The notes below the pieces were generated by a model. The model was given only the letters and a program-made list of their open reading frames with translations. It was not told where the DNA came from and made no database searches. Made by a program: the position numbers and the translations under genes. Shown piece after piece: positions 1-64,000 of a DNA stretch of 64,000 bases; positions within the stretch are counted from its first letter, which is position 1, and every line of letters starts with the position of its first letter. The stretch is from positions 118,778-182,777 of IMG/VR virus record IMGVR_UViG_3300044695_008209, one strand, 5' to 3'. Source of the stretch: a virus.

Positions 1-2
1 CC

Positions 3-251
3 GGCGGGAAGTGGGTCGGGCACCAGGTCGGGCGCGTGGGTGGCGCGATGCAGCGGACAGCCTTCCAGGCGTCGAAGGGCGTCCCCACGCAGGGGCAGGC
101 CATGCTCCACGCCGCCGGACAGGGCGTGCGCAACCTGGGCAAGGGGATCGCGGCGAACCCGGGCACCGCAGCCGGCGTCGCCGGCGTTGGCCTCGCCGGT
201 ATGGGGGCCGCGGGAGTGGCCGGTCGGATGTCCGCCCCTCGCCAGCAGTAG
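3..251 (+). CDS. Small Gly/Ala-rich virion-type protein, 5' end cut by the window
   Basis: The reading frame is open from the first bases of the window and ends at the TAG at 249-251, so the true start probably lies upstream. The visible part ends with a Gly/Ala/Val-rich hydrophobic stretch of about 25 residues followed by AGRMS and a short polar tail. The 94-aa protein at 20923-21207 ends the same way (a hydrophobic Gly/Ala stretch, then AGRMS), so the two are probably paralogues. The role is unknown. The gene sits 21 nt upstream of the baseplate spike gene and is read in the same direction, which suggests a virion protein. A short version starting at the internal GTG or ATG near 36-48 cannot be excluded. 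Confidence 0.55.
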   Translation, partial: GGKWVGHQVGRVGGAMQRTAFQASKGVPTQGQAMLHAAGQGVRNLGKGIAANPGTAAGVAGVGLAGMGAAGVAGRMSAPRQQ

Positions 252-272
252 GTTCCGCCCACGAGGAAGATC

Positions 273-1445
273 ATGACGACCAAGAAGCAGGGGACGCATG
301 ACCTCCCGAACAAGGGCAAGTCCACGGGCGGGGGCGCGGGGACGCCTGCGCTCATCCAGGCGGGGCGGATCCTCGACGTCGACCCACTGAGGTGGACGTG
401 CGTCATCAAGACCGACGGCGGAGGCGACGTCTCGAGGACTTTCCGCGACGTTCCACTCGGCGGCATGTACCTGCACCCCCTCGGAGATGGCATCTTCGTG
501 ATGCCCGAGCCTGGTGCGCTGGTGTGGGTCTGCAAGCCGAGCGAGGGGGACGCGTCCGCGTTCATCGTCGCCTACCGGCCCTACCCGCGCAGGGACAACG
601 TCACCTCGACCGAGGCCAACAAGCCGACGACCACCAGCAATCGTCCGCGCCTCAGTCCCGGCGACTTGGCGTTTCTCGGACGAGACCAGAACGGGCTCTT
701 CGTGCGTCGAGGGCAGCTGACGGAGATCTTCGGAGGCCCGCTCGCACGGACGCTCTACCAGGGACGCACCGGCACGATCCACTCCTTCGCCCAGACGGTG
801 AAGCTCGACGTGTTCGGCGGCTCAGTCCGCTGGGACGTGGACCGCCCCGAGCTCGACCCGGACGGCCACCAGGGAACGCGCGTGGACCTGAAGGCGAAGG
901 AGTACGCGGACGACCGCGCCTACGTCTCCAGGATCCAGATCGGCAAGTTCGACGCCAACACCACCATCTCGGAGCCCGTCCTCCGCGTGCAGGTCTTCTC
1001 GAGTGGAGATGCGGAAGAGGCGTCGCTCGTCCAAGCAGCATCCCTCGCGGCGAACAAGGACGGCGAGGTCGAGCTCTCTACGACTGGGAACGTGACGGTC
1101 GACGTGGTGGTGGGCGGCGCGCCGGTCGCGTCCGTGCACGTCTCGAAGGACGGCACGATCGCGATCACGGGGACCGCGGCCGTCGCGGTTCAGGGGACTT
1201 CGGTGACCCTCATCGCAGGTAGCATGCAGATGGCTGTGGCCGGTGCCGGTGCCTCCGTCGGTGCCGAGGCCGGGGTCAAGACCAAGGTGTTGAAGGACCT
1301 GGCCTTCAGCACTGACGCCGCGGCTGCCTGGACCGAGGTCATGGCACTCTGTACCGCACTCGGACTGCCGAGCACGAACATCGCGAAGCATCTCGCCTCC
1401 CTGAGCGCAGCGGCCTACACCTCGACGGCGCTGGAGACTGAGTAG
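273..1445 (+). CDS. Baseplate spike / gpV-like protein with OB domain and beta-helix needle
   Basis: 390 aa. After a short Gly-rich leader, residues about 25-115 show the hallmarks of the phage spike OB-fold: an aspartate-rich strand (ILDVDPLRW), a middle strand ending in VPLGGMY, and the loop GIFVMPEPGALVW typical of gpV/gp5-type baseplate hub proteins. Residues about 240-340 are a run of short Val/Thr/Gly strands (VTVDVVVGG, VSKDGTIAITG, AVAVQGTSVT) that fits the intertwined beta-helix needle of membrane-piercing spikes. The C-terminal 50 residues are helical. GAGGAAG lies 7 nt before the ATG. The known role of the family is to cap the tail tube and puncture the outer membrane. No lysozyme domain is visible. 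The function call is strong; the exact sub-family is not certain. Confidence 0.72.
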   Translation: MTTKKQGTHDLPNKGKSTGGGAGTPALIQAGRILDVDPLRWTCVIKTDGGGDVSRTFRDVPLGGMYLHPLGDGIFVMPEPGALVWVCKPSEGDASAFIVAYRPYPRRDNVTSTEANKPTTTSNRPRLSPGDLAFLGRDQNGLFVRRGQLTEIFGGPLARTLYQGRTGTIHSFAQTVKLDVFGGSVRWDVDRPELDPDGHQGTRVDLKAKEYADDRAYVSRIQIGKFDANTTISEPVLRVQVFSSGDAEEASLVQAASLAANKDGEVELSTTGNVTVDVVVGGAPVASVHVSKDGTIAITGTAAVAVQGTSVTLIAGSMQMAVAGAGASVGAEAGVKTKVLKDLAFSTDAAAAWTEVMALCTALGLPSTNIAKHLASLSAAAYTSTALETE

Positions 1446-1973
1446 ATGCCCGGGCCGCACCTTCCATCCATCCGGCAGCGCGTACATCGACGCCTCAACC
1501 CGGGTCGACTGGCGCAGGACGGCTTGCCGGAACTCCTCGCTCAGGTGCTCTACGACGAGCTCCTCGAAAACCCGGGACCGCAGGGCGCCCCAGGTACCCC
1601 CGGTGCTCCAGGAGTAGCCGGTGACCCTGGACCACAGGGGGATCCTGGGCCTCAAGGGGACCCCGGGCCGCAAGGAGATCCTGGTACCCCCGGAGGGACT
1701 GACCCCGCGCTCGAGATGGAGCTGGCCTTCAAGGTGGCCAACGCGAGCAACTTCAAGAAGCCGACCTACAACCTTCAGGGGCAGCTGACGGTGGTGGACA
1801 TCTGGGAGACTCCGGCGATGCTGGTGAAGCTGTTCAGCAAGGCGCTGGCGTACACGGACGGGAAGCTGACCACGTCGACGCTGACACGCATCTCGGACGG
1901 CGCTACGCTTGTCCGGACGCTCACGTACGCTGCTGAGAAGTGGGACGGTACGACCTCGGTATACACCCCATGA
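1446..1973 (+). CDS. Collagen-like tail fibre / baseplate protein
   Basis: 175 aa; the ATG directly follows the stop codon of the spike gene. Residues 44-83 form about 13 uninterrupted Gly-X-Y triplets rich in Pro, Gln and Asp (units such as GPQGDP), so this is a collagen-like triple-helix segment. The flanks are a basic/helical N-terminus (residues 1-42) and a C-terminal globular part (85-175) that could nucleate a trimer. In phage fibres such repeats form rigid trimeric rods. The place between the spike and a long beta-rich protein supports a baseplate or fibre role. The partner and receptor are unknown. Confidence 0.6.
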
Positions 1974-1996
1974 CCTCGACGGGCTAAGGAGGGTCC

Positions 1997-4900
1997 GTGG
2001 CAACCTTCAACCTCGCCTCGGGCGGCACCACCTACTGGCACGACACGGCGTACACCACCCGCGCCGGCGGGGACACGTACAACCTGTCGCTGGGCTCGAT
2101 CCTCATCGTGGACGGGGACTGCCGCTTCGGACCGAACACCACGACGGCGACCGGCCCCCCAGGCGTCATCGACATCGCGGCGAACACGGGCGGCGAGTTC
2201 CGCATCGACGGAAGCGGCGTCCGCCTGATCCCGTACAAGACCGGCTCGGGCAACGTCCCGGCGCTGGACACGGCCATCACCATCGGCGGGGTGAGCGGGA
2301 AGCTGCTGGGGGTCTGGGCGACCATCGACGTGGCCCCGACGGCGGTTGGCGCGGGGATGCCCCCAACCGGCTTCATCAAGGTGCGCCAGGTCACCGGAGG
2401 CACCTACAAGGGCGGCACGCTGGGCGGCATCGGGGCCGTCGCGCTGGGCGACACGGGCGCGGCCCTGACGATCACCGTGGCGGCCGGCGCCAAGACCTTC
2501 ACGCGCGGCGCGGGCGACTTCATCGCGGACGGCATCAAGCTCGGCGACACGGTGGTCACCAGCGGCTTCACGAACGGGGGCAACAACGGCACCTTCGTCG
2601 TGACGACGATCACGACCACGGTGCTGACCTTCTCGGCGGCGACCGGGCTCGTGGACGAGACGGGCAACGGCAACGAACAGGTCATCTCCCAGACCGTGGA
2701 CATCGTTGGCTGGATCGACTTCTCGGCGGACGACAACGGGACGATCACGGTTCGCCGCCTCGGCACGTTCAAGACGCGCGGGGCCTGGTTCGAGCTGGGG
2801 AAGACCAGCGGGAACCGCAACCAGACGATGGCGCTGCCCTGCTCCGGGCAGACCGCGTTCTGGATCAGCGGGGTGTGGATCGAAACGGCGGTCGCAAGCG
2901 GGCTGTTCGAGTATTGGCCATGCCTGACGACGAACGCGAACGGCGGCTGGACTACCGCGAACCAGGGCACGGACGGACGCTCACGAGCGGTCATGTGCGA
3001 CGCGGCGAACAAGGTGATCCGCATCGGCGCCGACGCAGCGGCGACGAGCATCGGAGAGCTGCCGGGAGCGGGCCGACGGGTGGTGGTCCCCAACGTGTTC
3101 CTGATGACGAACACGACGGCGGCCCGCACCGTGGCGGTCATCCCCAACGCGACCCCGGCCACCCGCTTCGAGTTCTTCACGTCCGGCGGCGCCGTGATCG
3201 ACATGGAGTACACCGAGTGCAACTGGTGCGCGAACACGGCCGCCACCAGCTTGAACCAATGCTACTCGATCACGATGACGAACGTGACGTGGGGGGACGT
3301 GCTGTTCCTCGGCGAGTGCGCCACGCCGATCATCTGGAACAGCGGAGGCGTCAGCCCGATCAACCCGCAAGAGACGGCGGCGTTGATCGTCTCGTCGCAG
3401 TTCAACGGTGGCACGTTCACGGACTGCAAGTTCTGGCGTGGCGGCGCCATCGGAGCTGGCGAGTACAGCGTTTCGCTTGTCACCTGCACCGACCTGAACT
3501 TCGTGCGCTGCCGCTTTGGCCAGGCGACGCTGAACACGAACGCGACCGGCTACTCGCTGAACGTGAACTCCTGCGTGCGGACGACGTTCACGACGTGCTG
3601 GATCACGGGCGGCGCCCTGATCACGACCTGCTCGTTCACGACGTTCACGACCACGACGTACATCCAGCGGCACTCCGGCACGTCTGGGGCGACCCCGACG
3701 ATGCACGTCTGGACGGTCGCGGGGCGCTCCAGCGACACCTTCCTTGACGGCCTGGACTGGGGCGGGTTCACGAACGTCCACGCCTACGGCGGCCTCCTGT
3801 CCGTAGCGGCGAGCGACCGCACCGAGCTGCGAAACGTGGGGACGGCCGCCGCCCCGCTGACCCTGGGCTCGGCGAACCAGACTCGGTTCCTGCTCACCAC
3901 CGGCAGCGGCTGCGACGGCGTGACCCTCAAGCGGGTCTACACGGACAACGCCAACGGGCTCTACTCCACGACGAACGGCGACAAGAACATCCTCCTCCAG
4001 AACGTGTGGGCGGACGCCGCGGACAACTTCGGAGCCCAATGGTTGAGCTGCATCCAGAAGGGGTGCCGCGGCTTCGGCACAGTCGTCACGTCGTTCACGG
4101 CGTCCTACGACAACATCTTCTGGGACACGTTCAACGCGACCACGACAGGCAAGATCGGCATCCACTTCAACGAGGCGGTCGGTCCTGACGCCCCCTACGT
4201 CGCGCTCACGGGCACGGCGAAGTTCACGGCATCGGGCTTGATCTACATGCCGAACTCGGGCGACACGGCCACGTTCACGTTCCCCTACTACGTCATCGGG
4301 TACAACGGCTTCACCATCCTCGAGGAGACGCTGGCGAGCGCGAGCGGCACCATCAAGGACCGGATGCGCGTCCAGTACCAGATCGACAAGAACGACGGGG
4401 CCGGCTTCGGGAGCTACCACAACCTGCACTACAACCGGACGGGTGGCGGCGGGACCGTCGGCCAGTTCACGATCACGATGACGAACACCGTGGGCGTCGA
4501 GGTCGGGGACTACGTGTTCGGGACGAACGTGGGTGCGTCGGCCCGCGTGACCAGCGTGGACAACGGGACGACGGTGACGGTCAACGTCGCGAACGGCGGG
4601 GCAGTCTCGGGCACCCTGCGCTTCAACCAGCTCCCCTTCGAGGCGAGCGTCAGCCAGGCCAACGGGTTCAAGCTGAATCTCAAGATCACCTGCGAGACGA
4701 CGGACACCACGAACAACACGATCCACACGCTCCACGTCCAGGGCATCACGACGAACGACGCGAACGGCATCCAGCGTCAGTACCCGCTGGACGTGGTGAC
4801 GGTCACGCTGTCGAACCTCGTGGTTGGGAGCCGGTACAGCATCCTCCGGGCCGACGGCGTGACGCTGCTGGCGACGGGTACGGCCGCGAGCTCGACGGAG

Positions 4901-5062
4901 AAGCCGACGGTGACCTACCCAGGCGCCCCGGAGAACATCATCATCCGCGTCCGCAAGGGGTCGGCGGCGACCAAGTACTTCCCGTTCGAGACGCAGGCGC
5001 CCATCACCCGCTCCGGGGCCTCGGCGTTCATCTCCCAGACCCCCGACACCCTCGCAGCGTAG
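1997..5062 (+). CDS. Long beta-rich tail protein, probable tailspike/fibre
   Basis: 1021 aa, starting at GTG 1997 behind an excellent ribosome site (AAGGAGGG, 1986-1993). The protein is almost entirely Thr/Gly/Asn/Val-rich, with periodic short strands in the middle (about 330-740) as in right-handed beta-helix spikes. Residues about 165-222 hold a domain (KTFTRGAGDF...VGD-type turn...NNGTF) that recurs in the 216-aa protein at 13015. The last 40 residues contain IIIRVRK...PFE, which recurs at the end of the next long protein (5291-7852). No enzymatic residues were identified, so lyase activity is not claimed. It lies in the tail block between baseplate-type genes, consistent with a receptor-binding or adhesin role. 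Confidence 0.6.
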   Translation: MATFNLASGGTTYWHDTAYTTRAGGDTYNLSLGSILIVDGDCRFGPNTTTATGPPGVIDIAANTGGEFRIDGSGVRLIPYKTGSGNVPALDTAITIGGVSGKLLGVWATIDVAPTAVGAGMPPTGFIKVRQVTGGTYKGGTLGGIGAVALGDTGAALTITVAAGAKTFTRGAGDFIADGIKLGDTVVTSGFTNGGNNGTFVVTTITTTVLTFSAATGLVDETGNGNEQVISQTVDIVGWIDFSADDNGTITVRRLGTFKTRGAWFELGKTSGNRNQTMALPCSGQTAFWISGVWIETAVASGLFEYWPCLTTNANGGWTTANQGTDGRSRAVMCDAANKVIRIGADAAATSIGELPGAGRRVVVPNVFLMTNTTAARTVAVIPNATPATRFEFFTSGGAVIDMEYTECNWCANTAATSLNQCYSITMTNVTWGDVLFLGECATPIIWNSGGVSPINPQETAALIVSSQFNGGTFTDCKFWRGGAIGAGEYSVSLVTCTDLNFVRCRFGQATLNTNATGYSLNVNSCVRTTFTTCWITGGALITTCSFTTFTTTTYIQRHSGTSGATPTMHVWTVAGRSSDTFLDGLDWGGFTNVHAYGGLLSVAASDRTELRNVGTAAAPLTLGSANQTRFLLTTGSGCDGVTLKRVYTDNANGLYSTTNGDKNILLQNVWADAADNFGAQWLSCIQKGCRGFGTVVTSFTASYDNIFWDTFNATTTGKIGIHFNEAVGPDAPYVALTGTAKFTASGLIYMPNSGDTATFTFPYYVIGYNGFTILEETLASASGTIKDRMRVQYQIDKNDGAGFGSYHNLHYNRTGGGGTVGQFTITMTNTVGVEVGDYVFGTNVGASARVTSVDNGTTVTVNVANGGAVSGTLRFNQLPFEASVSQANGFKLNLKITCETTDTTNNTIHTLHVQGITTNDANGIQRQYPLDVVTVTLSNLVVGSRYSILRADGVTLLATGTAASSTEKPTVTYPGAPENIIIRVRKGSAATKYFPFETQAPITRSGASAFISQTPDTLAA

Positions 5063-5070
5063 GAGCACCG

Positions 5071-5265
5071 ATGGACAAGCTCGCGATCCCCTTCGTCATC
5101 GTCTCCACCCCAGACGATGCGAACGAGCCCAACGTCGGAAGCGCGACATGCGGCTGCTGCGGCTGCGTGTTCCGCTACGACCTCGCGGCGCGCATCGGCG
5201 TCGAGCTCGTGGTCAACACCGAGAACCTCTACGCGCTCGCCTGCCCTGATGACTGCGCGGTATAG
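5071..5265 (+). CDS. Small Cys-rich protein, possible metal-binding knuckle
   Basis: 64 aa with GGAG 5 nt before the ATG and only 8 nt from the preceding stop. Residues about 27-33 read CGCCGC and a further pair of cysteines (C-P-D-D-C) stands at the C-terminus, so four or more Cys could bind one zinc. No family was recognised. It sits between two long tail proteins in the same direction and is probably translated with them; a chaperone or small structural role is possible but not shown. Confidence 0.5.
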   Translation: MDKLAIPFVIVSTPDDANEPNVGSATCGCCGCVFRYDLAARIGVELVVNTENLYALACPDDCAV

Positions 5266-5290
5266 TCCCACATCCTGACCGGAGCCTCCC

Positions 5291-7852
5291 ATGGGCATCG
5301 AAACCGACTTCCTCATCGACTACACGAACAAGCGCGTCTACCACAACGCGGGCTCGACGGTCTACACCGTGAACGCCCTGTACACGCTGCTCATGGACAC
5401 CTTCGATGAGATCGTCCAGATGGACGACACCGTGCCGATGTCGGCCCAGACGCCTACCGAGTACACGATGATCAACGGCTGGTTCATCGACGACGTGTCG
5501 GTGCAGTACCTGTCCGGTGGTGCCATCAAGACCTCCGGCTACCTCAACGCCATCCAGGTCGTGACGCTGGTGGCCGGCGGCTACGTCGGCGCCATCGGCT
5601 CGGACATCGGGAAGCTCGTCACCGACGACGGCGGGAACACCGGCAACCTCATCGCCTACGACAACGTCCTTCGGAAGTGGTGGATTCGCTGGGGCACGAC
5701 CGTGGCCGCGAGCAGCACCATGGCGATCACGGGCGGCACCGGCGCAGGCGTCACCATCGCCTCGGGATCGACCACCGGCGAGGACCTGTACGCGAACGCC
5801 TACACCCTTGGCACCATCGAGAGCTCCCCGGCGCCCCAGGTCTACGTCTACCAGAACAAGATTCGCGTCGCGGAGTGGTCCGCGCTCTCGAACTGGGACC
5901 CCGGCCAGATCGACGTGCTCCTCAAGGTGAAGGAGGCCGGCACCCTCATCGACGGCGGCCTGGCCACCGTGCTGGCCCGGCAGTCGGGCGACCTGTTCTC
6001 GCACTTCTCCATCGACCTCTCGGCCGGCGGTCGAAACGCCATCCCGCTGGGCACCTCGGACGACCTCAACGAGGACACCGGGGAGCACTACCTGCTCTAC
6101 GACGGGCAGACCTCGGCGTTCGTCAACGGCGAGCGCCTCAACGGGCAGACCTCGGGCGCCACCGCGGAGCTCGTGCTCGACACCGACAACGGCACCACGG
6201 GCATCCTCAAGCTGCGGAACGTGCGCGGAGTGTTCGCGAACGACGAGAACATCCGCTCTGGGGTGACCGTGCGTGCGGTGGCCAACGGGGTCGTCGGCGA
6301 CACGCTACTCACCTACGACGCCCAGAGCGCCAACTTCTCGTCCATGGCCCAGGTCCTCACCGGCTCCCTCTCGGGGGCGAAGCGCCTCCTTCGCGGGCAG
6401 CAGGACAACGGCGCAGCCGGCATCCTCGTCTGCTCCGTGAACGGCGCCGTGTTCGGCGTGAACCGGACCCCCTACTACAAGGCGTTCGTGGACAACGACG
6501 TGGTGAGCGGCGCCTCCGAAGGCTCCTGCACGCTCGACGCCGCGAGCACCACGCTCGTCGCCGGCTGGGACGACATCACGGTGGCCTTCGTCAACGGCAC
6601 CGTCACCCACGGCGGCACCACAGGAACCTTCGCCTCTGGCGAGCGGGTGACCTGGAGCGCGGGCGCACAGAGCGGCATCGTCCTCAAGGACGCGAGCGGC
6701 ACCCTCACCCTCGGGAACTGCACGAACACCGCGCTCAACGGCGTCACGGTCACCGGCGACAAGAGCGGGGCCACCTGCTCCCCCAACCAGAACCTCCAGT
6801 CCGCCCACACCATGACCAAGGCGTTCGAGCAGCAGAGCGCGAACCCCTACGACGTCATCGTGGAGTGCGGCGCGCTCTACAACGCCGGCCGCACGCTCGC
6901 CCAGGTCTACGAGTACCTCAAGTACCTGACCCACGACGGCCAGCTCTGGGACTTCTACACGGTCGTCGCTGGCGTCATCACCAAGGTCAAGGGCGAGAAC
7001 TACATCCAGGCGTACACGGGCTACTCGCCGGTCGTCACCGCTCCGTTCGGCACCTTCGCGGGCGGCAAGCTGTTCGGCGCCCAAGGCGTCTGGGTCGAGG
7101 GCATGGCGCTCTCGCAGAGCTACCAGGTCATCGACTCCAACGGCGTCGGGCAGGCCCCCTACGCGAGCGTCAACATCGTGGTCAGCTCGGTCGTCTCGGG
7201 TGACCGCGTGTCGGTGTTCCGCGCCAACGCCGGCGTCGTGGACGAGGCTGTGTTCACGAGCCACGCAGCCGACAACGACATCGGGGACGCGGACTTCATC
7301 ATCAACGCGGCCATCCCCATCGACACGCCGCCCGCCGGCGCCCTCCGGGTGGTCCACGGGACGACGAAGCAGCGGTATCGCTACTCGAGCTGGGCGACCT
7401 CGACCTTCACCCTGACCGCGGTGCCTGGCGGGACGGCGGACGCGGGCTCGACCGGGGCGACGTTGGAGGACGCGGCCAGCGACTTCGTGACCAACGTGCA
7501 GGTCGGCGACATGATCACGAACACCCAGACGGGCGAGTCTGGGATCGTCACCGCCATCGCCGATGCCACCCACCTGACCGCCGCTCTCCCCAGCAACTGG
7601 ACTGTCGGGGACACCTTCGTCATCAACAAGCTGACGGCGAACTACGACGGCACGACCAAGGCATACGCCCCGTTCGTCGATGAGCAGGCCGCTGGCACCT
7701 CGGTGTCCAAGACCGTGCTCTACGCCTCCAACCGGGATGTGCTGGTGCGCGTCCGCAAGAAGGGCATCCTCCCCTTCGAGAGCCCCGGCACCGTCACCTC
7801 CACCGGCCTGTCGGTGGCGGCCAACCGCACCACCGACGGCATCGTCACGTAG
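5291..7852 (+). CDS. Long beta-rich tail protein with repeated beta modules
   Basis: 853 aa, GGAGCC 6-7 nt before the ATG. The N-terminal 200 residues contain WFIDD and VYVYQNKIRVAEW segments that resemble conserved hypothetical tail proteins of large phages. At least three copies of a short module follow (NGERLNGQTSGATAEL, ANDENIRSG, SGERVTWSAGAQSGIVL), of a type common in phage adhesins. The C-terminus carries VLVRVRK...LPFES, matching the end of the 1021-aa protein upstream. No catalytic motif was found. Position and composition indicate a minor tail or receptor-recognition protein; the precise function is unknown. Confidence 0.58.
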   Translation: MGIETDFLIDYTNKRVYHNAGSTVYTVNALYTLLMDTFDEIVQMDDTVPMSAQTPTEYTMINGWFIDDVSVQYLSGGAIKTSGYLNAIQVVTLVAGGYVGAIGSDIGKLVTDDGGNTGNLIAYDNVLRKWWIRWGTTVAASSTMAITGGTGAGVTIASGSTTGEDLYANAYTLGTIESSPAPQVYVYQNKIRVAEWSALSNWDPGQIDVLLKVKEAGTLIDGGLATVLARQSGDLFSHFSIDLSAGGRNAIPLGTSDDLNEDTGEHYLLYDGQTSAFVNGERLNGQTSGATAELVLDTDNGTTGILKLRNVRGVFANDENIRSGVTVRAVANGVVGDTLLTYDAQSANFSSMAQVLTGSLSGAKRLLRGQQDNGAAGILVCSVNGAVFGVNRTPYYKAFVDNDVVSGASEGSCTLDAASTTLVAGWDDITVAFVNGTVTHGGTTGTFASGERVTWSAGAQSGIVLKDASGTLTLGNCTNTALNGVTVTGDKSGATCSPNQNLQSAHTMTKAFEQQSANPYDVIVECGALYNAGRTLAQVYEYLKYLTHDGQLWDFYTVVAGVITKVKGENYIQAYTGYSPVVTAPFGTFAGGKLFGAQGVWVEGMALSQSYQVIDSNGVGQAPYASVNIVVSSVVSGDRVSVFRANAGVVDEAVFTSHAADNDIGDADFIINAAIPIDTPPAGALRVVHGTTKQRYRYSSWATSTFTLTAVPGGTADAGSTGATLEDAASDFVTNVQVGDMITNTQTGESGIVTAIADATHLTAALPSNWTVGDTFVINKLTANYDGTTKAYAPFVDEQAAGTSVSKTVLYASNRDVLVRVRKKGILPFESPGTVTSTGLSVAANRTTDGIVT

Positions 7853-7861
7853 GATCGGTGC

Positions 7862-8386
7862 ATGTCTGCGATCATCACCTTCGACAAGGCGAATCGGATC
7901 ATCGAGGTGGACACCGCTGTCCACCCGATTGTCTGCACCGTGCAGGAGCTGATCAACGCGATCCGCGACTACGAGGACGAGATCGTCAACATGGAGATCC
8001 CCAAGATCGCGAACGCGACGGGGAAGGACAACCTCGGCGGCGGGACCTACACCGGCATCACCCTGACCCTGCTGAACTGGACGATCAAGTTCGCGGACCA
8101 CCCGGGGCCCGACTACGTCCTGTCCAAGGTCTCAGACGGGAACCTACTGGCAGTCGACGGGAATGGGGACTCGATGCTCCCGTTCACCCCGTCGACCTTC
8201 ACGTCGATCCTGTACTCGACCGCCGTGTCCGTCGCCCTCTACGACGCCGGCGCATCCTCGAACCCGTGGTCGCTGCCCAAGGTCGACAACCAGGTTCCGG
8301 GGACGATGGGCGGCCGCGTGAAGGACCTCGAGGACGAGCTCGCCAAGGTCAAGTCCGACACAGCCCTGGTTCCTGCCCTCATCTGA
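7862..8386 (+). CDS. Conserved phage tail-associated protein
   Basis: 174 aa. The start (ITFDKANRIIEVDTAV), a helix around VQELINAIRDYEDE, and the following KIANATGKDNLGGG and ITLTLLNW segments match a recurring family of phage hypothetical proteins found near tail and fibre genes. The end of the protein is a short amphipathic helix that could oligomerise. It follows the 853-aa protein by 9 nt. No enzymatic function can be assigned. Confidence 0.55.
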   Translation: MSAIITFDKANRIIEVDTAVHPIVCTVQELINAIRDYEDEIVNMEIPKIANATGKDNLGGGTYTGITLTLLNWTIKFADHPGPDYVLSKVSDGNLLAVDGNGDSMLPFTPSTFTSILYSTAVSVALYDAGASSNPWSLPKVDNQVPGTMGGRVKDLEDELAKVKSDTALVPALI

Positions 8387-8449
8387 CCTGCGGGAGGCGG
8401 CGGGCTTTCCGCCCTCATCGACGACAGCTTACCGTAGACCCCCCGCAGG
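8387..8449 (+). other. Structured intergenic leader before the Dps-fusion gene
   Basis: CCTGCGGG (8387-8394) is the exact reverse complement of CCCGCAGG (8442-8449), and a nested hairpin GGCGG/CCGCC lies at 8399-8413. The region begins at the stop of the previous gene and ends about 16 nt before the ribosome site of the next one. It could be a weak terminator, an RNA-processing structure or a translational control element. There is no U-run after it. Confidence 0.35.
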
Positions 8450-8477
8450 AGTTATCCTTGCGCCTGGAGTGTTCTCC

Positions 8478-10202
8478 ATGACCAGCTACCACGCTACCCA
8501 CGAGCCGCTCTTCCTGCGGGAGCGTGTCCCCTCGGACCTCTTCACCGAGAAGGTCGCCGCTGCGCTTTCTCGCGTGCCGGATGACGAGAAGAAGTGGCCG
8601 GCGCACGTGTTCTCGGAGCTCTGCAAGGAGTTCCCGTACATGACGCAGTACGACATCGAGATCGTCATCGACCGGATGGACCCCGAGGCCGGAGCCGCGC
8701 TCGGCTACGCGCAGGTCCAGAACAAGACGCAGAGCCGCCCCCAGGAAGCGGCCATGGCCGCCGGAAACGTGATCCGCGTCCCCATCATCATCAAGGACCG
8801 CCGCCTCCAGAAGTTCTACATCTTCGAGGCTGGTGGCCAGACCTATCCCATGGGCGAGAGCCGCATCCAGCAGGCGATGCTGAACCCTCTCGTCTTCGAC
8901 ACGGACGCCGCCCGCGTCCCGCAGTCGCCCGGACTCCTCGACCAGATCTACCCACCCGGGCAGCAGCGGACGGGTTTCGGCCGCGTGAGCGACCCGGTGT
9001 CGATGGGCCTCACGAAGCTCAACTCGGTCGGTCTCCGCGGGTTCCTCAAGCTGGCGCGGACCCCCGAGCTGGCGGACGCGTACGCGGGTCACTGGCAGGA
9101 GAGCGCGGTCTCCCGCCCGGGCATCAAGATGCCTCCCGCCCCGATGGCCCATGACACGCACGTTCCGACCCAGGCCAGCTCGTCCGTGGCTGGGCCTCGC
9201 GCAGCGCAGGTGCAGGCGGCCCCTCCGACTCGGGGCCCCGCAGTGCGGACCAACACACCGCCCGCCCCTTCCCCCGTCCCCGTGCACAAAGCGGCCCCTC
9301 CAGCCGCGAGTACGGCACCCACCGCGGTGCTGCAGAAGGCGCACGTGGCTCCCCGCGCAGAAACGACGGTGACCACCGCCGAGCGGGCAGCGACCGCGGC
9401 CACGCGCGCTGTCCCTGCCGCAGAGCAGGCAGCCGCGAAGACGACGGGCGGGCTCGCACGTCACCTCACGGGCCGCAATGCCCTGCTCGCCACGGGAGCC
9501 GTTGGGGCCGTGGCCGGCGGAGGGCTGCTCGCGCGCCACCTCCTGAAGGGGCGCAGCGCAGAGAAGGCGGCGGAGCACACGCCTGTCCCCGACCCCGGCG
9601 TCGTGGCGGCGTCTCTCCAACCGGTCCTGTCTGCACTGCTCGCGCTCCACCAGCTCTACTACTTCGCGCACTGGACCAGCCAGGGAGAGGCCGCGTACAG
9701 CGCGCACCAGCTGTTCACCCGGCTCTACGAAGGCGTGCAGGAGGACTTCGACAGCGTCGCCGAGCGCATCGTGGGCCACGGCGGGAACCAAGCGATGGAC
9801 CCCGCAGCTGTCTTCGCCGAGGCGTCCGCCCAGAGCGCACAGTGGATCGGGGAGGGGTCGAGCATCTTCGCGGCCGCCCTCGCTGCTGAGCAGGCCGTGC
9901 AGGAAGTGCTGATGAACGCGTACGGCACGATGGACCAGAGCGGCGGCCTCTCTCTCGGCATCGACGACATGCTCATGGCCATCGCCAGCAAGCACGAGAC
10001 CAACCAGTACCTGCTCAAGCAGCACGATCCGGGCGCCGCCCCGCAGGCCCAGCTGCAAGAGGCTGAGGTCGCGCCACAGCAGGTTGCGGCGCCCGCGGTA
10101 GAGCCCGCCGCGCCCCCTCCCGTGGCAGCTCCGGAGCCGACTCCCTCCCTGCCCCCCAAGACCGCCAGCCTCCGGGCCTTCCTCTCGAGGACTTCCACAT
10201 GA
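8478..10202 (+). CDS. Virion-type protein fused to a Dps/ferritin ferroxidase domain
   Basis: 574 aa from ATG 8478; GGAG lies 8-9 nt upstream, so this start is preferred over GTG 8469. Residues 1-210 are an unrecognised globular domain. About 215-330 is Pro/Ala-rich, and 330-360 is a Gly/Ala-rich hydrophobic helix ending LLARHLLKG. Residues about 385-510 are Dps-like: H398 (in AHW), H410, D425 and E429 keep exactly the 12, 15 and 4 residue spacing of the E. coli Dps ferroxidase ligands, with the AER context conserved, and a final helix (GIDDMLMAIASKHE) follows. A Pro-rich tail ends in KTASLRAFL. Dps proteins oxidise and store iron and protect DNA. Here the domain is attached to a virion-like scaffold, so packaging is inferred. 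The gene overlaps the next by ATGA. Confidence 0.7.
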   Translation: MTSYHATHEPLFLRERVPSDLFTEKVAAALSRVPDDEKKWPAHVFSELCKEFPYMTQYDIEIVIDRMDPEAGAALGYAQVQNKTQSRPQEAAMAAGNVIRVPIIIKDRRLQKFYIFEAGGQTYPMGESRIQQAMLNPLVFDTDAARVPQSPGLLDQIYPPGQQRTGFGRVSDPVSMGLTKLNSVGLRGFLKLARTPELADAYAGHWQESAVSRPGIKMPPAPMAHDTHVPTQASSSVAGPRAAQVQAAPPTRGPAVRTNTPPAPSPVPVHKAAPPAASTAPTAVLQKAHVAPRAETTVTTAERAATAATRAVPAAEQAAAKTTGGLARHLTGRNALLATGAVGAVAGGGLLARHLLKGRSAEKAAEHTPVPDPGVVAASLQPVLSALLALHQLYYFAHWTSQGEAAYSAHQLFTRLYEGVQEDFDSVAERIVGHGGNQAMDPAAVFAEASAQSAQWIGEGSSIFAAALAAEQAVQEVLMNAYGTMDQSGGLSLGIDDMLMAIASKHETNQYLLKQHDPGAAPQAQLQEAEVAPQQVAAPAVEPAAPPPVAAPEPTPSLPPKTASLRAFLSRTST

Positions 10203-11719
10203 GCCTCTCTGCCAAGCTCGCCGGCTCCATTCGCCAGCGGGACTTCGACGTCTTCGAGGGCATCTTCAAGGAGGCTTCGGTCGCCGAGATGCTGCCCCGA
10301 TGCCCGACGGTCCTCGCGGCGCTCTCCAAGATCGCGTCGAAGGGCGCGGGCTCCAAGATCACGGTCGCCGGCGCCACGAAGCTCGCAGACCGCGGACGCT
10401 TCGACGTGGTGCAGGTGCGTCCCATCGAGTTCGGCTACCTCGTGAAGTGGGCGGCTGCCCCGGACGGTGTGCAGCCCCAGCAGCAGGAGATGTCGGTCCC
10501 GCAGGCCCAGCAGGCGCTGCCTCCCGAGGCCCTCCAGGCTGCGGACCAGCAGGGCGTGGCCACGATGACCGGGGTCGAGGCCGAGCCCGACCCGCTCGAG
10601 GAGGTGCCGGCACCCATCGAGGGCTTCGGGATGTACAAGGTGACCGACACCGCGGGCAACCAGGCGGTCGGCTACGTGATCCCCTCCCTCTTCGACCCGC
10701 GCACCGGGCAGCCCACGCCCATGAAGCTGTTCGTGAACGGCAGCGCGTTCGCCCTGCAGCCCGACATGGCCGGCGTGCTCGTCGGCGTCAGCTACAGCCT
10801 GCCCGAGGGTCCGTCCGAGCCCCGCGGCATGGGTGTCTTCTACAAGACCGACGGCAGGGGCATCATCGCCACCATCCCGTTCAACGTGGCGAACTCTGTC
10901 AGCGTCGAGGGTGTCCGGTACTACTCCGCGACGACGATGGAGGGGCAGCCCGTTCAGATCACCCCGAGCGAGGGCCTCGTCCGTCCTGTCGCCGCGAACC
11001 CCTCCGAGATCGCGATGCCGCCGGACTACACCTGGCTCCCGCTGAACGGCCAGATCCAGCTCATGGGCGCCAACACCGGCGCGGACCCGATGCAGCAGGC
11101 CAAGACGGCGTCCTTCTCGAGCTCGGTCACGGTGCGCGCGTGGACGGACGGGTACGGTGGTCTCCAGGGTGCGAAGCTCTCCGGACCCGTGTTCGAGAAG
11201 GTCGGCTCCGGCGACCACGACATCCCCGACGCCCTGTTCTACCTCGCGGCCGCGGGCATGCCCCAGAACCTGGCACTCGCCGTCATGGAGAAGGCGGCCT
11301 CGACGGGGGAGCCCATCCGCATGTACGGCCTCCGCACCCTGTCGAGGGACTCGACCGTCGTGAAGGAGGCCTTCGCCGACGCGCTCGCGGACCTCGGCAC
11401 CCGCGGCTACATGATCCCGAAGGCCCCCTGCCTGCTCAAGGAGGCCATGGCCATCGAGATGCACAAGGAGGCGCGCACGCTGGTCGGCGTGGACTCCCTC
11501 GACACCCTGCTCTCCATCGGCTTCATCAACCCGGAGAACATCCAGGACTTCGTCGACAGCATCCCCGATCTCGAGGAGACCTCGAGCAAGCTCGCGGGCC
11601 TTGTCTTCGCCACGCAGCTCGGCCTGCAGTCGGTGCCCGAGTCGGCCGTGGTCCGCGCCATGACCGCGCTCGAGGACGTGATCGCGGGACTCAAGGGCCT
11701 CAAGACCTACAAGCTCTGA
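10199..11719 (+). CDS. Putative internal virion protein with KxAS motifs
   Basis: 506 aa, overlapping the Dps-fusion gene by 4 nt (ATGA), so the two are probably translationally coupled. The N-terminal 100 residues are helical and contain FKEASVAEML and SKIASKG. A beta-rich middle (about 140-290) follows, then AKTASF, EKAAST and LLKEAMAIEMHKEA in the helical C-terminal half. These short K-x-A-S-like motifs recur across the virion block of the window. No domain family was recognised and no portal, protease or ATPase signature is visible. A role inside the head or at the vertex is inferred only from the shared motifs and neighbours. Confidence 0.5.
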   Translation: MSLSAKLAGSIRQRDFDVFEGIFKEASVAEMLPRCPTVLAALSKIASKGAGSKITVAGATKLADRGRFDVVQVRPIEFGYLVKWAAAPDGVQPQQQEMSVPQAQQALPPEALQAADQQGVATMTGVEAEPDPLEEVPAPIEGFGMYKVTDTAGNQAVGYVIPSLFDPRTGQPTPMKLFVNGSAFALQPDMAGVLVGVSYSLPEGPSEPRGMGVFYKTDGRGIIATIPFNVANSVSVEGVRYYSATTMEGQPVQITPSEGLVRPVAANPSEIAMPPDYTWLPLNGQIQLMGANTGADPMQQAKTASFSSSVTVRAWTDGYGGLQGAKLSGPVFEKVGSGDHDIPDALFYLAAAGMPQNLALAVMEKAASTGEPIRMYGLRTLSRDSTVVKEAFADALADLGTRGYMIPKAPCLLKEAMAIEMHKEARTLVGVDSLDTLLSIGFINPENIQDFVDSIPDLEETSSKLAGLVFATQLGLQSVPESAVVRAMTALEDVIAGLKGLKTYKL

Positions 11720-11726
11720 GGGACTG

Positions 11727-12602
11727 GTGGCAGGCAACGTCTTCGCACACCCCGCGCATTACTACGCCAGGTACCTGGTGTTGCTGCTCGACGACCCGCG
11801 CAAGGAACTGACTCCTGCGCTGGAGGTCTGCGGGCTCGCGGGGATGGACAAGGCGCAGGTCGACCGTGCCATCTCGGACATGCAGGGCCAGCCCGTAGAC
11901 TTCCGGCCGTGGGACCCTCACCACGCCCCCTCCGTGCGCTGGCTCCGCCAGAAGAAAGTGCACTCGCTGATGCACCAGGATGCCGCGGTGGAGGGCATGT
12001 CCGGCATCGTCGCGCATCGACGCATGAGGGAGACCGTCGAGCGCATGCTCATCGGCAACGTGGGTCACGCCGAGATCGCCTTCCGCCTTCGGGACCTCGG
12101 GTACGCCGTTGGGGAGTCTGCGGTCGCGGACTTCCGCCACTTCTTCTGGAACACGGAGATCATGGGGGCGGCCGACTGGGCGAACTACTTCCGCGAGGAT
12201 GACCGCGGCCGTACGCGCGACCTGCAAGGCCAGTACGCCGCCGCGCGCATCTCGGGACCCCAGTTCGCCCTCTACAGGTCCGGCATCAAGGTCGAGGTCG
12301 ACCGCCGCAAGGTCCTCGAGGAGGTCCACGACGAGCTCTACTTCACCTTCCAGGAGGTGCGCGCGCTGCCCACGTCTGAGAAGAAGGTGGAGATGCTGTC
12401 CACCATCTCGCGCAGCCTGGTGCGCATCGACGAGCGCATCGAGGCCGGCGACAGCGCCCTCGCCGACGTGCTCCGGAAGTTCGAGAAGTTCCGCGTCGTG
12501 CCGAACGCCGAGACGGTGCCTTCCATGAAGGAGCTTGCTCCGACTGGGACCATGAGTGATAGGGGGAGGCGTATGATCGCCACTTCCAAGGAGACCGCAT
12601 GA
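11727..12602 (+). CDS. Unrecognised helical protein with possible HTH; candidate small terminase
   Basis: 291 aa from GTG 11727, with GAGGGA just upstream. The N-terminal half is helical and contains VERMLIGNVGHAEIAFRLRD followed by LGYAVGESAVADFRHFFWN, which reads like a helix-turn-helix with a recognition helix. The C-terminal third (about 190-255) is a long charged helix able to form a coiled coil. Size and architecture (HTH plus oligomerising helices) fit a small terminase or another DNA-binding packaging factor, but the large terminase is 4.5 kb away and no sequence match was recognised. The DNA-binding idea is an inference. Confidence 0.4.
   Translation: MAGNVFAHPAHYYARYLVLLLDDPRKELTPALEVCGLAGMDKAQVDRAISDMQGQPVDFRPWDPHHAPSVRWLRQKKVHSLMHQDAAVEGMSGIVAHRRMRETVERMLIGNVGHAEIAFRLRDLGYAVGESAVADFRHFFWNTEIMGAADWANYFREDDRGRTRDLQGQYAAARISGPQFALYRSGIKVEVDRRKVLEEVHDELYFTFQEVRALPTSEKKVEMLSTISRSLVRIDERIEAGDSALADVLRKFEKFRVVPNAETVPSMKELAPTGTMSDRGRRMIATSKETA
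12535..12563 (+). promoter_or_regulatory. Weak promoter candidate
   Basis: TTGCTC and GATAGG are separated by 17 nt inside the 3' end of the preceding gene, 36 nt before the next ATG. The same spacing and TTGC/ATAGG hexamers recur at 24130-24157. The -10 match to the consensus is poor, so this may be chance. Confidence 0.18.
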
Positions 12603-13006
12603 CCGGAACTGACCAGCCGCCCCTCAACAAGAAGGCCATGCTCACCGCGTTCAGCGAAGGCGTCGACCTCTTCAAGCGTGCCGAGTTCTCCCTCGACGCC
12701 CGCGAGGAGTTGAAGGGTCAGTTCTGCGACGTCACCGTGGTGTTCAAGCCGCAGGGCGACGTGATCTTCCAGCTCTTCCCGAAGAAGCGGAAGTTGCTGC
12801 GCGGCGATCAGGACGGCCGAGTGCTGCTCAGCGAACTCGTCGAGGTCTACTTCTCCGACACCGGGCGCTTCTCCGCCTCCTGGGTCCCGGAGCTTGAGAG
12901 CTGGGCGCTCAAGGCCGCGCGCCTTGCGGACACGCTGAGCTACGACAAGGACCACCACGTCTACGGCTTCGCCACGTACATCAACCAGGCGCTCGCCGAC
13001 CTGTAG
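12599..13006 (+). CDS. Hypothetical protein, 135 aa
   Basis: The ATG overlaps the previous stop (ATGA) and has AAGGAGA 5-6 nt upstream. The protein has a helical start (SEGVDLFKRAEFSLDAREEL), a beta-rich middle (VTVVFKPQGDVIFQLFP) and a helical C-terminus. FKRAEFS resembles the K-x-A-S-like motif of other proteins in the window. No family was recognised. Tight coupling to the 291-aa gene suggests a joint function. Confidence 0.45.
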   Translation: MTGTDQPPLNKKAMLTAFSEGVDLFKRAEFSLDAREELKGQFCDVTVVFKPQGDVIFQLFPKKRKLLRGDQDGRVLLSELVEVYFSDTGRFSASWVPELESWALKAARLADTLSYDKDHHVYGFATYINQALADL

Positions 13007-13014
13007 GAGTCCAC

Positions 13015-13665
13015 ATGGCCCTCCGCTCGAACACCTTCGCATCCGCGCACGCTCTGGCTACCTGGATGACCGCCAACGGCTACGGGCCGGAGGACGTGCA
13101 CTTCATGTACCTGAACAGCTCGGGCCACTTCGACGTCCTCTACGACGACGCGGACCCGACTGGGATGATCGTGGGCGAGGTGGCGGGCACCACGGGGGCG
13201 CAGACCATCGCGGTGAGTTCGGTGACCAAGCGCTTCACGCGCTCCGCCGGCAGCTACATCACGGACGGCTTCAAGGTCGGAGACCACGTCACCTTCGCGG
13301 GCTGCACCAACGGGGCGAACAACAGCACGTTCATCGTGACCGCGGTGTCCGCCCTGTACCTGGAGTGCTCCGGGGCCGTGGGCTTGGTGACAGAGGCCGG
13401 CACCGGTGACGAGACAGCCACGGCGGTGGGATGGAGCCTCGACATAGGGGACGGGCACCGCCTGGGCCTCATCCGGGTCATCGCCAGCGGCGGCGACACC
13501 ACGGTGAACATCCTCAACCAGGGCGCTATCCCGATCCTCAGCGGGGACACCTTCGAGTTCGAGTACGGCGGGCGGTACCAGGGTGATGGGACTGCAGTGG
13601 ACGCGAACCGCGTGACGGTCGGCGACAACGCCAAGTACACCGTCACCTGGCTGGATCGGAGCTAA
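13015..13665 (+). CDS. Beta-rich structural protein sharing a module with the 1021-aa tail protein
   Basis: 216 aa with GGAG 6 nt before the ATG. Residues about 60-125 (KRFTRSAGSYITDGF, VGDHVTFAG, NNSTFIV) align well with residues 165-222 of the long tail protein at 1997-5062; such modules occur in many phage tail and head-fibre proteins. The C-terminal 60 residues are beta-rich, with an FEFEYGGRYQGDG segment. It ends the first + strand block, just before a strong bidirectional terminator. It is probably a minor structural or adhesion protein. Confidence 0.52.
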   Translation: MALRSNTFASAHALATWMTANGYGPEDVHFMYLNSSGHFDVLYDDADPTGMIVGEVAGTTGAQTIAVSSVTKRFTRSAGSYITDGFKVGDHVTFAGCTNGANNSTFIVTAVSALYLECSGAVGLVTEAGTGDETATAVGWSLDIGDGHRLGLIRVIASGGDTTVNILNQGAIPILSGDTFEFEYGGRYQGDGTAVDANRVTVGDNAKYTVTWLDRS

Positions 13666-13667
13666 AG

Positions 13668-13695
13668 GGACGGCCCTCTCAAGAGAGGGCCGTCC
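13668..13695. terminator. Bidirectional hairpin terminator
   Basis: Two perfectly complementary 13-nt arms (13668-13680 and 13683-13695, sequence GGACGGCCCTCTC and its complement) sit between a + gene ending at 13665 and a - gene ending at 13679. The - gene's stop lies inside the stem. There is no long U-run, but position and stability argue for termination in both directions. Confidence 0.75.
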
Positions 13696-14299
13696 TGCAC
13701 GCCTTCTTCCGGTGGTGGACCGTCAGGCCGTACTTCCGCAGCGCAGCGATGTGCTCGCTGGTCTGCTTGCCTCCGCCGGCGTAGCCCATGTTGGAGTCGA
13801 ACCGGTAGAGCGGGAACTCTCGGTGCAACTCCAACATGATGGCGTCGCGGTAGGTCTTCGCGATGATGCTGGCCGCTGCCACGATCCAGAAGGAGGAGTC
13901 CGCCTGCGGGATGACGCGCTGGTCGATCCCGTGCAGCCCCTCGAGCATGATGTTGCCGTCCACCACGAGCAGGTCCACCGGGGCCTCCTCGTTGAGCACC
14001 TTCAGCGCGTCGAGCTTCGACCACAACAGTGCCTTGCTGTAGCCGTGCTTGTCGATGTCCGCTGGAGAGATCTCTCCGATGCCCACGGCCGCGCGGCGCT
14101 CCAGGAGGTAGGGCATCAGACGCGACATGATCTCCACGCGCTGCGCCGGCGTGGTCTTCTTCGAGTCCCGGACCCCCGGCACCGGCCACCACTCTTGGAA
14201 GTTGCCGAAGGGCACGTTCACGTCGACCGCGACGGCGACGGAGACCAACGGCCCGGCCAACGCCCCGTACCCGACCTCGTCCACACCTGCGTACCTCAC
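13679..14299 (-). CDS. rnhB: Ribonuclease HII
   Basis: 206 aa from GTG 14299, which overlaps the upstream stop as GTGA and has GAGGGTC upstream; the open frame runs further 5' but without family similarity. The sequence starts RYAGVDEVGYGALAGPL, the RNase HII signature with D7 and E8 as first acidic pair; RDSKK (44-48), VVDGN (D114) and ASIIAKTYRD (D152) supply the rest of the active site. The tail LYRFDSNMGY...HIAALRKYGLTVHHRK is the usual substrate-grip region. RNase HII cuts RNA in RNA-DNA hybrids, including primers and single ribonucleotides, so it fits phage replication. The arginine usually found in DEAGRG is a tyrosine here. Confidence 0.92.
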   Translation of the reverse strand: MRYAGVDEVGYGALAGPLVSVAVAVDVNVPFGNFQEWWPVPGVRDSKKTTPAQRVEIMSRLMPYLLERRAAVGIGEISPADIDKHGYSKALLWSKLDALKVLNEEAPVDLLVVDGNIMLEGLHGIDQRVIPQADSSFWIVAAASIIAKTYRDAIMLELHREFPLYRFDSNMGYAGGGKQTSEHIAALRKYGLTVHHRKKACRTALS

Positions 14300-14481
14300 A
14301 GGACCCTCAGCAGGCCCTGCCGGATCACCTCGATGTCCTGCTCGGGAACATCGAGAAGCAGGGACCAGAGGAGGCCGTGCCACCGACTTAGGTCTGCGCG
14401 GACAGCCTCGCGTTGGTTCGGGGTGAGACCCGAGACCTGCGCACGTAGGATGGCGTCAACCTCCTCCTGCGCTGTCTTCAT
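14296..14481 (-). CDS. Small helical protein, 61 aa
   Basis: Starts at ATG 14481 overlapping the upstream stop (ATGA) and ends overlapping the RNase HII start (GTGA), so it is wedged in a coupled operon. The product is helical and acidic/hydrophobic (DAILRAQVSGLTPNQREAV, LLWSLLLDVPEQDIEVIRQG). No family was recognised. A longer reading frame upstream of 14481 overlaps the neighbouring gene and is not protein-like. Confidence 0.55.
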   Translation of the reverse strand: MKTAQEEVDAILRAQVSGLTPNQREAVRADLSRWHGLLWSLLLDVPEQDIEVIRQGLLRVL

Positions 14482-15146
14482 CCTGGCTCCACGAAGGCGG
14501 CGCACTTGCACCCGCCGAAGATGCAGGTGCCTGCCGGCTTCATGCACCAGCCGGAGTCGTCCTCCTTCGGCATCCCCTTCAGCGGGGCCTCCCCGAGGTG
14601 GCTGTTGCGCTTGTGCCCGCACGTCCCGCAGAGGTTCTCGGGAGTCCCGTACTTGTCCGTCCAGTATGGCTCGGGGTCAGGCGGGCAGATGCAGTTCGAC
14701 TCGAGATCGACGATCTGCTCCGAGAGGCGCATCTCCATGCAGTCGGGGCAGGGGTCGGGGGCGCGGATCTGTGAGCGCTTCCTGTCCTTCTCCACGCTCC
14801 ACTCCCCGGGCAGCAGCGGAGTGCGCCGCTGGATCTCGCTGACCCGGATGAAGCACTGGTACGCGAGCTTCACAGAGATCGGGTCGGGGTTGGCGAGGTA
14901 GGTGAGTCCCTGGGTGTAGTAGGACCGGACCTCCTCCGTGTACTTGCTGATCTGCGTCTCCGGGACGTCGGGGACAAGGCCGCCACCTCCGTCAGGGGTG
15001 ACGACGAAGCGCAGGGGGTAGGTCACGTTGCGCACCTCGTGCTCGCGCCATTTCATCGCCTGAAGCCAGACCTGCCTGGCGTGCGCCATCTCAGCGGCGA
15101 ACCTTGGGTCGGAGATGGAGTCTACGTCTCGCGTTCCGAGCGACAT
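14478..15146 (-). CDS. Cys-rich probable zinc-binding protein, 222 aa
   Basis: ATG 15146 follows a strong ribosome site (GAGGAGG). The N-terminal 120 residues are mixed and Tyr-rich. The C-terminal 90 residues contain CPDC, CIC, CGTCGHKRNSH, C and GGCKC, enough cysteines and histidines for two zinc sites. No catalytic signature was recognised. Partners unknown; it is co-transcribed with RNase HII, so a nucleic-acid role is possible but unproven. Confidence 0.55.
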   Translation of the reverse strand: MSLGTRDVDSISDPRFAAEMAHARQVWLQAMKWREHEVRNVTYPLRFVVTPDGGGGLVPDVPETQISKYTEEVRSYYTQGLTYLANPDPISVKLAYQCFIRVSEIQRRTPLLPGEWSVEKDRKRSQIRAPDPCPDCMEMRLSEQIVDLESNCICPPDPEPYWTDKYGTPENLCGTCGHKRNSHLGEAPLKGMPKEDDSGWCMKPAGTCIFGGCKCAAFVEPG

Positions 15147-15468
15147 CGCTGTCCTCCTCGTAGGGGTTGACCTTCATCTCGGGCCCGAGACCGCGGATGA
15201 GGATGAGTGCCGTCCACCGAGTGCGGGGGTTCCCGATCCCGGAGGAGTCGAGCTCGGCGTTGTTGACGAAGCACCAGCTCTCGAGGAGCTGGCGCATGAA
15301 GGTGGACGTCGTCGCGGTCCACGTGGTGGAGGCGGTAAGGAACAGGACCCACTGGAGTGGGTCTGTCCGTTGAACGATCTGCGCGTCAAGCAGATCGCCG
15401 TCCAGGGCCCTGTTCGCCGAGGCGGCGAACAGGGGTACCCAGGCGAGCGAGGGTACGAGACCGGTCAC
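15091..15468 (-). CDS. Hypothetical protein, 125 aa
   Basis: Its ATG overlaps the upstream stop (ATGA at 15465-15468), and its 3' end overlaps the following gene by 56 nt. Residues 1-90 look like a compact globular protein rich in Trp, Leu and Thr (LQWVLFLTASTTWTAT, WTALILIRGLG). The last 20 residues are Arg-rich and lie in the overlap. It resembles no family known to me. Confidence 0.45.
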   Translation of the reverse strand: MTGLVPSLAWVPLFAASANRALDGDLLDAQIVQRTDPLQWVLFLTASTTWTATTSTFMRQLLESWCFVNNAELDSSGIGNPRTRWTALILIRGLGPEMKVNPYEEDSDVARNARRRLHLRPKVRR

Positions 15469-16256
15469 GCTTCGGCCATCTCCTGCCCGTCGCGCACCGC
15501 CGAGAGGATGTCCGGATCCACTGCGCTCAATCCCGCCTCCTTGAACGCGGCACCCATGGTCGTATCCGCGTGCACCTCCAGCAGCGAGTAGTGCGGGGTG
15601 GGCTCGGCGAGGATCTCCAGCGTCACACGGGACCCGATCCCAGCGCGGCTCCGGAGCTGGGCGTGGAGTTTCGGGACGATCTCACTGAGGGGAGCGTCTC
15701 CCTTCTCGAGGACGGACTTCGGGTCCCCCGGAGTCATCCAGCGCACTGGCACCACCACCGCGGTCTTCCTCCCGTCGTCGTGCTCTTCCACCACCGTCGC
15801 CGCCAGGTACGGCACCAGGTGGAGCATGCGGGTGCGGACGTCCCACTCGAGGCCGATACCGCCGCCCATGACCTGGCCGTCCACGATGACAGGCACGTTC
15901 GGCCCCGCCCAGAACACGTCCTTCGGGGGGACCCAGAGGTGGTACTGCTTCAGCGGAGAGCTGTCGTTGATCGCGGCGCTGAAGACCCGGCCGTCACGAA
16001 CACGCAGGGAGCCCCCGTCGATCGGGAAGTGCCGGAGGGTGTTGTTGAGGGCCGCGCGCGCGGATTCCATGCTGCTGTCGCGCCCGACGATCCCAGGCAT
16101 GGTGGACCACATCCGAGGCACGCCACGGCTGTCGACCCCGCCGAACACCGCGATGGTGGTCCAGTGCGGCGGGATGGAGATGGTTTCGCCATCCTGAGCG
16201 TGGCTGGAGGCGGGAAGAAGGCGGCATTCGAGGCCGAGCGTGAAGACGTGGTTCAT
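15465..16256 (-). CDS. Hypothetical protein, 263 aa
   Basis: First gene of the - operon that ends with RNase HII. ATG 16256 has AAGGATC upstream, and a CATAAG promoter-like element lies about 45 nt further. The protein is mixed alpha/beta, with WTTIAVFGGVDSRGVPRMW near the N-terminus, a proline-rich middle and a helical C-terminal region. No motif allowed assignment. It diverges from the terminase gene, so the intervening 55 nt must serve both. Confidence 0.48.
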   Translation of the reverse strand: MNHVFTLGLECRLLPASSHAQDGETISIPPHWTTIAVFGGVDSRGVPRMWSTMPGIVGRDSSMESARAALNNTLRHFPIDGGSLRVRDGRVFSAAINDSSPLKQYHLWVPPKDVFWAGPNVPVIVDGQVMGGGIGLEWDVRTRMLHLVPYLAATVVEEHDDGRKTAVVVPVRWMTPGDPKSVLEKGDAPLSEIVPKLHAQLRSRAGIGSRVTLEILAEPTPHYSLLEVHADTTMGAAFKEAGLSAVDPDILSAVRDGQEMAEA

Positions 16257-16297
16257 GGATGATCCTTGTTGTAGCTGGCGGGAGTTGCCAGTACAGG

Positions 16298-16324
16298 CTT
16301 ATGGCAAGATCATGAAGCCTTTAG
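16298..16324 (-). promoter_or_regulatory. CATAAG-class promoter candidate
   Basis: Read on the - strand, CTAAAG is followed after 15 nt by CATAAG, about 42 nt before the ATG of the 263-aa gene. Similar A-rich/CATAAG pairs lie upstream of four other - strand genes. The element overlaps the start of the divergent terminase gene. Confidence 0.35.
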
Positions 16325-18105
16325 GGTCTGCAGATCCCCTGGACGTCTTCCGCCTGATCAGGCAGGAGTCCTCCGACGGCGTCCTCGAGGACTACCCGAA
16401 CGAGTGGGACTACGAGCCCCCCGTGCCGGACGTCTCCCCGTGGGAGTACACGGACGCGATGAGGGGGGCGAACGACCTCCTCGAGGTGTCCCCCTCCCAG
16501 TTCGTCGAGACCTCGATCCTGATGCCGGACGCGGAGACGAAGACGCTCGTCCCGTTCGACTTCACGCACCGCCCGTACCTGCGCCGCATCTACGACACCC
16601 CGAGCAAGCGCGTCCTCTTGATGTGCGCGCGGCAGGTCGAGAAGTCGACCACCCTCGGGAACCGCATCCTCGCGGTCAGCTGCCTCATCCCGCACTTCCG
16701 CACGCTCTACGTCTCGCCCTCCGCGCAGCAGACGCAGGAGTTCAGCAAGACCCGCATCCGCGAACTCCTCGAGACGTCTCCCGACCTGCGGCGCTGGTTC
16801 CCCGCGCACCTCACGGACAACGTCTTCGAGAAGCGCGCGATCAACCGCAGCACGGTGACCCTGCGGTACGCGTTCTTGAACGCGGACCGGTGCCGTGGTC
16901 TTCGCGCCGACTTGGTGGCGCTGGACGAGATCCAACACATCCACCTCGAGAACATCCCCGTCATCGAGGAGGCGGCGTCCCACTCCCCCTACCGGAACTT
17001 CATCTACTCGGGCACCCCGCTCACGCTCGACAACCCGATGGAGCACTACTGGTCGAACTTCTCCACCCAGAACGAGTGGGCCGTCCCCTGCGAGCGCCAC
17101 GGTGTGCCGAAGGACCCCGGGTCCTGGCACTGGAACATCCTCGGCGAGGACAACATCGGGAAGCTGGGGCTCATCTGCGACAAGTGCGGAGGGCGCATCA
17201 ACGCGGCGCACCCGCAGGCGCAGTGGGTCCGCACCGGCTCTCCCGACCCCACGCTGAGCGTCTTCGAGGGGTTCCGGATCCCGCAGCTCATGGTGCCGTG
17301 GATCGACTGGAAGGATCTGTACACCAAGTACCAGGACTACCCGCGGGCCATGTTCTTCAACGAGTGCCTCGGGCTCTCGTTCGACAGCGGGCAGCGGCCC
17401 CTCTCGGCGGCCGACATCCAGCTGAACTGCGACGACGAGCAGCGGCTCAGCCCGGAGAACGTGAAGCTGTGGAAGGAGAAGCTCGCCGGCGTGCCCCTCT
17501 ACGGCGGCATCGACTGGGGACAGGACAGCTCGAAGTCGTACACGGTGATGAAGGTCGGAGGGTACTACCGCGGGAAGTTCCGCGTCATCTTCGCGCACCG
17601 CTTCGTGGGGGCGGAGTCCGACATCCGCGCGCAGATGGACAAGATCTGCCGCATCATCGACACCTTCCAGCTCGCCAGGGTCGGCGTTGACTACGGCGGC
17701 GGTCTTCACCCCAACGACGAGCTCCTGCGGAAGTACGGATCCCAGCGCATCGTGCGTTTCCAGTACTCGACCCCCAGCGTCTACATGAAGTGGGACGCCC
17801 AGCTGGGCCGTTACATCATCCACCGCTCGGAGGTGATGTCGGCGCTCTTCAACGCCATCAAGCGCGGGAACGTCTACCGCTTCCCCGCGTGGAAGGACTT
17901 CTCGCAGCCGTTCGCCGCCGACATGCTCTCGATCTTCTCCGAGTACAATGAGTTCATGCACATGACCCAGTACAAGAAGTCGCCGAACAACACCGACGAC
18001 TCCTTCCACGCGCTGCTGTTCATGACGTGCGCATCCATGCTGGACACCCCCCGCCCCGACATCTTCGTCCCCAACGCCGCGATCGACCGTCGCCTTGCGG
18101 ACTAA
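16312..18105 (+). CDS. terL: Terminase large subunit
   Basis: 597 aa from ATG 16312. The ribosome site is poor, and an in-frame extension upstream to 16240 has no family-like sequence. The N-terminal ATPase has Walker A in the terminase form CARQVEKST (105-113), Walker B LVALDE (201-206) and a coupling motif YSGTP (232-236). A zinc-knuckle-like insert (C-E-R-H, later CDKCGG) follows. The C-terminal RNase H-like nuclease shows GGIDWGQD, VGVDYGGG and NNTDDSFHA, giving the acidic residues. The enzyme cuts concatemeric DNA and pumps it into the prohead through the portal. It is the only + gene between two - blocks, far from the recognised head genes. Confidence 0.9.
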   Translation: MKPLGSADPLDVFRLIRQESSDGVLEDYPNEWDYEPPVPDVSPWEYTDAMRGANDLLEVSPSQFVETSILMPDAETKTLVPFDFTHRPYLRRIYDTPSKRVLLMCARQVEKSTTLGNRILAVSCLIPHFRTLYVSPSAQQTQEFSKTRIRELLETSPDLRRWFPAHLTDNVFEKRAINRSTVTLRYAFLNADRCRGLRADLVALDEIQHIHLENIPVIEEAASHSPYRNFIYSGTPLTLDNPMEHYWSNFSTQNEWAVPCERHGVPKDPGSWHWNILGEDNIGKLGLICDKCGGRINAAHPQAQWVRTGSPDPTLSVFEGFRIPQLMVPWIDWKDLYTKYQDYPRAMFFNECLGLSFDSGQRPLSAADIQLNCDDEQRLSPENVKLWKEKLAGVPLYGGIDWGQDSSKSYTVMKVGGYYRGKFRVIFAHRFVGAESDIRAQMDKICRIIDTFQLARVGVDYGGGLHPNDELLRKYGSQRIVRFQYSTPSVYMKWDAQLGRYIIHRSEVMSALFNAIKRGNVYRFPAWKDFSQPFAADMLSIFSEYNEFMHMTQYKKSPNNTDDSFHALLFMTCASMLDTPRPDIFVPNAAIDRRLAD

Positions 18106-18114
18106 GAAGACGCA

Positions 18115-18143
18115 CGGGAGGAGGGCTTGTGGCCCCCCTCCCG
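18115..18143. terminator. Bidirectional hairpin terminator
   Basis: Arms 18115-18126 and 18132-18143 pair over 12 bp with one A-C mismatch around a 5-nt loop, between the converging terminase gene and the membrane-protein gene. ATTGT follows the + side. Confidence 0.65.
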
Positions 18144-18165
18144 ATTGTCACCTGACCTCTCCCGC

Positions 18166-18630
18166 TCAGCTCGCCGCGGCCTTCTTGCCCGCCGGCTTCT
18201 TCTCGGCCGCGGGCTCCTCCTCTTCCGAGTCCGCCGTCTTGACCGGCTTGGCGGCCGCGTCAACGAGAGACTGTCCGAAGGCCTTCTGCTCCTCGTCGGT
18301 CTTGCCGGACATGGCCATGTAGGCCTTCCGGACGTTCTCGTCCTCGACCATGCTCTTGCCGAGCTTGCCCAGCTGGCGGGCGTTCTCTGCCGCGTGCACC
18401 TCGACGTCGCGGCCCAGGAACCAGAACCCGGCCTCGGTCACCACGACCACGGCGACCGTCGCCCCGATGATGACCTTCATCGAGAGGACCACGGGGGCTC
18501 CGCGGAAGTACTGGGTGGCGGCGGGCACCGCCCAGCCGAGGATGGTGACGGTGGCTGCTGCGGTGGCGACCGGGGCGCTGTACCCGAACAGGCGGCGGCG
18601 GAGAACTTCGAGCTTGCTGATGGCGTTCAT
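18166..18630 (-). CDS. Two-helix membrane protein, holin-like topology
   Basis: 154 aa, AGAGGTC upstream of ATG 18630. Two hydrophobic segments at about 20-42 (VATAAATVTILGWAVPAA) and 50-72 (KVIIGATVAVVVVTEAGF) are joined by a short loop. A helical charged region and a Lys/Ala/Glu-rich tail (EEEEPAAEKKPAGKKAAAS) follow. This could be a holin, a virion membrane protein or a superinfection factor; nothing in the sequence decides. No endolysin was recognised beside it. It lies next to the terminase and behind its own CATAAG promoter candidate. Confidence 0.5.
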   Translation of the reverse strand: MNAISKLEVLRRRLFGYSAPVATAAATVTILGWAVPAATQYFRGAPVVLSMKVIIGATVAVVVVTEAGFWFLGRDVEVHAAENARQLGKLGKSMVEDENVRKAYMAMSGKTDEEQKAFGQSLVDAAAKPVKTADSEEEEPAAEKKPAGKKAAAS

Positions 18631-18689
18631 GTTGACCTCTGTGAGATGAGATGGACGGGGGAAGGCAGCCGGTGATTGCTGTCACCTAC

Positions 18690-18717
18690 CTTATGCCAGG
18701 TTCTTGGTGTCTTTTTA
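18690..18717 (-). promoter_or_regulatory. CATAAG-class promoter candidate
   Basis: On the - strand TAAAAA, 16 nt, then CATAAG followed by GTAGG, about 60 nt before the membrane-protein ATG at 18630. It lies in the non-coding gap 18631-18731, which otherwise holds nothing recognisable. Confidence 0.38.
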
Positions 18718-18731
18718 GCGAGTAGCGGTCA

Positions 18732-19190
18732 CTACCCCAGGTTCAGCCGCGGATGGCCCACCTTCTGCCGGGAGGGACGCACGTCGCTCTGCTGCTGGGC
18801 GCGCACCAGCGCGGACAGCTCGCGCACCTGCTGGTGCAGGTCCGTGACCTGCGCGGTGAGCACCGCGATGTGCTCGTCCGGGGTCACATCCGGTACCACA
18901 GCCGCGCGCTCCTCCAGGGCGCGCACGCGGCCCTCCAGCTCGGCCCACTGGTCCACCGTCGCCTGGGACTGCGTACCGAACTTGCTCTGCAGGTCCTTGA
19001 GGGCACCGGCGATGGCGTCGAGCTCTGTCCGGAGATCGGGCCCCGTGCTCGCTGGGGGAGGCGCCGGCGTACTGGCAGTCTCGCGGGCTTCGGGCTTCCG
19101 GGACCGCGGTGCCCGGGCGGGGCGAGCAGGTTCTCCCCCGCGTGCCACGCGATCGACTTCATCCGCCGCTGCGGTTCGTGCATCCTTCAT
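18732..19190 (-). CDS. Coiled-coil protein, 152 aa
   Basis: ATG 19190 with AGGAG 6-7 nt upstream; longer upstream frames run antisense or out of frame through the regulator gene and are rejected. The N-terminal 50 residues are Ala/Arg/Pro-rich and disordered. Residues about 55-140 show heptad-like patterning (LDAIAGALKDLQSKF, WAELEGRVRALEERAAV, LTAQVTDLHQQVRELSALV), which indicates a coiled coil. Function unknown; a scaffold, spacer or structural role is possible. Confidence 0.5.
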   Translation of the reverse strand: MKDARTAAADEVDRVARGGEPARPARAPRSRKPEARETASTPAPPPASTGPDLRTELDAIAGALKDLQSKFGTQSQATVDQWAELEGRVRALEERAAVVPDVTPDEHIAVLTAQVTDLHQQVRELSALVRAQQQSDVRPSRQKVGHPRLNLG

Positions 19191-19224
19191 GAGAACTCCT
19201 GGAGTGATGTTGACTTCCAGGATT

Positions 19225-19252
19225 CTTATGCCGACTTTTCGCGCCCCTTCTG
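19225..19252 (-). promoter_or_regulatory. CATAAG-class promoter candidate
   Basis: On the - strand CAGAAG, 16 nt, CATAAG, ending 35 nt before ATG 19190. It overlaps the last codons of the upstream regulator gene, so it would give the coiled-coil gene its own transcript. Confidence 0.33.
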
Positions 19253-19957
19253 CCGTGCGCGAGAGAGCAGGGACTCGCGGATGGACGCGGGAGAGTCGAG
19301 CAACGCTGCGCGACGCAGTTCCCGATCCGGGTCCGTGTTGTACAGGTCGTCGTAGCAGAGCGCGGTCACGCGGAGGCGCCGGCGTCCTTCCGTGAGGCGG
19401 CGGTGCATCATCTGCAGGTCCACGTCGGTCTTGTACGAGGGGTGCTCGTACGTGTGGACGATGAGGGTGATGCAAAGGCGCAAGAACGTGCTCCAGGGCC
19501 GCGGTTCTGCCACCGCAGCGGCGACGATGGCGAGGTCCTCCTCGTTGAGCTGGATGAAGATCTCCGCCCACTGCGAGAGGTTGTCGATGGACCAGCCTGT
19601 CTTGTGCAGGTCGGCGACGGCAGCCTCGTAGATGGCGCGCGCGGTCGGAGCGTCGAGGCGCAGCGGTGTCTCGTGCATGTCCAAGACCCGGAGGATCACG
19701 TCCATCTCGGAGCGGAGTCGTCGAAGCGCTGCGCGCATCTCCAGGATCTCGCCCTGCCGCGCAGCGGGGGTTCTCACCGTCGAGTGGATCTTGTCCTTGC
19801 GGAGTTCCTCGACCTCGAGGGGAGCGAGCCACTTGCGGCGGCTCCCCGAGGTCGTGGTAGTCGACAACAGCCCTTGGGCGATGTACTTTCGGACGGACCG
19901 CTGCGTGACACCGAGGTGCCGAGCAGCTTCTTCGATCGACATCGCCTCCTCTGCCAT
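19226..19957 (-). CDS. Helix-turn-helix DNA-binding regulator
   Basis: 243 aa from ATG 19957 (GGGAG upstream); ATG 19942, behind GAGGAGG, is an alternative start. Residues about 6-55 form a MerR/excisionase-type winged HTH: SIEEAARHLGVTQRSVRKYI, then a wing SGSRRKW and LEVEELRKDK. The rest (about 60-243) is helical and unrecognised. It diverges from the virion block at 20025. The intergenic region contains an inverted repeat (19977-20000) around a TATATT box, so autoregulation or control of the virion block is a reasonable inference. Confidence 0.65.
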   Translation of the reverse strand: MAEEAMSIEEAARHLGVTQRSVRKYIAQGLLSTTTTSGSRRKWLAPLEVEELRKDKIHSTVRTPAARQGEILEMRAALRRLRSEMDVILRVLDMHETPLRLDAPTARAIYEAAVADLHKTGWSIDNLSQWAEIFIQLNEEDLAIVAAAVAEPRPWSTFLRLCITLIVHTYEHPSYKTDVDLQMMHRRLTEGRRRLRVTALCYDDLYNTDPDRELRRAALLDSPASIRESLLSRARQKGREKSA

Positions 19958-19976
19958 CACGAACTCCCGTGCGCGT

Positions 19977-20000
19977 GTCCGAGAAAGGGTATATTCGGAC
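19977..20000. promoter_or_regulatory. Inverted-repeat operator with embedded -10 box
   Basis: GTCCGA (19977-19982) and TCGGAC (19995-20000) are perfect inverted half-sites 12 nt apart, in the 67-nt divergent gap between the HTH regulator and the virion block. TATATT (19990-19995) lies between them and would serve as the -10 of the + promoter; no good -35 was found. Binding by the adjacent regulator is inferred. Confidence 0.5.
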
Positions 20001-20024
20001 GTACAGGTGACAAGGTAACCCGAG

Positions 20025-20939
20025 ATGACCCACTTCATCGAAGTGACCGAGCACTCCCTGCGGGACTTGTCCCGGCGGGCGACCACGCTCTATCTCAGCC
20101 CGGGCTCTGCTACGCCTTGCTCTCCGACGGAGGCCGTCATCAAGGTCGCGTCCGCCTTCACGGATGCGCCTCTCACGAGCGAGCACGTTCGCCGCATCTG
20201 CGAGATGACCTACCACGACATCTTCGAGCAGTCCTTCCGTGGGAGCGCCGGGCCCGACCGCATGGTCTCGTTCGATCCCCCCGATGCAGAGAAGGTCGCG
20301 TCCGCTATCCGGGCGCGGCGCCTCGACTCGTTCAGCGCGAAGGTGGCGAGTGCCCCCCGCGCAGGAGGCACCACGATGGACAAGAACGCTGATGCTCTGG
20401 CCGGACGCGCGCCGCCGGTACAGAACGCGTTCAGCGCGGCCATGCGTGCTGTCGCCCCCGACCGCTCTGGGATGAAGAAGGAGGCCCGCGCCTCGCTTCA
20501 TCACACGCGTGTCCAGTTGAAGGAGGCGGAGACCGCCCTTCGTGTCGACCTGGCAACCGCTGTCGGCTCGGAGAAGGTGGCCTTCCTGGACCTCCTCAAC
20601 GGCGCAGTACACGCCGTCCACCAGGGCGTGCCGGCGATGGCAGTGGTCACCGCGTGCCTCGAGTTCGCCAAGTCTGCAGGAGCTGAGGACGACCTCGTGC
20701 TCGAGGGTCTCGCCACGGACCTGCTGCGCGGGTTCGCCCGACGCGGCGTCGCCCTCAGCGGTGAGAAGGTCGCGAGCCTGAACGGGCTGTTCGTCAACGA
20801 GCGGCACCCCCTTCGCTCTCAGGTGATCAAGGTGGCGGAGCTTCGCGGCTACCGGATCCACGGAGAGATCGCGCTGCAGGACGTGCGCACCCAGATGCAA
20901 CGTGTCGAGCGGGAGCTGCAGGATGTCCTCTACCAGTAG
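20025..20939 (+). CDS. Putative internal virion protein with repeated KVAS motifs
   Basis: 304 aa, first gene of the main virion block. It contains VIKVASAF, EKVASAI, AKVASAP, EKVAFLD and EKVASLN at roughly regular distances along an otherwise helical protein, plus MKKEARASL. The repeated motif is the best example of the x-K-x-A-S signal shared through the block and may mark processing or assembly sites. No enzymatic motif is present. The start lacks a textbook ribosome site (AAGGTAACCCGAG). Its end overlaps the next gene. Confidence 0.55.
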   Translation: MTHFIEVTEHSLRDLSRRATTLYLSPGSATPCSPTEAVIKVASAFTDAPLTSEHVRRICEMTYHDIFEQSFRGSAGPDRMVSFDPPDAEKVASAIRARRLDSFSAKVASAPRAGGTTMDKNADALAGRAPPVQNAFSAAMRAVAPDRSGMKKEARASLHHTRVQLKEAETALRVDLATAVGSEKVAFLDLLNGAVHAVHQGVPAMAVVTACLEFAKSAGAEDDLVLEGLATDLLRGFARRGVALSGEKVASLNGLFVNERHPLRSQVIKVAELRGYRIHGEIALQDVRTQMQRVERELQDVLYQ

Positions 20940-21207
20940 AGCGCCGTCGGGTCCGCTCACCGAGTGGGCCAAGTCCGCAGGCCTCATCTCCTCGGGGGTG
21001 TCGCTGGCTGGGCGTGGTCTGGCCGCGACGGGCAAGGGTGTCTGGAACGCTGCCGGGCACCTTGCCCCGAACCCGCTGATGCGGGCGGGGCTCATCGGGG
21101 CGAGCACGGTCGCTGTAGGATCCCAGGTCCCGCAGCTTGCCGGGCGGATGTCCCAGGACTACCACTACGCCAACGGCACCGCCCCTACCACCAACCGAGG
21201 ATTCTGA
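20923..21207 (+). CDS. Small Gly/Ala-rich protein, paralogue of the truncated first gene
   Basis: 94 aa from ATG 20923 (GGGAG about 8 nt upstream), overlapping the 304-aa gene by 17 nt. A polar N-terminus is followed by SSGVSLAGRGLAATGKGVW, a hydrophobic stretch and AGRMS, the same order and ending as the protein at 3-251. The tail is polar (DYHYANGT). A membrane-active or head-internal peptide is possible; function unknown. Confidence 0.5.
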   Translation: MSSTSRAPSGPLTEWAKSAGLISSGVSLAGRGLAATGKGVWNAAGHLAPNPLMRAGLIGASTVAVGSQVPQLAGRMSQDYHYANGTAPTTNRGF

Positions 21208-22230
21208 ATGGACACCACACTCGTCGAGATCCTGGCTGCGCACGGGTCGGGCCGTATCAGCGCCGAGGGCGCCGCCCGGAGCGTGAAGCTGGCCAGCATG
21301 CTCGGGATGAAGAAGGAGGCCCTGAATCTCCCGCCGTCGGTGATGGCGGCCCTCGGCAAGCTCAACCCCAGCCAGTCGACGCGCGACGCCATGGTCCACG
21401 GGCTCGCGGCCAGCGGTGCGATCGGTGCTGCTGGGATGGGAGTGCACGCGCTCTCTTCCGGTGCTCGCGCGCTGACCGAGAGGTACTCCAAGAAGAAGGA
21501 CCTCGAGAAGATCCTCCAGACCTTCCCGCGTCTGCGGGAGTACCCGCAGGCCGAGATCGACCTCGCGTACAACTCCATCCGGCACATGAACCCTCACATC
21601 GCGAGCGACCCGCTCGCGGGCGGTTCCCTTCTCGGCCAGGTGCTGCGGCAGCGGGACTCGCTGGACCCCAAGACGCTGCGCATGGAGGTCGACCTCGCCG
21701 GGAACCTGCTGCGTCTCCGTCCGGAAGAGCAGCACATCGGCGAGGAGATCATGCGCGACGCCACGAGCGCCGGCATGGCGATGGGCTTCCAGGAGGCTGC
21801 CAAGGCGCGCGACCGCGCGCAGGCGGAGGCCTTCCAGTTCGGAGAGAACCAGAAGAACCGCGACGCCCAGAGTGCGCTGCAGACCCAGCAGCTGCGTGCT
21901 CAGGGCGGCATCGCCCAGGCCAACCTGAACCTCAAGAAAAAGGAGATGGCCAACCGCGTGAAGGAGATGGCCGCTGCGCGCGCCGCCTCTGAACGGGACT
22001 CGAAGACCGAGCACGGCCGTCGAATCTCCCTCGCCGAGCGGATGCAGACCTTCCAGCGGGAGGAGAACGAGAAGGGCCACAACCGGCAGGACGAGCGCCT
22101 CTTCCCGCAGGCAATCCTGCGCGGCGCCGTACTCAACGAGTACATGGACCCGCTGACAGGCCAGTCGATCCCGCCCTCCATCGGGGACGTTCAGCATCTC
22201 TACCCCAGCCTGCGCCGCTTCATGCCCTGA
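21208..22230 (+). CDS. Putative internal/core protein with long coiled coil
   Basis: 340 aa starting directly after the previous stop. Near the N-terminus VKLASMLGMKKEAL carries two K-x-A motifs, then a Gly/Ala-rich hydrophobic segment (about 65-90). Residues about 180-295 are a very polar Gln/Arg/Lys/Glu-rich helix (EAAKARDRAQAEAFQFG, LNLKKKEMANRVKEM) able to form a long coiled coil. This layout suits an internal core or ejection protein. It overlaps the protease gene by 1 nt (TGATG). It has no portal-like features that I can see. Confidence 0.5.
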   Translation: MDTTLVEILAAHGSGRISAEGAARSVKLASMLGMKKEALNLPPSVMAALGKLNPSQSTRDAMVHGLAASGAIGAAGMGVHALSSGARALTERYSKKKDLEKILQTFPRLREYPQAEIDLAYNSIRHMNPHIASDPLAGGSLLGQVLRQRDSLDPKTLRMEVDLAGNLLRLRPEEQHIGEEIMRDATSAGMAMGFQEAAKARDRAQAEAFQFGENQKNRDAQSALQTQQLRAQGGIAQANLNLKKKEMANRVKEMAAARAASERDSKTEHGRRISLAERMQTFQREENEKGHNRQDERLFPQAILRGAVLNEYMDPLTGQSIPPSIGDVQHLYPSLRRFMP

Positions 22231-24143
22231 TGGAGAAGTACTTCCAACTCCACGGGAAGACGGCCGAGGGCCGTCCTCTGATCCACCTGGTCGAGCCGGG
22301 CACCCGGTACGGCCTGGGTGCGTCTGCGGGGTTAGAGAAGGTCGCGGGCGGAGAGCACCTGCCGGAAGTGCTGGAGCTCATCGAGTCTATCCAGCCGCAG
22401 TCCGACCGGCTCTACCTCGTGAACAGCGCGCTGGGTGCGGGGGAGTACGTCGGGTTCAACCTCCGGGGCGACTGGTTCGGCGAGCGCGGCCTCCTCCACA
22501 CGCCACCCGGCTGGGACCGGATCCCTGTGTGGGACGTGGACGCGCGGCGGCGCGCGGCGAGTTCGACCGAGCGCGCTGGCGACTGGGGGATGCTCGCGTG
22601 GGGCTACCCCACGTTCATGAACGCCCACCGGTTCCGCCACCACGTGAACAAGGACCCCGAGAAGGCGTACGGCTACGTCCTCGGTGCGTTCTGGGACGCA
22701 CGCATGCACCGCGTGGTCCTTGTGTCGGAGCTGGTGCGTGAGATGTGCGCGCGCCTGGGGGCCGTCGACCTCTACGACCGGATCGCCGGCGGGGAGTTCC
22801 CGGACACCTCGATGGGCGCGAAGGTCCCGTACGATCGGTGCTCGATCTGCAACCACTACGCGCGCTCACCGGCCGACTATTGCCTGCACGTGCGCCAAGG
22901 CGCATCCCCTCCCTACGGGATGCGGGCGATCCTCGGCGACGGACGCATGTGCGGGGTCTACAACGACTACCCCCGCTTCTTCGACGACTCGTACGTCTTC
23001 ATCGGCGCGGAGCGATCCGCCAAGGTGATGGCCAACATCACCTCGCAGCTGAAGGGCACCCGCGCGTACACGAACCAGCTGTTCCAGCCGGGGGCGAGTC
23101 TCTCGACTCGTGAGGTGACCGCAGACGCTCCTGCCAGTCCGCTCGAGGAACGGAACGAGCGGCTCGGACTGGCCGTGGCAGGAGTCCTCAACTCCCGCGT
23201 TCGCGGTCCGAACGAGAGCCGTGTCAGCGAGGCCATCTCACAAGCGCTGTCGGCGGTGCCCGTCTCGAAGAATGACGCCGAGGCGAAGGCGATGCAGCAC
23301 GCCGAGGAGCTGCTGCGCCGGCGCGCCGCGGTCTCCGACCACACAGTTTCGGAGGACGAGCTCCGCTTCTGGGAGGGCAAGGCGTCGAGAGACCTGAGCG
23401 ATCGCCACAGCGTCACCACGGCCCAGCGGGACCGTGCAGTCGCCATCCTGCGCTCGCGCATGGACCAGATGGGCTCGACGGAGAAGCTCGGAACGCTCGC
23501 GAAGTGGGCCACCATGACGAAGCGGCTACCGGCACCGGACAGCACGCAGTACGCCCTGCTCCGCGACCACGTCGGACGCCTGACACCGGTTCTTCCGCAG
23601 CGCGTGTACGACGAGTGCAGTTCTTCGGTACCGGGCATGTGGCGAGGGCTGTCCGGACTGTCGGCCCTCGGGATCGTCCTTCGCCCCGAAGAGTTCCAGC
23701 AGTGCGCGCTGCGTGGCATGGGGGAGGACGCCCTGTCCGACCACTGCACGTTGGAGGGACTCCGGTTCCAGCCCACCCCGCGCGACCCGTACCATGAGCC
23801 CCGGTGGATTCCACACATCCCCGCCACCGGTGATCTACAGCGACTCGTACAGCTGCTCGGCTCCGTCCTGCAGGGACGCTCGTTTGCTCCGAGTGCGGTG
23901 CACGTACGGATCCTGACACCACCACCGCTCGTGGGTCCTCGATCCGAGCGCGTTGTGGATGAACCGGTCTTGAATCAGGTATCTCAGATGTACAACGACT
24001 ACCGGATGGGGTTGTTGGCGCGAGATGCCGACTGGAGCTATGTGCCTTTGGGTGCTCGTTCCGGTGCCTTCTCTCTCGACAGTAAGACCGCCGCCGCTGC
24101 CGATGCCGTCTCCGCACTTCTTCTTCATCTTGCACACTGGTAG
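22230..24143 (+). CDS. Probable prohead (capsid maturation) protease with zinc knuckle
   Basis: 637 aa. Residues 60-90 (LVNSALGAGEYVGFNLRGDWF) resemble the G-x-N-x-N-G-D-x-F region of T4 gp21-type/U35 proteases. NAHRFRHHVNKDPEKAYGYV (131-150) gives a candidate catalytic His (137/138). PDTSMGAKV (191-199) gives a candidate Ser (S194) in an S-x-G setting. CSIC (204-207) with YCLH (217-220) form a zinc-knuckle-like element also seen in related large-phage proteins. The C-terminal 350 residues are helical and unrecognised and may be a second module. Prohead proteases cleave scaffold and capsid proteins; the position before scaffold-like genes and the capsid gene fits. The third catalytic residue was not identified. 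Confidence 0.55.
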   Translation: MEKYFQLHGKTAEGRPLIHLVEPGTRYGLGASAGLEKVAGGEHLPEVLELIESIQPQSDRLYLVNSALGAGEYVGFNLRGDWFGERGLLHTPPGWDRIPVWDVDARRRAASSTERAGDWGMLAWGYPTFMNAHRFRHHVNKDPEKAYGYVLGAFWDARMHRVVLVSELVREMCARLGAVDLYDRIAGGEFPDTSMGAKVPYDRCSICNHYARSPADYCLHVRQGASPPYGMRAILGDGRMCGVYNDYPRFFDDSYVFIGAERSAKVMANITSQLKGTRAYTNQLFQPGASLSTREVTADAPASPLEERNERLGLAVAGVLNSRVRGPNESRVSEAISQALSAVPVSKNDAEAKAMQHAEELLRRRAAVSDHTVSEDELRFWEGKASRDLSDRHSVTTAQRDRAVAILRSRMDQMGSTEKLGTLAKWATMTKRLPAPDSTQYALLRDHVGRLTPVLPQRVYDECSSSVPGMWRGLSGLSALGIVLRPEEFQQCALRGMGEDALSDHCTLEGLRFQPTPRDPYHEPRWIPHIPATGDLQRLVQLLGSVLQGRSFAPSAVHVRILTPPPLVGPRSERVVDEPVLNQVSQMYNDYRMGLLARDADWSYVPLGARSGAFSLDSKTAAAADAVSALLLHLAHW

Positions 24144-24157
24144 TCCGCCATCATAGG
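24130..24157 (+). promoter_or_regulatory. Weak promoter candidate before the scaffold-like gene
   Basis: TTGCAC, 16 nt, CATAGG, spanning the stop of the protease gene and lying 65 nt before ATG 24223. The gap 24144-24222 holds no gene. The -10 is a poor match to TATAAT but similar to the CATAAG/CATAGG hexamers used on the - strand. Confidence 0.25.
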
Positions 24158-24222
24158 ATAGAGACCTTGGCGGCGACCGGCGAAAAGCCATCCCACCGAA
24201 ACCCTCCTGGAGCTCGAACCGA

Positions 24223-25371
24223 ATGACCACCCTCGCCGACACCCTGGCCCAGCACAACATCAGCGCCGATGACCTGGAGAAGGCCGCGAGCGTGCGCATC
24301 TTCCAGAAGGTCGCGAGCGCCGAGAACATCGACCTCTCGCAGCTCGCGCCGGAGCAGCTCGAGGAGCTCTACGAGCACTTCGAGGCGAACGTCCTCCCGG
24401 CGATCGTCGGTGGTGGCGAGCCCACCACCGAGGCCAAGATCGCCTCGCTGAGCGAGGACGACCTCATCACCCTCTTCGACAAGCAGGCCAGCGCCGAGGG
24501 CCTCGACCTCTCCGGTGCGACCGAGGAGCAGCTCTCCGACGCGTTCGGCTTCTTCCTCGAGAACATCCTCCCGGTCATGGCCGAGAACGGCTTCGAGCCC
24601 GTCACCGCGGAGAAGAGCGCGGAGGTCGAGGAGGCCCAGGCCAAGCTCGCCGAGGCCGACATCCTCGGCCGTCAGATGGCGCGCGGCTACGCCGACGAGC
24701 TGGCCAAGATCGCCGCGACGGACGACCAGGGCAACTACTTCACGCAGGCGGCGAAGTCCAAGATCGTCGACGACGCGGGCAACGCAACGCACACTGGCCG
24801 CATGGGCAAGGTCAAGGACCTCGGGCTCTCGGCGCTGGGCAAGATGCGGCGCAACCCCAAGACCACCGCTGCTCTCGGAGTGGGAGCGCTCGCGGTAGGC
24901 GGAGGGGCGCTCGCACTCCGGAAGCACATGAAGGCCGAAAAAGAGACCACGGCCGGTGTGCAGCTCAGCGTCGAAGACGTGGAGATCCTCAGCCAGCTCG
25001 CCGACATCGGAGACGTGGCCGGGCTACAGAAGGCCGCGAGCCTCATCAAGAACGCGGCCGCGGGTGGCGAGATGGTGCACGTCCCGGGCAAGGGGTCAGC
25101 CCACACCATCAGCAACAAGCTCCGGCAGGGCGGAGAGGTCGCCCGCAAGGCGGTCACCGGCGGCTACGGACGCGGCGTGCAGGCAGCCACGATCGGCGGC
25201 GGCGCCGCTCTCGCCGCGGGCGGCGTTGGAGCCGCTCTCGCGCACCACATGAAGTCGAAGGCCTCCGAGGGGAAGGAGGCCACGGCCGACGCCGTCATCG
25301 ACGTTCTCGTCGAAGAACGGGCCACCGACCTCGCGGCTGAGTGGCTCGTGGCGAACGGCTACGGATCGTAG
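24223..25371 (+). CDS. Scaffold/core-like virion protein with internal repeats
   Basis: 382 aa. Residues 28-62 and 86-120 are a diverged tandem repeat (KVASAENIDLSQLAPEQLEE against KQASAEGLDLSGATEEQLSD, each ending in an acidic helix). The middle holds LGRQMARGYADELAKIAA, a segment common in large-phage virion proteins. Two Gly/Ala hydrophobic helices (about 210-232 and 325-345) end in ALRKHMK and LAHHMK. The acidic, helical, repeat-rich character and the position between protease and capsid genes suggest a scaffold or internal head protein. Cleavage at the K-x-A-S sites is a hypothesis. Confidence 0.55.
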   Translation: MTTLADTLAQHNISADDLEKAASVRIFQKVASAENIDLSQLAPEQLEELYEHFEANVLPAIVGGGEPTTEAKIASLSEDDLITLFDKQASAEGLDLSGATEEQLSDAFGFFLENILPVMAENGFEPVTAEKSAEVEEAQAKLAEADILGRQMARGYADELAKIAATDDQGNYFTQAAKSKIVDDAGNATHTGRMGKVKDLGLSALGKMRRNPKTTAALGVGALAVGGGALALRKHMKAEKETTAGVQLSVEDVEILSQLADIGDVAGLQKAASLIKNAAAGGEMVHVPGKGSAHTISNKLRQGGEVARKAVTGGYGRGVQAATIGGGAALAAGGVGAALAHHMKSKASEGKEATADAVIDVLVEERATDLAAEWLVANGYGS

Positions 25372-25376
25372 TGGTG

Positions 25377-25574
25377 ATGTCGCTGCCCCAACTGACGGCA
25401 TTCGTGGACGAGGTCAGCAAGCTCGCTGGCCTCGCATCCCACCCTGCCATCGCGGGGGGCGCGACGAAGAAGCTGCTCAGCGCCACCACTGCTCCGGCGG
25501 TGTCGGGGCTCAAGCAGATCTCCAAGGCCACTTCTCCGGCGGCCCTCACCCCTCCCCCCAACATCTTCGCCTGA
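25377..25574 (+). CDS. Small protein with FxDExxKxA leader, 65 aa
   Basis: Starts 5 nt after the previous stop (GTG codons at 25371 and 25374 are alternatives). It opens MSLPQLTAFVDEVSKLAGLA, the clearest example of the leader form F-x-D-E-x-x-K-x-A that also begins the kinase-like and pyrophosphatase-like proteins. The rest is Ala/Thr/Pro-rich. It may be a head-packaged peptide whose leader is the packaging or processing signal. Confidence 0.5.
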   Translation: MSLPQLTAFVDEVSKLAGLASHPAIAGGATKKLLSATTAPAVSGLKQISKATSPAALTPPPNIFA

Positions 25575-25581
25575 GGCATCC

Positions 25582-26925
25582 ATGTCGGTCCAATCCATCA
25601 TCGAAGCGGCTCTGAAGAAGGCCCGCACCACGGCCGGGGGATCCGACAAAACGGCCTCGGCCGGCAGCCCGGACCTGATCAAGCTGGCGCACCAGCTGGC
25701 AGACGCCAACGAGTTCATCGCGCTGAGCGCCGCCGACGACGGCACTCCCGAGGGGCAGGTCCGGCGCAGCGTCGTCGAGAACTTCTTCAAGGGCGCCGGC
25801 GGCGAGAAGGTGCCGGGTCCCGCGCAGAGCGAGTCCCCCACGGGCACGCAGGCCGTGCCCCCGCAGTCCGGCGCCAAGAAGATCCTGCCGCTCGGCAAGG
25901 CCAGCGGCAACTCCCCCGCGGAGTCCGGAGCACCCACGGGCACGCAGGCCACCCTGGACCAGACCGGCACCAAGGCGGCGGGCATGACCCTCCTCGACAT
26001 GCTCACCAAGAACGCGGACACGGCGTCCATTCCTGGGCCCAAGCAGAGCGTCGCCGGCGAGAACGCCGCGGCTCCGCCCGCGAAGAACGAGAACTCCAAC
26101 ATCGAGGCCCTCCGCTCGGCCGCCGGCATGGTCGCTCTGACCAAGCGCGAGGCCAAGCTCCCGACCCGCGAGCGTCTGAAGAAGCTCTTCGCGCACGCCG
26201 GTGACACGGGCCCCTCCAGCGCCGCAGCCCAGGCTGCGTTCCCCAACGCCTACGCCAAAGGCGGGATGAAGGTGGCGGCGATCGCCTTCACGGACGCCGG
26301 TCACGAGTACGAGCGCGCAACGGCGCGCGCGGAGTCCAATGCCCGCAGCCGCGCGATCAACGCGGACCGGGAATACTCCCGCGAGCAGCCCCTTCTCGGG
26401 CACCTCCAGGGCGTAGGGATGAGCGAGATCGGCCACCGTCTCGCGGCACGGCATGCCGAATACCGGGAGCGCAAGCACGGCGACAAGCGCCAGTCGTTGA
26501 ACCCGTTCGGCGGCTTCCTCACCAAGACCAAGGCCGAACAAGCCGAGAAGAAGGAGGCGTCCATCGCCTTCACGGACGCCGGGCACAGGCGCAACGCCGA
26601 GTACGGACGTGCCATCGAGGAGGCGCACACGGGTCACCGGCACGCGGCTGACACCTACGACAAGGAAATGCCGATTCTCGCCGGCGGTACGGGAACGATC
26701 CATCGCCTCATCGCACGTCACGGCGCGTACCAGGCACGGAAGCACGACGACAAGCGTCAGGCCCTCAACCCGTTCGGCGGCTTCCTCACCAAGACCAAGG
26801 CCGAGGAGGACGAGAAGAAGGCGTCCCTCTACGACTACGCCGAGCTCGCCGAGATCGCCGAGGCCGGTGAGCTCGGTGACGAGGCCCGTGCCATCATCCT
26901 CTTCGCCGAGAGCCTCTCAGTCTGA
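25582..26925 (+). CDS. Virion-type protein with a 90-residue tandem duplication
   Basis: 447 aa. The N-terminal 210 residues are low-complexity and contain two PTGTQA units and DKTASAGSP. Residues about 229-325 and 323-415 are two copies of one domain, each running from IAFTDAGH through a polar, His/Arg-rich helix to NPFGGFLTKTKAE. The second copy is followed by EKKASLYDY. A role in the head interior or as scaffold is inferred from motifs and position. No enzyme signature. Confidence 0.5.
   Translation: MSVQSIIEAALKKARTTAGGSDKTASAGSPDLIKLAHQLADANEFIALSAADDGTPEGQVRRSVVENFFKGAGGEKVPGPAQSESPTGTQAVPPQSGAKKILPLGKASGNSPAESGAPTGTQATLDQTGTKAAGMTLLDMLTKNADTASIPGPKQSVAGENAAAPPAKNENSNIEALRSAAGMVALTKREAKLPTRERLKKLFAHAGDTGPSSAAAQAAFPNAYAKGGMKVAAIAFTDAGHEYERATARAESNARSRAINADREYSREQPLLGHLQGVGMSEIGHRLAARHAEYRERKHGDKRQSLNPFGGFLTKTKAEQAEKKEASIAFTDAGHRRNAEYGRAIEEAHTGHRHAADTYDKEMPILAGGTGTIHRLIARHGAYQARKHDDKRQALNPFGGFLTKTKAEEDEKKASLYDYAELAEIAEAGELGDEARAIILFAESLSV
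26266..26832 (+). repeat. Intragenic tandem duplication
   Basis: Two in-frame copies of about 90 codons. A 20-base stretch at 26281 recurs at 26563, and a block of nearly 40 identical bases starting at 26500 recurs at 26767. The near-identity of the second block, compared with the diverged flanks, points to a fairly recent duplication or gene conversion. Confidence 0.75.
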
Positions 26926-27158
26926 TGCGCCAGATCCTCGCCAACATCGAGAAGTGTGCGGGTGCGGACGACCCTCGGGCCGCCGCGTTCCGTACACTCT
27001 CTGTGCTCCCCAAGACGGCATCGATCGATGACCGCTCTTCGGAGACGGAAGAGGAAGCCCGAGCACGTCGCGTAGGCGAGTTCCTTCGCCGACGGGCCCC
27101 GAGCGGGCTACTGAACGGTTCAGCATCTCCCACCCCTCCGAAGGACACGACGCCATGA
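26925..27158 (+). CDS. Small polar protein, 77 aa
   Basis: Overlaps the preceding stop by 1 nt (TGATG) and the next start by 4 nt (ATGA), so it is coupled on both sides. It contains LPKTASIDDR, a K-x-A-S motif, followed by an acidic then Arg-rich helix. No family was recognised. Confidence 0.45.
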   Translation: MRQILANIEKCAGADDPRAAAFRTLSVLPKTASIDDRSSETEEEARARRVGEFLRRRAPSGLLNGSASPTPPKDTTP

Positions 27159-27541
27159 GCTCCCACGATATCGACGGTGTTGCTGCCGTTGCGGTCCAGT
27201 CCGCCCGCGCCCTCCGTGAGTTGGCGACCAAGTGCGCCTCTCTGGAGACCGAGAACGTCTCCCTCCGCGAGAAGGTGGCCGGCTACGAGCGCGGGGAGCA
27301 GGTGCGCGTGCTCGCGAAAGAGATGGAGGACCGGGGGCTCTCTCCCGAGCTCAGCATGGACGAGAAGATCGCGTCCATCGCGAAGTACCCGGACCTCGGC
27401 CTGGTGCGCGAATCCATCAAGCTCGCCGGCGGCGGGCGTCTGGACATGGCCCGCGTGGCCGACGAGTCCACGAGCTCCTCGCGGGATGCGGCCTCGGATT
27501 CCTTCACCCAGTTCTGCCTCACCGGGCAGCCTTCTTCCTGA
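27155..27541 (+). CDS. Small coiled-coil virion-type protein, 128 aa
   Basis: Residues about 15-50 form a short coiled coil (LRELATKCASLETENVSLRE). Residues 60-100 read LAKEMEDRGL, DEKIASIAKYPDLGLV, SIKLAGGG, a layout repeated in hypothetical head-block proteins of large phages and carrying two K-x-A motifs. The C-terminus is Ser-rich. Last gene before the decoration and capsid genes. Confidence 0.48.
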   Translation: MSSHDIDGVAAVAVQSARALRELATKCASLETENVSLREKVAGYERGEQVRVLAKEMEDRGLSPELSMDEKIASIAKYPDLGLVRESIKLAGGGRLDMARVADESTSSSRDAASDSFTQFCLTGQPSS

Positions 27542-27559
27542 CCCCTCCACCGCAATCCC

Positions 27560-27588
27560 TTGACCCTGCGTTACAGTAGGGGCAGAAT
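27560..27588 (+). promoter_or_regulatory. Sigma-70-like promoter candidate for decoration and capsid genes
   Basis: TTGACC (5 of 6 to consensus) and CAGAAT (4 of 6) are separated by 17 nt in the short gap before the decoration gene. Strong independent transcription of the capsid genes would make sense. Confidence 0.4.
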
Positions 27589-27609
27589 CTCCCCACCGAG
27601 GAAATGAAC

Positions 27610-28146
27610 ATGGCCGGCAAGTACGTCACCATCCTGAACCCTGGCTACTCGCAGCTCATCACGAAGGACCTGCCGTACCTGGCCGGCTCGGGGGAGAGCT
27701 CGTCCATCAATCCCTTCAACCCCTCGGACGACCGTCCGCTGGTGGAGGGTGAGTTCCTCGAGCTGGTCGCGTCCGGCACGGCGAACCGCTACACCCGCGG
27801 CGGGAACAACGTGGTCACCACGCCCGACACGCTGGACGGTGAGGGCACGGTTCCCTCGTTCCTGTACTTCCTCGAGGAAGGCCGGTACGACGCGCAGGTC
27901 GCCCAGATGTGCCACGTGATCCGCGGCCCCCTCGGCTTCGAGTTCCGCACCAAGCTGTGCCGGTCGTCCGGCCTCTCGGTCAACTCCAAGGTCTCGGTGT
28001 GGGACTGGGATGGTGGCGGCGCGAGCCCCGGCGCCTACGGCGTCGTCCGCCGCGTGCTCGGTCTCTTCTCCGCCGGCTGGTGCGTGGGCCGCGTCTCGCG
28101 GATCTACGGCACCGACGACATCTCCGTCATCTACGGGCTGCAGTAG
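27610..28146 (+). CDS. Probable head decoration / stabilisation protein
   Basis: 178 aa from ATG 27610; GAGGA lies 7 nt upstream, whereas ATG 27604 would be only 1 nt from it. The protein is beta-rich with no Lys/Glu-rich helices (GKYVTILNPGYSQLITKDL, EGTVPSFLYFLEEGRYD, VWDWDGGGASPGAYG). Its place directly before the major capsid gene, behind its own promoter candidate, matches the usual position of a decoration or head-stabilising protein. The assignment is by context and fold impression, not by a recognised motif. Confidence 0.5.
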   Translation: MAGKYVTILNPGYSQLITKDLPYLAGSGESSSINPFNPSDDRPLVEGEFLELVASGTANRYTRGGNNVVTTPDTLDGEGTVPSFLYFLEEGRYDAQVAQMCHVIRGPLGFEFRTKLCRSSGLSVNSKVSVWDWDGGGASPGAYGVVRRVLGLFSAGWCVGRVSRIYGTDDISVIYGLQ

Positions 28147-28149
28147 TCT

Positions 28150-28168
28150 CCTCAGCTACGCGCTGAGG
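28150..28168 (+). other. Stem-loop between decoration and capsid genes
   Basis: CCTCAGC (28150-28156) and GCTGAGG (28162-28168) pair perfectly over 7 bp with a 5-nt loop. It is not followed by a U-run, so an RNA processing or stability element is more likely than a terminator. Confidence 0.4.
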
Positions 28169-28222
28169 GGCATGCCTCCTACTCCACCCCCCACCAGACC
28201 ACTACTTCTTCTGAGGATCGCC

Positions 28223-29389
28223 ATGAACAGCAGCATCGACGGCACCAGCGCCCGCGACATGAACGCCGGGTTCGTCGAGCGGCTCGACACCGACGGCACC
28301 ACCAAGACCGCGGCCGAGTCGCTCAACTTCATCCGGGACCGCATCCGCGAGGGCAGCTTCACGGACATGATCGTGGCCAACGAGCGCGTCGTGCGTGGCG
28401 ATCTGCAGCGGTCCACCGAGCACGACACCCTCGTGAAGATCGTGGACATCGAGCCCGGTTCGCGGGCGATGGCGTTCACCTTCCGCGGCCAGCCCGACGC
28501 CCAGTACGTCACCGGCAAGCGCTTCGCGATCGGCTTCTTCACCGTCTCGAGCCTCAAGTTCGAGATCGTGGAGCAGGAGCTGATGGCCTACGAGATGCCG
28601 GTCACGCGCATCATCGAGGAGAACTCCCTCAAGGACATGGTCGAGGTCAAGGACCGCACGTTCCTCGTGCACACCGAGACCGCGGTCGAGGCCATGCAGG
28701 AGGAGGCGAACGGTTCCGTGGTCGGCTTCAACACCACCAACGTGAACTCGGGCGCCTGTCTCGAGGTCTCGAAGGTCAAGGGCAGCCTCGCGCTGCAGCA
28801 GGCCTCGGACACCTTCGTGGTCAAGGCGATCCAGCGCCCCGACATCGTCAAGATCAAGCGCCTCCTCAAGCGCGTGATCACCGACGGTTCCGGGAACGTG
28901 GTCCGCCAGGGCCGCCTGCGCCCCGAGGTCATGCTCGCCTGCGAGTCGGACATCGACGAGTTCGACAGCTGGACGCACGAGGACCTGGGCTCCAAGCTCC
29001 AGTCCGAGACCGCGGTCGACGGCTGGGCCTACAACAAGGCCGTCGGCCTTCGCATCGTGAAGACGATCAAGAACGACATCCTCCGCGAGGGGAACATCTA
29101 CGTCTTCACCAGCGCCCAGTACTTCGGGCGGAACTACACGCTGAACGACGTGAAGTTCTACATCGACAAGATCGCCAACCGGATCTTCTGGCAGGCGTGG
29201 ATGGACATCGGCATGGGCATCGCGAACATCGCCTCGGTGGTGAAGCTCGAGCTCTACTCCGGGTCCGTCACCAGCGGTGACACCGACAGCGGCTACGCCG
29301 CGGGCATCCCGGTCGAGATCGAGGACATGGGCGCGGTGAACAACAAGGTCGCCGAGGGCCTCACCTTCCCGCACATCAACCTCTACTGA
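28223..29389 (+). CDS. Major capsid protein
   Basis: 388 aa from ATG 28223 (GAGGATC upstream). After a polar leader containing TTKTAAESL (K28-A30) come ARVV-type helices and strands arranged as in HK97-fold capsid proteins of large phages: a long helix (NFIRDRIREGSF), FRGQPDAQYVTGKRFAIGF, the spine-like EIVEQELMAYEMPVTRIIEE, and a late beta/helix region ending NKVAEGLTFPHINLY. Support comes from size, position after protease, scaffold and decoration genes, and a strong terminator right behind. The leader could be removed in maturation; that is an inference. Confidence 0.75.
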   Translation: MNSSIDGTSARDMNAGFVERLDTDGTTKTAAESLNFIRDRIREGSFTDMIVANERVVRGDLQRSTEHDTLVKIVDIEPGSRAMAFTFRGQPDAQYVTGKRFAIGFFTVSSLKFEIVEQELMAYEMPVTRIIEENSLKDMVEVKDRTFLVHTETAVEAMQEEANGSVVGFNTTNVNSGACLEVSKVKGSLALQQASDTFVVKAIQRPDIVKIKRLLKRVITDGSGNVVRQGRLRPEVMLACESDIDEFDSWTHEDLGSKLQSETAVDGWAYNKAVGLRIVKTIKNDILREGNIYVFTSAQYFGRNYTLNDVKFYIDKIANRIFWQAWMDIGMGIANIASVVKLELYSGSVTSGDTDSGYAAGIPVEIEDMGAVNNKVAEGLTFPHINLY

Positions 29390-29427
29390 GCCGCCAGGGC
29401 CGACAGGTCCCGGGGCTCTCCCCCTCC

Positions 29428-29459
29428 GTCGGCCCCGATCCTACCCGGTCGGGGCCGAC
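29428..29459 (+). terminator. Rho-independent terminator after the capsid gene
   Basis: GTCGGCCCCGA (29428-29438) pairs perfectly with TCGGGGCCGAC (29449-29459), with two more pairs (one G-U) extending into the loop. TCGTTTCT follows. The position 38 nt after the capsid stop suits partial termination that keeps capsid transcripts abundant. Confidence 0.8.
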
Positions 29460-29477
29460 TCGTTTCTGGAGCTGAGC

Positions 29478-30299
29478 ATGCGCCTTCTCGTCATCAATGC
29501 GGTCGGAGACCCCTCCACAGAGCGCACCCGTCGGCGCTTCCCGGGAAAGGTCTTCCAACGCCCCGTGATCGGCACCCTGCCCTTGGCGCCGGCGGGCCGC
29601 CGCGTGCTGCCGGTGGAGATGCTCAAGCCGGACCTCATCGACCAACTCGAGTACCTGGTGTCCATCGGGAACATCAAGGTGCTCGAGCTGGGCGCACGCT
29701 CTGCCGTCGACTTCGACGAGCTCCGCCGGCGCATGGGGTACCTCACCCGGACGGTGACCGAACCCCCGACTCCCGAGGCATCCGGTCCCTCAGTTCCGCT
29801 GGAGATCCCCGCGGAGTCGGGGGTTCCTTCCGTCGAGGTCTGCAGCTTCTGCGGTGGGTCCTTCCCGGCGCCCGTCGGGCTGCACCACACGGAGGCGGAG
29901 TGCGTGCAGGCGCAGCTGCCGCCCGCGACGACCCCAGGTGAAGTGCCGGACCCGCCCCAGGCACCGACCGAGACCCTCGACCAGGCGCTGACGCGGATCG
30001 ATGATGTGCGGACTGCCGACATCGAGGAGATGCTCGCCGGCATCGAGGACGCACCGCCCGCACCTTCCCCGGAGCCCGCGCCGGGTCCTGGCGAGACCTT
30101 CACGCTCCCGGGCGACATCGACGACCTCATCCGCAGCGCCAAGAACAAGAAGCTCGTGGCGGTCCTCGCCATCTTCGAGAAGTCGGGCGTGGGCAAGAAC
30201 AAGCTCGTCCTCGTGAGCGAGGTTTCTGCCGTGCTCAGCGGGGACCCCGACCCCGTTCTCGCGAACCGTGCCATCGCGCTGCTGCGCCAGGAGGACTGA
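29478..30299 (+). CDS. Head-block protein with a C2HC finger, 273 aa
   Basis: GGAGCTGAGC precedes the ATG. Residues about 25-75 form a globular start (VIGTLPLAPAGRRVLPVEML, LEYLVSIGNIKVLELG). Residues about 121-141 hold CSFCGG followed by HHTEAEC, a compact zinc finger. A Pro-rich linker leads to a helical C-terminal domain of about 60 residues. The place after the capsid gene suggests a head-completion role; no family match is claimed. Confidence 0.48.
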   Translation: MRLLVINAVGDPSTERTRRRFPGKVFQRPVIGTLPLAPAGRRVLPVEMLKPDLIDQLEYLVSIGNIKVLELGARSAVDFDELRRRMGYLTRTVTEPPTPEASGPSVPLEIPAESGVPSVEVCSFCGGSFPAPVGLHHTEAECVQAQLPPATTPGEVPDPPQAPTETLDQALTRIDDVRTADIEEMLAGIEDAPPAPSPEPAPGPGETFTLPGDIDDLIRSAKNKKLVAVLAIFEKSGVGKNKLVLVSEVSAVLSGDPDPVLANRAIALLRQED

Positions 30300-30302
30300 C
30301 CC

Positions 30303-30791
30303 ATGGCCCAGATCACGATCCACAACATCAGCGACCGCCCCAACACCCCCGGGGCACCGGTCTCCGTCATCCTCGGCGGCAGGAAGCTGCGCCCCGGGCA
30401 GAGCGTGTCGGTCGACGACTCCGTGTTGAACACGAAGCACCGCGCGATGCAGGGCACGCGCCTGTGGTTCGGAGAGCTCCCGAGCCGCTTCGTCCGCACG
30501 AGCCGGGCCGCGCTGAAGCTGCTCGAGGCGGCCACCGCTGCCGGGCCCACCGCCGCCCTCACCCTCGCCGAAGCGCGGGAGTACCTCTCGGAGTTCACGG
30601 TGGAGGACATGCTCGCGATGGCGCAGGCGTGCTCTCCCCCGATCGACCTCCGCCCGGGCGCGTCGAAGGAGGCCATTCTCTCTCGCCTGAGCCGTGCACT
30701 CTTCCAGGAAGGGCGTGAGCTCGACCCGGAGACGTTCTTCTGGCTCGGACGCTGGACCGGTTCGCGCGGCGGGTTCACCCCCCTGGAGTAG
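30303..30791 (+). CDS. Head-completion-type protein, 162 aa
   Basis: The N-terminal 70 residues are beta-rich (ITIHNISDRPNTPGAPVSVI, GGRKLRPGQSVSV, WFGELPSRF), a pattern I associate with small conserved proteins between capsid and neck genes of large phages. The rest is helical (LTLAEAREYLSEFTVEDML). It starts 3 nt after the preceding stop. Confidence 0.48.
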   Translation: MAQITIHNISDRPNTPGAPVSVILGGRKLRPGQSVSVDDSVLNTKHRAMQGTRLWFGELPSRFVRTSRAALKLLEAATAAGPTAALTLAEAREYLSEFTVEDMLAMAQACSPPIDLRPGASKEAILSRLSRALFQEGRELDPETFFWLGRWTGSRGGFTPLE

Positions 30792-30797
30792 CCGACC

Positions 30798-31289
30798 ATG
30801 ACTACGGCTCTTCCCAACGACACCGCGCGCATGAACGAGATGGTCGCCTATGTGCGGCTGTACATGCGCGACTTCCCAGAGCTGAACCGGCTCACGCAGG
30901 GCTACGAGAACTCCCCGCGCATGGTCGCGTGGGCGATCGTGGATGCGCTCGACGACTGGAACACGACGCCGCCCTTCTTGGGTGCGACCTCCATCGCGAA
31001 CTTCCCCTCCAAGAGCCTGCTCTGTCGCGGCGCGGTCATCGCGCTGCTCGAGAGCGTGGGGCTGCTGCAGATGCGGAACCAGCTCTCGTTCAGCGACGGC
31101 GGGATCTCGGTGTCGGTGAACGACAAGGCCCCGATGATCATGCAGTGGCTCTCGATGATGAAGGCCTCCTACGAGGACAAGAAGGTCCGCATGAAGTCCT
31201 CCATGAACGTCGAGATGGCGATGAGCGGCAGCGGACATCACTCCGAGTACTCCGCCATCAACGGCACCTACTTGCCCGGAGTGATCTGA
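30798..31289 (+). CDS. Connector/neck-type protein, 163 aa
   Basis: An all-helical first half (MVAYVRLYMRDFPELNRL, WAIVDALDDWNTTPPFLG) is followed by FPSKSLLCRGAVIALLESV, LLQMRNQLSFSDGGISVSVN and NDKAPMIMQWLSMM. This succession occurs in conserved large-phage proteins next to head-tail joining genes, hence the connector call. The next gene starts inside its stop codon (TGATG). Confidence 0.5.
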   Translation: MTTALPNDTARMNEMVAYVRLYMRDFPELNRLTQGYENSPRMVAWAIVDALDDWNTTPPFLGATSIANFPSKSLLCRGAVIALLESVGLLQMRNQLSFSDGGISVSVNDKAPMIMQWLSMMKASYEDKKVRMKSSMNVEMAMSGSGHHSEYSAINGTYLPGVI

Positions 31290-32128
31290 TGGAGTCGCAC
31301 TGGGCCCCTCGTTCTCCCCTTGCGCGCCACGCCGCGGCCGCAGACCTGTGGATGGAGCTCACGGGCCGCAAGAGCGCCGCCGTGCTCGAAGTCGCCAAGG
31401 AGTCGATGTCGAAGCACGCCAACGGGGACGCGGTCGCGAACCAGCCGCAGCCTGCTCCCGCCACACGTGCTCCCCTTGTCGGGGCCGTGGCCGGGGGGCT
31501 GACGGGTGCGGGCCTCATGGGCGCCGCGGCACACCACGCGAACAAGAGCCTCGCGACGGGCGCGGCACGCATCCCGCGGCACCTGGCCGCGCTCGGTGGC
31601 GGGACCGTCGGGGCCGGCGTCGGCGCGACCCTCGGGGCCGGGTACGCCATCCGCAAGATGATGAAGCAGCCGGACGAGGCCCCTGCGAAGACCGGGGCTG
31701 CGGGTCCGCTTCTTCATTTGCATGCGCACGGTGCCGGGCCTCGCGACGTGGCCGGCAAGATGATCGAGTACCTGCGCACCCATCCGCGAGCTGCCGCAGC
31801 CGCCGGCGCTGCCCTCCTCGCAGCGCCGGCGGCGGGCGCGGGCTACCTCCACGAGAAGGCCCGCCACACCGCAGGTGGTGGCGGGAAGAGCGAGTACGAA
31901 ATCGACAACGACCTGGCCCTGGCTGGGCACCAGGCGCGCGTTGAGCACAAGGGGAAGCCGCCGAGCGGCGTCGACCGTCTCGTGGAGAAGTACCTGTTGC
32001 TGAAGGCGCAGGCAGGGAAGGAAGGACGAGAGAACCCCGGGCGGGCCGCGGCCTACGGGGCGATCCCGTACGGGGCGCTCGCCGGCGTGACTGGTGCCGC
32101 GGTCGTACCTCGGCTGCTGCGGTGGTGA
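31289..32128 (+). CDS. Gly/Ala-rich membrane-prone virion-type protein, 279 aa
   Basis: Starts at ATG 31289 inside the preceding stop. GRKSAAVLEVAKESMSKHA stands near the N-terminus. Three Gly/Ala-rich hydrophobic segments lie at about 58-85, 95-120 and 168-192, the first running into AAAHHANK and the second into AIRKMMK. A charged region and a final hydrophobic stretch follow. It resembles the tails of the other presumed ejected proteins in the block. No enzyme domain. Confidence 0.45.
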   Translation: MESHWAPRSPLARHAAAADLWMELTGRKSAAVLEVAKESMSKHANGDAVANQPQPAPATRAPLVGAVAGGLTGAGLMGAAAHHANKSLATGAARIPRHLAALGGGTVGAGVGATLGAGYAIRKMMKQPDEAPAKTGAAGPLLHLHAHGAGPRDVAGKMIEYLRTHPRAAAAAGAALLAAPAAGAGYLHEKARHTAGGGGKSEYEIDNDLALAGHQARVEHKGKPPSGVDRLVEKYLLLKAQAGKEGRENPGRAAAYGAIPYGALAGVTGAAVVPRLLRW

Positions 32129-33012
32129 AGTTCACCCGCCTGCAGGTGACCGGCTTCAGTCGCCGGTACTTCGACGTGGACTGGGAGATCGCTCCTACCC
32201 ACGACGACATGCAGGAGTGGGAGTTCTTCGTCGAGCGGTCGGAGTCCGAGGCGGGTCCCTGGATCGTCGTCGCCGGGCCCATCGTCGACCGCTACTACCT
32301 GCGGGACAACACGACCCCGCAGATCTCCCTCAACCGCTCGCTCTTCTACAGGGTGCGGGCGGTGAACCCGTCTCGAGGACTCGACGTCGTCTCGATGCAC
32401 GCGGATCGAGAAGGTGAGCCGGACCTCATCGCCACTGAGATCGCGAGCCTGGAGCACCTGCTCTTCACGGAGTTCACGGGCACCCGCTCCTGGCTCTTCA
32501 CCCGACGCACGTTCGGACAGCGGTGCCCGCAGTGCTGGGACGACGTCCTCTCGAAGATCATTGACGACTCCTGCCCGACGTGCTTTCGGACTGGCTTCTC
32601 CGGCGGGTACCACTACCCGATCGAGTTCTTCGCCCAGTTCGACAAGAGCCCTCAGTCGGAGAACGCGTCGACGTACGACCACCACCAGCTGAACCCGCAG
32701 ACGTTTCGCTGCACGGCGTCTCCGAAGATCACGCCGATGTCTCTGGTCATCGACCACAAGAACCAGCGGTTCCGGGTCCTCACCGTCTCCCACACATCGC
32801 GGCTCGGGGTCGGAGTGCACCAGGAGGTGCAAGCGATCCAGCTCCAGCCGGGGTCCATCGAGGACGCCATCGAGCTGAAGGTCGAGCACCGGACGCTGAG
32901 TCTGGCTGCTTCTCGCAACTACACCAACCCGCAGAACCTCGAAGCTGCGGGTGGGGCTGACCTGCCCGAACTGGATGGGCTACTGGGGCGATATGGATAC
33001 CGAGATGCGTGA
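32122..33012 (+). CDS. Neck/tail-joining protein with FnIII-like and CxxC zinc domains
   Basis: 296 aa from GTG 32122 (32125 also possible), overlapping the preceding gene. Residues about 5-85 read as a fibronectin-type-III-like sandwich (WEFFVERSESEAGPWIVVAG, SLNRSLFYRVRAVNP). Residues 134-155 hold CPQC and CPTC flanking a WDD helix, followed by RTGFSGGYHYPIEF. This CPxC/Cx2C/GTGF-GGY pattern is common in a head-tail joining family of large phages. The C-terminal half is beta-rich. Confidence 0.58.
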   Translation: MVKFTRLQVTGFSRRYFDVDWEIAPTHDDMQEWEFFVERSESEAGPWIVVAGPIVDRYYLRDNTTPQISLNRSLFYRVRAVNPSRGLDVVSMHADREGEPDLIATEIASLEHLLFTEFTGTRSWLFTRRTFGQRCPQCWDDVLSKIIDDSCPTCFRTGFSGGYHYPIEFFAQFDKSPQSENASTYDHHQLNPQTFRCTASPKITPMSLVIDHKNQRFRVLTVSHTSRLGVGVHQEVQAIQLQPGSIEDAIELKVEHRTLSLAASRNYTNPQNLEAAGGADLPELDGLLGRYGYRDA

Positions 33013-33427
33013 CCCGCTCCAGCACATTCGGGACCAGCCCGGGTACCGGGAGTACCAGGACACGGCCGCGCAGGCGCCGCCGTCGAGGTACCCGTGGGGC
33101 ACCCTCCTCGCCAACGTGGGCGGCATCGCGGCCGCGCACACGGCCGGGTACATCAGCGCCGGCACCCTCGCGAACATGCTCGCATCGTCCAGGGTCGGCG
33201 AGCGGTTCTCCCGGCTCAGCCCGACGGCGCAGCGCAACGCTGTAGGGCAGGCCGTATCCATCGCTGGGTCCGTGGGGGTGGTTGCGACTGGGCTCGCCCA
33301 CATCGCAGGGCAGATGCGCATCGCGGAGGAGGTCTCTCGACTGGAGAGGGAGCGCACCGCGGCGCCGAACGAGAAGGTCGCGTCGGTCTACCTCACGTAC
33401 GAGCGTGCCTTCCGGGATCTCCTGTGA
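32993..33427 (+). CDS. Small hydrophobic virion-type protein ending in a KVAS motif
   Basis: 144 aa from ATG 32993 (33005 is an alternative), overlapping the preceding gene by 20 nt. Two hydrophobic Gly/Ala stretches (TLLANVGGIAAAHTAGYISA and SIAGSVGVVATGLAHIAG) flank a polar segment. The C-terminus reads NEKVASVYLTYERAF. It overlaps the next gene by GTGA. Function unknown. Confidence 0.45.
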   Translation: MDTEMRDPLQHIRDQPGYREYQDTAAQAPPSRYPWGTLLANVGGIAAAHTAGYISAGTLANMLASSRVGERFSRLSPTAQRNAVGQAVSIAGSVGVVATGLAHIAGQMRIAEEVSRLERERTAAPNEKVASVYLTYERAFRDLL

Positions 33428-34227
33428 GCACGGTCGCGACCAGATCCAAGCGGGTCTCCCTGGAACGGGGGACGAACCCGCTGGTCTACGCGCAGCGGCT
33501 GTACGTGCAGTTCCTTCAGGGCCTGTTCAACTTCAACGCCGTGGAGTGCCTGCACTGGGAGCCGGACGAGGAGATCACGGAGATCGTGATCCGCGCCGAG
33601 GCGCCCCTCAACATGAAGAGCGTCGGGAAGCGCCCCGTGATCACCGTGGTCATGGGGCCGACGCAGTTCCAGGGACTCGGCATCGACCAGATGCAGTCGA
33701 TGGACCTGGCCGGAGAGAGGCGCGTGCACACGGACCTCATCTCCGGGCACCTCGTGGTCTACTGCCTCGCAGAGACCGACGTGGTGGCGCAGTGGATCGC
33801 GCACATGGTCGTGCACGGGACGTTGGTGAACCGGCGGCTCCTCGAGTCCTCCGGGGGGTTCCACCAGATCGCGCGCCCTGCCCCGTCGATGAACGCGCCG
33901 AGTCCTCCCGGAGCTCTCATCGGAGGGGATCCTGCCGGACTCGTCATGGTCCAGGTCAACCTGCCCTTCGCCTTCCAGTGGATGTGGTCTGCGGAACCTA
34001 CTGCTCCCAGCCAAGCTCGATCGCTGGACATGGTTACGAGCAAGAAGAGGGCCAGCGACTACCCGTACACTTCCCCCTCTCGACTGGAGAAGGTAGAGTT
34101 GGCGATGTCGGCCGTCCCCGTCACCGTTCGCCGGCTCTCCGGCGCCACGATCACTACCGAGACCATCCTCAACGGCATAGACGACCTGCAGGTTGTCCTT
34201 GCTTCTACCAGTTCCGACGAGGCCTGA
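33424..34227 (+). CDS. Conserved neck / tail-completion-type protein
   Basis: 267 aa from GTG 33424 (GTGA overlap). The opening (LVYAQRLYVQFLQGLFNFN, then LHWEPDEEITEIVIRAEAPL) and the strand-rich middle (RPVITVVMGP, HTDLISGHLVVYCLAETD) match a recurring family placed just before the tail sheath gene in several large myoviruses. A tail terminator or neck role is therefore likely by context. The C-terminus is proline/serine-rich. Confidence 0.52.
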   Translation: MSTVATRSKRVSLERGTNPLVYAQRLYVQFLQGLFNFNAVECLHWEPDEEITEIVIRAEAPLNMKSVGKRPVITVVMGPTQFQGLGIDQMQSMDLAGERRVHTDLISGHLVVYCLAETDVVAQWIAHMVVHGTLVNRRLLESSGGFHQIARPAPSMNAPSPPGALIGGDPAGLVMVQVNLPFAFQWMWSAEPTAPSQARSLDMVTSKKRASDYPYTSPSRLEKVELAMSAVPVTVRRLSGATITTETILNGIDDLQVVLASTSSDEA

Positions 34228-34231
34228 TCAC

Positions 34232-37200
34232 ATGGCATCCGAAAATCGTGTTGGTGTCGAAGTCGAGCAGGTTCTCTCCGAGAGCGCTGCCACCCCCGTC
34301 TCGCCCGCGTTGATCCCCGCGGTGGTAGGCGTCTGCCGGCAGATCGTCGAGGCGCTCGACAGCGACGGCGCACTGGACGCCGATGCGAAGTACGCCGACG
34401 CCCGGTACAACCAGGCGTCGATGTTCATCCCGCAGGCCGACTTCCCGGACCCCCGCGACAACATCGACGAGCTCAACGTGGACGAGGGGACCGTCGGGGC
34501 GGCGCTCTACTTCGGCGGGACGCTGCGCGATCTCGACCGCGGGAGCAACGACAGCTACGGGTCCGCCTTCCTCAAGCTGATGAACAAGTGCCGCGCGGCG
34601 GCGTTCCGCACGTCCGTGGGCACCTCGTTCACCTTTGACCCCACGGTCGGCAACCCCCTCACGCTCGCCTTCGACGTGGTGAACCCCGAGAACGTGTCCT
34701 CGGACATCACGATCACCTTCGTCGGTACGCTGACGGTGGCCGAGGTGGTCGAGCAGGTCAACGAAGCTGTCGGTGCCGAGGTGGCCACGGTCTCCGGCAT
34801 CGTGATGCAGATCACCTCGCCCACCTTCGGGGCGACCTCCAGCATCACCGTGCGTGCGGGCTCCTCCGCCCTCCCGATCCTCTTCGGCGCCTCCTTCAGC
34901 GACGAGCTCGAGCACCGCGTAGTCGGGGCCGGCTTCCACGGACAGGACGACGAGGACGGCGACCTGGTCACCCCCTGGATCGAGTTCTCGCAGGGCGGGT
35001 ACTACACGACCGACGACGCCGGTGTCGTCACCACGGTCTCCTCCTTCCCCGTGTCCCCGACGGCCAACGCGATGTGGGTCGGCCAGGTCGACCTCGACGG
35101 GACCTTCAACACCGCGAAGGCGGCCGCGGTCACCTACACGGGCACCTCCGCCACCGTCCCGCTGATCGCCGCGACGTCCTCGGTGCCCGGCGACCAGATG
35201 TGGGCCGGAGGCGCGCAGGTCGGCAGCGGCGAGGTCATCAAGGTCGAGGCGTCGCGCATCAAGATCGGCAAGCTGAACAACTCGCTCTCCACCTTCGACG
35301 ACGACGGCGAGCCCACGAACCGCGTCTACGACACGGTCGAGGTGAACACCGAGAACCACGGCACGCCGTTCGCCCCCAAGTACGTGTACTTCAAGGCGTT
35401 CGGGCTCACCTACGGAGAGATCCTGCCCGAGGGCGAGGCCGCGACCCTTACGGGCTCCCTCCAGGGGCTCGTCGAGCGTTCCGCCTACGTCCAGAGCTCG
35501 ACGGACATCACCTTCCCGCTGAGCCCGGCCAGCCTCACGCTCATCTTCCAGGTGACCGAGGACGGGATCGACGGCGACGAGGTCACCTACACGTTCGCCG
35601 GCGGCCCCTACGCCAACATCGGAGCGCTCGTCTCCCTGCTCTCCGCGGCCGATGAGTTCAGCCAGCTCACCGTCAGCAACAACGGCGACCAGCTCGTCCT
35701 CCAGACGACCAAGACCGGCGCGGACCAGAGCATCACGGTCAAGTCGACGGGCACGGCGAACACCGCGCTCAAGTTCTCCGCCTCGGTGGCGACCACCGAC
35801 ACCGGCAAGGACGTGGAGTTCGCCACGCAGGCGACGCTCACCGGCGAGGTCATCGCCCTGCCGATGGCGGCGGAGACCAACCTCGTGTTCGGCCTCACGA
35901 TCGAGGACTCGAAGGGCACCCACACGGTGACCTCGACCGCCGTGACGCTCGCGACCGTGACCAACTTCACCACGCTCATCGACCGGATCTGCGAGGCCTT
36001 CGGCTCCGCCAACGGCACCACCGACCCGACCATCTACGACGGCGGCATCGCCATCGCGACCCTGTCCTCCTCCGGAGGGTCCGACACCACCGGCACGCTC
36101 ACGATCACCACGATCGAGGGCGGGGCCGCTGTCACCCTGGAGCTCACCGCGGTCGACGAGACCGACGGGTGGCGCTTCCTCGGGTTCCACGACGACACCG
36201 GTGGTACCTCGGCGCAGCTCGACTCCGCCGGCGGGATCAGCGACTTCGTCGACCTCGCGGGCTCCTGGGTGGTCGGTGCGGGTCCGGACGGGTTCCGCCT
36301 GACCATCGTCGGCGGCGCCAACGCGCTCGTCGCGACCGACATCACCATCCCGGCCGCGACCTACGACGCGGACGCGCTCGCGGCTGCGATCCAGGCTGCG
36401 GTCAACACCGCCATCGGCGCGGGCACCACCACCTGCGCCTGGAACGACGCGGGCTACTTCGTACTCACGGTGCCGGGGGGTACGACCATCACCATGGCCG
36501 CCCGCGGAGCGGGCGTTGACATCGCCGCTACGATCTGGGGCACCCTCGGTGCCCAAGTGGCCGCCGCGTACACCGGCACCGCGCCGACCCAGCCGCGTCT
36601 CACGATCACGCTGACCAGTACCTACAACGGGTCGCCCGAGGTCATCACCGGCCTCGCGACCTACGCGATGGCCGCCGCCGCCAGCGCAGAGGTACTGGCG
36701 GAGCTGCTCAACGCGTCCACGGACTTCTCCGGTCACACCGTCGCCGGGGAGCGCCTCGTCGAGTGGGTCGTCGCCAGCGGCACCGTCATCACCGTCCGCT
36801 CCATCAAGGGCGGCACCCTCGCGTCGCTGTCCTACGGCGCCGCGCAGCCCGGGCTCGTGGCCATGGGCTTCTCCGGTGCCGGCGCCACCGACTCCGGGGC
36901 GGCCCTGGGCGGCAACGCGGATGGTGTCGGCGCGGACGACCTCAAGTCGACCACGCTGCTCTTCAGCCTCGACGACAACCCGTACGAGTACAGCATCACC
37001 TTCGACACCAACTCGCTTGCGGACGCCATCGTCCTCATCAACGAGGCGGTCGACGGCTCCGACGACGTGGCTTCCGAGGACACCCGCAAGCTCGTCCTGA
37101 CCAGCCTGCTCGCCGGCGCAGCGTCGAAGGTCTCCATCAACTCCACGGACGGGGATGCGGACGAGGTCTTCGGCATCACCGGGACCGACGAAGGGGCCGG

Positions 37201-38719
37201 TCGGCCGAACCCCGACTTCTACCTGGACGGCGATGGTGCAGTGCACATCGGGCCCAACATCCTGCGGAACAAGAGCTCCGGCATCCCGTTCTCGCTCGAG
37301 TCGGCCCTCGCAGACGTGTACCTGCCGTACATCGCGCTCCGGAAGGACGTGACCTCTTCGGCCTCGTCGGCCTCCCTGCTCGCGTTCGACGACACCACCA
37401 CGATGGAGGCCAGCATCGGCCCCATCAGCATCAAGAACCCGCTCGCGCTGGGCGTCTTCCTCGCGATGGCCAACTGCCAGACCTACCAGGTCAGCGCCCT
37501 GGGCATCGACGAGGACAGCGCGGCCGCTCCCTACGGCACGCTGGACGGGTGGAGCCGCGCGATCGAGTTCCTCGAGAGCAAGGAGATCTACGCGCTCGCC
37601 CCGCTCACCGACGACGAGTACGTGCAGGGACTCCTGGCCACGCACGTCGTCGCGATGAGCGCCCCGACGGAGCGCGGAGAGCGCATCCTCTTCATCTGGC
37701 AGCCCATCCCCACCCGTGCGGCCACCGTCACGGTGTCCAGCGGAGAGGACGGCGAGACGAACGGGACGGACAACTCCTTCACGCTCGACTCGAACCCGAA
37801 CGCCGACCTCATCGCCAACGACATCGACCCGTCCGACACCATCGAGGTGGACGCGAACCTCTACCTCGAGGTGGTGGTCACCAACGCGGGGGCCTCGGAA
37901 CTCCGGCGCTACTCGGTGGAGGAGGTCAACGGCGTGGTCCTCACGCTGCGCACGACCTTCGCCGCCGACGAGAACACGGATGGCTTCTTCACCACGGAGA
38001 CGCTCGACGAGGAGTTCTCGGGGGCGGACTACTCCCTGAAGATCCGCGGCGCCGAGCTGCTGATCACCGGGACGGCCATCCCCGACCTGGCGTCCCGCGC
38101 GACGGCGGCGGCGGCCGAGGCGACCCCCTACGCGCATCGCCGCATCTACATGCTGGCGTGCAGCTCGGTGGACACCAGCATCAACGGCGTGACCCAGAAC
38201 GTGGAGGGCTTCTACGCCGCGGCGGCCATCGCGGGCATGGTCGCGCAGCAGGCTCCCGCGCAGCCCTTCACCCACTTCCCGATCGCCGGGCTGGGTGCGG
38301 TGTACGGGACGGACGACACGTACAGCGAGAAGCACCTCGACACCGTCGCAGACGGCGGCCGGTACGTGCTGGTCAACATGGGCGGCGCGGTCGTCTCGCG
38401 CAAGCAGCTCTCCACCTCGACCACCAGCATCCAGAGCAAGGAGCTGTCGATCACGAAGGCGGTCGACTACCTGGCCAAGGGCCTGCGGGCGACGAACCGG
38501 GCGTTCATCGGACGCTCGAACATCACCTCCGGGTTCCTCGACCAGCTCACGCTCGCCAACGAGGGCTACCTCGACTACGTCGAGAACCTCGGGGTGGTGA
38601 AGAAGGCAGAGCTCAAGAGCCTCCTCCAGGACACCGACCAGCCCGACACCGTGATGGTCGAGGTGGAGGTCGAGGTCCTCACGCCCTGCAACAAGATCAA
38701 GATCACCATCGTCTCCTGA
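34232..38719 (+). CDS. Tail sheath protein, giant form with inserted beta domains
   Basis: 1495 aa from ATG 34232 (GAGG about 9 nt upstream). The C-terminal 250 residues carry the sheath signature: AAAIAGMVAQQAPAQPFTHF, LSTSTTSIQSKELSITKAVD, RAFIGRSNITSGFL, and the ending PDTVMVEVEVEV...NKIKITIVS. The region about 1000-1180 is the conserved core (LFDD-like strand, ALGVFLAMANCQTYQV, HVVAMS). Sheath proteins usually have about 400-700 residues. The excess comes from at least six Thr/Ser-rich beta modules (near 130-230, 428, 539, 683, 785 and 903-990), each with a helix such as DADALAAAIQAAVNTA resembling flagellar-hook IN motifs. Inserts would decorate the sheath surface. Contraction drives DNA delivery. 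Confidence 0.85.
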   Translation: MASENRVGVEVEQVLSESAATPVSPALIPAVVGVCRQIVEALDSDGALDADAKYADARYNQASMFIPQADFPDPRDNIDELNVDEGTVGAALYFGGTLRDLDRGSNDSYGSAFLKLMNKCRAAAFRTSVGTSFTFDPTVGNPLTLAFDVVNPENVSSDITITFVGTLTVAEVVEQVNEAVGAEVATVSGIVMQITSPTFGATSSITVRAGSSALPILFGASFSDELEHRVVGAGFHGQDDEDGDLVTPWIEFSQGGYYTTDDAGVVTTVSSFPVSPTANAMWVGQVDLDGTFNTAKAAAVTYTGTSATVPLIAATSSVPGDQMWAGGAQVGSGEVIKVEASRIKIGKLNNSLSTFDDDGEPTNRVYDTVEVNTENHGTPFAPKYVYFKAFGLTYGEILPEGEAATLTGSLQGLVERSAYVQSSTDITFPLSPASLTLIFQVTEDGIDGDEVTYTFAGGPYANIGALVSLLSAADEFSQLTVSNNGDQLVLQTTKTGADQSITVKSTGTANTALKFSASVATTDTGKDVEFATQATLTGEVIALPMAAETNLVFGLTIEDSKGTHTVTSTAVTLATVTNFTTLIDRICEAFGSANGTTDPTIYDGGIAIATLSSSGGSDTTGTLTITTIEGGAAVTLELTAVDETDGWRFLGFHDDTGGTSAQLDSAGGISDFVDLAGSWVVGAGPDGFRLTIVGGANALVATDITIPAATYDADALAAAIQAAVNTAIGAGTTTCAWNDAGYFVLTVPGGTTITMAARGAGVDIAATIWGTLGAQVAAAYTGTAPTQPRLTITLTSTYNGSPEVITGLATYAMAAAASAEVLAELLNASTDFSGHTVAGERLVEWVVASGTVITVRSIKGGTLASLSYGAAQPGLVAMGFSGAGATDSGAALGGNADGVGADDLKSTTLLFSLDDNPYEYSITFDTNSLADAIVLINEAVDGSDDVASEDTRKLVLTSLLAGAASKVSINSTDGDADEVFGITGTDEGAGRPNPDFYLDGDGAVHIGPNILRNKSSGIPFSLESALADVYLPYIALRKDVTSSASSASLLAFDDTTTMEASIGPISIKNPLALGVFLAMANCQTYQVSALGIDEDSAAAPYGTLDGWSRAIEFLESKEIYALAPLTDDEYVQGLLATHVVAMSAPTERGERILFIWQPIPTRAATVTVSSGEDGETNGTDNSFTLDSNPNADLIANDIDPSDTIEVDANLYLEVVVTNAGASELRRYSVEEVNGVVLTLRTTFAADENTDGFFTTETLDEEFSGADYSLKIRGAELLITGTAIPDLASRATAAAAEATPYAHRRIYMLACSSVDTSINGVTQNVEGFYAAAAIAGMVAQQAPAQPFTHFPIAGLGAVYGTDDTYSEKHLDTVADGGRYVLVNMGGAVVSRKQLSTSTTSIQSKELSITKAVDYLAKGLRATNRAFIGRSNITSGFLDQLTLANEGYLDYVENLGVVKKAELKSLLQDTDQPDTVMVEVEVEVLTPCNKIKITIVS

Positions 38720-38758
38720 TACACTTCCCCCACCTGCCGCCAGATTCTCGGAGTCCAC

Positions 38759-40162
38759 ATGTCCGCCACTGCCAAGGCCCTCAGCAACGTCGCTTCCTAC
38801 ACCCGTCGGTTCGCGGAGTCCTTCGCCACGCGGAAGCACCGTGTGCTCGATGACCGCGATCAGTCGCTGGCGGACGCGCTGCACGTCCTCGAGGAGAGGT
38901 CCGACAGCTACTACCCGATGATCACCGACCTCGACGCGACCATCGTCCTGCTCGACTCGGCTTCCCCTCTCACCGGCCTGGTGATCACCGGCGCGAACTT
39001 CGTCGGCGATGCGGTCCGGGCGTCGGGCATCAGCGACGAGGACGACACCGTCACCACCAAGGAGCTGACCTGGACCCGCGTGGTCCCGGGCGACGAGGAC
39101 ATCACCGTCACCATCGTCTCCTCGGGCGTCGCCAACAACGCCGTGACCTGCGCGTGGAACCCCACCACCCTGGCCCTCACGGTTACCCGCGGCACCACGG
39201 CCACCGCCAACGACGTGTTCACCGCGGTCAACACCGACGCGGTGGGCAAGTACATCGTCGACGTGACGAAGACCGGCCTCTCGGCCACTGGTGTCCCCAC
39301 CGCGGGCTCCATCACCCTCACCGGTGGCGTGGGCGACCTGCTCACCCTCACCATCGGCAGCACGGCGGTCGATGGCGTGCTCACCGACTGCGGCATCACC
39401 GCGGTCACCGACGCCGCCATCACCTTCGACTTCGACGCCTCGAACGAGACGACGGAGACCATGGTTCTCCTGCAGCTCCGCTGCGACGGCGTCCTGGTCA
39501 CCCCGATCCCGCTCATCGTGGACTTCCCGACCGTCACGGTGGCGGACCTCGCCGTCACGAGCGCCAAGCTCGCGGTCGGCGCCCTCTCCGCCGACGCCAC
39601 GGGCCGCGCGGTCATGGCGACCGACTACTTCAACGCCGCCACGATCCTGCTCAAGATCGCCGACGGTGCCTTCGCCGCCGACGCCGCCACTCGTCTGCTC
39701 TTCGGCGACGGCATCTGGACCTCGGCGAAGCTGGACGCGAACCTGATCCAGTACGCCGAGGTGACCGTCTCGACCGCCGAGCTCAAGGCGCTGCGGGCGA
39801 CCCCCAAGACCCTCGTGGCGGGTCAGGCCGGGAAGGTCATCCAGTACGTGGGGGCGGTCTACTTCTACGACTACCTCACCAACGCGTACGTCATCGCCGC
39901 CCCCGGCGATGACCTCCAGGTCAAGTACACCAACGGTGCCGGCGCCGCCGTCGCGGCTGTCGTGCCCTCCACCGGGTTCATCGACCAGGCGAGCGACCAG
40001 GTCTACGTCGGGCCCGCCCCGACCGCACAGGTGCTCGCCAAGGCCGCCATCGAGGGGCAGGCCCTCGTGCTGCACAACGAGGGTGGCGGGGAGTACACGT
40101 CGGCCACTGGTGGCGTTCTCCGCGTCCAGATCGCCTACCGCGTCCACACCACCGGCTTCTGA
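38759..40162 (+). CDS. Beta-rich tail protein with conserved phage C-terminal domain
   Basis: 467 aa, GGAG 5-6 nt before ATG 38759. The first 55 residues are helical. The middle is Thr/Val-rich with modules like those inserted in the sheath. Residues about 340-465 are a widespread phage structural domain (ELKALRATPKTLVAGQAGKV, YTNGAGAAV, QALVLHNEGGGEYT, VQIAYRV). It lies between sheath and tube genes, so a surface or fibre role on the tail or head is likely. Confidence 0.58.
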   Translation: MSATAKALSNVASYTRRFAESFATRKHRVLDDRDQSLADALHVLEERSDSYYPMITDLDATIVLLDSASPLTGLVITGANFVGDAVRASGISDEDDTVTTKELTWTRVVPGDEDITVTIVSSGVANNAVTCAWNPTTLALTVTRGTTATANDVFTAVNTDAVGKYIVDVTKTGLSATGVPTAGSITLTGGVGDLLTLTIGSTAVDGVLTDCGITAVTDAAITFDFDASNETTETMVLLQLRCDGVLVTPIPLIVDFPTVTVADLAVTSAKLAVGALSADATGRAVMATDYFNAATILLKIADGAFAADAATRLLFGDGIWTSAKLDANLIQYAEVTVSTAELKALRATPKTLVAGQAGKVIQYVGAVYFYDYLTNAYVIAAPGDDLQVKYTNGAGAAVAAVVPSTGFIDQASDQVYVGPAPTAQVLAKAAIEGQALVLHNEGGGEYTSATGGVLRVQIAYRVHTTGF

Positions 40163-40168
40163 GATGTA

Positions 40169-40194
40169 GGAGGGGGCGGGCAGCCGCCCCCTCC
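40169..40194 (+). terminator. Hairpin terminator before the tail tube gene
   Basis: GGAGGGGGCGG (40169-40179) and CCGCCCCCTCC (40184-40194) pair perfectly around the tetraloop GCAG, 7 nt after the preceding stop. No U-run follows, so partial termination or attenuation is likely. Confidence 0.65.
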
Positions 40195-40237
40195 GCCTCT
40201 CTCGACCACCTTCCCACTCTTCGACAAGGCAGAACCC

Positions 40238-40939
40238 ATGGCGACACTTTCGGAATGGAGCCCGTACGATCAGTACGTGCAGGGAGGAATGGTCGACGGC
40301 CGCTACATGAACGCGGCCTACACGCTCATCGCAGCCGGCCCTCCCCGACTGGCGAACGTAGGCGGACCCGCCTTCCTCGCGGCGGCGTTCGCGGCTGGCA
40401 GCTCGGCAGGTGATCAGATCGCCTACCCGGTCGGCGTGGTGCAGAGCTTCAGCCTCGGCCACTCGATGCAGCTCAACCGCTTCTTCGAGATCGGGTCCGA
40501 GCGCAGCTACTTCGTGCCCGGGCGCGTGATGGGGCAGCTCTCGCTGTCCCGCATCATGTACCACGGTCCGTCGCTGCTACGCGTGCTCTACGCCTACTAC
40601 CAGGACCTCGTCCCGAAGACGGTCGTTCCGGCCCTCTTCCCGAACGTCGGTGCCGCCACCGTGGCCAACCCCCACGACGTCGTCATCCCGCCCGGGTACG
40701 AGAACATCTACCTCAACCTGGCCTCGGACCTCTTCAAGCAGCCCATCGGACTGCTCACGATGTTCAAGGACAGCAACGAGGACACGATGGCCTCTTACTA
40801 CTTCGAGTCCTGCTACGTCCCGCAGCACAGCCTCTCCACCGACGCGATGGGCACGGTCATGCAGGAGCAGGTCGGCATCCAGTTCGAGCGGATGATCCCC
40901 ATCGCCACCACGGTCGTCGGCCTGATCAGCGGCCTGTAG
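40238..40939 (+). CDS. Probable tail tube protein
   Basis: 233 aa. The compact alpha/beta sequence has IAYPVGVVQSFSLGH, NRFFEIGSERSYFVPG, GQLSLSRIMYHGPSLLRVL and a final SYYFESCYVPQHSLSTDAMG. The order of strands and the EIGS-R-YFVPG region match a conserved structural protein of large myoviruses placed shortly after the sheath. Size and position fit a tube subunit, which polymerises inside the sheath. A baseplate tube initiator is an alternative. Confidence 0.6.
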   Translation: MATLSEWSPYDQYVQGGMVDGRYMNAAYTLIAAGPPRLANVGGPAFLAAAFAAGSSAGDQIAYPVGVVQSFSLGHSMQLNRFFEIGSERSYFVPGRVMGQLSLSRIMYHGPSLLRVLYAYYQDLVPKTVVPALFPNVGAATVANPHDVVIPPGYENIYLNLASDLFKQPIGLLTMFKDSNEDTMASYYFESCYVPQHSLSTDAMGTVMQEQVGIQFERMIPIATTVVGLISGL

Positions 40940-40948
40940 GAGCCGCTC

Positions 40949-43423
40949 ATGCCGTTCGCCAGTGAGGCCCAGCGCCGCCTGCTCTGGGCCAAACACCCGG
41001 ATATCGCCAGGCGCTGGGCCCACGAGCCCGGCGCGAAGAACCGCGACCTCCCTCCGCACGTCAAGGAGGGCGCACGGCTCTTCTCCGAGCTCGGGCTGAA
41101 GCTCGCGGACATGATGCCAGCACCCCCGCAGTCCTCGCTGCGGCCAGGGGTGGAGTTCCGCCCTCACCAGGAGGACGCCATCCAGAAGGCGATGCGGCAG
41201 AACGGCAACCTGCTGCTCAGCCACCCTGTCGGCTCCGGCAAGACCGTGACGGCCATCGGTGCGTTCGACCGCCTGCGCCAGGCCGGGAAGGCCAACCGCG
41301 CGCTCATCGTCACCCCCGCGTCCCTGCGCAAGAACTTCACCGACGAGGGCGTCCACAAGTTCACCCACGACCACTGCACGGTGTTCGGAAACACACAGGA
41401 AGTGGCCGACGGGCAGGGCGTGAGCATCGACCAGCCGGACCCGAAGTCGCGCTACCACGTGGTCAGCTACGACCTCTTCCGAGAGCGCCCGGAGGCCTAC
41501 ATCCGGGCTGCTGGCGCCGACACCGTCATCTACGACGAGCTCCACAAGATCAAGAACATCGGCATCACGGGCAAGGCGCTGAAGGACGCCCGGAAGTTCC
41601 ACCGCAACTTCATCGGGCTCACTGGCTCCATCGTCAGCAACACCCCCGCAGACCTGGTGCCGCTCATCGACGCCATGACGGACGGGAAGCACCACCTCGG
41701 CACGAAGGAGAACTTCGAGCGCCGGTTCATGACGGACGACGGGAAGCTGCAGAACACGCCCATCGTGCGCATGCTGCTGAACCCCTACATCCACCACGTC
41801 GACGCCGCGACGAGCGCCGGCAACATGCCCGTGAAGGAGATGGAGACCGTCAAGGTCGACATGTCTCCCGAGCAGCAGGAGCTCTACCAGTACGTCGTGG
41901 GCAAGATGGACCCCATCACCGCCCTGAAGTTCCGGTTCGGCACGTCGAAGCTCAAGACCAACGACGTCAACAACATCTTCAGCAAGATGACCCAGGCGCG
42001 TCAGGTCTCGAACGCCATCCACACGGTCAACAAGTCCGTGACGCTCTCGGAGTCCGCCGAGCGTTCGCCTAAGATCAGGCGGATCCTGGATGACGTCGAG
42101 GACCACCTCAAGACCACGCCTGACGGGCAGGTCATCATCTACTCGAACATGATCCAGGGCGGCCTCGACGTCATCGGACAGGGCCTTCGGGACCGCGGCA
42201 TCGACCACGGCATCTTCATGGGCAAGGGTCAGCCCGGCTCCACAGAGAAGAGCCGCACCCAGGCCGTCTCGGACTACCAGGCAGGGCGGAAGAAGGTCAT
42301 CCTCCTCTCCTCCGCAGGCGGCGAGGGGCTGAACCTCGGCAACACCACCTTCGTGGCCAACGTGGACGGGCACTTCAACCCGGAGAAGATCCACCAGGCT
42401 GAGGCCCGCGGTGTTCGTGCAGGTGGCCAGGCGCACCGCCCCGAGGCCGAACGAAAGGTCATCGTCCGGAGGTACGTCACGAGGGTCCCGCTCTCGAAGA
42501 CGCAGGTCCTCAAGGACACGATGAACCTCATCTCCCCCAACCACATGATCAACCGCGTCATGGAGGGGCAGCCTGTCCTCTACAACCCCCTTCGACGCGA
42601 GCGCTCGCCGGATGAGTGGGCGTACGAGGTGGCCGGGCTGAAGGACGAGCGGAACAAGGCACTCCGCGGCAACCTCGACAAGAGCGGGGAGGCCCCGCTG
42701 CCCGACAACATCGAGGACATGCTGGACCTCCTCGAGGAGGGTGTCGTCGACCGCGCTGAGGATCCGGCACTCCCGCTGGTGAAGGAGGCCGCAGCGAAGA
42801 AGGACGTGAAGCAGGCGCGCCTCGCCGCGGCTCGCATCCCGATGCAGCCCCACCGCCTCGTCAAGTCCGACCGCATCGTGATGAACGCGTACATGAAAGA
42901 GTTCGCCCCCTACCTCGAGGAGGCCGTAGACCCGACGCAGGTCGATCTGCCGGCCGACAAGCAGCTCCGCGAGCAGGAGTACATCGACGCGCTTCGGGCC
43001 TACTACAGGGAGGCCGCCAAGAACACCGGCGGGTCCAGCTCGAAGGCGCTGACGGACGCGGAGCGGAAGAAGGAGGTCTGGAAGGACACGGCGCTCGTCG
43101 GCACGGTCGGCGGGATCTACGGGGGACTGCACGGCACGGTCCAGGCAGCAGCAGGTGGGATCCCCCTCAAGCACGTGCCCCTGTTAGGACTGGGCGGTGC
43201 GCTGTTCGTGGGTGGAACCCTGGCTGGCACCACCCTCTGGGACGGCATGCGCAACCCCGCGTTCAACACCCCCGCCGCACGTGCGCGGAAGACCAACAAG
43301 CTGACGGACGCCCAGATGGTCCAGCTCCTCCGCGGCCTCGAGGTGCAGCAGAAGGAGGAGAAGACCCACCGCTTCGCCGTCGGCGCCGCCCCTCGCGCAA
43401 CCACCGCCTCGATCCCCTCGTGA
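40949..43423 (+). CDS. SNF2-type helicase/ATPase with virion-association features
   Basis: 824 aa. The N-terminus MPFASEAQRRLLWAKHPDIA is a motif often found on phage virion proteins. FSELGLKLAD follows. The SF2 core has RPHQEDAI (71-78), Walker A HPVGSGKT (92-99), YDELHK as motif II (about 195-200), LTGSIVSN, SSAGGEGLNL (about 454) and QAEARGVRAGGQAHR as motif VI. The C-terminal 230 residues are non-helicase and include a Gly-rich hydrophobic segment (about 713-760). SNF2 enzymes move along DNA and remodel bound proteins. Lying between the tail tube and other decorated enzymes, it is more likely packaged and ejected than a replication helicase; that is an inference. Confidence 0.78.
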   Translation: MPFASEAQRRLLWAKHPDIARRWAHEPGAKNRDLPPHVKEGARLFSELGLKLADMMPAPPQSSLRPGVEFRPHQEDAIQKAMRQNGNLLLSHPVGSGKTVTAIGAFDRLRQAGKANRALIVTPASLRKNFTDEGVHKFTHDHCTVFGNTQEVADGQGVSIDQPDPKSRYHVVSYDLFRERPEAYIRAAGADTVIYDELHKIKNIGITGKALKDARKFHRNFIGLTGSIVSNTPADLVPLIDAMTDGKHHLGTKENFERRFMTDDGKLQNTPIVRMLLNPYIHHVDAATSAGNMPVKEMETVKVDMSPEQQELYQYVVGKMDPITALKFRFGTSKLKTNDVNNIFSKMTQARQVSNAIHTVNKSVTLSESAERSPKIRRILDDVEDHLKTTPDGQVIIYSNMIQGGLDVIGQGLRDRGIDHGIFMGKGQPGSTEKSRTQAVSDYQAGRKKVILLSSAGGEGLNLGNTTFVANVDGHFNPEKIHQAEARGVRAGGQAHRPEAERKVIVRRYVTRVPLSKTQVLKDTMNLISPNHMINRVMEGQPVLYNPLRRERSPDEWAYEVAGLKDERNKALRGNLDKSGEAPLPDNIEDMLDLLEEGVVDRAEDPALPLVKEAAAKKDVKQARLAAARIPMQPHRLVKSDRIVMNAYMKEFAPYLEEAVDPTQVDLPADKQLREQEYIDALRAYYREAAKNTGGSSSKALTDAERKKEVWKDTALVGTVGGIYGGLHGTVQAAAGGIPLKHVPLLGLGGALFVGGTLAGTTLWDGMRNPAFNTPAARARKTNKLTDAQMVQLLRGLEVQQKEEKTHRFAVGAAPRATTASIPS

Positions 43424-43429
43424 GCTCCG

Positions 43430-44536
43430 ATGATCCAGCAACAGTGGGCCTCCTTTAGCGACGAGATCCTGAAGACCGCGGCGACGCGCCAGGTGAAGGA
43501 GATGCGGAAGCTCTACGAGGGGACCAAGTCCTCCGACCCGCGTGTAGCGGCCGCAAGCGAGGCGAAGTTGAAGGGGCTCGCGCAGCGGCTCTACGGCGCC
43601 GGCGTGCAGAAGGACAGTCCTGGTGGGATCCAGGCCGACCGCAAGTTGCAGATGCTGGGCCGGGGGAACGAGGGCGTGGCGGTGCCGGTGCTCGGACCGC
43701 ACGGGGTGGAGGTACGCAAGCAGTACGACCCCAAGTCCCAGCTCTGGAGTCCGTCGATGCAGAAGGACAAGGCGGAGCTCCTTCGGAACTCGAACCCCAA
43801 GCACGTCGCGCAGCTTTACGGCCACCACTCCTCTCCGGACTTCGACATCCACCGCATGGAGCTCGTGAAGGGGAAGGACCTCAAGCAGGCGATCAAGGAG
43901 CTGCCCGACGGAGGGCGTTTCCCTTCTGCGGAGGGAAATCGGCTCGGGGAGCAGGTGCGCGGTGTCGTACCGCACCTCGACGCTGCGGCACACAAGGCGG
44001 GCCTGTCCGGACACCGCGACGCTGCCTGGCACGAGGGAGGGCAGTTCAAGTACAACCCCGGCAACATCAAGATCCAGCCGGACGGGACGGCGAAGGTCAT
44101 CGACGTGCTGCCCACGCGCCAAGTCCCTGCGAACTACCACACTGCTCCCGGACGCCTGGAGCCGATGGACGCGCACAAGGCGCACTTCCCTGGTGGGATT
44201 CCGGCCCAACACGGGGAGACCCCGCTCCTCGACCTGACCAAGAAGCTGGGTCCCGGCTCCAGGCAGGCACCCAAAGGCATCCCGATGAGTGCGTCTAAGC
44301 TGCCGCCCGGAACGCCCCTCCCGGCGACGGGAGTGCCCATCCGCGGTCCCGCTCCTCCGCGCCCGGGCACCCCGCAGATCAAGTCGTTCATGGGTCGCTG
44401 GGGCCCGGGGCTAAGAAAGGCAGCCCCGTGGGCTGCCGGGGCTGCTGGTGTCGCGGGAGCAGGGCTACTCGCGCATCACTTCCTGAAGCGGAACGTCCCG
44501 GAGGAGCGTGGAGCCGGCGGCCCAGCGCCGGTGTAG
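43430..44536 (+). CDS. Kinase-like virion-type protein
   Basis: 368 aa. Leader MIQQQWASFSDEILKTAATR has the F-x-D-E-x-x-K-x-A form. Residues 70-230 follow a protein-kinase plan: Gly-rich loop GRGNEG (77-82), VRK (K97), hinge-like RMELVKG (142-148), HRD at 195-197, N209/N212 in YNPGN, and D225 in KVIDV as DFG-like aspartate. The spacing HRD to Asn is longer than the usual five residues. A Pro-rich linker and a Gly/Ala hydrophobic helix ending LLAHHFLKR close the protein. Active kinase or phosphotransferase function is plausible but unproven. Substrates unknown. It follows the SNF2 gene by 6 nt. Confidence 0.6.
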   Translation: MIQQQWASFSDEILKTAATRQVKEMRKLYEGTKSSDPRVAAASEAKLKGLAQRLYGAGVQKDSPGGIQADRKLQMLGRGNEGVAVPVLGPHGVEVRKQYDPKSQLWSPSMQKDKAELLRNSNPKHVAQLYGHHSSPDFDIHRMELVKGKDLKQAIKELPDGGRFPSAEGNRLGEQVRGVVPHLDAAAHKAGLSGHRDAAWHEGGQFKYNPGNIKIQPDGTAKVIDVLPTRQVPANYHTAPGRLEPMDAHKAHFPGGIPAQHGETPLLDLTKKLGPGSRQAPKGIPMSASKLPPGTPLPATGVPIRGPAPPRPGTPQIKSFMGRWGPGLRKAAPWAAGAAGVAGAGLLAHHFLKRNVPEERGAGGPAPV

Positions 44537-44665
44537 CTCTCGGATGAGGTCCTCCCAGGACATCCGGGTGAACTTCGGGTTCGTGAGCAGGAACTCGACG
44601 ACGGCGTCGGGCACCTGCTCCATGTCCTCCTTCGTGGGATACTGGCCGAGCGGAACGGGTTCCAT
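44465..44665 (-). CDS. Small antisense-overlapping protein, 66 aa
   Basis: Lies opposite the end of the kinase-like gene (72 nt overlap). GGAGGTG is 8 nt before ATG 44665 and a CATAAGG element is just upstream, so all expression signals are present. The sequence is protein-like (MEPVPLGQYPTKEDMEQVPD, FTRMSWEDLIRELHRRW). No family was recognised. It is the only - gene inside the long + block. Confidence 0.45.
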   Translation of the reverse strand: MEPVPLGQYPTKEDMEQVPDAVVEFLLTNPKFTRMSWEDLIRELHRRWAAGSTLLRDVPLQEVMRE

Positions 44666-44684
44666 GATGAATCACCTCCAGTAC

Positions 44685-44690
44685 CTTATG
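44685..44690 (-). promoter_or_regulatory. CATAAG element upstream of the 66-aa gene
   Basis: CATAAG followed by GTACTGG on the - strand, 20 nt before ATG 44665. No A-rich -35 partner was seen at the usual distance, so this is the weakest member of the set. Confidence 0.22.
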
Positions 44691-44727
44691 ACCAGGAACC
44701 GAGGTAAGTACCTCCCCAGGAGCGCGC

Positions 44728-47001
44728 ATGGATGACCTCGCAGACCTCGTCAGCAAGACCGTGCACTGGTCTGCGTTCGGTGACGAGATCCGGAAGCACG
44801 CCGGCACCGTCGAGGTCGCCCACAACTTCCACCCCGTCACAGTGCAGCCCCCGCAGGCGAAGCGCGCGAAGTTCCCGTTCACCGGCTTCATCGACTTCCA
44901 GGGCCTGAAGATCGACGTCGAGAACAAGAAGGGCGAATACCGTCGCGGCAAGGACAGGGACGGCCACGAGTGGAAGTGCCTCATGCACGCCCACTACGGC
45001 GAGATCCGGAACACCGAGGGCACCGACGGGGACAAGCTCGACGTCTACGTCGGCCCGAACCACGACTCCAGCCTCGTGGTGGTCGTACGGCAGCACAAGC
45101 CGGATACCGGCGCCTTCGACGAGGACAAGGTGATGGTCGGCTTCGACTCTGTGGAGGAGGCCGTCGGCGCCTACAAGAAGCAGTACGACAAACCCGGGTT
45201 CTACAAGGACGGAGACTACAAAGCCCTGCCCATCGGAGAGTTCTGGCGCTGGGTCCACGATCGCGACAACCACGGGAAGAAGGTGGCCGGAGTCCTGGAC
45301 GGACTCACGGTGAAGACGGCCGCGGATCTCCCTGACATCGTTCGCCCGGCGATCCGCCCGGAGATCCGGGAGTTCGCCCTGCACCCGCACCTCCAGAAGG
45401 GCCTCGCGGGAGCTGCCGCACTCGGAGGGCTGGCCGCAGGGTACCGTGCCCACCGGAACGCGCGGGCGAAGGAGCTGGAGACGGGGGAGCCCAGCACGGG
45501 CAAGCACGTGCTGGAGGGCGGAGCCGCCGGCGTCCTCGGAGGAGCAGGACTCGGAGCAGCGGCAGCGGTCGGCTCCAAGGACGCGCTCGAGAACGTCAAG
45601 CGGCAGGCCGCGCCCAGCGCCAAGTACGTGGCGCAGATGGCGCAGAAGCTCCGCGCTGACGGCAAGTCGATGCCGGAGATCAAGGCGATCCTCAGGGGAC
45701 GCGGGTTCGCCCAGCACTTCCAGAACGCCCACATCGGCTACCAGGCACACGTCCTCCAGGGGAAGATCCACACCGGAAAGGCCGCACTGGTGGGCGCTGC
45801 CGGTCTCGGCCTGCTGGGCGCAGGGGCCGCCGGCCTCAACGCTCACTTCAACAAGGACGAGAACCGCTCTGACCTCCGGGCCACGCAGCGCCGTCTCCAG
45901 GTTGGGCGCTACGCTCCACCCAAGGAGGCGTCTGCCGGCGCCGGCGCGAACGTGCTCGCGGATCTCGGGGACGCCGCGCGAACCGGCGCGAAGGATCTCA
46001 CCATCGCGGCTCGGAACAAGATGCAGAAGACGTCGCCGCCCCACTACGCGCCCCCGCGTCCGCACGTGCAGGTGGCGCCCTCTCCCTGGTCGAAGGGTGC
46101 CGGGGTGCTGGCCAAGCTCGCTGGCTCCAAGCTCCGCATGGCCACGCAGATCGCGGAGGAGGCACCTGGTCGATGGGCCATGTCCCTGGGGGGCCGCGTC
46201 ATCGGACGCATGTCGACATCAGGGAACCAGATCCGGGGAGTGCGCATCCTCGACCCCAAGCTGCAGGGGTTGGGACTGGGCCGGAAGTTCTACGGAGAAG
46301 TGGCGCGTCGTATGCCCGGACAGACGCTGCACAGTGACATGCAGGTTTCGGACAAGGCGACCCGCCTCTGGGACTCGTTACGCGCCGAGCACGGCTGGAA
46401 GCCGACAATACATCCGTGGACGCACCGCGAAGCGGAAGGAGGGGTGGTCTCAACTCTCACAAAGCAGCCTTGGCACGAGGGACATACTCCGGAGATCGAC
46501 GCTCTCCGTGCTGGCTCCGGATTCGCCCGCCCGCCTGCGTACTCGGCATCGCTACCTGCCGCAAGCAAGGTCGCCTGCGCCTTCTCGCAGGAAAAGCGGG
46601 CCACCGAGCTGCCGGGCGTCGGTGATGAGGGAGAGCGCCCGCACGTGCCTGGGCTGAAGACGCCACGCCTGGCCACGCCGCGCCTGAACCCCGACCAGGG
46701 GAAGCACATCCCGGTCAACCCGTTCCGCGGCAACTGGCGGAAGCTGGGCGGAGCCGAAACTGTCGCTCACGAGGCCGGAGAGGCCGCTCGCAACCTGGTG
46801 GCGGCCATTCCAGAGGACGTGAAGCACGGCCTCCTTGGGGCAGCCCTCGTGGGCGCCGGCGCTCTGGGGCTAAAGGCGACCGCCTCCCAGGCGATCAACC
46901 CCCGCCCTGAAGGTGTCGGCTTAGGCGCTGGAGCGCGAGCCGGCCAGAAGGTTCTGACGCTCGGACTCTCTCGGGCTGGTTCGGGGCCCGTGCAGTATTA
47001 G
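44728..47001 (+). CDS. Polyvalent-type protein: pyrophosphatase-like domain plus GNAT
   Basis: 757 aa. The leader contains WSAFGDEIRKHAG. Residues 59-178 match the inorganic-pyrophosphatase-like domain of polyvalent proteins: GLKIDVENKKGEYRRGKD, HAHYGEIRNTEGTDGDKLDV with D100, D102 and D105, then FDEDKVMVGFD and EFWRWVHD. Gly/Ala hydrophobic helices lie at about 228-245, 350-370 and 710-730, one ending GLNAHFNK. Residues about 470-570 look like a GNAT acetyltransferase: LDPKLQGLGLGRKFYGEV (acyl-CoA loop) and SDMQVSDKATRLWDSL. Polyvalent proteins are large multi-domain proteins thought to enter the host with phage or plasmid DNA. Activity of either domain is untested. Confidence 0.68.
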   Translation: MDDLADLVSKTVHWSAFGDEIRKHAGTVEVAHNFHPVTVQPPQAKRAKFPFTGFIDFQGLKIDVENKKGEYRRGKDRDGHEWKCLMHAHYGEIRNTEGTDGDKLDVYVGPNHDSSLVVVVRQHKPDTGAFDEDKVMVGFDSVEEAVGAYKKQYDKPGFYKDGDYKALPIGEFWRWVHDRDNHGKKVAGVLDGLTVKTAADLPDIVRPAIRPEIREFALHPHLQKGLAGAAALGGLAAGYRAHRNARAKELETGEPSTGKHVLEGGAAGVLGGAGLGAAAAVGSKDALENVKRQAAPSAKYVAQMAQKLRADGKSMPEIKAILRGRGFAQHFQNAHIGYQAHVLQGKIHTGKAALVGAAGLGLLGAGAAGLNAHFNKDENRSDLRATQRRLQVGRYAPPKEASAGAGANVLADLGDAARTGAKDLTIAARNKMQKTSPPHYAPPRPHVQVAPSPWSKGAGVLAKLAGSKLRMATQIAEEAPGRWAMSLGGRVIGRMSTSGNQIRGVRILDPKLQGLGLGRKFYGEVARRMPGQTLHSDMQVSDKATRLWDSLRAEHGWKPTIHPWTHREAEGGVVSTLTKQPWHEGHTPEIDALRAGSGFARPPAYSASLPAASKVACAFSQEKRATELPGVGDEGERPHVPGLKTPRLATPRLNPDQGKHIPVNPFRGNWRKLGGAETVAHEAGEAARNLVAAIPEDVKHGLLGAALVGAGALGLKATASQAINPRPEGVGLGAGARAGQKVLTLGLSRAGSGPVQY

Positions 47002-47158
47002 ACAGGACGACCCCGGTCTCCGGGTCGTAGACACCCTCGTCTGCGATCGCCAGCTCCACCAGGAGCTCGAGCACCTCCTCCGGTCGCACGCGACGGCCCG
47101 CGTCCCTCGAGAGGGCACGGGCCGTACGTTCCAAGAAACGGCCGTGGTGTGGCTTCAC
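46895..47158 (-). CDS. Small protein overlapping the polyvalent gene end, 87 aa
   Basis: GTG 47158 overlaps the stop of the macro-domain gene (GTGA), which argues for a coupled last gene of the - operon. Residues 1-52 look structured (RFLERTARALSRDAGRRVRP, EEVLELLVELAIADEGVYD); the rest overlaps the + strand gene by 107 nt and is less protein-like. The ending is therefore uncertain. Confidence 0.4.
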   Translation of the reverse strand: MKPHHGRFLERTARALSRDAGRRVRPEEVLELLVELAIADEGVYDPETGVVLSNTARAPNQPERVRASEPSGRLALQRLSRHLQGGG

Positions 47159-47628
47159 CGACGCCCCGGCGTGAAGTCGTAGACGAAGATCGGCAGGTCC
47201 CCGAACACGCTGTCGAGGATGGCCTCTACGACATGCCAGTCTCCACCAGCGAGCCCGCACCCGATGCGCGGCATCCCGACCTTCGGCCAGACCCGTCTGG
47301 CCGCGAGCAGCCAGCTGCAGAAGCTCGTCATGCCGCGCTCGATCGCAAGGTAGTCCGCGTACACCGCGCCCGGTCCACCACCTCCGCAGTCGTACTGGCT
47401 GTAGAGGTTGACGATCCACAGTCGGCCCCCGACGACAGGCACCGGCTGCATCGTTCCGAGCTTCTGCACGTCTCCGCGCCGGGTGTAGCAGTCAGCCTCG
47501 TACACCGAGGGAAACTGCTGCTTGATCTGTAGCGCGATGCCAGCGCCGAAGGTGCAGAAGCAGTTGCAGCCGTGCACCAGGACCTTGCAATCGGATGCGA
47601 GGAGATCCCCCTTGACGTACGTGATCAT
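47155..47628 (-). CDS. Macro domain protein (ADP-ribose binding/hydrolysis)
   Basis: 157 aa, a stand-alone macro domain; AGGAGAG precedes the ATG. Motifs: YVKGDLL (4-10), VHGCNCFCTFGAGIA (18-32) forming the ADP-ribose pocket, YTRRGDVQKLG, VNLYSQYD, and MPRIGCGLAGGDW near the C-terminus as in Poa1p/TARG1-like phosphatases and deacylases. Macro domains bind or hydrolyse ADP-ribose derivatives. In a phage this could reverse ADP-ribosylation or remove NAD-derived signals of host defence; that role is an inference. Confidence 0.82.
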   Translation of the reverse strand: MITYVKGDLLASDCKVLVHGCNCFCTFGAGIALQIKQQFPSVYEADCYTRRGDVQKLGTMQPVPVVGGRLWIVNLYSQYDCGGGGPGAVYADYLAIERGMTSFCSWLLAARRVWPKVGMPRIGCGLAGGDWHVVEAILDSVFGDLPIFVYDFTPGRR

Positions 47629-47637
47629 GCCACTCTC

Positions 47638-48120
47638 CTACTTCTTCTCTGCCGGCGGTGCCTTGCGCTTGTGGTTCCTCGGGGTCAGCGTCAGCGCACC
47701 GACGATGACGCTGAAGCGCCGCTTCCCGGACTCGAGCAGGGTCTGGGTAGGCGCCGTGTCCGCGTCGTAGATCTTCTCCTCCGGCACCATCCCGGGCGCC
47801 AACGGCACCGTGCTGATGGTGGTGCCGTTGGGGAAGGTCTTCCGCTTGATGCTGTGCTTCGGGAAGAACCGGTACTTCAGGCGGCGTGGGGTCGCGCGCA
47901 GCCACGCGTACACCGACCACGCCAGGGCCTGGAAGCGCGTCGCTCGGAAGACTGTCTCCTGCATTCGCTGGAGGTCCTTGACCGCGTGGTTCTTGTCGTC
48001 CTGCGCGTACTCCAGCGCCGACCAGGCCCACGCCTTCGCGCCCTCCAGCCCGAAGTTCGGGTCCGCGACCATCTCGTCGAAGGTCTCGTGGAACTCCTTC
48101 TCGTCTACGTCCCAGCTCAT
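47638..48120 (-). CDS. Hypothetical protein, 160 aa
   Basis: GAGGAGCG upstream of ATG 48120 and ATGA overlap with the preceding gene. The first 85 residues are helical and Trp/Ala-rich (GAKAWAWSALEYAQDDKNH, ALAWSVYAWLRATPRRLK), the rest basic and Pro/Lys-rich with TLTPRNHKRK. No family recognised. Confidence 0.48.
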   Translation of the reverse strand: MSWDVDEKEFHETFDEMVADPNFGLEGAKAWAWSALEYAQDDKNHAVKDLQRMQETVFRATRFQALAWSVYAWLRATPRRLKYRFFPKHSIKRKTFPNGTTISTVPLAPGMVPEEKIYDADTAPTQTLLESGKRRFSVIVGALTLTPRNHKRKAPPAEKK

Positions 48121-49016
48121 GACTCACGCTCCTCGAACCGTGTGCACTCGCATTCAGTGTGGTGGCCGCGGCAGGGGCCGAGGCGCTTGTCGGGGTCGTT
48201 CTTGCGGTAGTGGAAGTCGATGGCGTGCCCGCAGGTGGCGCAGTGGGGCGTGCCCTGCACTTCCTGCTGGTACTCCGCGCCGAAGGCGCCCATCACACTC
48301 CCGCAGCGCAGCGCCATCCCGCTGGAGGAGAAGTTGGTCGGCCCCTCCAGGAACTCCTTTGGGACGCCCAGGAGACCGAGCAGTTCCCGCTTCCTTGCCT
48401 CCGGCCAGAACACCTGCAGGTCGTCCTCTCCCTGCCCGATGTCTTGAGCGGTTCCTCCACCAGGCAGAGTGAACTCGGTGGTGATCTTGATGTCCGTACC
48501 CCTCATGTCGATACTGTGCGCGACAGCGACGTTCCTCGTGAAGGCGGTGTCGTCGATCTCACGCAGCCCAGCAAGACTTTCGCCGGACCACTCCTGTGCC
48601 TCCTCGTAGGCGGTGTTCACGGGGTCGACACCGCCCCCTCCGCTCCACGGCGTCTCCCTGAAGATCCTGTCGGCCTCCACGACCACGGCGACCGGCCGGG
48701 GTGGGAACTGCCCGTAACGATGCACCTCCCGCTCCGGCATCGAATCCATCTCGAAGATCCTGAAGCGGGGCTCCCGCATGGGCGCTGGAGTCACCGACTC
48801 GATGATGAAGGGTGCCTCGGTCGCGCGCTCGACCTTCAGGCCCGGGAACATCTCCGTCGCCGACCGGAGGCTCTCCGGACGCGGCACCGGCGGAGTCGGT
48901 GCCTTCCCGCACGACGGGCAGGTCGACCTCGACCCGTACACGCCCTCTGGTCCAGAGAGCCGGTGCAGGAACTCCGTGCCGCAGAACTCGCACGGGCGCC
49001 GCGTGACGACGCTCAC
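48117..49016 (-). CDS. Protein with terminal zinc-binding elements, 299 aa
   Basis: The N-terminus contains CEFCG (9-13) and CPSCG about 20 residues on, a zinc-ribbon pair. The C-terminus contains CATCGHAIDFHY, CRGHH and CEC, a second possible site. Between them is a mixed alpha/beta region (EKVERA-like strands, REIDDTAFTRNVAVAHSIDM, ITTEFTLPGGG). No catalytic motif was recognised. The start overlaps the upstream stop (ATGA). Confidence 0.5.
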   Translation of the reverse strand: MSVVTRRPCEFCGTEFLHRLSGPEGVYGSRSTCPSCGKAPTPPVPRPESLRSATEMFPGLKVERATEAPFIIESVTPAPMREPRFRIFEMDSMPEREVHRYGQFPPRPVAVVVEADRIFRETPWSGGGGVDPVNTAYEEAQEWSGESLAGLREIDDTAFTRNVAVAHSIDMRGTDIKITTEFTLPGGGTAQDIGQGEDDLQVFWPEARKRELLGLLGVPKEFLEGPTNFSSSGMALRCGSVMGAFGAEYQQEVQGTPHCATCGHAIDFHYRKNDPDKRLGPCRGHHTECECTRFEERES

Positions 49017-49363
49017 AGGAGTGCCAGCAGCACGTGGTGCATGTTCTCACGAGGCTCACCGGCCTCCAGGCGCCGGCGGACGAGCGAGATCAGTTCCTCC
49101 AGCCCGTCGATAATCTTCCAGCTCAGCCAGTGTCCCCTGGCCTCGTACTCACCGAGCTCCGGCCCGCGCCAGTTCCCCTTCTCGTCCTTCCAGACGAAGA
49201 CGTACTGGTCTCCTGCGACGATCCACTGCTCGCGACGGACCACCGCCGGGTCGCCGACCTGCACGTCGTCCGGAGCTTCCTCGCAGGTGTCGGCGCCGTC
49301 GGACTTGACGAAGAGCACGGCCTTCCAGCCGTCGATGTTGAGTTGATCCATGAAGTCGGTCAT
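49013..49363 (-). CDS. Hypothetical protein, 116 aa
   Basis: First gene after the terminator at 49389. TTTAGGGG precedes ATG 49363. The sequence is mixed, Trp-rich (WKAVLFVKSDGAD, WIVAGDQYVFVWKDEKGNW) with a helical C-terminus (IDGLEELISLVRRRLE). It overlaps the next gene by ATGA. Unrecognised. Confidence 0.48.
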   Translation of the reverse strand: MTDFMDQLNIDGWKAVLFVKSDGADTCEEAPDDVQVGDPAVVRREQWIVAGDQYVFVWKDEKGNWRGPELGEYEARGHWLSWKIIDGLEELISLVRRRLEAGEPRENMHHVLLALL

Positions 49364-49388
49364 GTAGCCCCTAAAGGAACAAGCGGGA

Positions 49389-49414
49389 GGCCCCCTCTCT
49401 CACGAGAGGGGGCC
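49389..49414 (-). terminator. Hairpin terminator between - strand transcription units
   Basis: GGCCCCCTCTC (49389-49399) and GAGAGGGGGCC (49404-49414) pair perfectly around TCAC, 10 nt after the end of the 139-aa gene. On the - strand the downstream side is C/T-rich without a clear U-run. Confidence 0.7.
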
Positions 49415-49423
49415 CGGTTGATC

Positions 49424-49843
49424 TCAGCCCAGAGACTCGCGGCGCTTCTTCAGCTCCTCGAGCGGCAGCTCCTTCTCCTCGCGGCCCTGGATGAGGGCGT
49501 CGAGGCGGTCGCGCTCCGACTTCGCGGCCGCGGCCACGGTCCTGGCCTTGTTCTCCTCCTGGCGGATCCTCGCGACCTCACGCAGGATGCTGACCTGCAG
49601 GGTCACCTGCACCAACTCCGCCGAGGGCGCGGTCGCGTCGGAGAGGATGCTCTCCCCGCGCAACTTGGTGAGGTCGTTCTGCCGGGCCAGCAGCGGTGCC
49701 CCGATGTTCTCGAGGGAGGGCTTCTTGGGGCTCTCCGCCGTCAGCGGGAGATCCCACAGGTCCTCGATGGTGAGCTGCCCGACGACGCTCGGGAAGCGCA
49801 GCCGCGCGCGGCTGGCCTGCAGGAAGATGTTGTTGATGTCCAT
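49424..49843 (-). CDS. Conserved phage protein, 139 aa
   Basis: From ATG 49843 (GAGGAG about 10 nt upstream); frames extending further upstream overlap the next gene and are not protein-like. The opening INNIFLQASRARLRFPSVVG and LTIEDLWDLPLT are hallmarks of a small conserved phage family of unknown function. A coiled-coil C-terminal half follows (VSILREVARIRQEENKA). It lies 14 nt downstream of the 664-aa gene. Confidence 0.55.
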   Translation of the reverse strand: MDINNIFLQASRARLRFPSVVGQLTIEDLWDLPLTAESPKKPSLENIGAPLLARQNDLTKLRGESILSDATAPSAELVQVTLQVSILREVARIRQEENKARTVAAAAKSERDRLDALIQGREEKELPLEELKKRRESLG

Positions 49844-49857
49844 GGTGATCTCGCTCC

Positions 49858-51852
49858 TCAGAACTGTACGTTGTAGGTACGGGTGGTGCCGTCCTTCTGG
49901 ACGGCGAAGGTGGCGCGTTCGCGCCGGGTGGAAGAGAACCCGATCCCGGAGAGCTGATCGGGCGACGACTCGATCTGGAGCTTGCCGGCGAGGACCTCGA
50001 AGACCTTGCGGTGCTCGTTGAGGTCCGCGCGCAGGTACTCGTTGAAGAAGCCGCGAACCTGGCCCGGGTTGACGCAGCCCCGAAGCACGAAGATGTGGTG
50101 GCGGTTGCCCCGCCGCCTCTCCTCCGGGCCCCAGTGGTTGGGGGACAGCATGACGGTGTCGACCGGCACCATCTGCCCCGCGGCCACGCCCCACTTCTCC
50201 GTGGAGCTCCCCCCTCCGACCATGTGCTTGGCGAACGTGAGGTCGGAGATCTCTCCGCGACGCATCTCGAAGGTGCAGATCTCCACGTTCTCGCTGTGCC
50301 GGAGGGCCTTGGGGTAGGAGAGGTGGCGCACGTCGAGGCCAGAGGCGTACTCGACCTCGAACCCCACGTTCGTGCTCTCCCGCAGGTTGAACTGGTGGAC
50401 CCAGACCCGGTACTTGCCGTCGCGCGGGGTCCTCCAGGACAGGTTCTCCACGGGGGTCCGCGTCGTCCCGCTACCCGCGTTCATGTCGACGTCGAGGATG
50501 CCCATCTTGTTGCCGTAGTAGACGTGCCCGTCGGGGCACTCGCAGTGGATGTCCAGGTCGTCGAAGTTGGACCAGGACAGGGACATGCGGAGCTTGGCGT
50601 CGACGTTTCCGCCGGCGGCCTTGACCCGCTCCCGGATGGAGTCGGTGACGTTGCCGTCGTAGACCCACGCGAAGTCGTTGTCCCACTGGAAGAGCCGGCC
50701 GGTGCTCTCACTCTTGGGCGCCGTGAGGGACACGAAGTTCCCCAGGTGCTCCCGCTCGACGCGGACGCTCACCGTGCCGGCCCCGGGCAGGACCTCCTCG
50801 AAGAACTGCGCCGCGGTGATGTCGACCACCCCCTTGTCGGAGGGCGCACGGCTCCCCCTGACCTCCGACTGCAGCAGGTCAGCCAACCCGTTCTTCATCA
50901 GCGGCCGCACGCCGCGATCGACGAAGAGGACGTCGCTCGGGCTGACGTCGCTGATGACCGCGAACCGGCGGTGCACGGCATCCTCGAGACCGAGTTCCTT
51001 CAGGGTGTCCACCGCCTTGGACACCATCCCCGTCGTGATGGGTGCGGAGCTACGCCGGTAGTTGTGAGGCGCCACCTTCGACTCGAAGCGACCCACCGCC
51101 TGTCCGATCTCCATCCCCTCCGACAGGTCCTGCACCAGGGTACCCACCACGGTGTTCCGGAAGCGAGCGCCGCGCGCGTGGAGGTTGCTCCACACGAAGT
51201 TCGCCCGCGCGGTTGCCGGGAGCGCGTCGTAGCGGCGCTTGAGGTCCGCGAAGTCCCGGACGGCCGGCAGGTGCTCCTCTCCCCGATAGAGGGAGTTGCC
51301 CACGATGAGGTCCTCGACCGTCTCGAGGGCGCGGGGAGTCAGCTCCTCCAGGCCACGCCCCAGGACCTGCCTGATGGCGGCGAACTTCCCCTGCTCCTCA
51401 CCCACGTCCTGCACCACCAGGCGAGAGGGCACCTGCCCGTGGAGGTGGTGCCAGGTGATCGCGGGACCGCCCTCGACCTTCTCCTCGTTCGAGCGGACGC
51501 CGTAGGAGGTCTCCCGGGCACGGTAGACGCGGTCGATGGAACCGCAGCGCACGAACTCGGCCATCCGGTCTGCGACGACTCCGTAGGTGCCCGAGACCTC
51601 GATGTCCCAGACCGTCTGGTAGTTGTTCCCGTTGAGCACAACGACGCCGCCGAGCCCCTTGATGAACTGCCGGCACGCCGCGCAGTCGTGCTCCGTCCGC
51701 TGACGGAAGATGGGGTTGGTCCCTTCCGGGAAGGACGCGAGGTAGGTGGCCCACAGGTCGTCGCGCGTGGCGTCGACGTGGAACACTTCACCGCTCTGGG
51801 TGATCTGATGGAACCGGGCATGTACCAGCCCAGCGAACGTGCGGAAATCCAT
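49858..51852 (-). CDS. Large protein with YfaP-like beta-sandwich, 664 aa
   Basis: ATG 51852 with GAGGTC upstream; the longer frame to 51897 would run through the leader and promoter. N-terminal 330 residues are unrecognised and hold a CAAC pair (about 55-58). Residues about 430-515 read LSWSNFDDLDIHCECPDG, YYGNKMGILDVDMNAGSG, PVENLSW and GKYRVWVHQF, a pattern of the YfaP/DUF2135-like DLD(L/I)H sandwich also found in other large-phage proteins. The C-terminal part includes RRGNRHHIFVLRGCVNPG. Function unknown, but its size and own promoter candidate suggest a significant role. Confidence 0.52.
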   Translation of the reverse strand: MDFRTFAGLVHARFHQITQSGEVFHVDATRDDLWATYLASFPEGTNPIFRQRTEHDCAACRQFIKGLGGVVVLNGNNYQTVWDIEVSGTYGVVADRMAEFVRCGSIDRVYRARETSYGVRSNEEKVEGGPAITWHHLHGQVPSRLVVQDVGEEQGKFAAIRQVLGRGLEELTPRALETVEDLIVGNSLYRGEEHLPAVRDFADLKRRYDALPATARANFVWSNLHARGARFRNTVVGTLVQDLSEGMEIGQAVGRFESKVAPHNYRRSSAPITTGMVSKAVDTLKELGLEDAVHRRFAVISDVSPSDVLFVDRGVRPLMKNGLADLLQSEVRGSRAPSDKGVVDITAAQFFEEVLPGAGTVSVRVEREHLGNFVSLTAPKSESTGRLFQWDNDFAWVYDGNVTDSIRERVKAAGGNVDAKLRMSLSWSNFDDLDIHCECPDGHVYYGNKMGILDVDMNAGSGTTRTPVENLSWRTPRDGKYRVWVHQFNLRESTNVGFEVEYASGLDVRHLSYPKALRHSENVEICTFEMRRGEISDLTFAKHMVGGGSSTEKWGVAAGQMVPVDTVMLSPNHWGPEERRRGNRHHIFVLRGCVNPGQVRGFFNEYLRADLNEHRKVFEVLAGKLQIESSPDQLSGIGFSSTRRERATFAVQKDGTTRTYNVQF

Positions 51853-51898
51853 GTTGACCTCGATGACGAGAGTGATGCTGCCTGTTGACAGCACCACT

Positions 51899-51927
51899 CT
51901 TATGCGAGGAAAGACGCCTGTTTTCTA
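51899..51927 (-). promoter_or_regulatory. CATAAG-class promoter candidate
   Basis: On the - strand TAGAAA, 17 nt, CATAAG followed by AGTGG, 47 nt before ATG 51852. It starts at the stop codon of the Nudix gene, separating two transcription units. Confidence 0.4.
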
Positions 51928-52605
51928 CGACGCTCCGGTACCGTCCATGTAGCGCGCTTCGAGCGCGATCAGGAAGTAGGGGAGGGAGGGGGTCATCTCC
52001 TCTGGCGTGAGCTGCTGGAGCTCGGTGAGGAGCTGCCACCTGTGGCCTCGGTGGGATCGAGGGTCTACCCGGAGCGCCCCCGAGGCCATCACCTCGTAGA
52101 GGGAGACGACGAACCGCCGTCCGTGGGGGTTCGTGAGGACGGGTGTCCGCGTGAGGAGGTTCCCCACGACCGCCTCAACGCCCAGCTCCTCGCGGAGCTC
52201 GCGACGCAGGGCTTCCTCGTGCGTCTGATCCTCCTCGACCTTCCCGCCCGGCATCTCCCACAGCCCGTCGTAGTCCCCGACGCGCTGCGCGGTGAAGAAC
52301 GCCCCTGCAGCGTTCCGCAGGCACCCCGCCACCACCTCGATGACGGGAAGCCGGCTCAGCGCCTGGCGGAGCTCGCTCGCGTGGTGTGCCTCGAGTTCTG
52401 GCAAGAACTTCGCCCAGCACTCGTCGCAGGCGAAGCTCTCTACCACCGACATTTTCACCTGCGTCCCAGGCAGGCTGTAGAGCTTCGTCGGCTCATAGAG
52501 CCGGCTTTTCGCTGGCCGCTTGCAACTGTACGGCGTGCCCAGGCGAGGGCGATGACAGGGATGCTCACCCTGTCCGTCCCACCCACATCGACAAGTTGGG
52601 TTCAT
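51925..52605 (-). CDS. Nudix hydrolase with Cys-rich N-terminus
   Basis: 226 aa from ATG 52605 (ATGA overlap with thyX). Residues 1-63 hold C5, C7, C17, C28 and CDEC (60-63), a probable zinc-binding head. Residues 88-215 are a Nudix fold: IEVVAGCLRN strand, FFTAQRVG, and the box GGKVEEDQTHEEALRRELREE ending LG-V (120-143). The usual first Glu of G-x5-E is Gln127, while the R-E-x-x-E-E core (135-140) is intact. Nudix enzymes cleave nucleoside diphosphates linked to another moiety. Next to ThyX a nucleotide clean-up role is likely; NAD or ADP-ribose substrates are possible. Confidence 0.78.
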   Translation of the reverse strand: MNPTCRCGWDGQGEHPCHRPRLGTPYSCKRPAKSRLYEPTKLYSLPGTQVKMSVVESFACDECWAKFLPELEAHHASELRQALSRLPVIEVVAGCLRNAAGAFFTAQRVGDYDGLWEMPGGKVEEDQTHEEALRRELREELGVEAVVGNLLTRTPVLTNPHGRRFVVSLYEVMASGALRVDPRSHRGHRWQLLTELQQLTPEEMTPSLPYFLIALEARYMDGTGAS

Positions 52606-53510
52606 GCGAGCCTCAGCTTCTTGAGGAAGGCATGGCGGTCGCGGCCGCTGCCCACGCCGTGGCGGTCCAGCATCTCCTCCAGGATGCCCTTCAGGTGCGC
52701 GTCCGGGTCCCGGTTGTCGCTGGCGGACAGGTCGTCCTGGAAGGACTTCCAGTCCTGGACGATGTCGAGGAGCATCGCCATGTCCTGCTTGCTGAAGGTC
52801 ACCGCCTCCAGCTGGAAGTCGGTGAACGCCTCGGCCGTGAGCGGGCACCAGTCCTGCACGATCTTCCAGATCGCCTCTGCGTACTGCCGGACCTCCCACT
52901 GCGCGTGCGGGTCGAGGCGCAACTTGAGCATGTGCAGGAGGTTGTGCAGATCCCACGTGGTCACCCAGTGGGTGTAGGTCGAGACCGGCAGCCCCATGCG
53001 CGCCGTCTCCAGTGCCATCCCCGCCTCGACGAACTGGTGGTAGGTGGCGAAGGCGTCGTCCGCCTCGTCGACCATCTGGTTGCGGAGCTGCACCGCTTCC
53101 TCGAGCGGGAACGGACCCGCACGGCCCTGCTTGTTGTCGGTGGCCTGGTAGCAGATCTGGGACACCGGGGGCGTGTAGTACTCCTCCGGGAGCACCGAGT
53201 ACCGACCCGACACCTCGTTCAGGGACTGCGTCCGGTGGCGCACGAGCTGGCGCGCCACGAAGATGGGCAGCTTGATGTCGAGGGTGATGACCGCCTGCTC
53301 GAAGGGGCTGGTGTGACGGTGTCGCATCAGGTAGCGGAGCAACCCGCGGGTGTCGGACCTCTTCCGTCCGCCCTCGTACGAGAGGCGGGCCACCTGCTCG
53401 ATGCGCTCGTCGCTGCCCATGCAGTCGACGAAGAAGACATGCCCGATCCCGTCGAGCAGCTTCATCTTGTAATCCTGGCCGTACACGTTCCTCAGTCCTT
53501 CGGCGTTCAC
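52602..53510 (-). CDS. thyX: Flavin-dependent thymidylate synthase
   Basis: 302 aa from GTG 53510, overlapping the upstream stop (GTGA) with AGGAG 5 nt before it. The ThyX signature RHRTQSLNEVSGRY (91-104) is complete, preceded by HRHTSPFEQAVITLDI and LPIFVARQLV, which form the FAD and dUMP sites. The C-terminal 80 residues are a longer helical extension than in many ThyX proteins (usually 220-250 aa). The enzyme methylates dUMP to dTMP using FAD and methylene-tetrahydrofolate. It lies in a metabolic stretch with the Nudix gene. Confidence 0.93.
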   Translation of the reverse strand: MNAEGLRNVYGQDYKMKLLDGIGHVFFVDCMGSDERIEQVARLSYEGGRKRSDTRGLLRYLMRHRHTSPFEQAVITLDIKLPIFVARQLVRHRTQSLNEVSGRYSVLPEEYYTPPVSQICYQATDNKQGRAGPFPLEEAVQLRNQMVDEADDAFATYHQFVEAGMALETARMGLPVSTYTHWVTTWDLHNLLHMLKLRLDPHAQWEVRQYAEAIWKIVQDWCPLTAEAFTDFQLEAVTFSKQDMAMLLDIVQDWKSFQDDLSASDNRDPDAHLKGILEEMLDRHGVGSGRDRHAFLKKLRLA

Positions 53511-53815
53511 GGGATCTCCTTGGCCACACAGAGGCGGCGCGGTTCGTTGGGACCCTCGACCACCATGAGGCGGTAGCCGGGGCAGTAGTACATGAAGAGG
53601 TCGTTCAGGATGCCGAAGGCCGAGACCTCGAGCATCCCCTCCTCGCCGCTTCGACACACGACCTTGGCGCCACCGTTCCGCGCGCTCTCCATCTCATCCC
53701 GGAACGTGAGGGCAAGCCCTTCAGCCGCTCCAGCCCCGTCCCGTACCCGATCACGTGTACGGAAGAGGCTCTCGTCCACCTCGTCGGGGATGCTGTCGAG
53801 TTTCTCGAGTTTCAT
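53507..53815 (-). CDS. Hypothetical protein, 102 aa
   Basis: Coupled on both sides (ATGA with the upstream gene, GTGA with thyX). An acidic helical start (LEKLDSIPDEVDESLF) is followed by a compact alpha/beta domain (AKVVCRSGEEGMLEVSAFG, YYCPGYRLMVVEG). No family recognised. Confidence 0.48.
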   Translation of the reverse strand: MKLEKLDSIPDEVDESLFRTRDRVRDGAGAAEGLALTFRDEMESARNGGAKVVCRSGEEGMLEVSAFGILNDLFMYYCPGYRLMVVEGPNEPRRLCVAKEIP

Positions 53816-54000
53816 CGCTTCTTCCTCTGCGCCCTACGGCGCTGTTCTCTGTTCAACGGGGGCGCCGGCACGAGGTCGGCAGGGATTCTCTGCTCCCACG
53901 GGAAGGGAGTCGCGTCGGTGTTGCTGATCGACAGGACGTAGGGCCCGGTCGTGGCGTTGGTGTACGGGAAAGCCGGCTTGTCGCTCACGGTCTCTTCCAT
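53812..54000 (-). CDS. Small protein with basic tail, 62 aa
   Basis: GGAGG 5 nt before ATG 54000. A polar beta-like first part (FPYTNATTGPYVLSISNTDA) and a very basic C-terminus (NREQRRRAQRKKR), which could bind nucleic acid or an acidic partner. ATGA overlap with the next gene. The 99 nt upstream (54001-54099) hold no convincing gene. Confidence 0.45.
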   Translation of the reverse strand: MEETVSDKPAFPYTNATTGPYVLSISNTDATPFPWEQRIPADLVPAPPLNREQRRRAQRKKR

Positions 54001-54099
54001 GCGGCCTCCGCGCGTCGCTTCTTGTTGTCCAGGTACCGAAAAAGGACCTGCACGGGGATGGAGACCACCCCGCGCAGGACCCAGATCAGACAGCCGGGG

Positions 54100-54465
54100 C
54101 TACCCCTCGGCCTTGGCACCACTGCCCCCGCGGAGGAACGCTGCCTGCTGCTGTTGCAGCTCGAAGGCACCAGCCTTCACGGACTCAGTCACGGCACCCA
54201 CCGCCTGGTGGAGCGTAAGCCCGGTGTACCGCATGAGCAGCTGGATGAGCGCCCGCTGCGTGTTGTCGACGAAGACGGCGGCCATCCGGTGCTCCGGGAT
54301 CCCCTTCTCGGGGTTCCCCGTCACGTTGGCGATGATGGGGAGGTCGGAGACGTCGCCGGTGGGGTCGTTGGTGACTGTCCCGAAGAAGAACGTGTCGACC
54401 CCGTGCTTCTCGAAGAGCGCGAGGAGTTCGGTCTGGAACGCGGGGAACTTCTTGGTGGAGATCAT
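54100..54465 (-). CDS. Hypothetical protein, 121 aa
   Basis: ATGA overlap with the VWA gene. Globular alpha/beta (FPAFQTELLALFEKHGVDTF, FFGTVTNDPTGDVSDLPII) followed by helices rich in Gln/Ala (ELQQQQAAFLRGGSG). The tight coupling to the VWA/AAA+ genes suggests it may belong to the same system; no domain is recognised. Confidence 0.48.
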   Translation of the reverse strand: MISTKKFPAFQTELLALFEKHGVDTFFFGTVTNDPTGDVSDLPIIANVTGNPEKGIPEHRMAAVFVDNTQRALIQLLMRYTGLTLHQAVGAVTESVKAGAFELQQQQAAFLRGGSGAKAEG

Positions 54466-56390
54466 GTGCGTGCGAGTCCTTTCTGGATGTGAGCGGCAGC
54501 GAGGATGCGGATGGCCTTGGGCAGCTCGACGGCGACCTCGTCGAACGAGCTGACCATGCCGTACCCACCCACGCCGAACGCGGTGTTGTACTGGATGGTG
54601 GCCTGCTCCACCGTGGTGCTGGTGTGGCGGATGGCCAGGGTGGAGAGGGGGATCTTGTCTGCCCGCATCTCAGAGAGGACTGCGTGCAGGTCCGTGAGGG
54701 GGTTTCCGGTGCTGTTGCGTGCGCGGACGCTGGTCGGCCAGCCGTCCGTCACGAGCATCACCGCGCGCTTCGTGGGTGCCTTCGCGCCCCACTTGTGCGC
54801 GACGTCGAGCGCCTGCACCGTGCAGGTCGACCCGTACCGGATGCCGGACGTCGTGGGCCCGCCGACCTTGTCGAAGATGTAGAGGGCGTCGGAGAACCCC
54901 CACATGAATGCCTTCGACCGGATGGCCTGCACCGCGAAGATGGAGTCCGCCAGCGCCCGCTCGGTCAACGGGAGGGCCTGCCCCATCGTCATCGAGCCGC
55001 TGACGTCGAAGAGGAACAGCAGCTCGAACTTCGCCACCCGCACCGTCTTGTCGTAGAAGGGGCGGTCCAGCTCGCCGGCACCCAGGGCGCCCAGGAACCG
55101 ATCGCTGTTGAAGTCGCCCTCGAAGTCGCGCTTCCGGCGCTTCTGCATGCGCAGTTGCTCGAGGATCCTCCGGTTCTCGTACCCGACCTGGGTGGGACCC
55201 GGGAGCTCGCGCGTGGGGGTCACGTGCCGGATGGGGATTCCGACCTCCTGGGACCACCCCAGGTGCGTCACGGCGTTCGACTCGTCCGGCGTGTCCTGCC
55301 GGCGCATCATCGCCCTCCTGGCCTCCTCCAGGCGGTCCTGGAGGTCGTCCGCGCCCTGGGCCATGATGAGGCCGAAGGGCGTGGTGCCCGACTCGTCCGT
55401 CTCCTTGTCGTCAGCGCTCAGGAGCTTGTCGATGGCGATCATCTGGCGGTGCTGCTTCCGCTCCGCCTTCTCACCCTGGCTGCCCGGCTTCGGGCGCGGC
55501 ACGTTGCCGCCGATCTCGCCCTTGGACTCTCCGTCCGAGGGCGCGTGCGGTCCCGTCCGCGGAACCATGGAGAGGAGGAGCTTGAGCAGGTGCAGCGCCT
55601 GCTGCTTCCGCTCTTCCCGTTGCTGCGCGGGCCCGCTACCACCTCCCTGCGGAGGCGGCGGGTTGTTCGCCACGAGCGCGTCGGAGATCTCTTCGACGAG
55701 CCGGGAGACGATGGCCAGGCACGCGACGCCGTCTACCCCCTCCACCAGGTTCAGCGCGCGCCGCATGGGGCGCCGACAGTCCTGGAAGTTCTGGGGCGCC
55801 TCCGGCGTCTCCACACCGGCGGCGTAGGCCCCGAGGAACGCGAGGAGGTTGACCTTCTTGGTCTCCAGCGACATGTCGTGCTCGCTGATGTCGTGCCACC
55901 GCTGCTGCAGCAGGGCACCGCCACCGCGGTAGATCTGGCTCCACGCCCAACAGCACCGCCAGTCCTCGACGATGTTCCACAGGTGGTGGATTACCTTGAA
56001 GAGGTGCTTCTCGTACGGCAGCGCCTCGTTGGTGCCCAGAGCCGCGCCGGCGGCATTCAGGAGCTTGCTCGCGAGCTTCTCCACGAACTTCTGAGCCATG
56101 ACGACGTCGGTCTCGAACAACCAGTGCGAGAGCTCGTGCTCTGTGACCAGGTACCCCTCGGGGTCCTGGAGCGGCGCCCAGATCGTGCTCGAGCAGTCCG
56201 TCTTCCCTCCCTCCGGGAAGCTGTCGACGAGCTTGATCTCCTTCACGTCGAGGAGGCCCGCGTAGGCGCGGATCAGGTTCTCTGCCCTCTGGCGGATGTA
56301 CTCGGCATCCCCGGTCATGGGACCGAGGTCGAGTTCCGGCCGCTTGCGCGCCGGTGGGGGAGTGGCCCCGAGGCCCTGCGTGGTCATCAT
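54462..56390 (-). CDS. VWA-domain protein with HELSH metallopeptidase-like motif (CobT-like)
   Basis: 642 aa from ATG 56390 (AGGAG 6 nt upstream, ATGA overlap). Residues 83-90 read TEHELSHW, an H-E-x-x-H motif (H85, E86, H89), with HHLWNIVEDWR downstream as a possible third ligand, as in CobT/DUF2201-type proteins. A charged low-complexity middle (about 285-380) follows. The C-terminal VWA domain has the MIDAS sequence DVSGSM (D462, S464, S466) and AVMLVTDGWPTS. VWA proteins of this sort pair with MoxR-type AAA+ ATPases to remodel or load targets. The AAA+ partner is two small genes upstream. Protease activity is not shown. Confidence 0.75.
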   Translation of the reverse strand: MMTTQGLGATPPPARKRPELDLGPMTGDAEYIRQRAENLIRAYAGLLDVKEIKLVDSFPEGGKTDCSSTIWAPLQDPEGYLVTEHELSHWLFETDVVMAQKFVEKLASKLLNAAGAALGTNEALPYEKHLFKVIHHLWNIVEDWRCCWAWSQIYRGGGALLQQRWHDISEHDMSLETKKVNLLAFLGAYAAGVETPEAPQNFQDCRRPMRRALNLVEGVDGVACLAIVSRLVEEISDALVANNPPPPQGGGSGPAQQREERKQQALHLLKLLLSMVPRTGPHAPSDGESKGEIGGNVPRPKPGSQGEKAERKQHRQMIAIDKLLSADDKETDESGTTPFGLIMAQGADDLQDRLEEARRAMMRRQDTPDESNAVTHLGWSQEVGIPIRHVTPTRELPGPTQVGYENRRILEQLRMQKRRKRDFEGDFNSDRFLGALGAGELDRPFYDKTVRVAKFELLFLFDVSGSMTMGQALPLTERALADSIFAVQAIRSKAFMWGFSDALYIFDKVGGPTTSGIRYGSTCTVQALDVAHKWGAKAPTKRAVMLVTDGWPTSVRARNSTGNPLTDLHAVLSEMRADKIPLSTLAIRHTSTTVEQATIQYNTAFGVGGYGMVSSFDEVAVELPKAIRILAAAHIQKGLART

Positions 56391-56581
56391 GCCGACTCCT
56401 GGAGCTCGTTGAAGAGGGTGAAGAAGCGCTCGCGCGCTTCCAGTGGGGAGAGGGGCACGATGGTGTACTCGAGCGCCGGCGGCAGGCTCGCCCACGCGCG
56501 GACGCGCTTCCCCTCCCACGAGGTGTGCGGCATCAGGTCTCGCTTCTCGGTGGCCAGTACCTCATTGTCCGCGAGGTGCAT
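56387..56581 (-). CDS. Small protein between AAA+ and VWA genes, 64 aa
   Basis: ATG 56581 follows the upstream stop directly; ATGA overlap with the VWA gene. Contains a mixed N-terminal part (LADNEVLATEKRDLMPHTSW) and an amphipathic helix (SPLEARERFFTLFNELQ). Unrecognised; probably part of the same unit. Confidence 0.42.
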   Translation of the reverse strand: MHLADNEVLATEKRDLMPHTSWEGKRVRAWASLPPALEYTIVPLSPLEARERFFTLFNELQESA

Positions 56582-56782
56582 CTACTCCTCCTTCTTGGGC
56601 TTGGCTGCGCGGATCGTGCCGGGCTTCCGGATCATCTTCACGCCCACCTGCCCGATGAACCCGCAGGAGCAGATGTAGAACGCCGGTAGGCCGGTCGGGC
56701 CCTCAGAGTGCGAGAGCAGGGTGACCGGCTTCTCGCAGCCAGGGCAGAACGAGCTCTCTTGGACCCGTGCGGTGTACGGCAT
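56582..56782 (-). CDS. Small zinc-ribbon protein, 66 aa
   Basis: CPGC (13-16) and CSCG (39-42) are spaced as in zinc ribbons. The flanks are strand-rich and the end is basic (AAKPKKEE). It lies 23 nt downstream of the AAA+ gene. It could be an adaptor for the AAA+/VWA pair or an unrelated nucleic-acid binder. Confidence 0.5.
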   Translation of the reverse strand: MPYTARVQESSFCPGCEKPVTLLSHSEGPTGLPAFYICSCGFIGQVGVKMIRKPGTIRAAKPKKEE

Positions 56783-56805
56783 CTACGCCCCCTCTCCGTG
56801 GATGA

Positions 56806-57846
56806 TCATCCCCACAGGTTCACCACGGTGATGTCGACGTTGAAGACGCTCTTCACGCGGCCGCGCAGGTCGCTCGTGTACTGGGCGTCGAACTTGCCCT
56901 CGAGCATCTTGAGCGCCATGGGGACCGACGCGAAGGAGAGGTAGTCCTCGACCACCTGCTCGAGGTCGCGGGTCGACAGGCCGTACCCGTACTTCCCGCC
57001 GCGGGTCTCCTTCGCCAGGGACTGGAGGCTCCCGATGAACTTCACCTCCTCGGCGGAGGGCTTGCTCGGGAACTTCGAGTAGAGGATGGCCTGCTCGGTC
57101 TTGTCCTCCATGAAGGGCACCTCGATGAACTTGAAGCGGGACCGGAAGTCCTCGTTCAGGTCGTAGGTGCCGCCGTACCCAGGGTTCATCGTGCCGACGA
57201 TCCAGAGTGTCGGCCGTGCGACGAGAACCTGCCCGGCCTTCACCTCGTCGCCCTCCTTCACCTGCACGAGGCTCTTCGCGACCTTCCAGTCGTGGGCCTC
57301 GCCGAGAGCGTCGACGACCAGGGTGGTCTGGTGCTCGTCGATCCCGTACATCTCGATGACCCTGCCGTCCCCGGGTGCCACCACGGCCTCCGCCAGGCGG
57401 TACACGGCGCCGACGTGCGGCAGGTCGACTTCGCGCCGGTAGTCGGCGATGGAGTTGACGGCCTTCTGGGCCTCCTCGTTCAGCGCGTTGATCTCCTCGA
57501 GCACCAGCACGCACCTGCCCGTCTGGTTGGCCACGTCGATGGCGGTCGCGAGGACGCCCAGAGTGAAGTAGCTCTCGTCGAAGCTCTTGAGGGTGAACGC
57601 GCCGAGCAGGTGGCGGTCCCCGGTGTCGGCGGTGCAGCTCTTGCGCAGGAAGGGCACCTTGCGCTCGAAGGCCCACTGCTCGATGTTCAGCGTCTTGCCC
57701 GCGCCCTTGGGGCCCTTCAGGATGAGGGGAGCCTTCCACGCGAGCTTGTCGAGGACGGCGAGGATGCCCGTCTTCTGGAAGCCGGGGAACGCCCGGGCGA
57801 CGAGCTGGTCGGTGGAGATGCGGCGGATGTCGGTGTTCTCGTACAT
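56806..57846 (-). CDS. MoxR/CobS-type AAA+ ATPase with barrel-sandwich insertion
   Basis: 346 aa. Walker A GPKGAGKT (45-52), Walker B VLVLEEIN (113-120, with Glu in place of the usual Asp at the first acidic position), sensor 1 GTMNPG (218-223) and the arginine-finger region NEDFRSRF match MoxR/CobS ATPases. Between Walker B and sensor 1 lies an insert (about 147-211) reading VVAPGDGRVIEM and VQVKEGDEVKAGQVLVARP, the pattern of a barrel-sandwich/biotinyl-lipoyl-like hybrid domain. It lacks an obvious modified lysine motif. These ATPases drive remodelling together with VWA partners, as encoded just downstream. The gene is preceded by a terminator. Confidence 0.8.
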   Translation of the reverse strand: MYENTDIRRISTDQLVARAFPGFQKTGILAVLDKLAWKAPLILKGPKGAGKTLNIEQWAFERKVPFLRKSCTADTGDRHLLGAFTLKSFDESYFTLGVLATAIDVANQTGRCVLVLEEINALNEEAQKAVNSIADYRREVDLPHVGAVYRLAEAVVAPGDGRVIEMYGIDEHQTTLVVDALGEAHDWKVAKSLVQVKEGDEVKAGQVLVARPTLWIVGTMNPGYGGTYDLNEDFRSRFKFIEVPFMEDKTEQAILYSKFPSKPSAEEVKFIGSLQSLAKETRGGKYGYGLSTRDLEQVVEDYLSFASVPMALKMLEGKFDAQYTSDLRGRVKSVFNVDITVVNLWG

Positions 57847-57888
57847 GACGTAGGTAGATTCCGGGTAAATGGTTGGGGGTACAACAGA

Positions 57889-57915
57889 AACGGCCCAGGG
57901 GGTACCTGGGCCGTT
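57889..57915 (-). terminator. Rho-independent terminator
   Basis: AACGGCCCAGG (57889-57899) and CCTGGGCCGTT (57905-57915) pair perfectly with a 5-nt loop. On the - strand it is followed by TCTGTTGT. It ends the ParB-like transcription unit, 25 nt after the small membrane gene. Confidence 0.8.
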
Positions 57916-57939
57916 CTGCCTACATGGGGGAGTGGACCG

Positions 57940-58095
57940 CTACGCGTCGGCAGGCCGAGCAAAGACGGGGAGGGTTCGGGCCACGGGGGTGTACCGGGGC
58001 CTGCCCTTGAAGTCGAAGGTCACGAGGAACAGGACGATGGCGCCCGTCAGCTCGCCGACTCCGAACACGATGTTGCTGTCTGCCCACGTGATCAT
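57940..58095 (-). CDS. Tiny membrane protein, 51 aa
   Basis: ATG 58095 lies 2 nt after the ParB-like stop, with GAGGAG from that gene's end as ribosome site. The frame encodes a polar start, one hydrophobic stretch (VGELTGAIVLFLVTFDF) and a basic tail, closing at TAG 57940. Size, coupling and the terminator directly behind make it a probable real gene. Function unknown. Confidence 0.5.
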   Translation of the reverse strand: MITWADSNIVFGVGELTGAIVLFLVTFDFKGRPRYTPVARTLPVFARPADA

Positions 58096-58097
58096 GC

Positions 58098-58994
58098 CTA
58101 CTCCTCGTCGGGGTCTTCCGCTTCCGCCTGCTCGACACCGGGCGAGGACTGTACCTCACCTTCCTCCGGCTCGTACTGGATGGCCGTCTTGGCTTCGTCC
58201 TCCGAGCAGAGCCCGAGGATGTAGCGGATGCCCATCGCGACCCCGTGCGCATTGCGCTTCTTGGGGTTCGTGCTGGCCTTCTCGGCGTCCGCCAGCATGT
58301 TCATCAGGCGCTTCTTGCTCGGCTTCGAGACCTTGTCGGGGTTCCCCTCGACCTTGGCGTCCTCGAGCTTGATGAGCTTCTCCGCGCCGGCGCGGGCCTG
58401 CTTGACCCGCTTGTCCTGGTCCTCCTTGGACAGGTTCTTGGCCAGCTCGTAGGCCGCGCTGATGGAGATGAGCTTCTCGCGAAGCGCCTTCTTCAGCTCG
58501 TCGCTGCCCTTGCGGTGGATGGTCAGGCGGAGCGAGATCCACTGGCCGCTCCGGTGCATCTTCTTGGCGAGGAACTCCTGCGAGTGGCCCTCTTCCTCCA
58601 CCATCCGGAAGATCCACTCGCACTCGTCGACCGGGTCCACGTCGGCCCGCTCGATGTTCTCCACGCCGTTGAGGATCTTGGCGTCCTCCAGCGTGCCGCC
58701 GTACTGGGTGCAGCGCACCTCACCGTCGCCCCAGTCCGGGTCCAGGTTCGCGCGGATCCACTGGATGGCACGGAGGCGGCGGGACCCGCACACGAGCTCG
58801 ATGATGTCCGCCCCGTCCTCGGGGTCGGTCACCGACATGACGACGAGGGGGTTGAGCAGCCCGTCCGCGTAGATGCCCTCCGCGAACTCCTTGAGCGACT
58901 CCTCGTCGTACTGCGTGCGGATGTTCTTGACGTTGCGGCCGACCTTGATCTGCTCGATCGGCAGGTTGATCGTCTGATGCTCGATCTGGTACAT
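58098..58994 (-). CDS. ParB-like protein
   Basis: 298 aa, AGGA upstream of ATG 58994. Residues 8-80 form a ParB N-terminal/Srx-like domain: INLPIEQIKVGRNVKNIR, LKEFAEGIYADGLLNPLVV and GSRRLRA (70-76), the nucleotide-binding box of ParB proteins (normally GERRxRA). Residues 125-180 form an HTH (EEGHSQEFLAKKMHRSGQW). The C-terminal half is charged and helical, ending in an acidic tail. Phage ParB-like proteins act in partition, transcription control or DNA modification; no parA or parS was found, so the role here is open. Confidence 0.75.
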   Translation of the reverse strand: MYQIEHQTINLPIEQIKVGRNVKNIRTQYDEESLKEFAEGIYADGLLNPLVVMSVTDPEDGADIIELVCGSRRLRAIQWIRANLDPDWGDGEVRCTQYGGTLEDAKILNGVENIERADVDPVDECEWIFRMVEEEGHSQEFLAKKMHRSGQWISLRLTIHRKGSDELKKALREKLISISAAYELAKNLSKEDQDKRVKQARAGAEKLIKLEDAKVEGNPDKVSKPSKKRLMNMLADAEKASTNPKKRNAHGVAMGIRYILGLCSEDEAKTAIQYEPEEGEVQSSPGVEQAEAEDPDEE

Positions 58995-59035
58995 GAAGTT
59001 CCTGGGAGTTGAAGGTACGTTGGCGGGGACTAATC

Positions 59036-59064
59036 CCTATGCCACCGGCGGCGCCGACTTTTCG
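59036..59064 (-). promoter_or_regulatory. CATAGG variant of the CATAAG promoter class
   Basis: On the - strand CGAAAA, 17 nt, CATAGG followed by GATTAG, about 42 nt before the ParB-like ATG. It overlaps the stop codon of the upstream gene. Confidence 0.38.
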
Positions 59065-59402
59065 CGCATGATCCACTTCTCGTGGATCGTGAAGCTGTAG
59101 GTGAACACGCTGTCGCCGTCCGCGGCGTCGAAGACGACCAGCCACCCGGCGCTGCCCACCTGCACCACCACGTCTTCGCCGACGTGGTGGACGCTCCGGC
59201 GCAGGGCTGCTGCGAGCTCCCCCACCACGTCGGCAGGTGGACCATCGCGGAAGTCCTTCACGGGCCGGATGCTCGTGCACGACCTGCAGATACCAGAGCA
59301 CAGGTCTCGGAGGTGCCGCAGGTTCGGAGAGAAGGAGGGGAACTTCACGGGCGTACCTGCCCGGCCAGCAAAGGCCTCCCGCGCGTCGATGACTCCGCTC
59401 AT
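59037..59402 (-). CDS. Hypothetical protein with Cys pair, 121 aa
   Basis: ATGA overlap with the upstream gene. Residues about 35-43 hold CSGIC and CTS, a possible metal site; the rest is a small alpha/beta domain (HVGEDVVVQVGSAGWLVVFD, SFTIHEKWIMREKS). The ending contains a promoter candidate. Unrecognised. Confidence 0.45.
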   Translation of the reverse strand: MSGVIDAREAFAGRAGTPVKFPSFSPNLRHLRDLCSGICRSCTSIRPVKDFRDGPPADVVGELAAALRRSVHHVGEDVVVQVGSAGWLVVFDAADGDSVFTYSFTIHEKWIMREKSAPPVA

Positions 59403-59659
59403 GCTCTCTCCTTCCGGCGCTTCTGCCGGAGCTCCAGGTAGGTGAGGATCTCATCCTCGGTCCACGCGTCCAGGAGGGCGGTGGCCATGTCGTCGTCCGA
59501 CACCTGGTCCAGGATGACCGGATCCAGCGTCGTGACCTCCCGCACACCACGTGCAAGCAGGACGAAGGCGCCAGACCGCTGCAGGCTCAGCTGGGCGAGC
59601 TCACCGAGCTTCATCTTGAACTCGGCGGGGGAGTCGTGGCTGAAGTCGAGGTCGGGCAT
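59399..59659 (-). CDS. Small helical protein, 86 aa
   Basis: TAGGAG about 7 nt before ATG 59659. Acidic start (PDLDFSHDSPAEFKMKLGEL), a hydrophobic patch (GAFVLLARGVREVT) and a basic helical end (LELRQKRRKERA). Lies directly behind a strong inverted repeat that may control it. No family recognised. Confidence 0.48.
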   Translation of the reverse strand: MPDLDFSHDSPAEFKMKLGELAQLSLQRSGAFVLLARGVREVTTLDPVILDQVSDDDMATALLDAWTEDEILTYLELRQKRRKERA

Positions 59660-59677
59660 TGCTGACTCCTACACCGC

Positions 59678-59710
59678 GTGTACTCACACCGTCAAGGAGT
59701 GTGAGTACAC
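59678..59710. promoter_or_regulatory. Perfect 12-bp inverted repeat, operator or attenuator
   Basis: GTGTACTCACAC (59678-59689) and GTGTGAGTACAC (59699-59710) are exact reverse complements 9 nt apart, in the 52-nt gap between two - strand genes. It is AT-richer than the surroundings and not followed by a U-run on the - strand, so an operator or an attenuator is preferred over a terminator. Confidence 0.55.
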
Positions 59711-59711
59711 T

Positions 59712-59993
59712 TTAGGACTTCGTCCGCCCCTTCAGGATGTGGATGTCCGGGTTCCAGGCACGTTCTGCGTCGTGCTTGTGGAGCTCTTGCAGGATCAGGG
59801 TGACGATGCCCGTGGCCAGCACCTGCAGGAGATCGGGGCGCGTGGTGCCGATGCTCACGAGGACGACGTTCTCGTTCGCCGAGGAGAACCCGACGGACAC
59901 GAACGAGACCCACGGCATCTCAAGAAGATCGGTTTCGATGGCCTCGCGGAGGCTTCGCAGAGACGAGGAGAGGACGGGGTGTTCGGTCGACAT
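59712..59993 (-). CDS. Hypothetical protein, 93 aa
   Basis: ATG 59993 is chosen (GAGG lies rather far upstream); TTG 60011 is an alternative. It overlaps the 137-aa gene by about 74 nt. Beta/alpha mix: MPWVSFVSVGFSSANENVVL, ATGIVTLILQELHKHD. No family recognised. Confidence 0.42.
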   Translation of the reverse strand: MSTEHPVLSSSLRSLREAIETDLLEMPWVSFVSVGFSSANENVVLVSIGTTRPDLLQVLATGIVTLILQELHKHDAERAWNPDIHILKGRTKS

Positions 59994-60333
59994 CGGCGGT
60001 CGGAGCCTCAACGGGTTCTTGAAGGAGTTCGGTCTTGTAGCTCTCCACGGACTGCCCGGGGCGCCAGCCCACCAGGCAGTCGCTCGTGAAGGTCCCCTGT
60101 TCGCGCACGATGTCGACGGTGCCGTCCGACCACTCCCCGATGACGATGTAGGTCGCGTCGTCTCCGGGGACGGATATCTTCTGGGCGAGCACCACGTCGC
60201 CCTGCACCATCTCCGCCTCGATCACCCCGAGCTCGTGCTCGATCGCGTCCAGGGCTGACTCCACGCGCATCTGCGCCAGCCGAGAGAGCCGCCGGTCTAC
60301 CGCCATCGAACGTAGGCGCGTGCGGAGAAGCAT
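59920..60333 (-). CDS. Hypothetical protein, 137 aa
   Basis: ATG 60333 has no clear ribosome site; ATG 60306 is another option. Residues 10-45 are helical (LSRLAQMRVESALDAIEHEL), and 50-95 are strand-rich (ATYIVIGEWSDGTVDIV). The last 30 residues, overlapping the next gene, are Pro/Arg-rich. Unrecognised. Confidence 0.42.
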   Translation of the reverse strand: MLLRTRLRSMAVDRRLSRLAQMRVESALDAIEHELGVIEAEMVQGDVVLAQKISVPGDDATYIVIGEWSDGTVDIVREQGTFTSDCLVGWRPGQSVESYKTELLQEPVEAPTADVDRTPRPLLVSAKPPRGHRNRSS

Positions 60334-60373
60334 TCTTGCTGTGTGCTAACACCTGCGCGAGATGTGCGCCGCA

Positions 60374-61870
60374 CTACCCGAGTTCGACTTCGAGGAAGTC
60401 CATCTGGACCTTGTTGTCCACGTGCTGGTTCGTCCACTGCGCGGTGACGCGGACCACCGCGGTCTGCGTGGTGTTGACGTTCGGGGAGGCGTCCTGCTTG
60501 GCGGTCAGGTTGAGGGAGCCCTGCCCAGCGCCCGTCTTCCAGAGCTGCCGGAAGACGCGGGTGGTGTCGACGCTGACGGAGAGCACGTGCCCGTCATAGT
60601 CCAGGACCCAGTTGTCCCCGTCGGCGACCGTGAGCGCCAGCGTCACAAGCGTGACCGGAGTGGCTGCGTTGAGGAAGAGCTGCAGGCGGATGGACAGGGG
60701 CTGACCGCCGGCGTTGGTGTCCACGACCGTACCGCCCGCGCGCACCCGCAGCCTCCGCCCAGGGAGGAAGGTGTTCGACGGCAGCACTCCGCTCGCCTTG
60801 TTGAACGCAGTCTCCGCAGAGGTGTTCTGCACCAGAGCCGAGACATCGTCGTTGACGTAGAGGGTGCCGCCCACCTTCACGCCCAGACCGGCCGTCACGC
60901 CCATCTTCGTGATGATGCTGCCGTCGACGTCGAGGTCCTTCAGCACCGCCACCTTGCCGACGCCGAGCGTGATGATCTCGGCGCCGTTCGTGGTGTTGAC
61001 GTCGATGTAGATGTTGCCGGCCTCCTTCACCTGCCAGGCACCCGCGGTGTTGTCCGCGACCGCGAAGGACGCAGTCAGGGCCGTGACTGCGTAGACACTC
61101 CCGACGACGTTGTAGGTGAAGCCGCCCGCGGTCTGCGTGTAGCCGCCGTTGGCGGTGATGAGCCCGGTGACCGTGAGGGCGCCACCAAGGGCCATCAGGC
61201 CGGTCCCGAGGAAGGTGTGCTTCGGGTTCGTGGTCGCGTTGCCGTACTTGACCTCCTCCGACGCGTTGGTGGTGATGATCTCGTAGTACTTGTTCGCCCC
61301 CTCCTGAATCGTGTAGGGGGTCGCGACGTTGTCCTTGATCGCGTAGCTGTACGAGGCCCCGACGTAGACGTGAGTCGCGTTCACCGACCCGTAGGTCAGC
61401 GTGCGCGTCCCGAGGGTGCCGTAGCTCATCGGCTGGTTGACGGCGTCGTTGCCGATGTTGATGGGCCCCGCGCTGGAGTTGATCTCGAGCGCGGCCGCGC
61501 TGTCGAGGGTCATCCCGCCAGTGCTGGTCGCCGACCACCCGCCGAGACCCGCGCGCATGGTGAGCTTCGCGGTCGTGACCGTCGAGGGGTCCGCCCCGAC
61601 GATAACCTCTTCAGCACCGTCCGTGGTCTTGAAGACCATGTACCGGTCGGTGCCCTGGATGACCGCCCACGCCTCCGCCGTGTTGTCGATGAGCGCCTTG
61701 TTGGCCTCGGGCACCGTCGTGAGCATGAAGGCCCGCTCGACGCCAGCGGAGTCCCGGGTGTAGGGATATCCGTCGTTCTTCCAGTACACCCGGTCGACGC
61801 TGGCGGCGGGGTTGGTAGGCGCAGCGCCGCGGCGGAAGTCGATGTGGTCGGTGGTGATCAGGCCGGACAT
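60374..61870 (-). CDS. Tail fibre/appendage protein, 498 aa
   Basis: GGAGAG precedes ATG 61870. The N-terminus TTDHIDFRRGAAPTNPAASV, DRVYWKNDGYPYTRDSAG is a common phage fibre start that attaches to the particle. The middle consists of Thr/Gly/Ala-rich strands with repeated MVFKTTDGAEEV-like and NIYIDVNTTNGAEI elements. The last 150 residues (LPGRRLRVRAGGTVVD, WVLDYDGHVLSVS, VVRVTAQWTNQHVDNKV) match a C-terminal jelly-roll domain frequent in phage fibres and spikes. Receptor binding or head decoration is likely. Confidence 0.62.
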   Translation of the reverse strand: MSGLITTDHIDFRRGAAPTNPAASVDRVYWKNDGYPYTRDSAGVERAFMLTTVPEANKALIDNTAEAWAVIQGTDRYMVFKTTDGAEEVIVGADPSTVTTAKLTMRAGLGGWSATSTGGMTLDSAAALEINSSAGPINIGNDAVNQPMSYGTLGTRTLTYGSVNATHVYVGASYSYAIKDNVATPYTIQEGANKYYEIITTNASEEVKYGNATTNPKHTFLGTGLMALGGALTVTGLITANGGYTQTAGGFTYNVVGSVYAVTALTASFAVADNTAGAWQVKEAGNIYIDVNTTNGAEIITLGVGKVAVLKDLDVDGSIITKMGVTAGLGVKVGGTLYVNDDVSALVQNTSAETAFNKASGVLPSNTFLPGRRLRVRAGGTVVDTNAGGQPLSIRLQLFLNAATPVTLVTLALTVADGDNWVLDYDGHVLSVSVDTTRVFRQLWKTGAGQGSLNLTAKQDASPNVNTTQTAVVRVTAQWTNQHVDNKVQMDFLEVELG

Positions 61871-61912
61871 GGGACTCTCCGAGAAGTTGGCTGCGCGATG
61901 GTATCGCGCCGG

Positions 61913-62464
61913 TCAGGGGATGAGGTACAGGTCGCCCTGGACGTCGATGTGGCCGTCGACGGTGAAGGAGCGGAAGACGATGTGCTGCGTGCCGGAGGCG
62001 ATGACGTCGTCGACCTCGGCGGGGACGGTGTTCGGCCACCCGTAGACGGGGCCCGGAACGCGCCCGGACTGGATGATCAGGTCTCCCTGCACGTCGAGGG
62101 TTCCCTGCACGTCGAGGTCGCTGATGATGAGCTCGGTCTCGTCGGCGATCACGACGTCGTCGCCGACCTCGATCACCTGCTCCTGCGACCAGCGCAGTCG
62201 GTACAGGTCGGAGGGTGCGCCACCGGCTCCGTACCCGTGCCGGATCCACCGACCCGGACCTCCCGTCGGGATCACGATGTCGGGGAGGCTCTCGGCGAGC
62301 ACCGAGGTGTAGTCGTAGAAGTAGAGGCTGTTCTCGTCCTCGACGTAGATGCCCTGCTTGTCGTCGACGTCTGCGGTCGGAGCCAGACGGAGCTCGGCGA
62401 TGTCCTGTACCGGCTGCGCCAGCGTCTCGTTCGGGCCACGGTGGGTGATGATGCGCTGTCCCAT
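61913..62464 (-). CDS. Structural protein of the fibre cluster, 183 aa
   Basis: ATG 62464 overlaps the upstream stop (TGATG); longer frames are antisense-like and rejected. Residues 25-80 (LRLAPTADVDDKQGIYVEDE, YDYTSVLAESLPDIVIPT) resemble fibre-attachment segments. Residues 125-183 are regular short strands (ISDLDVQGTLDVQGDLIIQS and DGHIDVQGDLYLIP), as in beta-helical fibre pieces. Confidence 0.52.
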   Translation of the reverse strand: MGQRIITHRGPNETLAQPVQDIAELRLAPTADVDDKQGIYVEDENSLYFYDYTSVLAESLPDIVIPTGGPGRWIRHGYGAGGAPSDLYRLRWSQEQVIEVGDDVVIADETELIISDLDVQGTLDVQGDLIIQSGRVPGPVYGWPNTVPAEVDDVIASGTQHIVFRSFTVDGHIDVQGDLYLIP

Positions 62465-62835
62465 CAGACGGGCCGGGCCAGCGCGAGCCACGCGTCGAGG
62501 GTGGGCGACGTGCCACTGGGGGTGCCTTCCACAGCGAGGGCCACACGATCGGCGCCCTGGGCTTCGACGAGCACGCAGTCGGACCCGCTCACGACGATCT
62601 GGTTCCCCTTGTGCCACTTCCCGGACACCTCGAAGTACCAGTAGAGGCGGACCCGGAAGACCGGGGAGGTGCCGCCGGTGGAGAAGAGCACGTGGACGTA
62701 CTCGTTCTGCTGGAGGATGTGCCCGTGGCTGGAAGACGTCGGCACCGTCGTGGCGGCCGACACCCCAGCCAGGACACGACGCGCATCTGCCGTGTTCCCG
62801 GCCTGTGCGGTTGTGGTCTTGACTCGACGGGCCAT
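62464..62835 (-). CDS. Small structural protein of the fibre cluster, 123 aa
   Basis: GTAGGAG 4-5 nt before ATG 62835; first gene of the - block. Beta-rich with a Trp/Tyr core (FRVRLYWYFEVSGKWHKG, IVVSGSDCVLVEAQG, TPSGTSPTLDAWLAL), consistent with a compact sandwich domain. Related small proteins accompany fibre genes in other large phages. Confidence 0.5.
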   Translation of the reverse strand: MARRVKTTTAQAGNTADARRVLAGVSAATTVPTSSSHGHILQQNEYVHVLFSTGGTSPVFRVRLYWYFEVSGKWHKGNQIVVSGSDCVLVEAQGADRVALAVEGTPSGTSPTLDAWLALARPV

Positions 62836-63097
62836 GGTGCTCCTACACGAGCGAGGGTGGTCGGGTCCATACTACCTCGCCTCGACCTCGGATGCCCGTG
62901 GTTCGGGGCTAACGGAACTCCTCCGCTCGGCAGGGGGGTGCGGAGGCGCCAATGCCCCCCTCGAGAACAGAGTTCTCGTGTCTGGAAGTTCCATGAAAAG
63001 GGGTGTTCAACATGAAGGCCCTTCCTTCATAGTCCAAACTCAAGAAGGGGGCTCTGCGGGTTCATTTAGGGCTAAGAGCCAGCCAGCACTTGAGCGA

Positions 63098-63116
63098 GAA
63101 TCTCGCCGTGAGATTC
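63098..63116. promoter_or_regulatory. Inverted repeat, possible operator
   Basis: GAATCTC and GAGATTC (7-bp perfect arms, 5-nt spacer) lie 50 nt before the start of the 80-aa gene and overlap the upstream element of its weak promoter candidate. Confidence 0.4.
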
Positions 63117-63141
63117 CTCGGATTTCCCCCGTCGTGGTAGG
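63114..63141 (+). promoter_or_regulatory. Weak promoter candidate for the two small + genes
   Basis: TTCCTC, 16 nt, GGTAGG, ending 25 nt before ATG 63166. The hexamers are poor matches to sigma-70 consensus; location between an operator-like repeat and a strong ribosome site is the main support. Confidence 0.2.
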
Positions 63142-63165
63142 CTCTTGTGCTCAGGAGGTCCCCCC

Positions 63166-63408
63166 ATGAAGACCGAACACGTCAAGATCGGCCGGCTCGA
63201 CATCGGCATCCCCGTCTTTCAGCTTCTGGCCGCGATTCCTGGCGGTGTACGTGCCGCAGTCGCGTCCGGCGCTGACAACCACGACCCCGACAGCCCGGGC
63301 GGTGAGAAGGTCACGGCCGGTGAGGTTGCCGAGGATGTTGCTGCCTTCTTCAAGGCGTGGGGCGACGCCGCCCTGCCCGCCATCCTCAAGGCGAACAAGC
63401 TCGGGTAG
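63166..63408 (+). CDS. Small protein, 80 aa
   Basis: AGGAGGT lies 7 nt before ATG 63166, one of the best ribosome sites in the window. The sequence (KIGRLDIGIPVFQLLAAIPG, GEVAEDVAAFFKAWGDAALP) has two amphipathic helices separated by an Asp/Pro-rich loop. Function unknown; high translation is implied. Confidence 0.5.
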   Translation: MKTEHVKIGRLDIGIPVFQLLAAIPGGVRAAVASGADNHDPDSPGGEKVTAGEVAEDVAAFFKAWGDAALPAILKANKLG

Positions 63409-63446
63409 CCTTGCGCTCGGCTCTCGACGCGAGATAGGACACGGGC

Positions 63447-63644
63447 ATGACCACCAAGAACATCCTCGCCATCCTCGGTGCCCTCATCGCCGGAGCCGCA
63501 GCCGCGGCCGGAGCCCTGCAGGCATCGGCGCCTGACCCCGTCGTCTGCCCTGTCTGCCCCGTCTACGTGGAAGCGCCCCCGGCGGTCATCGCGCCGACGC
63601 CCGAGATCGTCCCGGCCGATCCGGCGATCAGCGCTCCGATCTAA
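63447..63644 (+). CDS. Small exported or membrane-anchored protein, 65 aa
   Basis: AGGA is about 8 nt before the ATG. Residues 5-25 are a hydrophobic helix (ILAILGALIAGAAAAAGALQ) that could be a signal peptide or anchor. CPVC (34-37) and a Pro/Ala-rich tail follow. A spanin-like or periplasmic role is possible but the sequence lacks a lipobox. Followed by a terminator. Confidence 0.45.
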   Translation: MTTKNILAILGALIAGAAAAAGALQASAPDPVVCPVCPVYVEAPPAVIAPTPEIVPADPAISAPI

Positions 63645-63649
63645 GGGAC

Positions 63650-63673
63650 GAGGCCGCGCACCTGCGCGGCCTC
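63650..63673. terminator. Bidirectional hairpin terminator
   Basis: GAGGCCGCGCA (63650-63660) and TGCGCGGCCTC (63663-63673) are exact complements separated by 2 nt, between the small + gene and the converging methyltransferase gene. Confidence 0.72.
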
Positions 63674-63676
63674 TCC

Positions 63677-64000
63677 TCAGTTGAACCAGGTGTTCGCCTC
63701 GACGATGGCACGGGCCACGTCGGGGCAAACGCTGTTTCCGATGCGCTCGATCTGGTCGGTCTTGGTCCCGAGCAGGATGTAGTCGTCGTAGAAGCCCTGG
63801 GCCCGCGCCAGCTCCCGCGGCTGCAGCATGCGCATCCCGATGTCGACCACGGCGTACTCCTCGTCGCCGAGCATCACGGTGACCAGCCCGAACCGGGCCT
63901 TGCTCACGATCGTGGCCATCGGCTCGTCCAGGCCCTGCCACTGCCCGCCGTTCGAGTAGTACTTCATGAGGAAGGCGGCCACCAAGCCGATGTGCCCGCC
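63677..64000 (-). CDS. DNA (cytosine-5) methyltransferase, C-terminal part
   Basis: The frame is open to the right edge of the window, so only the last 108 residues are seen. GGHIGLVAAFLMKYY and EPMATIVSKARFGLVTV match the target-recognition end of C5 methyltransferases. RMLQPRELARAQGFYDDY is motif IX/X-like, and QIERIGNSVCPDVARAIVEAN is motif X. The catalytic Cys and the S-adenosylmethionine motif lie outside the window. In phages such enzymes protect DNA from host restriction. Confidence 0.82.
   Translation of the reverse strand, partial: GGHIGLVAAFLMKYYSNGGQWQGLDEPMATIVSKARFGLVTVMLGDEEYAVVDIGMRMLQPRELARAQGFYDDYILLGTKTDQIERIGNSVCPDVARAIVEANTWFN

Follow-up and report, generated by a model that had tools for sequence, protein, structure and literature searches.

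What is known of how large phages select the proteins that they package and inject comes mostly from mass spectrometry on T4 and a few jumbo phages. In T4, the internal proteins IPI-III and Alt carry a capsid-targeting sequence (CTS) of ten residues that both targets these proteins and is cleaved (PMC9026906), is thought to bind the prohead core and also delivers foreign fusions into heads (PMC9026906). The ejection proteins of SPN3US and phiKZ are likewise head cargo, with N-terminal propeptides cut by the prohead protease; these are mostly longer than 100 residues and the cleavage motif is AxE (PMC5694885). Polyvalent proteins show predicted or known virion packaging and domain swapping, and SNF2, kinases without a C-lobe, GNAT and InPase are listed together in their literature (Iyer et al. 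2017, PMC5512222); the InPase domain is also known as a fusion to minor head or portal proteins. In the published virion mass spectrometry of Salmonella phage Arash, gp217 was detected with 38 unique peptides and full coverage; its 1148 spectra make it seventh of 116 proteins, next to 1333 for the capsid protein, 1210 for RNA polymerase (RNAP) beta' and 3516 for beta, the most abundant of all. The data set includes gp10 and also replication enzymes, and its authors allow that some enzymes are carry-over.

Here we describe a myovirus locus with three consecutive genes for an SNF2 ATPase, a kinase-like protein and an InPase-GNAT protein. We consider it probable that all three are virion cargo, recruited to the head core by a ten-residue tag and ejected with the DNA. 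The tag is like the T4 CTS in its length of about ten residues, in its N-terminal position and in being common to unrelated proteins; it differs in sequence, in occurring also internally and at the C-terminus, in sitting on far more, and more diverse, proteins, and in that its targeting and cleavage are functions that we infer. The propeptides of SPN3US and phiKZ are longer, and AxE stands against LxKxA here. With polyvalent proteins (PMC5512222) the locus has the domain repertoire in common, although here the domains are spread over several proteins of medium size and not joined in a single giant chain (InPase plus GNAT on one chain, SNF2 plus GNAT in the related record L012, the kinase alone), no MPTase domain was seen, and there is a recognisable tag, which that paper does not mention. 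The virion set of Arash (gp217, gp206 and gp216) is a parallel from a related myovirus that shares the capsid, tube and RNAP genes and packages an SNF2 homologue, but Arash is without the tag, and no comparable kinase or InPase-GNAT gene was found in the Arash stretches read.

Three enzyme genes downstream of the tail tube gene

The window, that is, the whole stretch of 64,000 nucleotides that was analysed, covers positions 118778-182777, the right-hand end, of a virus record of 182,777 bp. Its plus strand contains a myovirus structural module, running from the terminase through the head, sheath and tube genes to the three enzyme genes (Table 1), downstream of which the strand switches. The sequence-only reading had placed an SNF2-type ATPase, a kinase-like protein and a pyrophosphatase-like/GNAT fusion, in this order, behind the tube gene; the ORFs are confirmed, with gaps of 9, 6 and 191 nt (tube/SNF2, SNF2/kinase and kinase/InPase), and all three assignments are borne out below. 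Its comparison with polyvalent proteins is apt, all four domain types being present in that literature.

The tail tube is conserved across 37 viral loci, and the nearest cultured relatives found, by tube, capsid and terminase, are Arash and Vibrio phages D69, D148 and D181. The sheath protein of the window is far above the usual length, its relatives ranging from about 1000 to 1521 residues. An ORF of about 2100 residues for the RNAP beta subunit lies just left of the window (G000 112319-118630). The minus strand of the window encodes a macro-domain protein, a 679-residue phrog_1735 protein of unknown function and ThyX (47155-53657), and a MoxR-like AAA ATPase beside a weak VWA-domain protein (54462-57846). 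A host look-up among genome contigs returned two MAG contigs, both uninformative.

Table 1. Positions in the window of the structural genes, enzyme genes, domains and tags.
Feature	Position	Strand	Basis or remark
Terminase	16240-18105	+	
Head genes	20025-29389	+	
Predicted head maturation protease	22230..24143	+	phrog_18299 4e-5; conserved gene order 5' of capsid gene
Scaffold-position head protein, LxKxA-rich	24223..25371	+	after the protease gene and before the capsid gene; LxKxA at 6 sites
Internal tag YADELAKIA	24688..24714	+	conserved patch of scaffold-position protein
Small tagged head-cluster protein (FVDEVSKLA)	25377..25574	+	
Major capsid protein, start codon approximate	28250..29389	+	homologous to gp226, the major capsid protein of Arash
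Predicted tail sheath, 1508 aa	34193..38719	+	Phage_sheath_1C C-terminal match weak (E=0.023); directly 5' of tube region; L004 homologue
Tail tube protein, 233 aa	40238..40939	+	homologue of Arash gp237 (virion structural protein)
SNF2 ATPase ORF, 824 aa	40949..43423	+	
QRR module MPFASEAQRRLLWAKHPDIARRW...LPPHV	40949..41077	+	sequence
Degenerate tag FSELGLKLA, SNF2 residues 45-53	41081..41107	+	
Kinase-like ORF, 368 aa	43430..44536	+	
Tag FSDEILKTA, kinase residues 9-17	43454..43480	+	
InPase-GNAT ORF, 757 aa	44728..47001	+	
Tag FGDEIRKHA, InPase-GNAT residues 17-25	44776..44802	+	
InPase domain, DGDKLDVYV signature	44881..45255	+	PF18823 3e-39; acidic residues invariant
GNAT cassette	46123..46551	+	AF2 and Foldseek to GNATs

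By its domains, the first of the three proteins is certainly an SNF2 ATPase: it matches Pfam SNF2-rel_dom (5e-17) and Helicase_C (2e-11) and contains a Walker A motif, GSGKT, and DExH. Its closest homologue in the phage collection searched, regarded as an orthologue, is Arash gp217 (tblastn to the gp217 region, 30.5%, 2e-44). The N-terminal phage motif that had been noticed on it is present as the QRR module, with a match to phrog_1375 at E=0.018 only, and recurs on InPase proteins (L037, L038), another SNF2 protein (L104), a J-domain protein (L149) and small tagged proteins (L088, L126), but it is missing from the two nearest SNF2 orthologues, those of L003 and L012, and was rejected as an essential mark of the SNF2 protein. 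The pattern F..LG.KLA of the degenerate tag is retained in both orthologues despite divergence of the remaining N-terminus.

The kinase-like protein gave no match in a Pfam search alone. Its relatives in other phages (L278/L292, L293, L294 and L295) have in common a glycine-rich loop, a lysine and the Asp...Asn...Asp residues; K97, D197, N212 and D225 are invariant in the alignment, and a profile of five sequences matches PknA/StkP (1.6e-8). The match of this profile to the PDB ends near the activation loop, which fits the polyvalent-protein kinases described without a C-terminal subdomain. The AF2 model (pLDDT 39) is too poor to serve as proof and was dropped as a query for fold searches. The sequence fits a truncated Ser/Thr-kinase-like protein with a shortened C-lobe.

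In the third protein, the match to the phage-type InPase family makes the identity of the InPase domain certain. The GNAT part has no Pfam match. Its AF2 model, built together with two relatives from L012, has a confident core and only moderate confidence overall; when it was compared with the PDB by Foldseek, GNATs came out on top, with RimI best (2.6e-4, probability 1.0), and the acetyl-CoA loop of GNATs (Q/RxxGxG/A) is present as QGLGLG.

The ten-residue tag and its carriers

The consensus of the tag is [A/S]-F-x-D-E-L-x-K-I-A, ten residues of amphipathic character that usually lie within the first 20 of the protein and beyond which the information content drops. The F-x-D-E-x-x-K-x-A leaders reported for the kinase-like and InPase proteins were found again, and in the 182-kb record the motif is present in four likely genes, those of the three enzymes (the SNF2 form being degenerate) and that of the small head-cluster protein. 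In the proteins of 32 related loci, a strict motif, F.[DE]E[LMIVF].[KR].A, was counted 19 times within the N-terminal 60 residues and a single time outside them, where shuffles give 0.03 and 0.10. A DNA pattern of the tag has 57 matches in 21 of the 32 related records, against 0 for a reversed-pattern control, and positions left free by the pattern are also conserved (A, S or F before the F, and I or L before the final A).

Run alone against the viral collection, the DNA pattern matched at least 120 stretches. Among the matches listed, the same tail tube is encoded in 30 of the 40 records picked by the pattern and in all 23 of those longer than 125 kb; because pattern-selected records mostly encode the same tube, the tag appears to be a hallmark of one lineage. 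It is absent from Arash. A literature search found no description of such a tag, which does not prove that there is none.

As in T4, a short N-terminal peptide is thus found on unrelated proteins, here putative cargo: among the matches listed there are 225 unique tagged proteins, forming 137 clusters (115 of them singletons) once the tag is masked, and the tag lies within 20 residues of the start in 183 of these, is internal in 21 and near the C-terminus in 4. The last two groups, 25 of the 225 among the matches listed, are unlike a cleaved N-terminal signal. A few of the 225 are chance matches; a transketolase (L179) and a tape measure protein (L154) were rejected as such. Domains on tagged proteins include SNF2, InPase, permuted papain-like amidase, DUF5661, sigma-70, GNAT, DNA ligase, glyoxalase, DnaJ and NlpC/P60. 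Each of the classes of our three enzymes is independently tagged in other genomes: the canonical tag is present on SNF2 proteins in L095, L120, L132 and L235, and a kinase-like homologue in L278 and an InPase in L289 are tagged as well. In L267, four genes in a row are tagged or nearly so: the first product is an SNF2 protein with a near-canonical tag ending in KEA, and with it come a HELGH peptidase and a pair of proteins without assigned function. L099 (630-1403) encodes a tagged sigma-70-like factor homologous to Arash gp10. Judged from these sequences, the three enzymes are members of a much larger tagged class and not a set of their own, and the best reading of the tag is that of a T4-like signal for capsid targeting, borne by swappable effectors of the polyvalent type.

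Some arrangements of the tag are unusual. J-domain-like proteins with a C-terminal tag are encoded in L094 (1449-1958) and L149 (10959-12065), and in L126 (9164-11542) the tag lies between ATP-dependent-ligase-like and NlpC/P60-like domains. Tandem small tagged proteins in L128 (638-3367) and G063 (31732-33905) have near-identical leaders, MNFQ.AFFDELEK.A, and different bodies.

Gly/Ala hydrophobic helices had been proposed as a further mark of all three enzymes. A simple threshold is passed by the SNF2 protein (1 segment) and the InPase protein (3), not by the kinase-like protein, and hydrophobic or transmembrane segments are not enriched (52 of 225 tagged proteins, compared with 81 in a background matched for length, spurious ORFs included), so that transmembrane helices were rejected as a mark of cargo.

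Exchange of cassettes among relatives

The SNF2 protein of L003 is 84% identical to that of the window. No kinase gene is present between the SNF2 and InPase genes of L003, and none is recognisable elsewhere in its record; its InPase protein is without the GNAT block and retains the tag as FADELGKQA. In L012, InPase and kinase are missing, one GNAT domain resides in the SNF2 linker and a second in a protein of 1273 residues, which retains a near-canonical tag (FGDELQKLG) and both ends of the InPase protein. The three-gene order is therefore not fixed in related phages, and the three genes do not form a constant set, the kinase gene and GNAT being missing in L003 and InPase and kinase in L012. 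As far as these sequences tell, the locus undergoes cassette exchange on a constant chassis. In the place of InPase, L012 (10715-17785) has an ART-like stretch (YHGTTAESAARIREQGL) that was recognised by eye only, with no Pfam or PDB support, and GNAT occurs there twice in tagged-chassis proteins.

Head genes and the proposed packaging and injection

The order of protease, scaffold-position protein, small tagged protein and next head gene is conserved. The scaffold-position protein contains a conserved tag-like patch, Y-x-D-E-x-x-K-[IV]-[AG], and in the small head-cluster protein, aligned from eight genomes, conservation is concentrated in the tag and in a C-terminus rich in proline. The same peptide is thus present in head-core proteins, a feature that we add to the comparison and that is not stated for T4. 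LxKxA is found 38 times in the head proteins of Arash (5.9 in shuffles), 36 times in those of D69 (5.8) and 19 times in those of the window (4.4), with no excess in tail, RNAP or minus-strand genes; the three phages are divergent. The capsid proteins of Arash and D69 have one copy about 25 residues from the start; as a predictor of virion presence among the Arash proteins read, an N-terminal LxKxA is borderline (p 0.05-0.06). By sequence, L-x-K-x-A, with which the tag ends, recurs as a scattered motif in core- or scaffold-like head proteins; it may be a cleavage site of the prohead protease or else an element that docks to the core.

Several tagged genes flank neck, sheath and tube genes (the three enzymes; L014-L020, L043 and L047), as would be expected if the tag sorted proteins to the tail or neck and not to the head. 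This is distinctly unlikely, given that the tag and LxKxA occur in head-cluster proteins, that LxKxA is unenriched in tail proteins, that many tagged genes are far from tail genes and that the tail lumen normally holds the tape measure.

In the Arash stretches searched, just two tagged families, the sigma factor of L099 and SNF2, are represented by homologues, in each case a virion protein. The packaging proposed by the sequence-only reading is well supported by sequence and, for SNF2, the one class with documented virion presence of a homologue, also by the mass spectrometry of gp217; this comes from untagged Arash, so packaging of gp217 needs no tag. The degenerate state of the tag on the SNF2 protein of the window, the internal and C-terminal tags and the possible carry-over of enzymes in the Arash data likewise count against our reading. 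That the available spectra are those of an untagged phage, and that the tagged proteins include many small, lineage-restricted ones, would also suit ordinary late intracellular proteins that are not packaged and whose leader is a signal for localisation, assembly or degradation. Such a role is very improbable, however: both families with homologues in the Arash stretches searched are abundant in its virions, the tag is present in head proteins, and tag and tube gene share a strand in 114 cases and are on opposite strands in 7 (hand tally).

RNAP beta is encoded in all 16 tagged-lineage genomes tested, the present record included, and in Arash, where the SNF2 gene directly follows that of beta' and both products are abundant in virions; one tagged protein, moreover, is a sigma factor. 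The tag could accordingly dock proteins to the multi-subunit RNA polymerase of the phage, as whose passengers they would enter the virion. We regard this as unlikely, because the tag is also present in the scaffold-position and small head-cluster proteins, LxKxA is unenriched in RNAP, most tagged proteins are without a link to transcription, and Arash has the polymerase and not the tag. Since RNAP beta accompanies the tag in these genomes and the Arash SNF2 gene follows beta', the SNF2 protein itself probably serves the injected polymerase or the incoming DNA, and action on host chromatin is no more likely than such a role beside the polymerase of the phage.

If the tag is an address for the head, as we prefer to read it, it would bring cargo to the inner core while the head assembles, in the manner of the T4 CTS; the cargo might be trimmed at the prohead stage and would be ejected together with the DNA at infection. 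The SNF2 ATPase would then most likely act on the entering DNA together with the multi-subunit RNA polymerase of the phage. By analogy with the polyvalent-protein literature, the kinase, pyrophosphatase and GNAT domains may be exchangeable effectors directed against host proteins or nucleotides.

On balance, we lean towards the view that, in one lineage of large myophages, an address label legible in the sequence and shared with the head core allows almost any protein to become virion cargo, so that the whole injected arsenal can be listed from sequence and is exchanged by cassette. If true, the list would comprise SNF2 and sigma proteins for the polymerase, kinases, pyrophosphatases, acetyltransferases, peptidases, a ligase and J-domain proteins. 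The tag would supply a defined peptide for tests of head targeting and of cleavage by the prohead protease, and, being a sequence-level mark, would allow injected proteins, including those without recognisable domains, to be predicted in many uncultivated phages.
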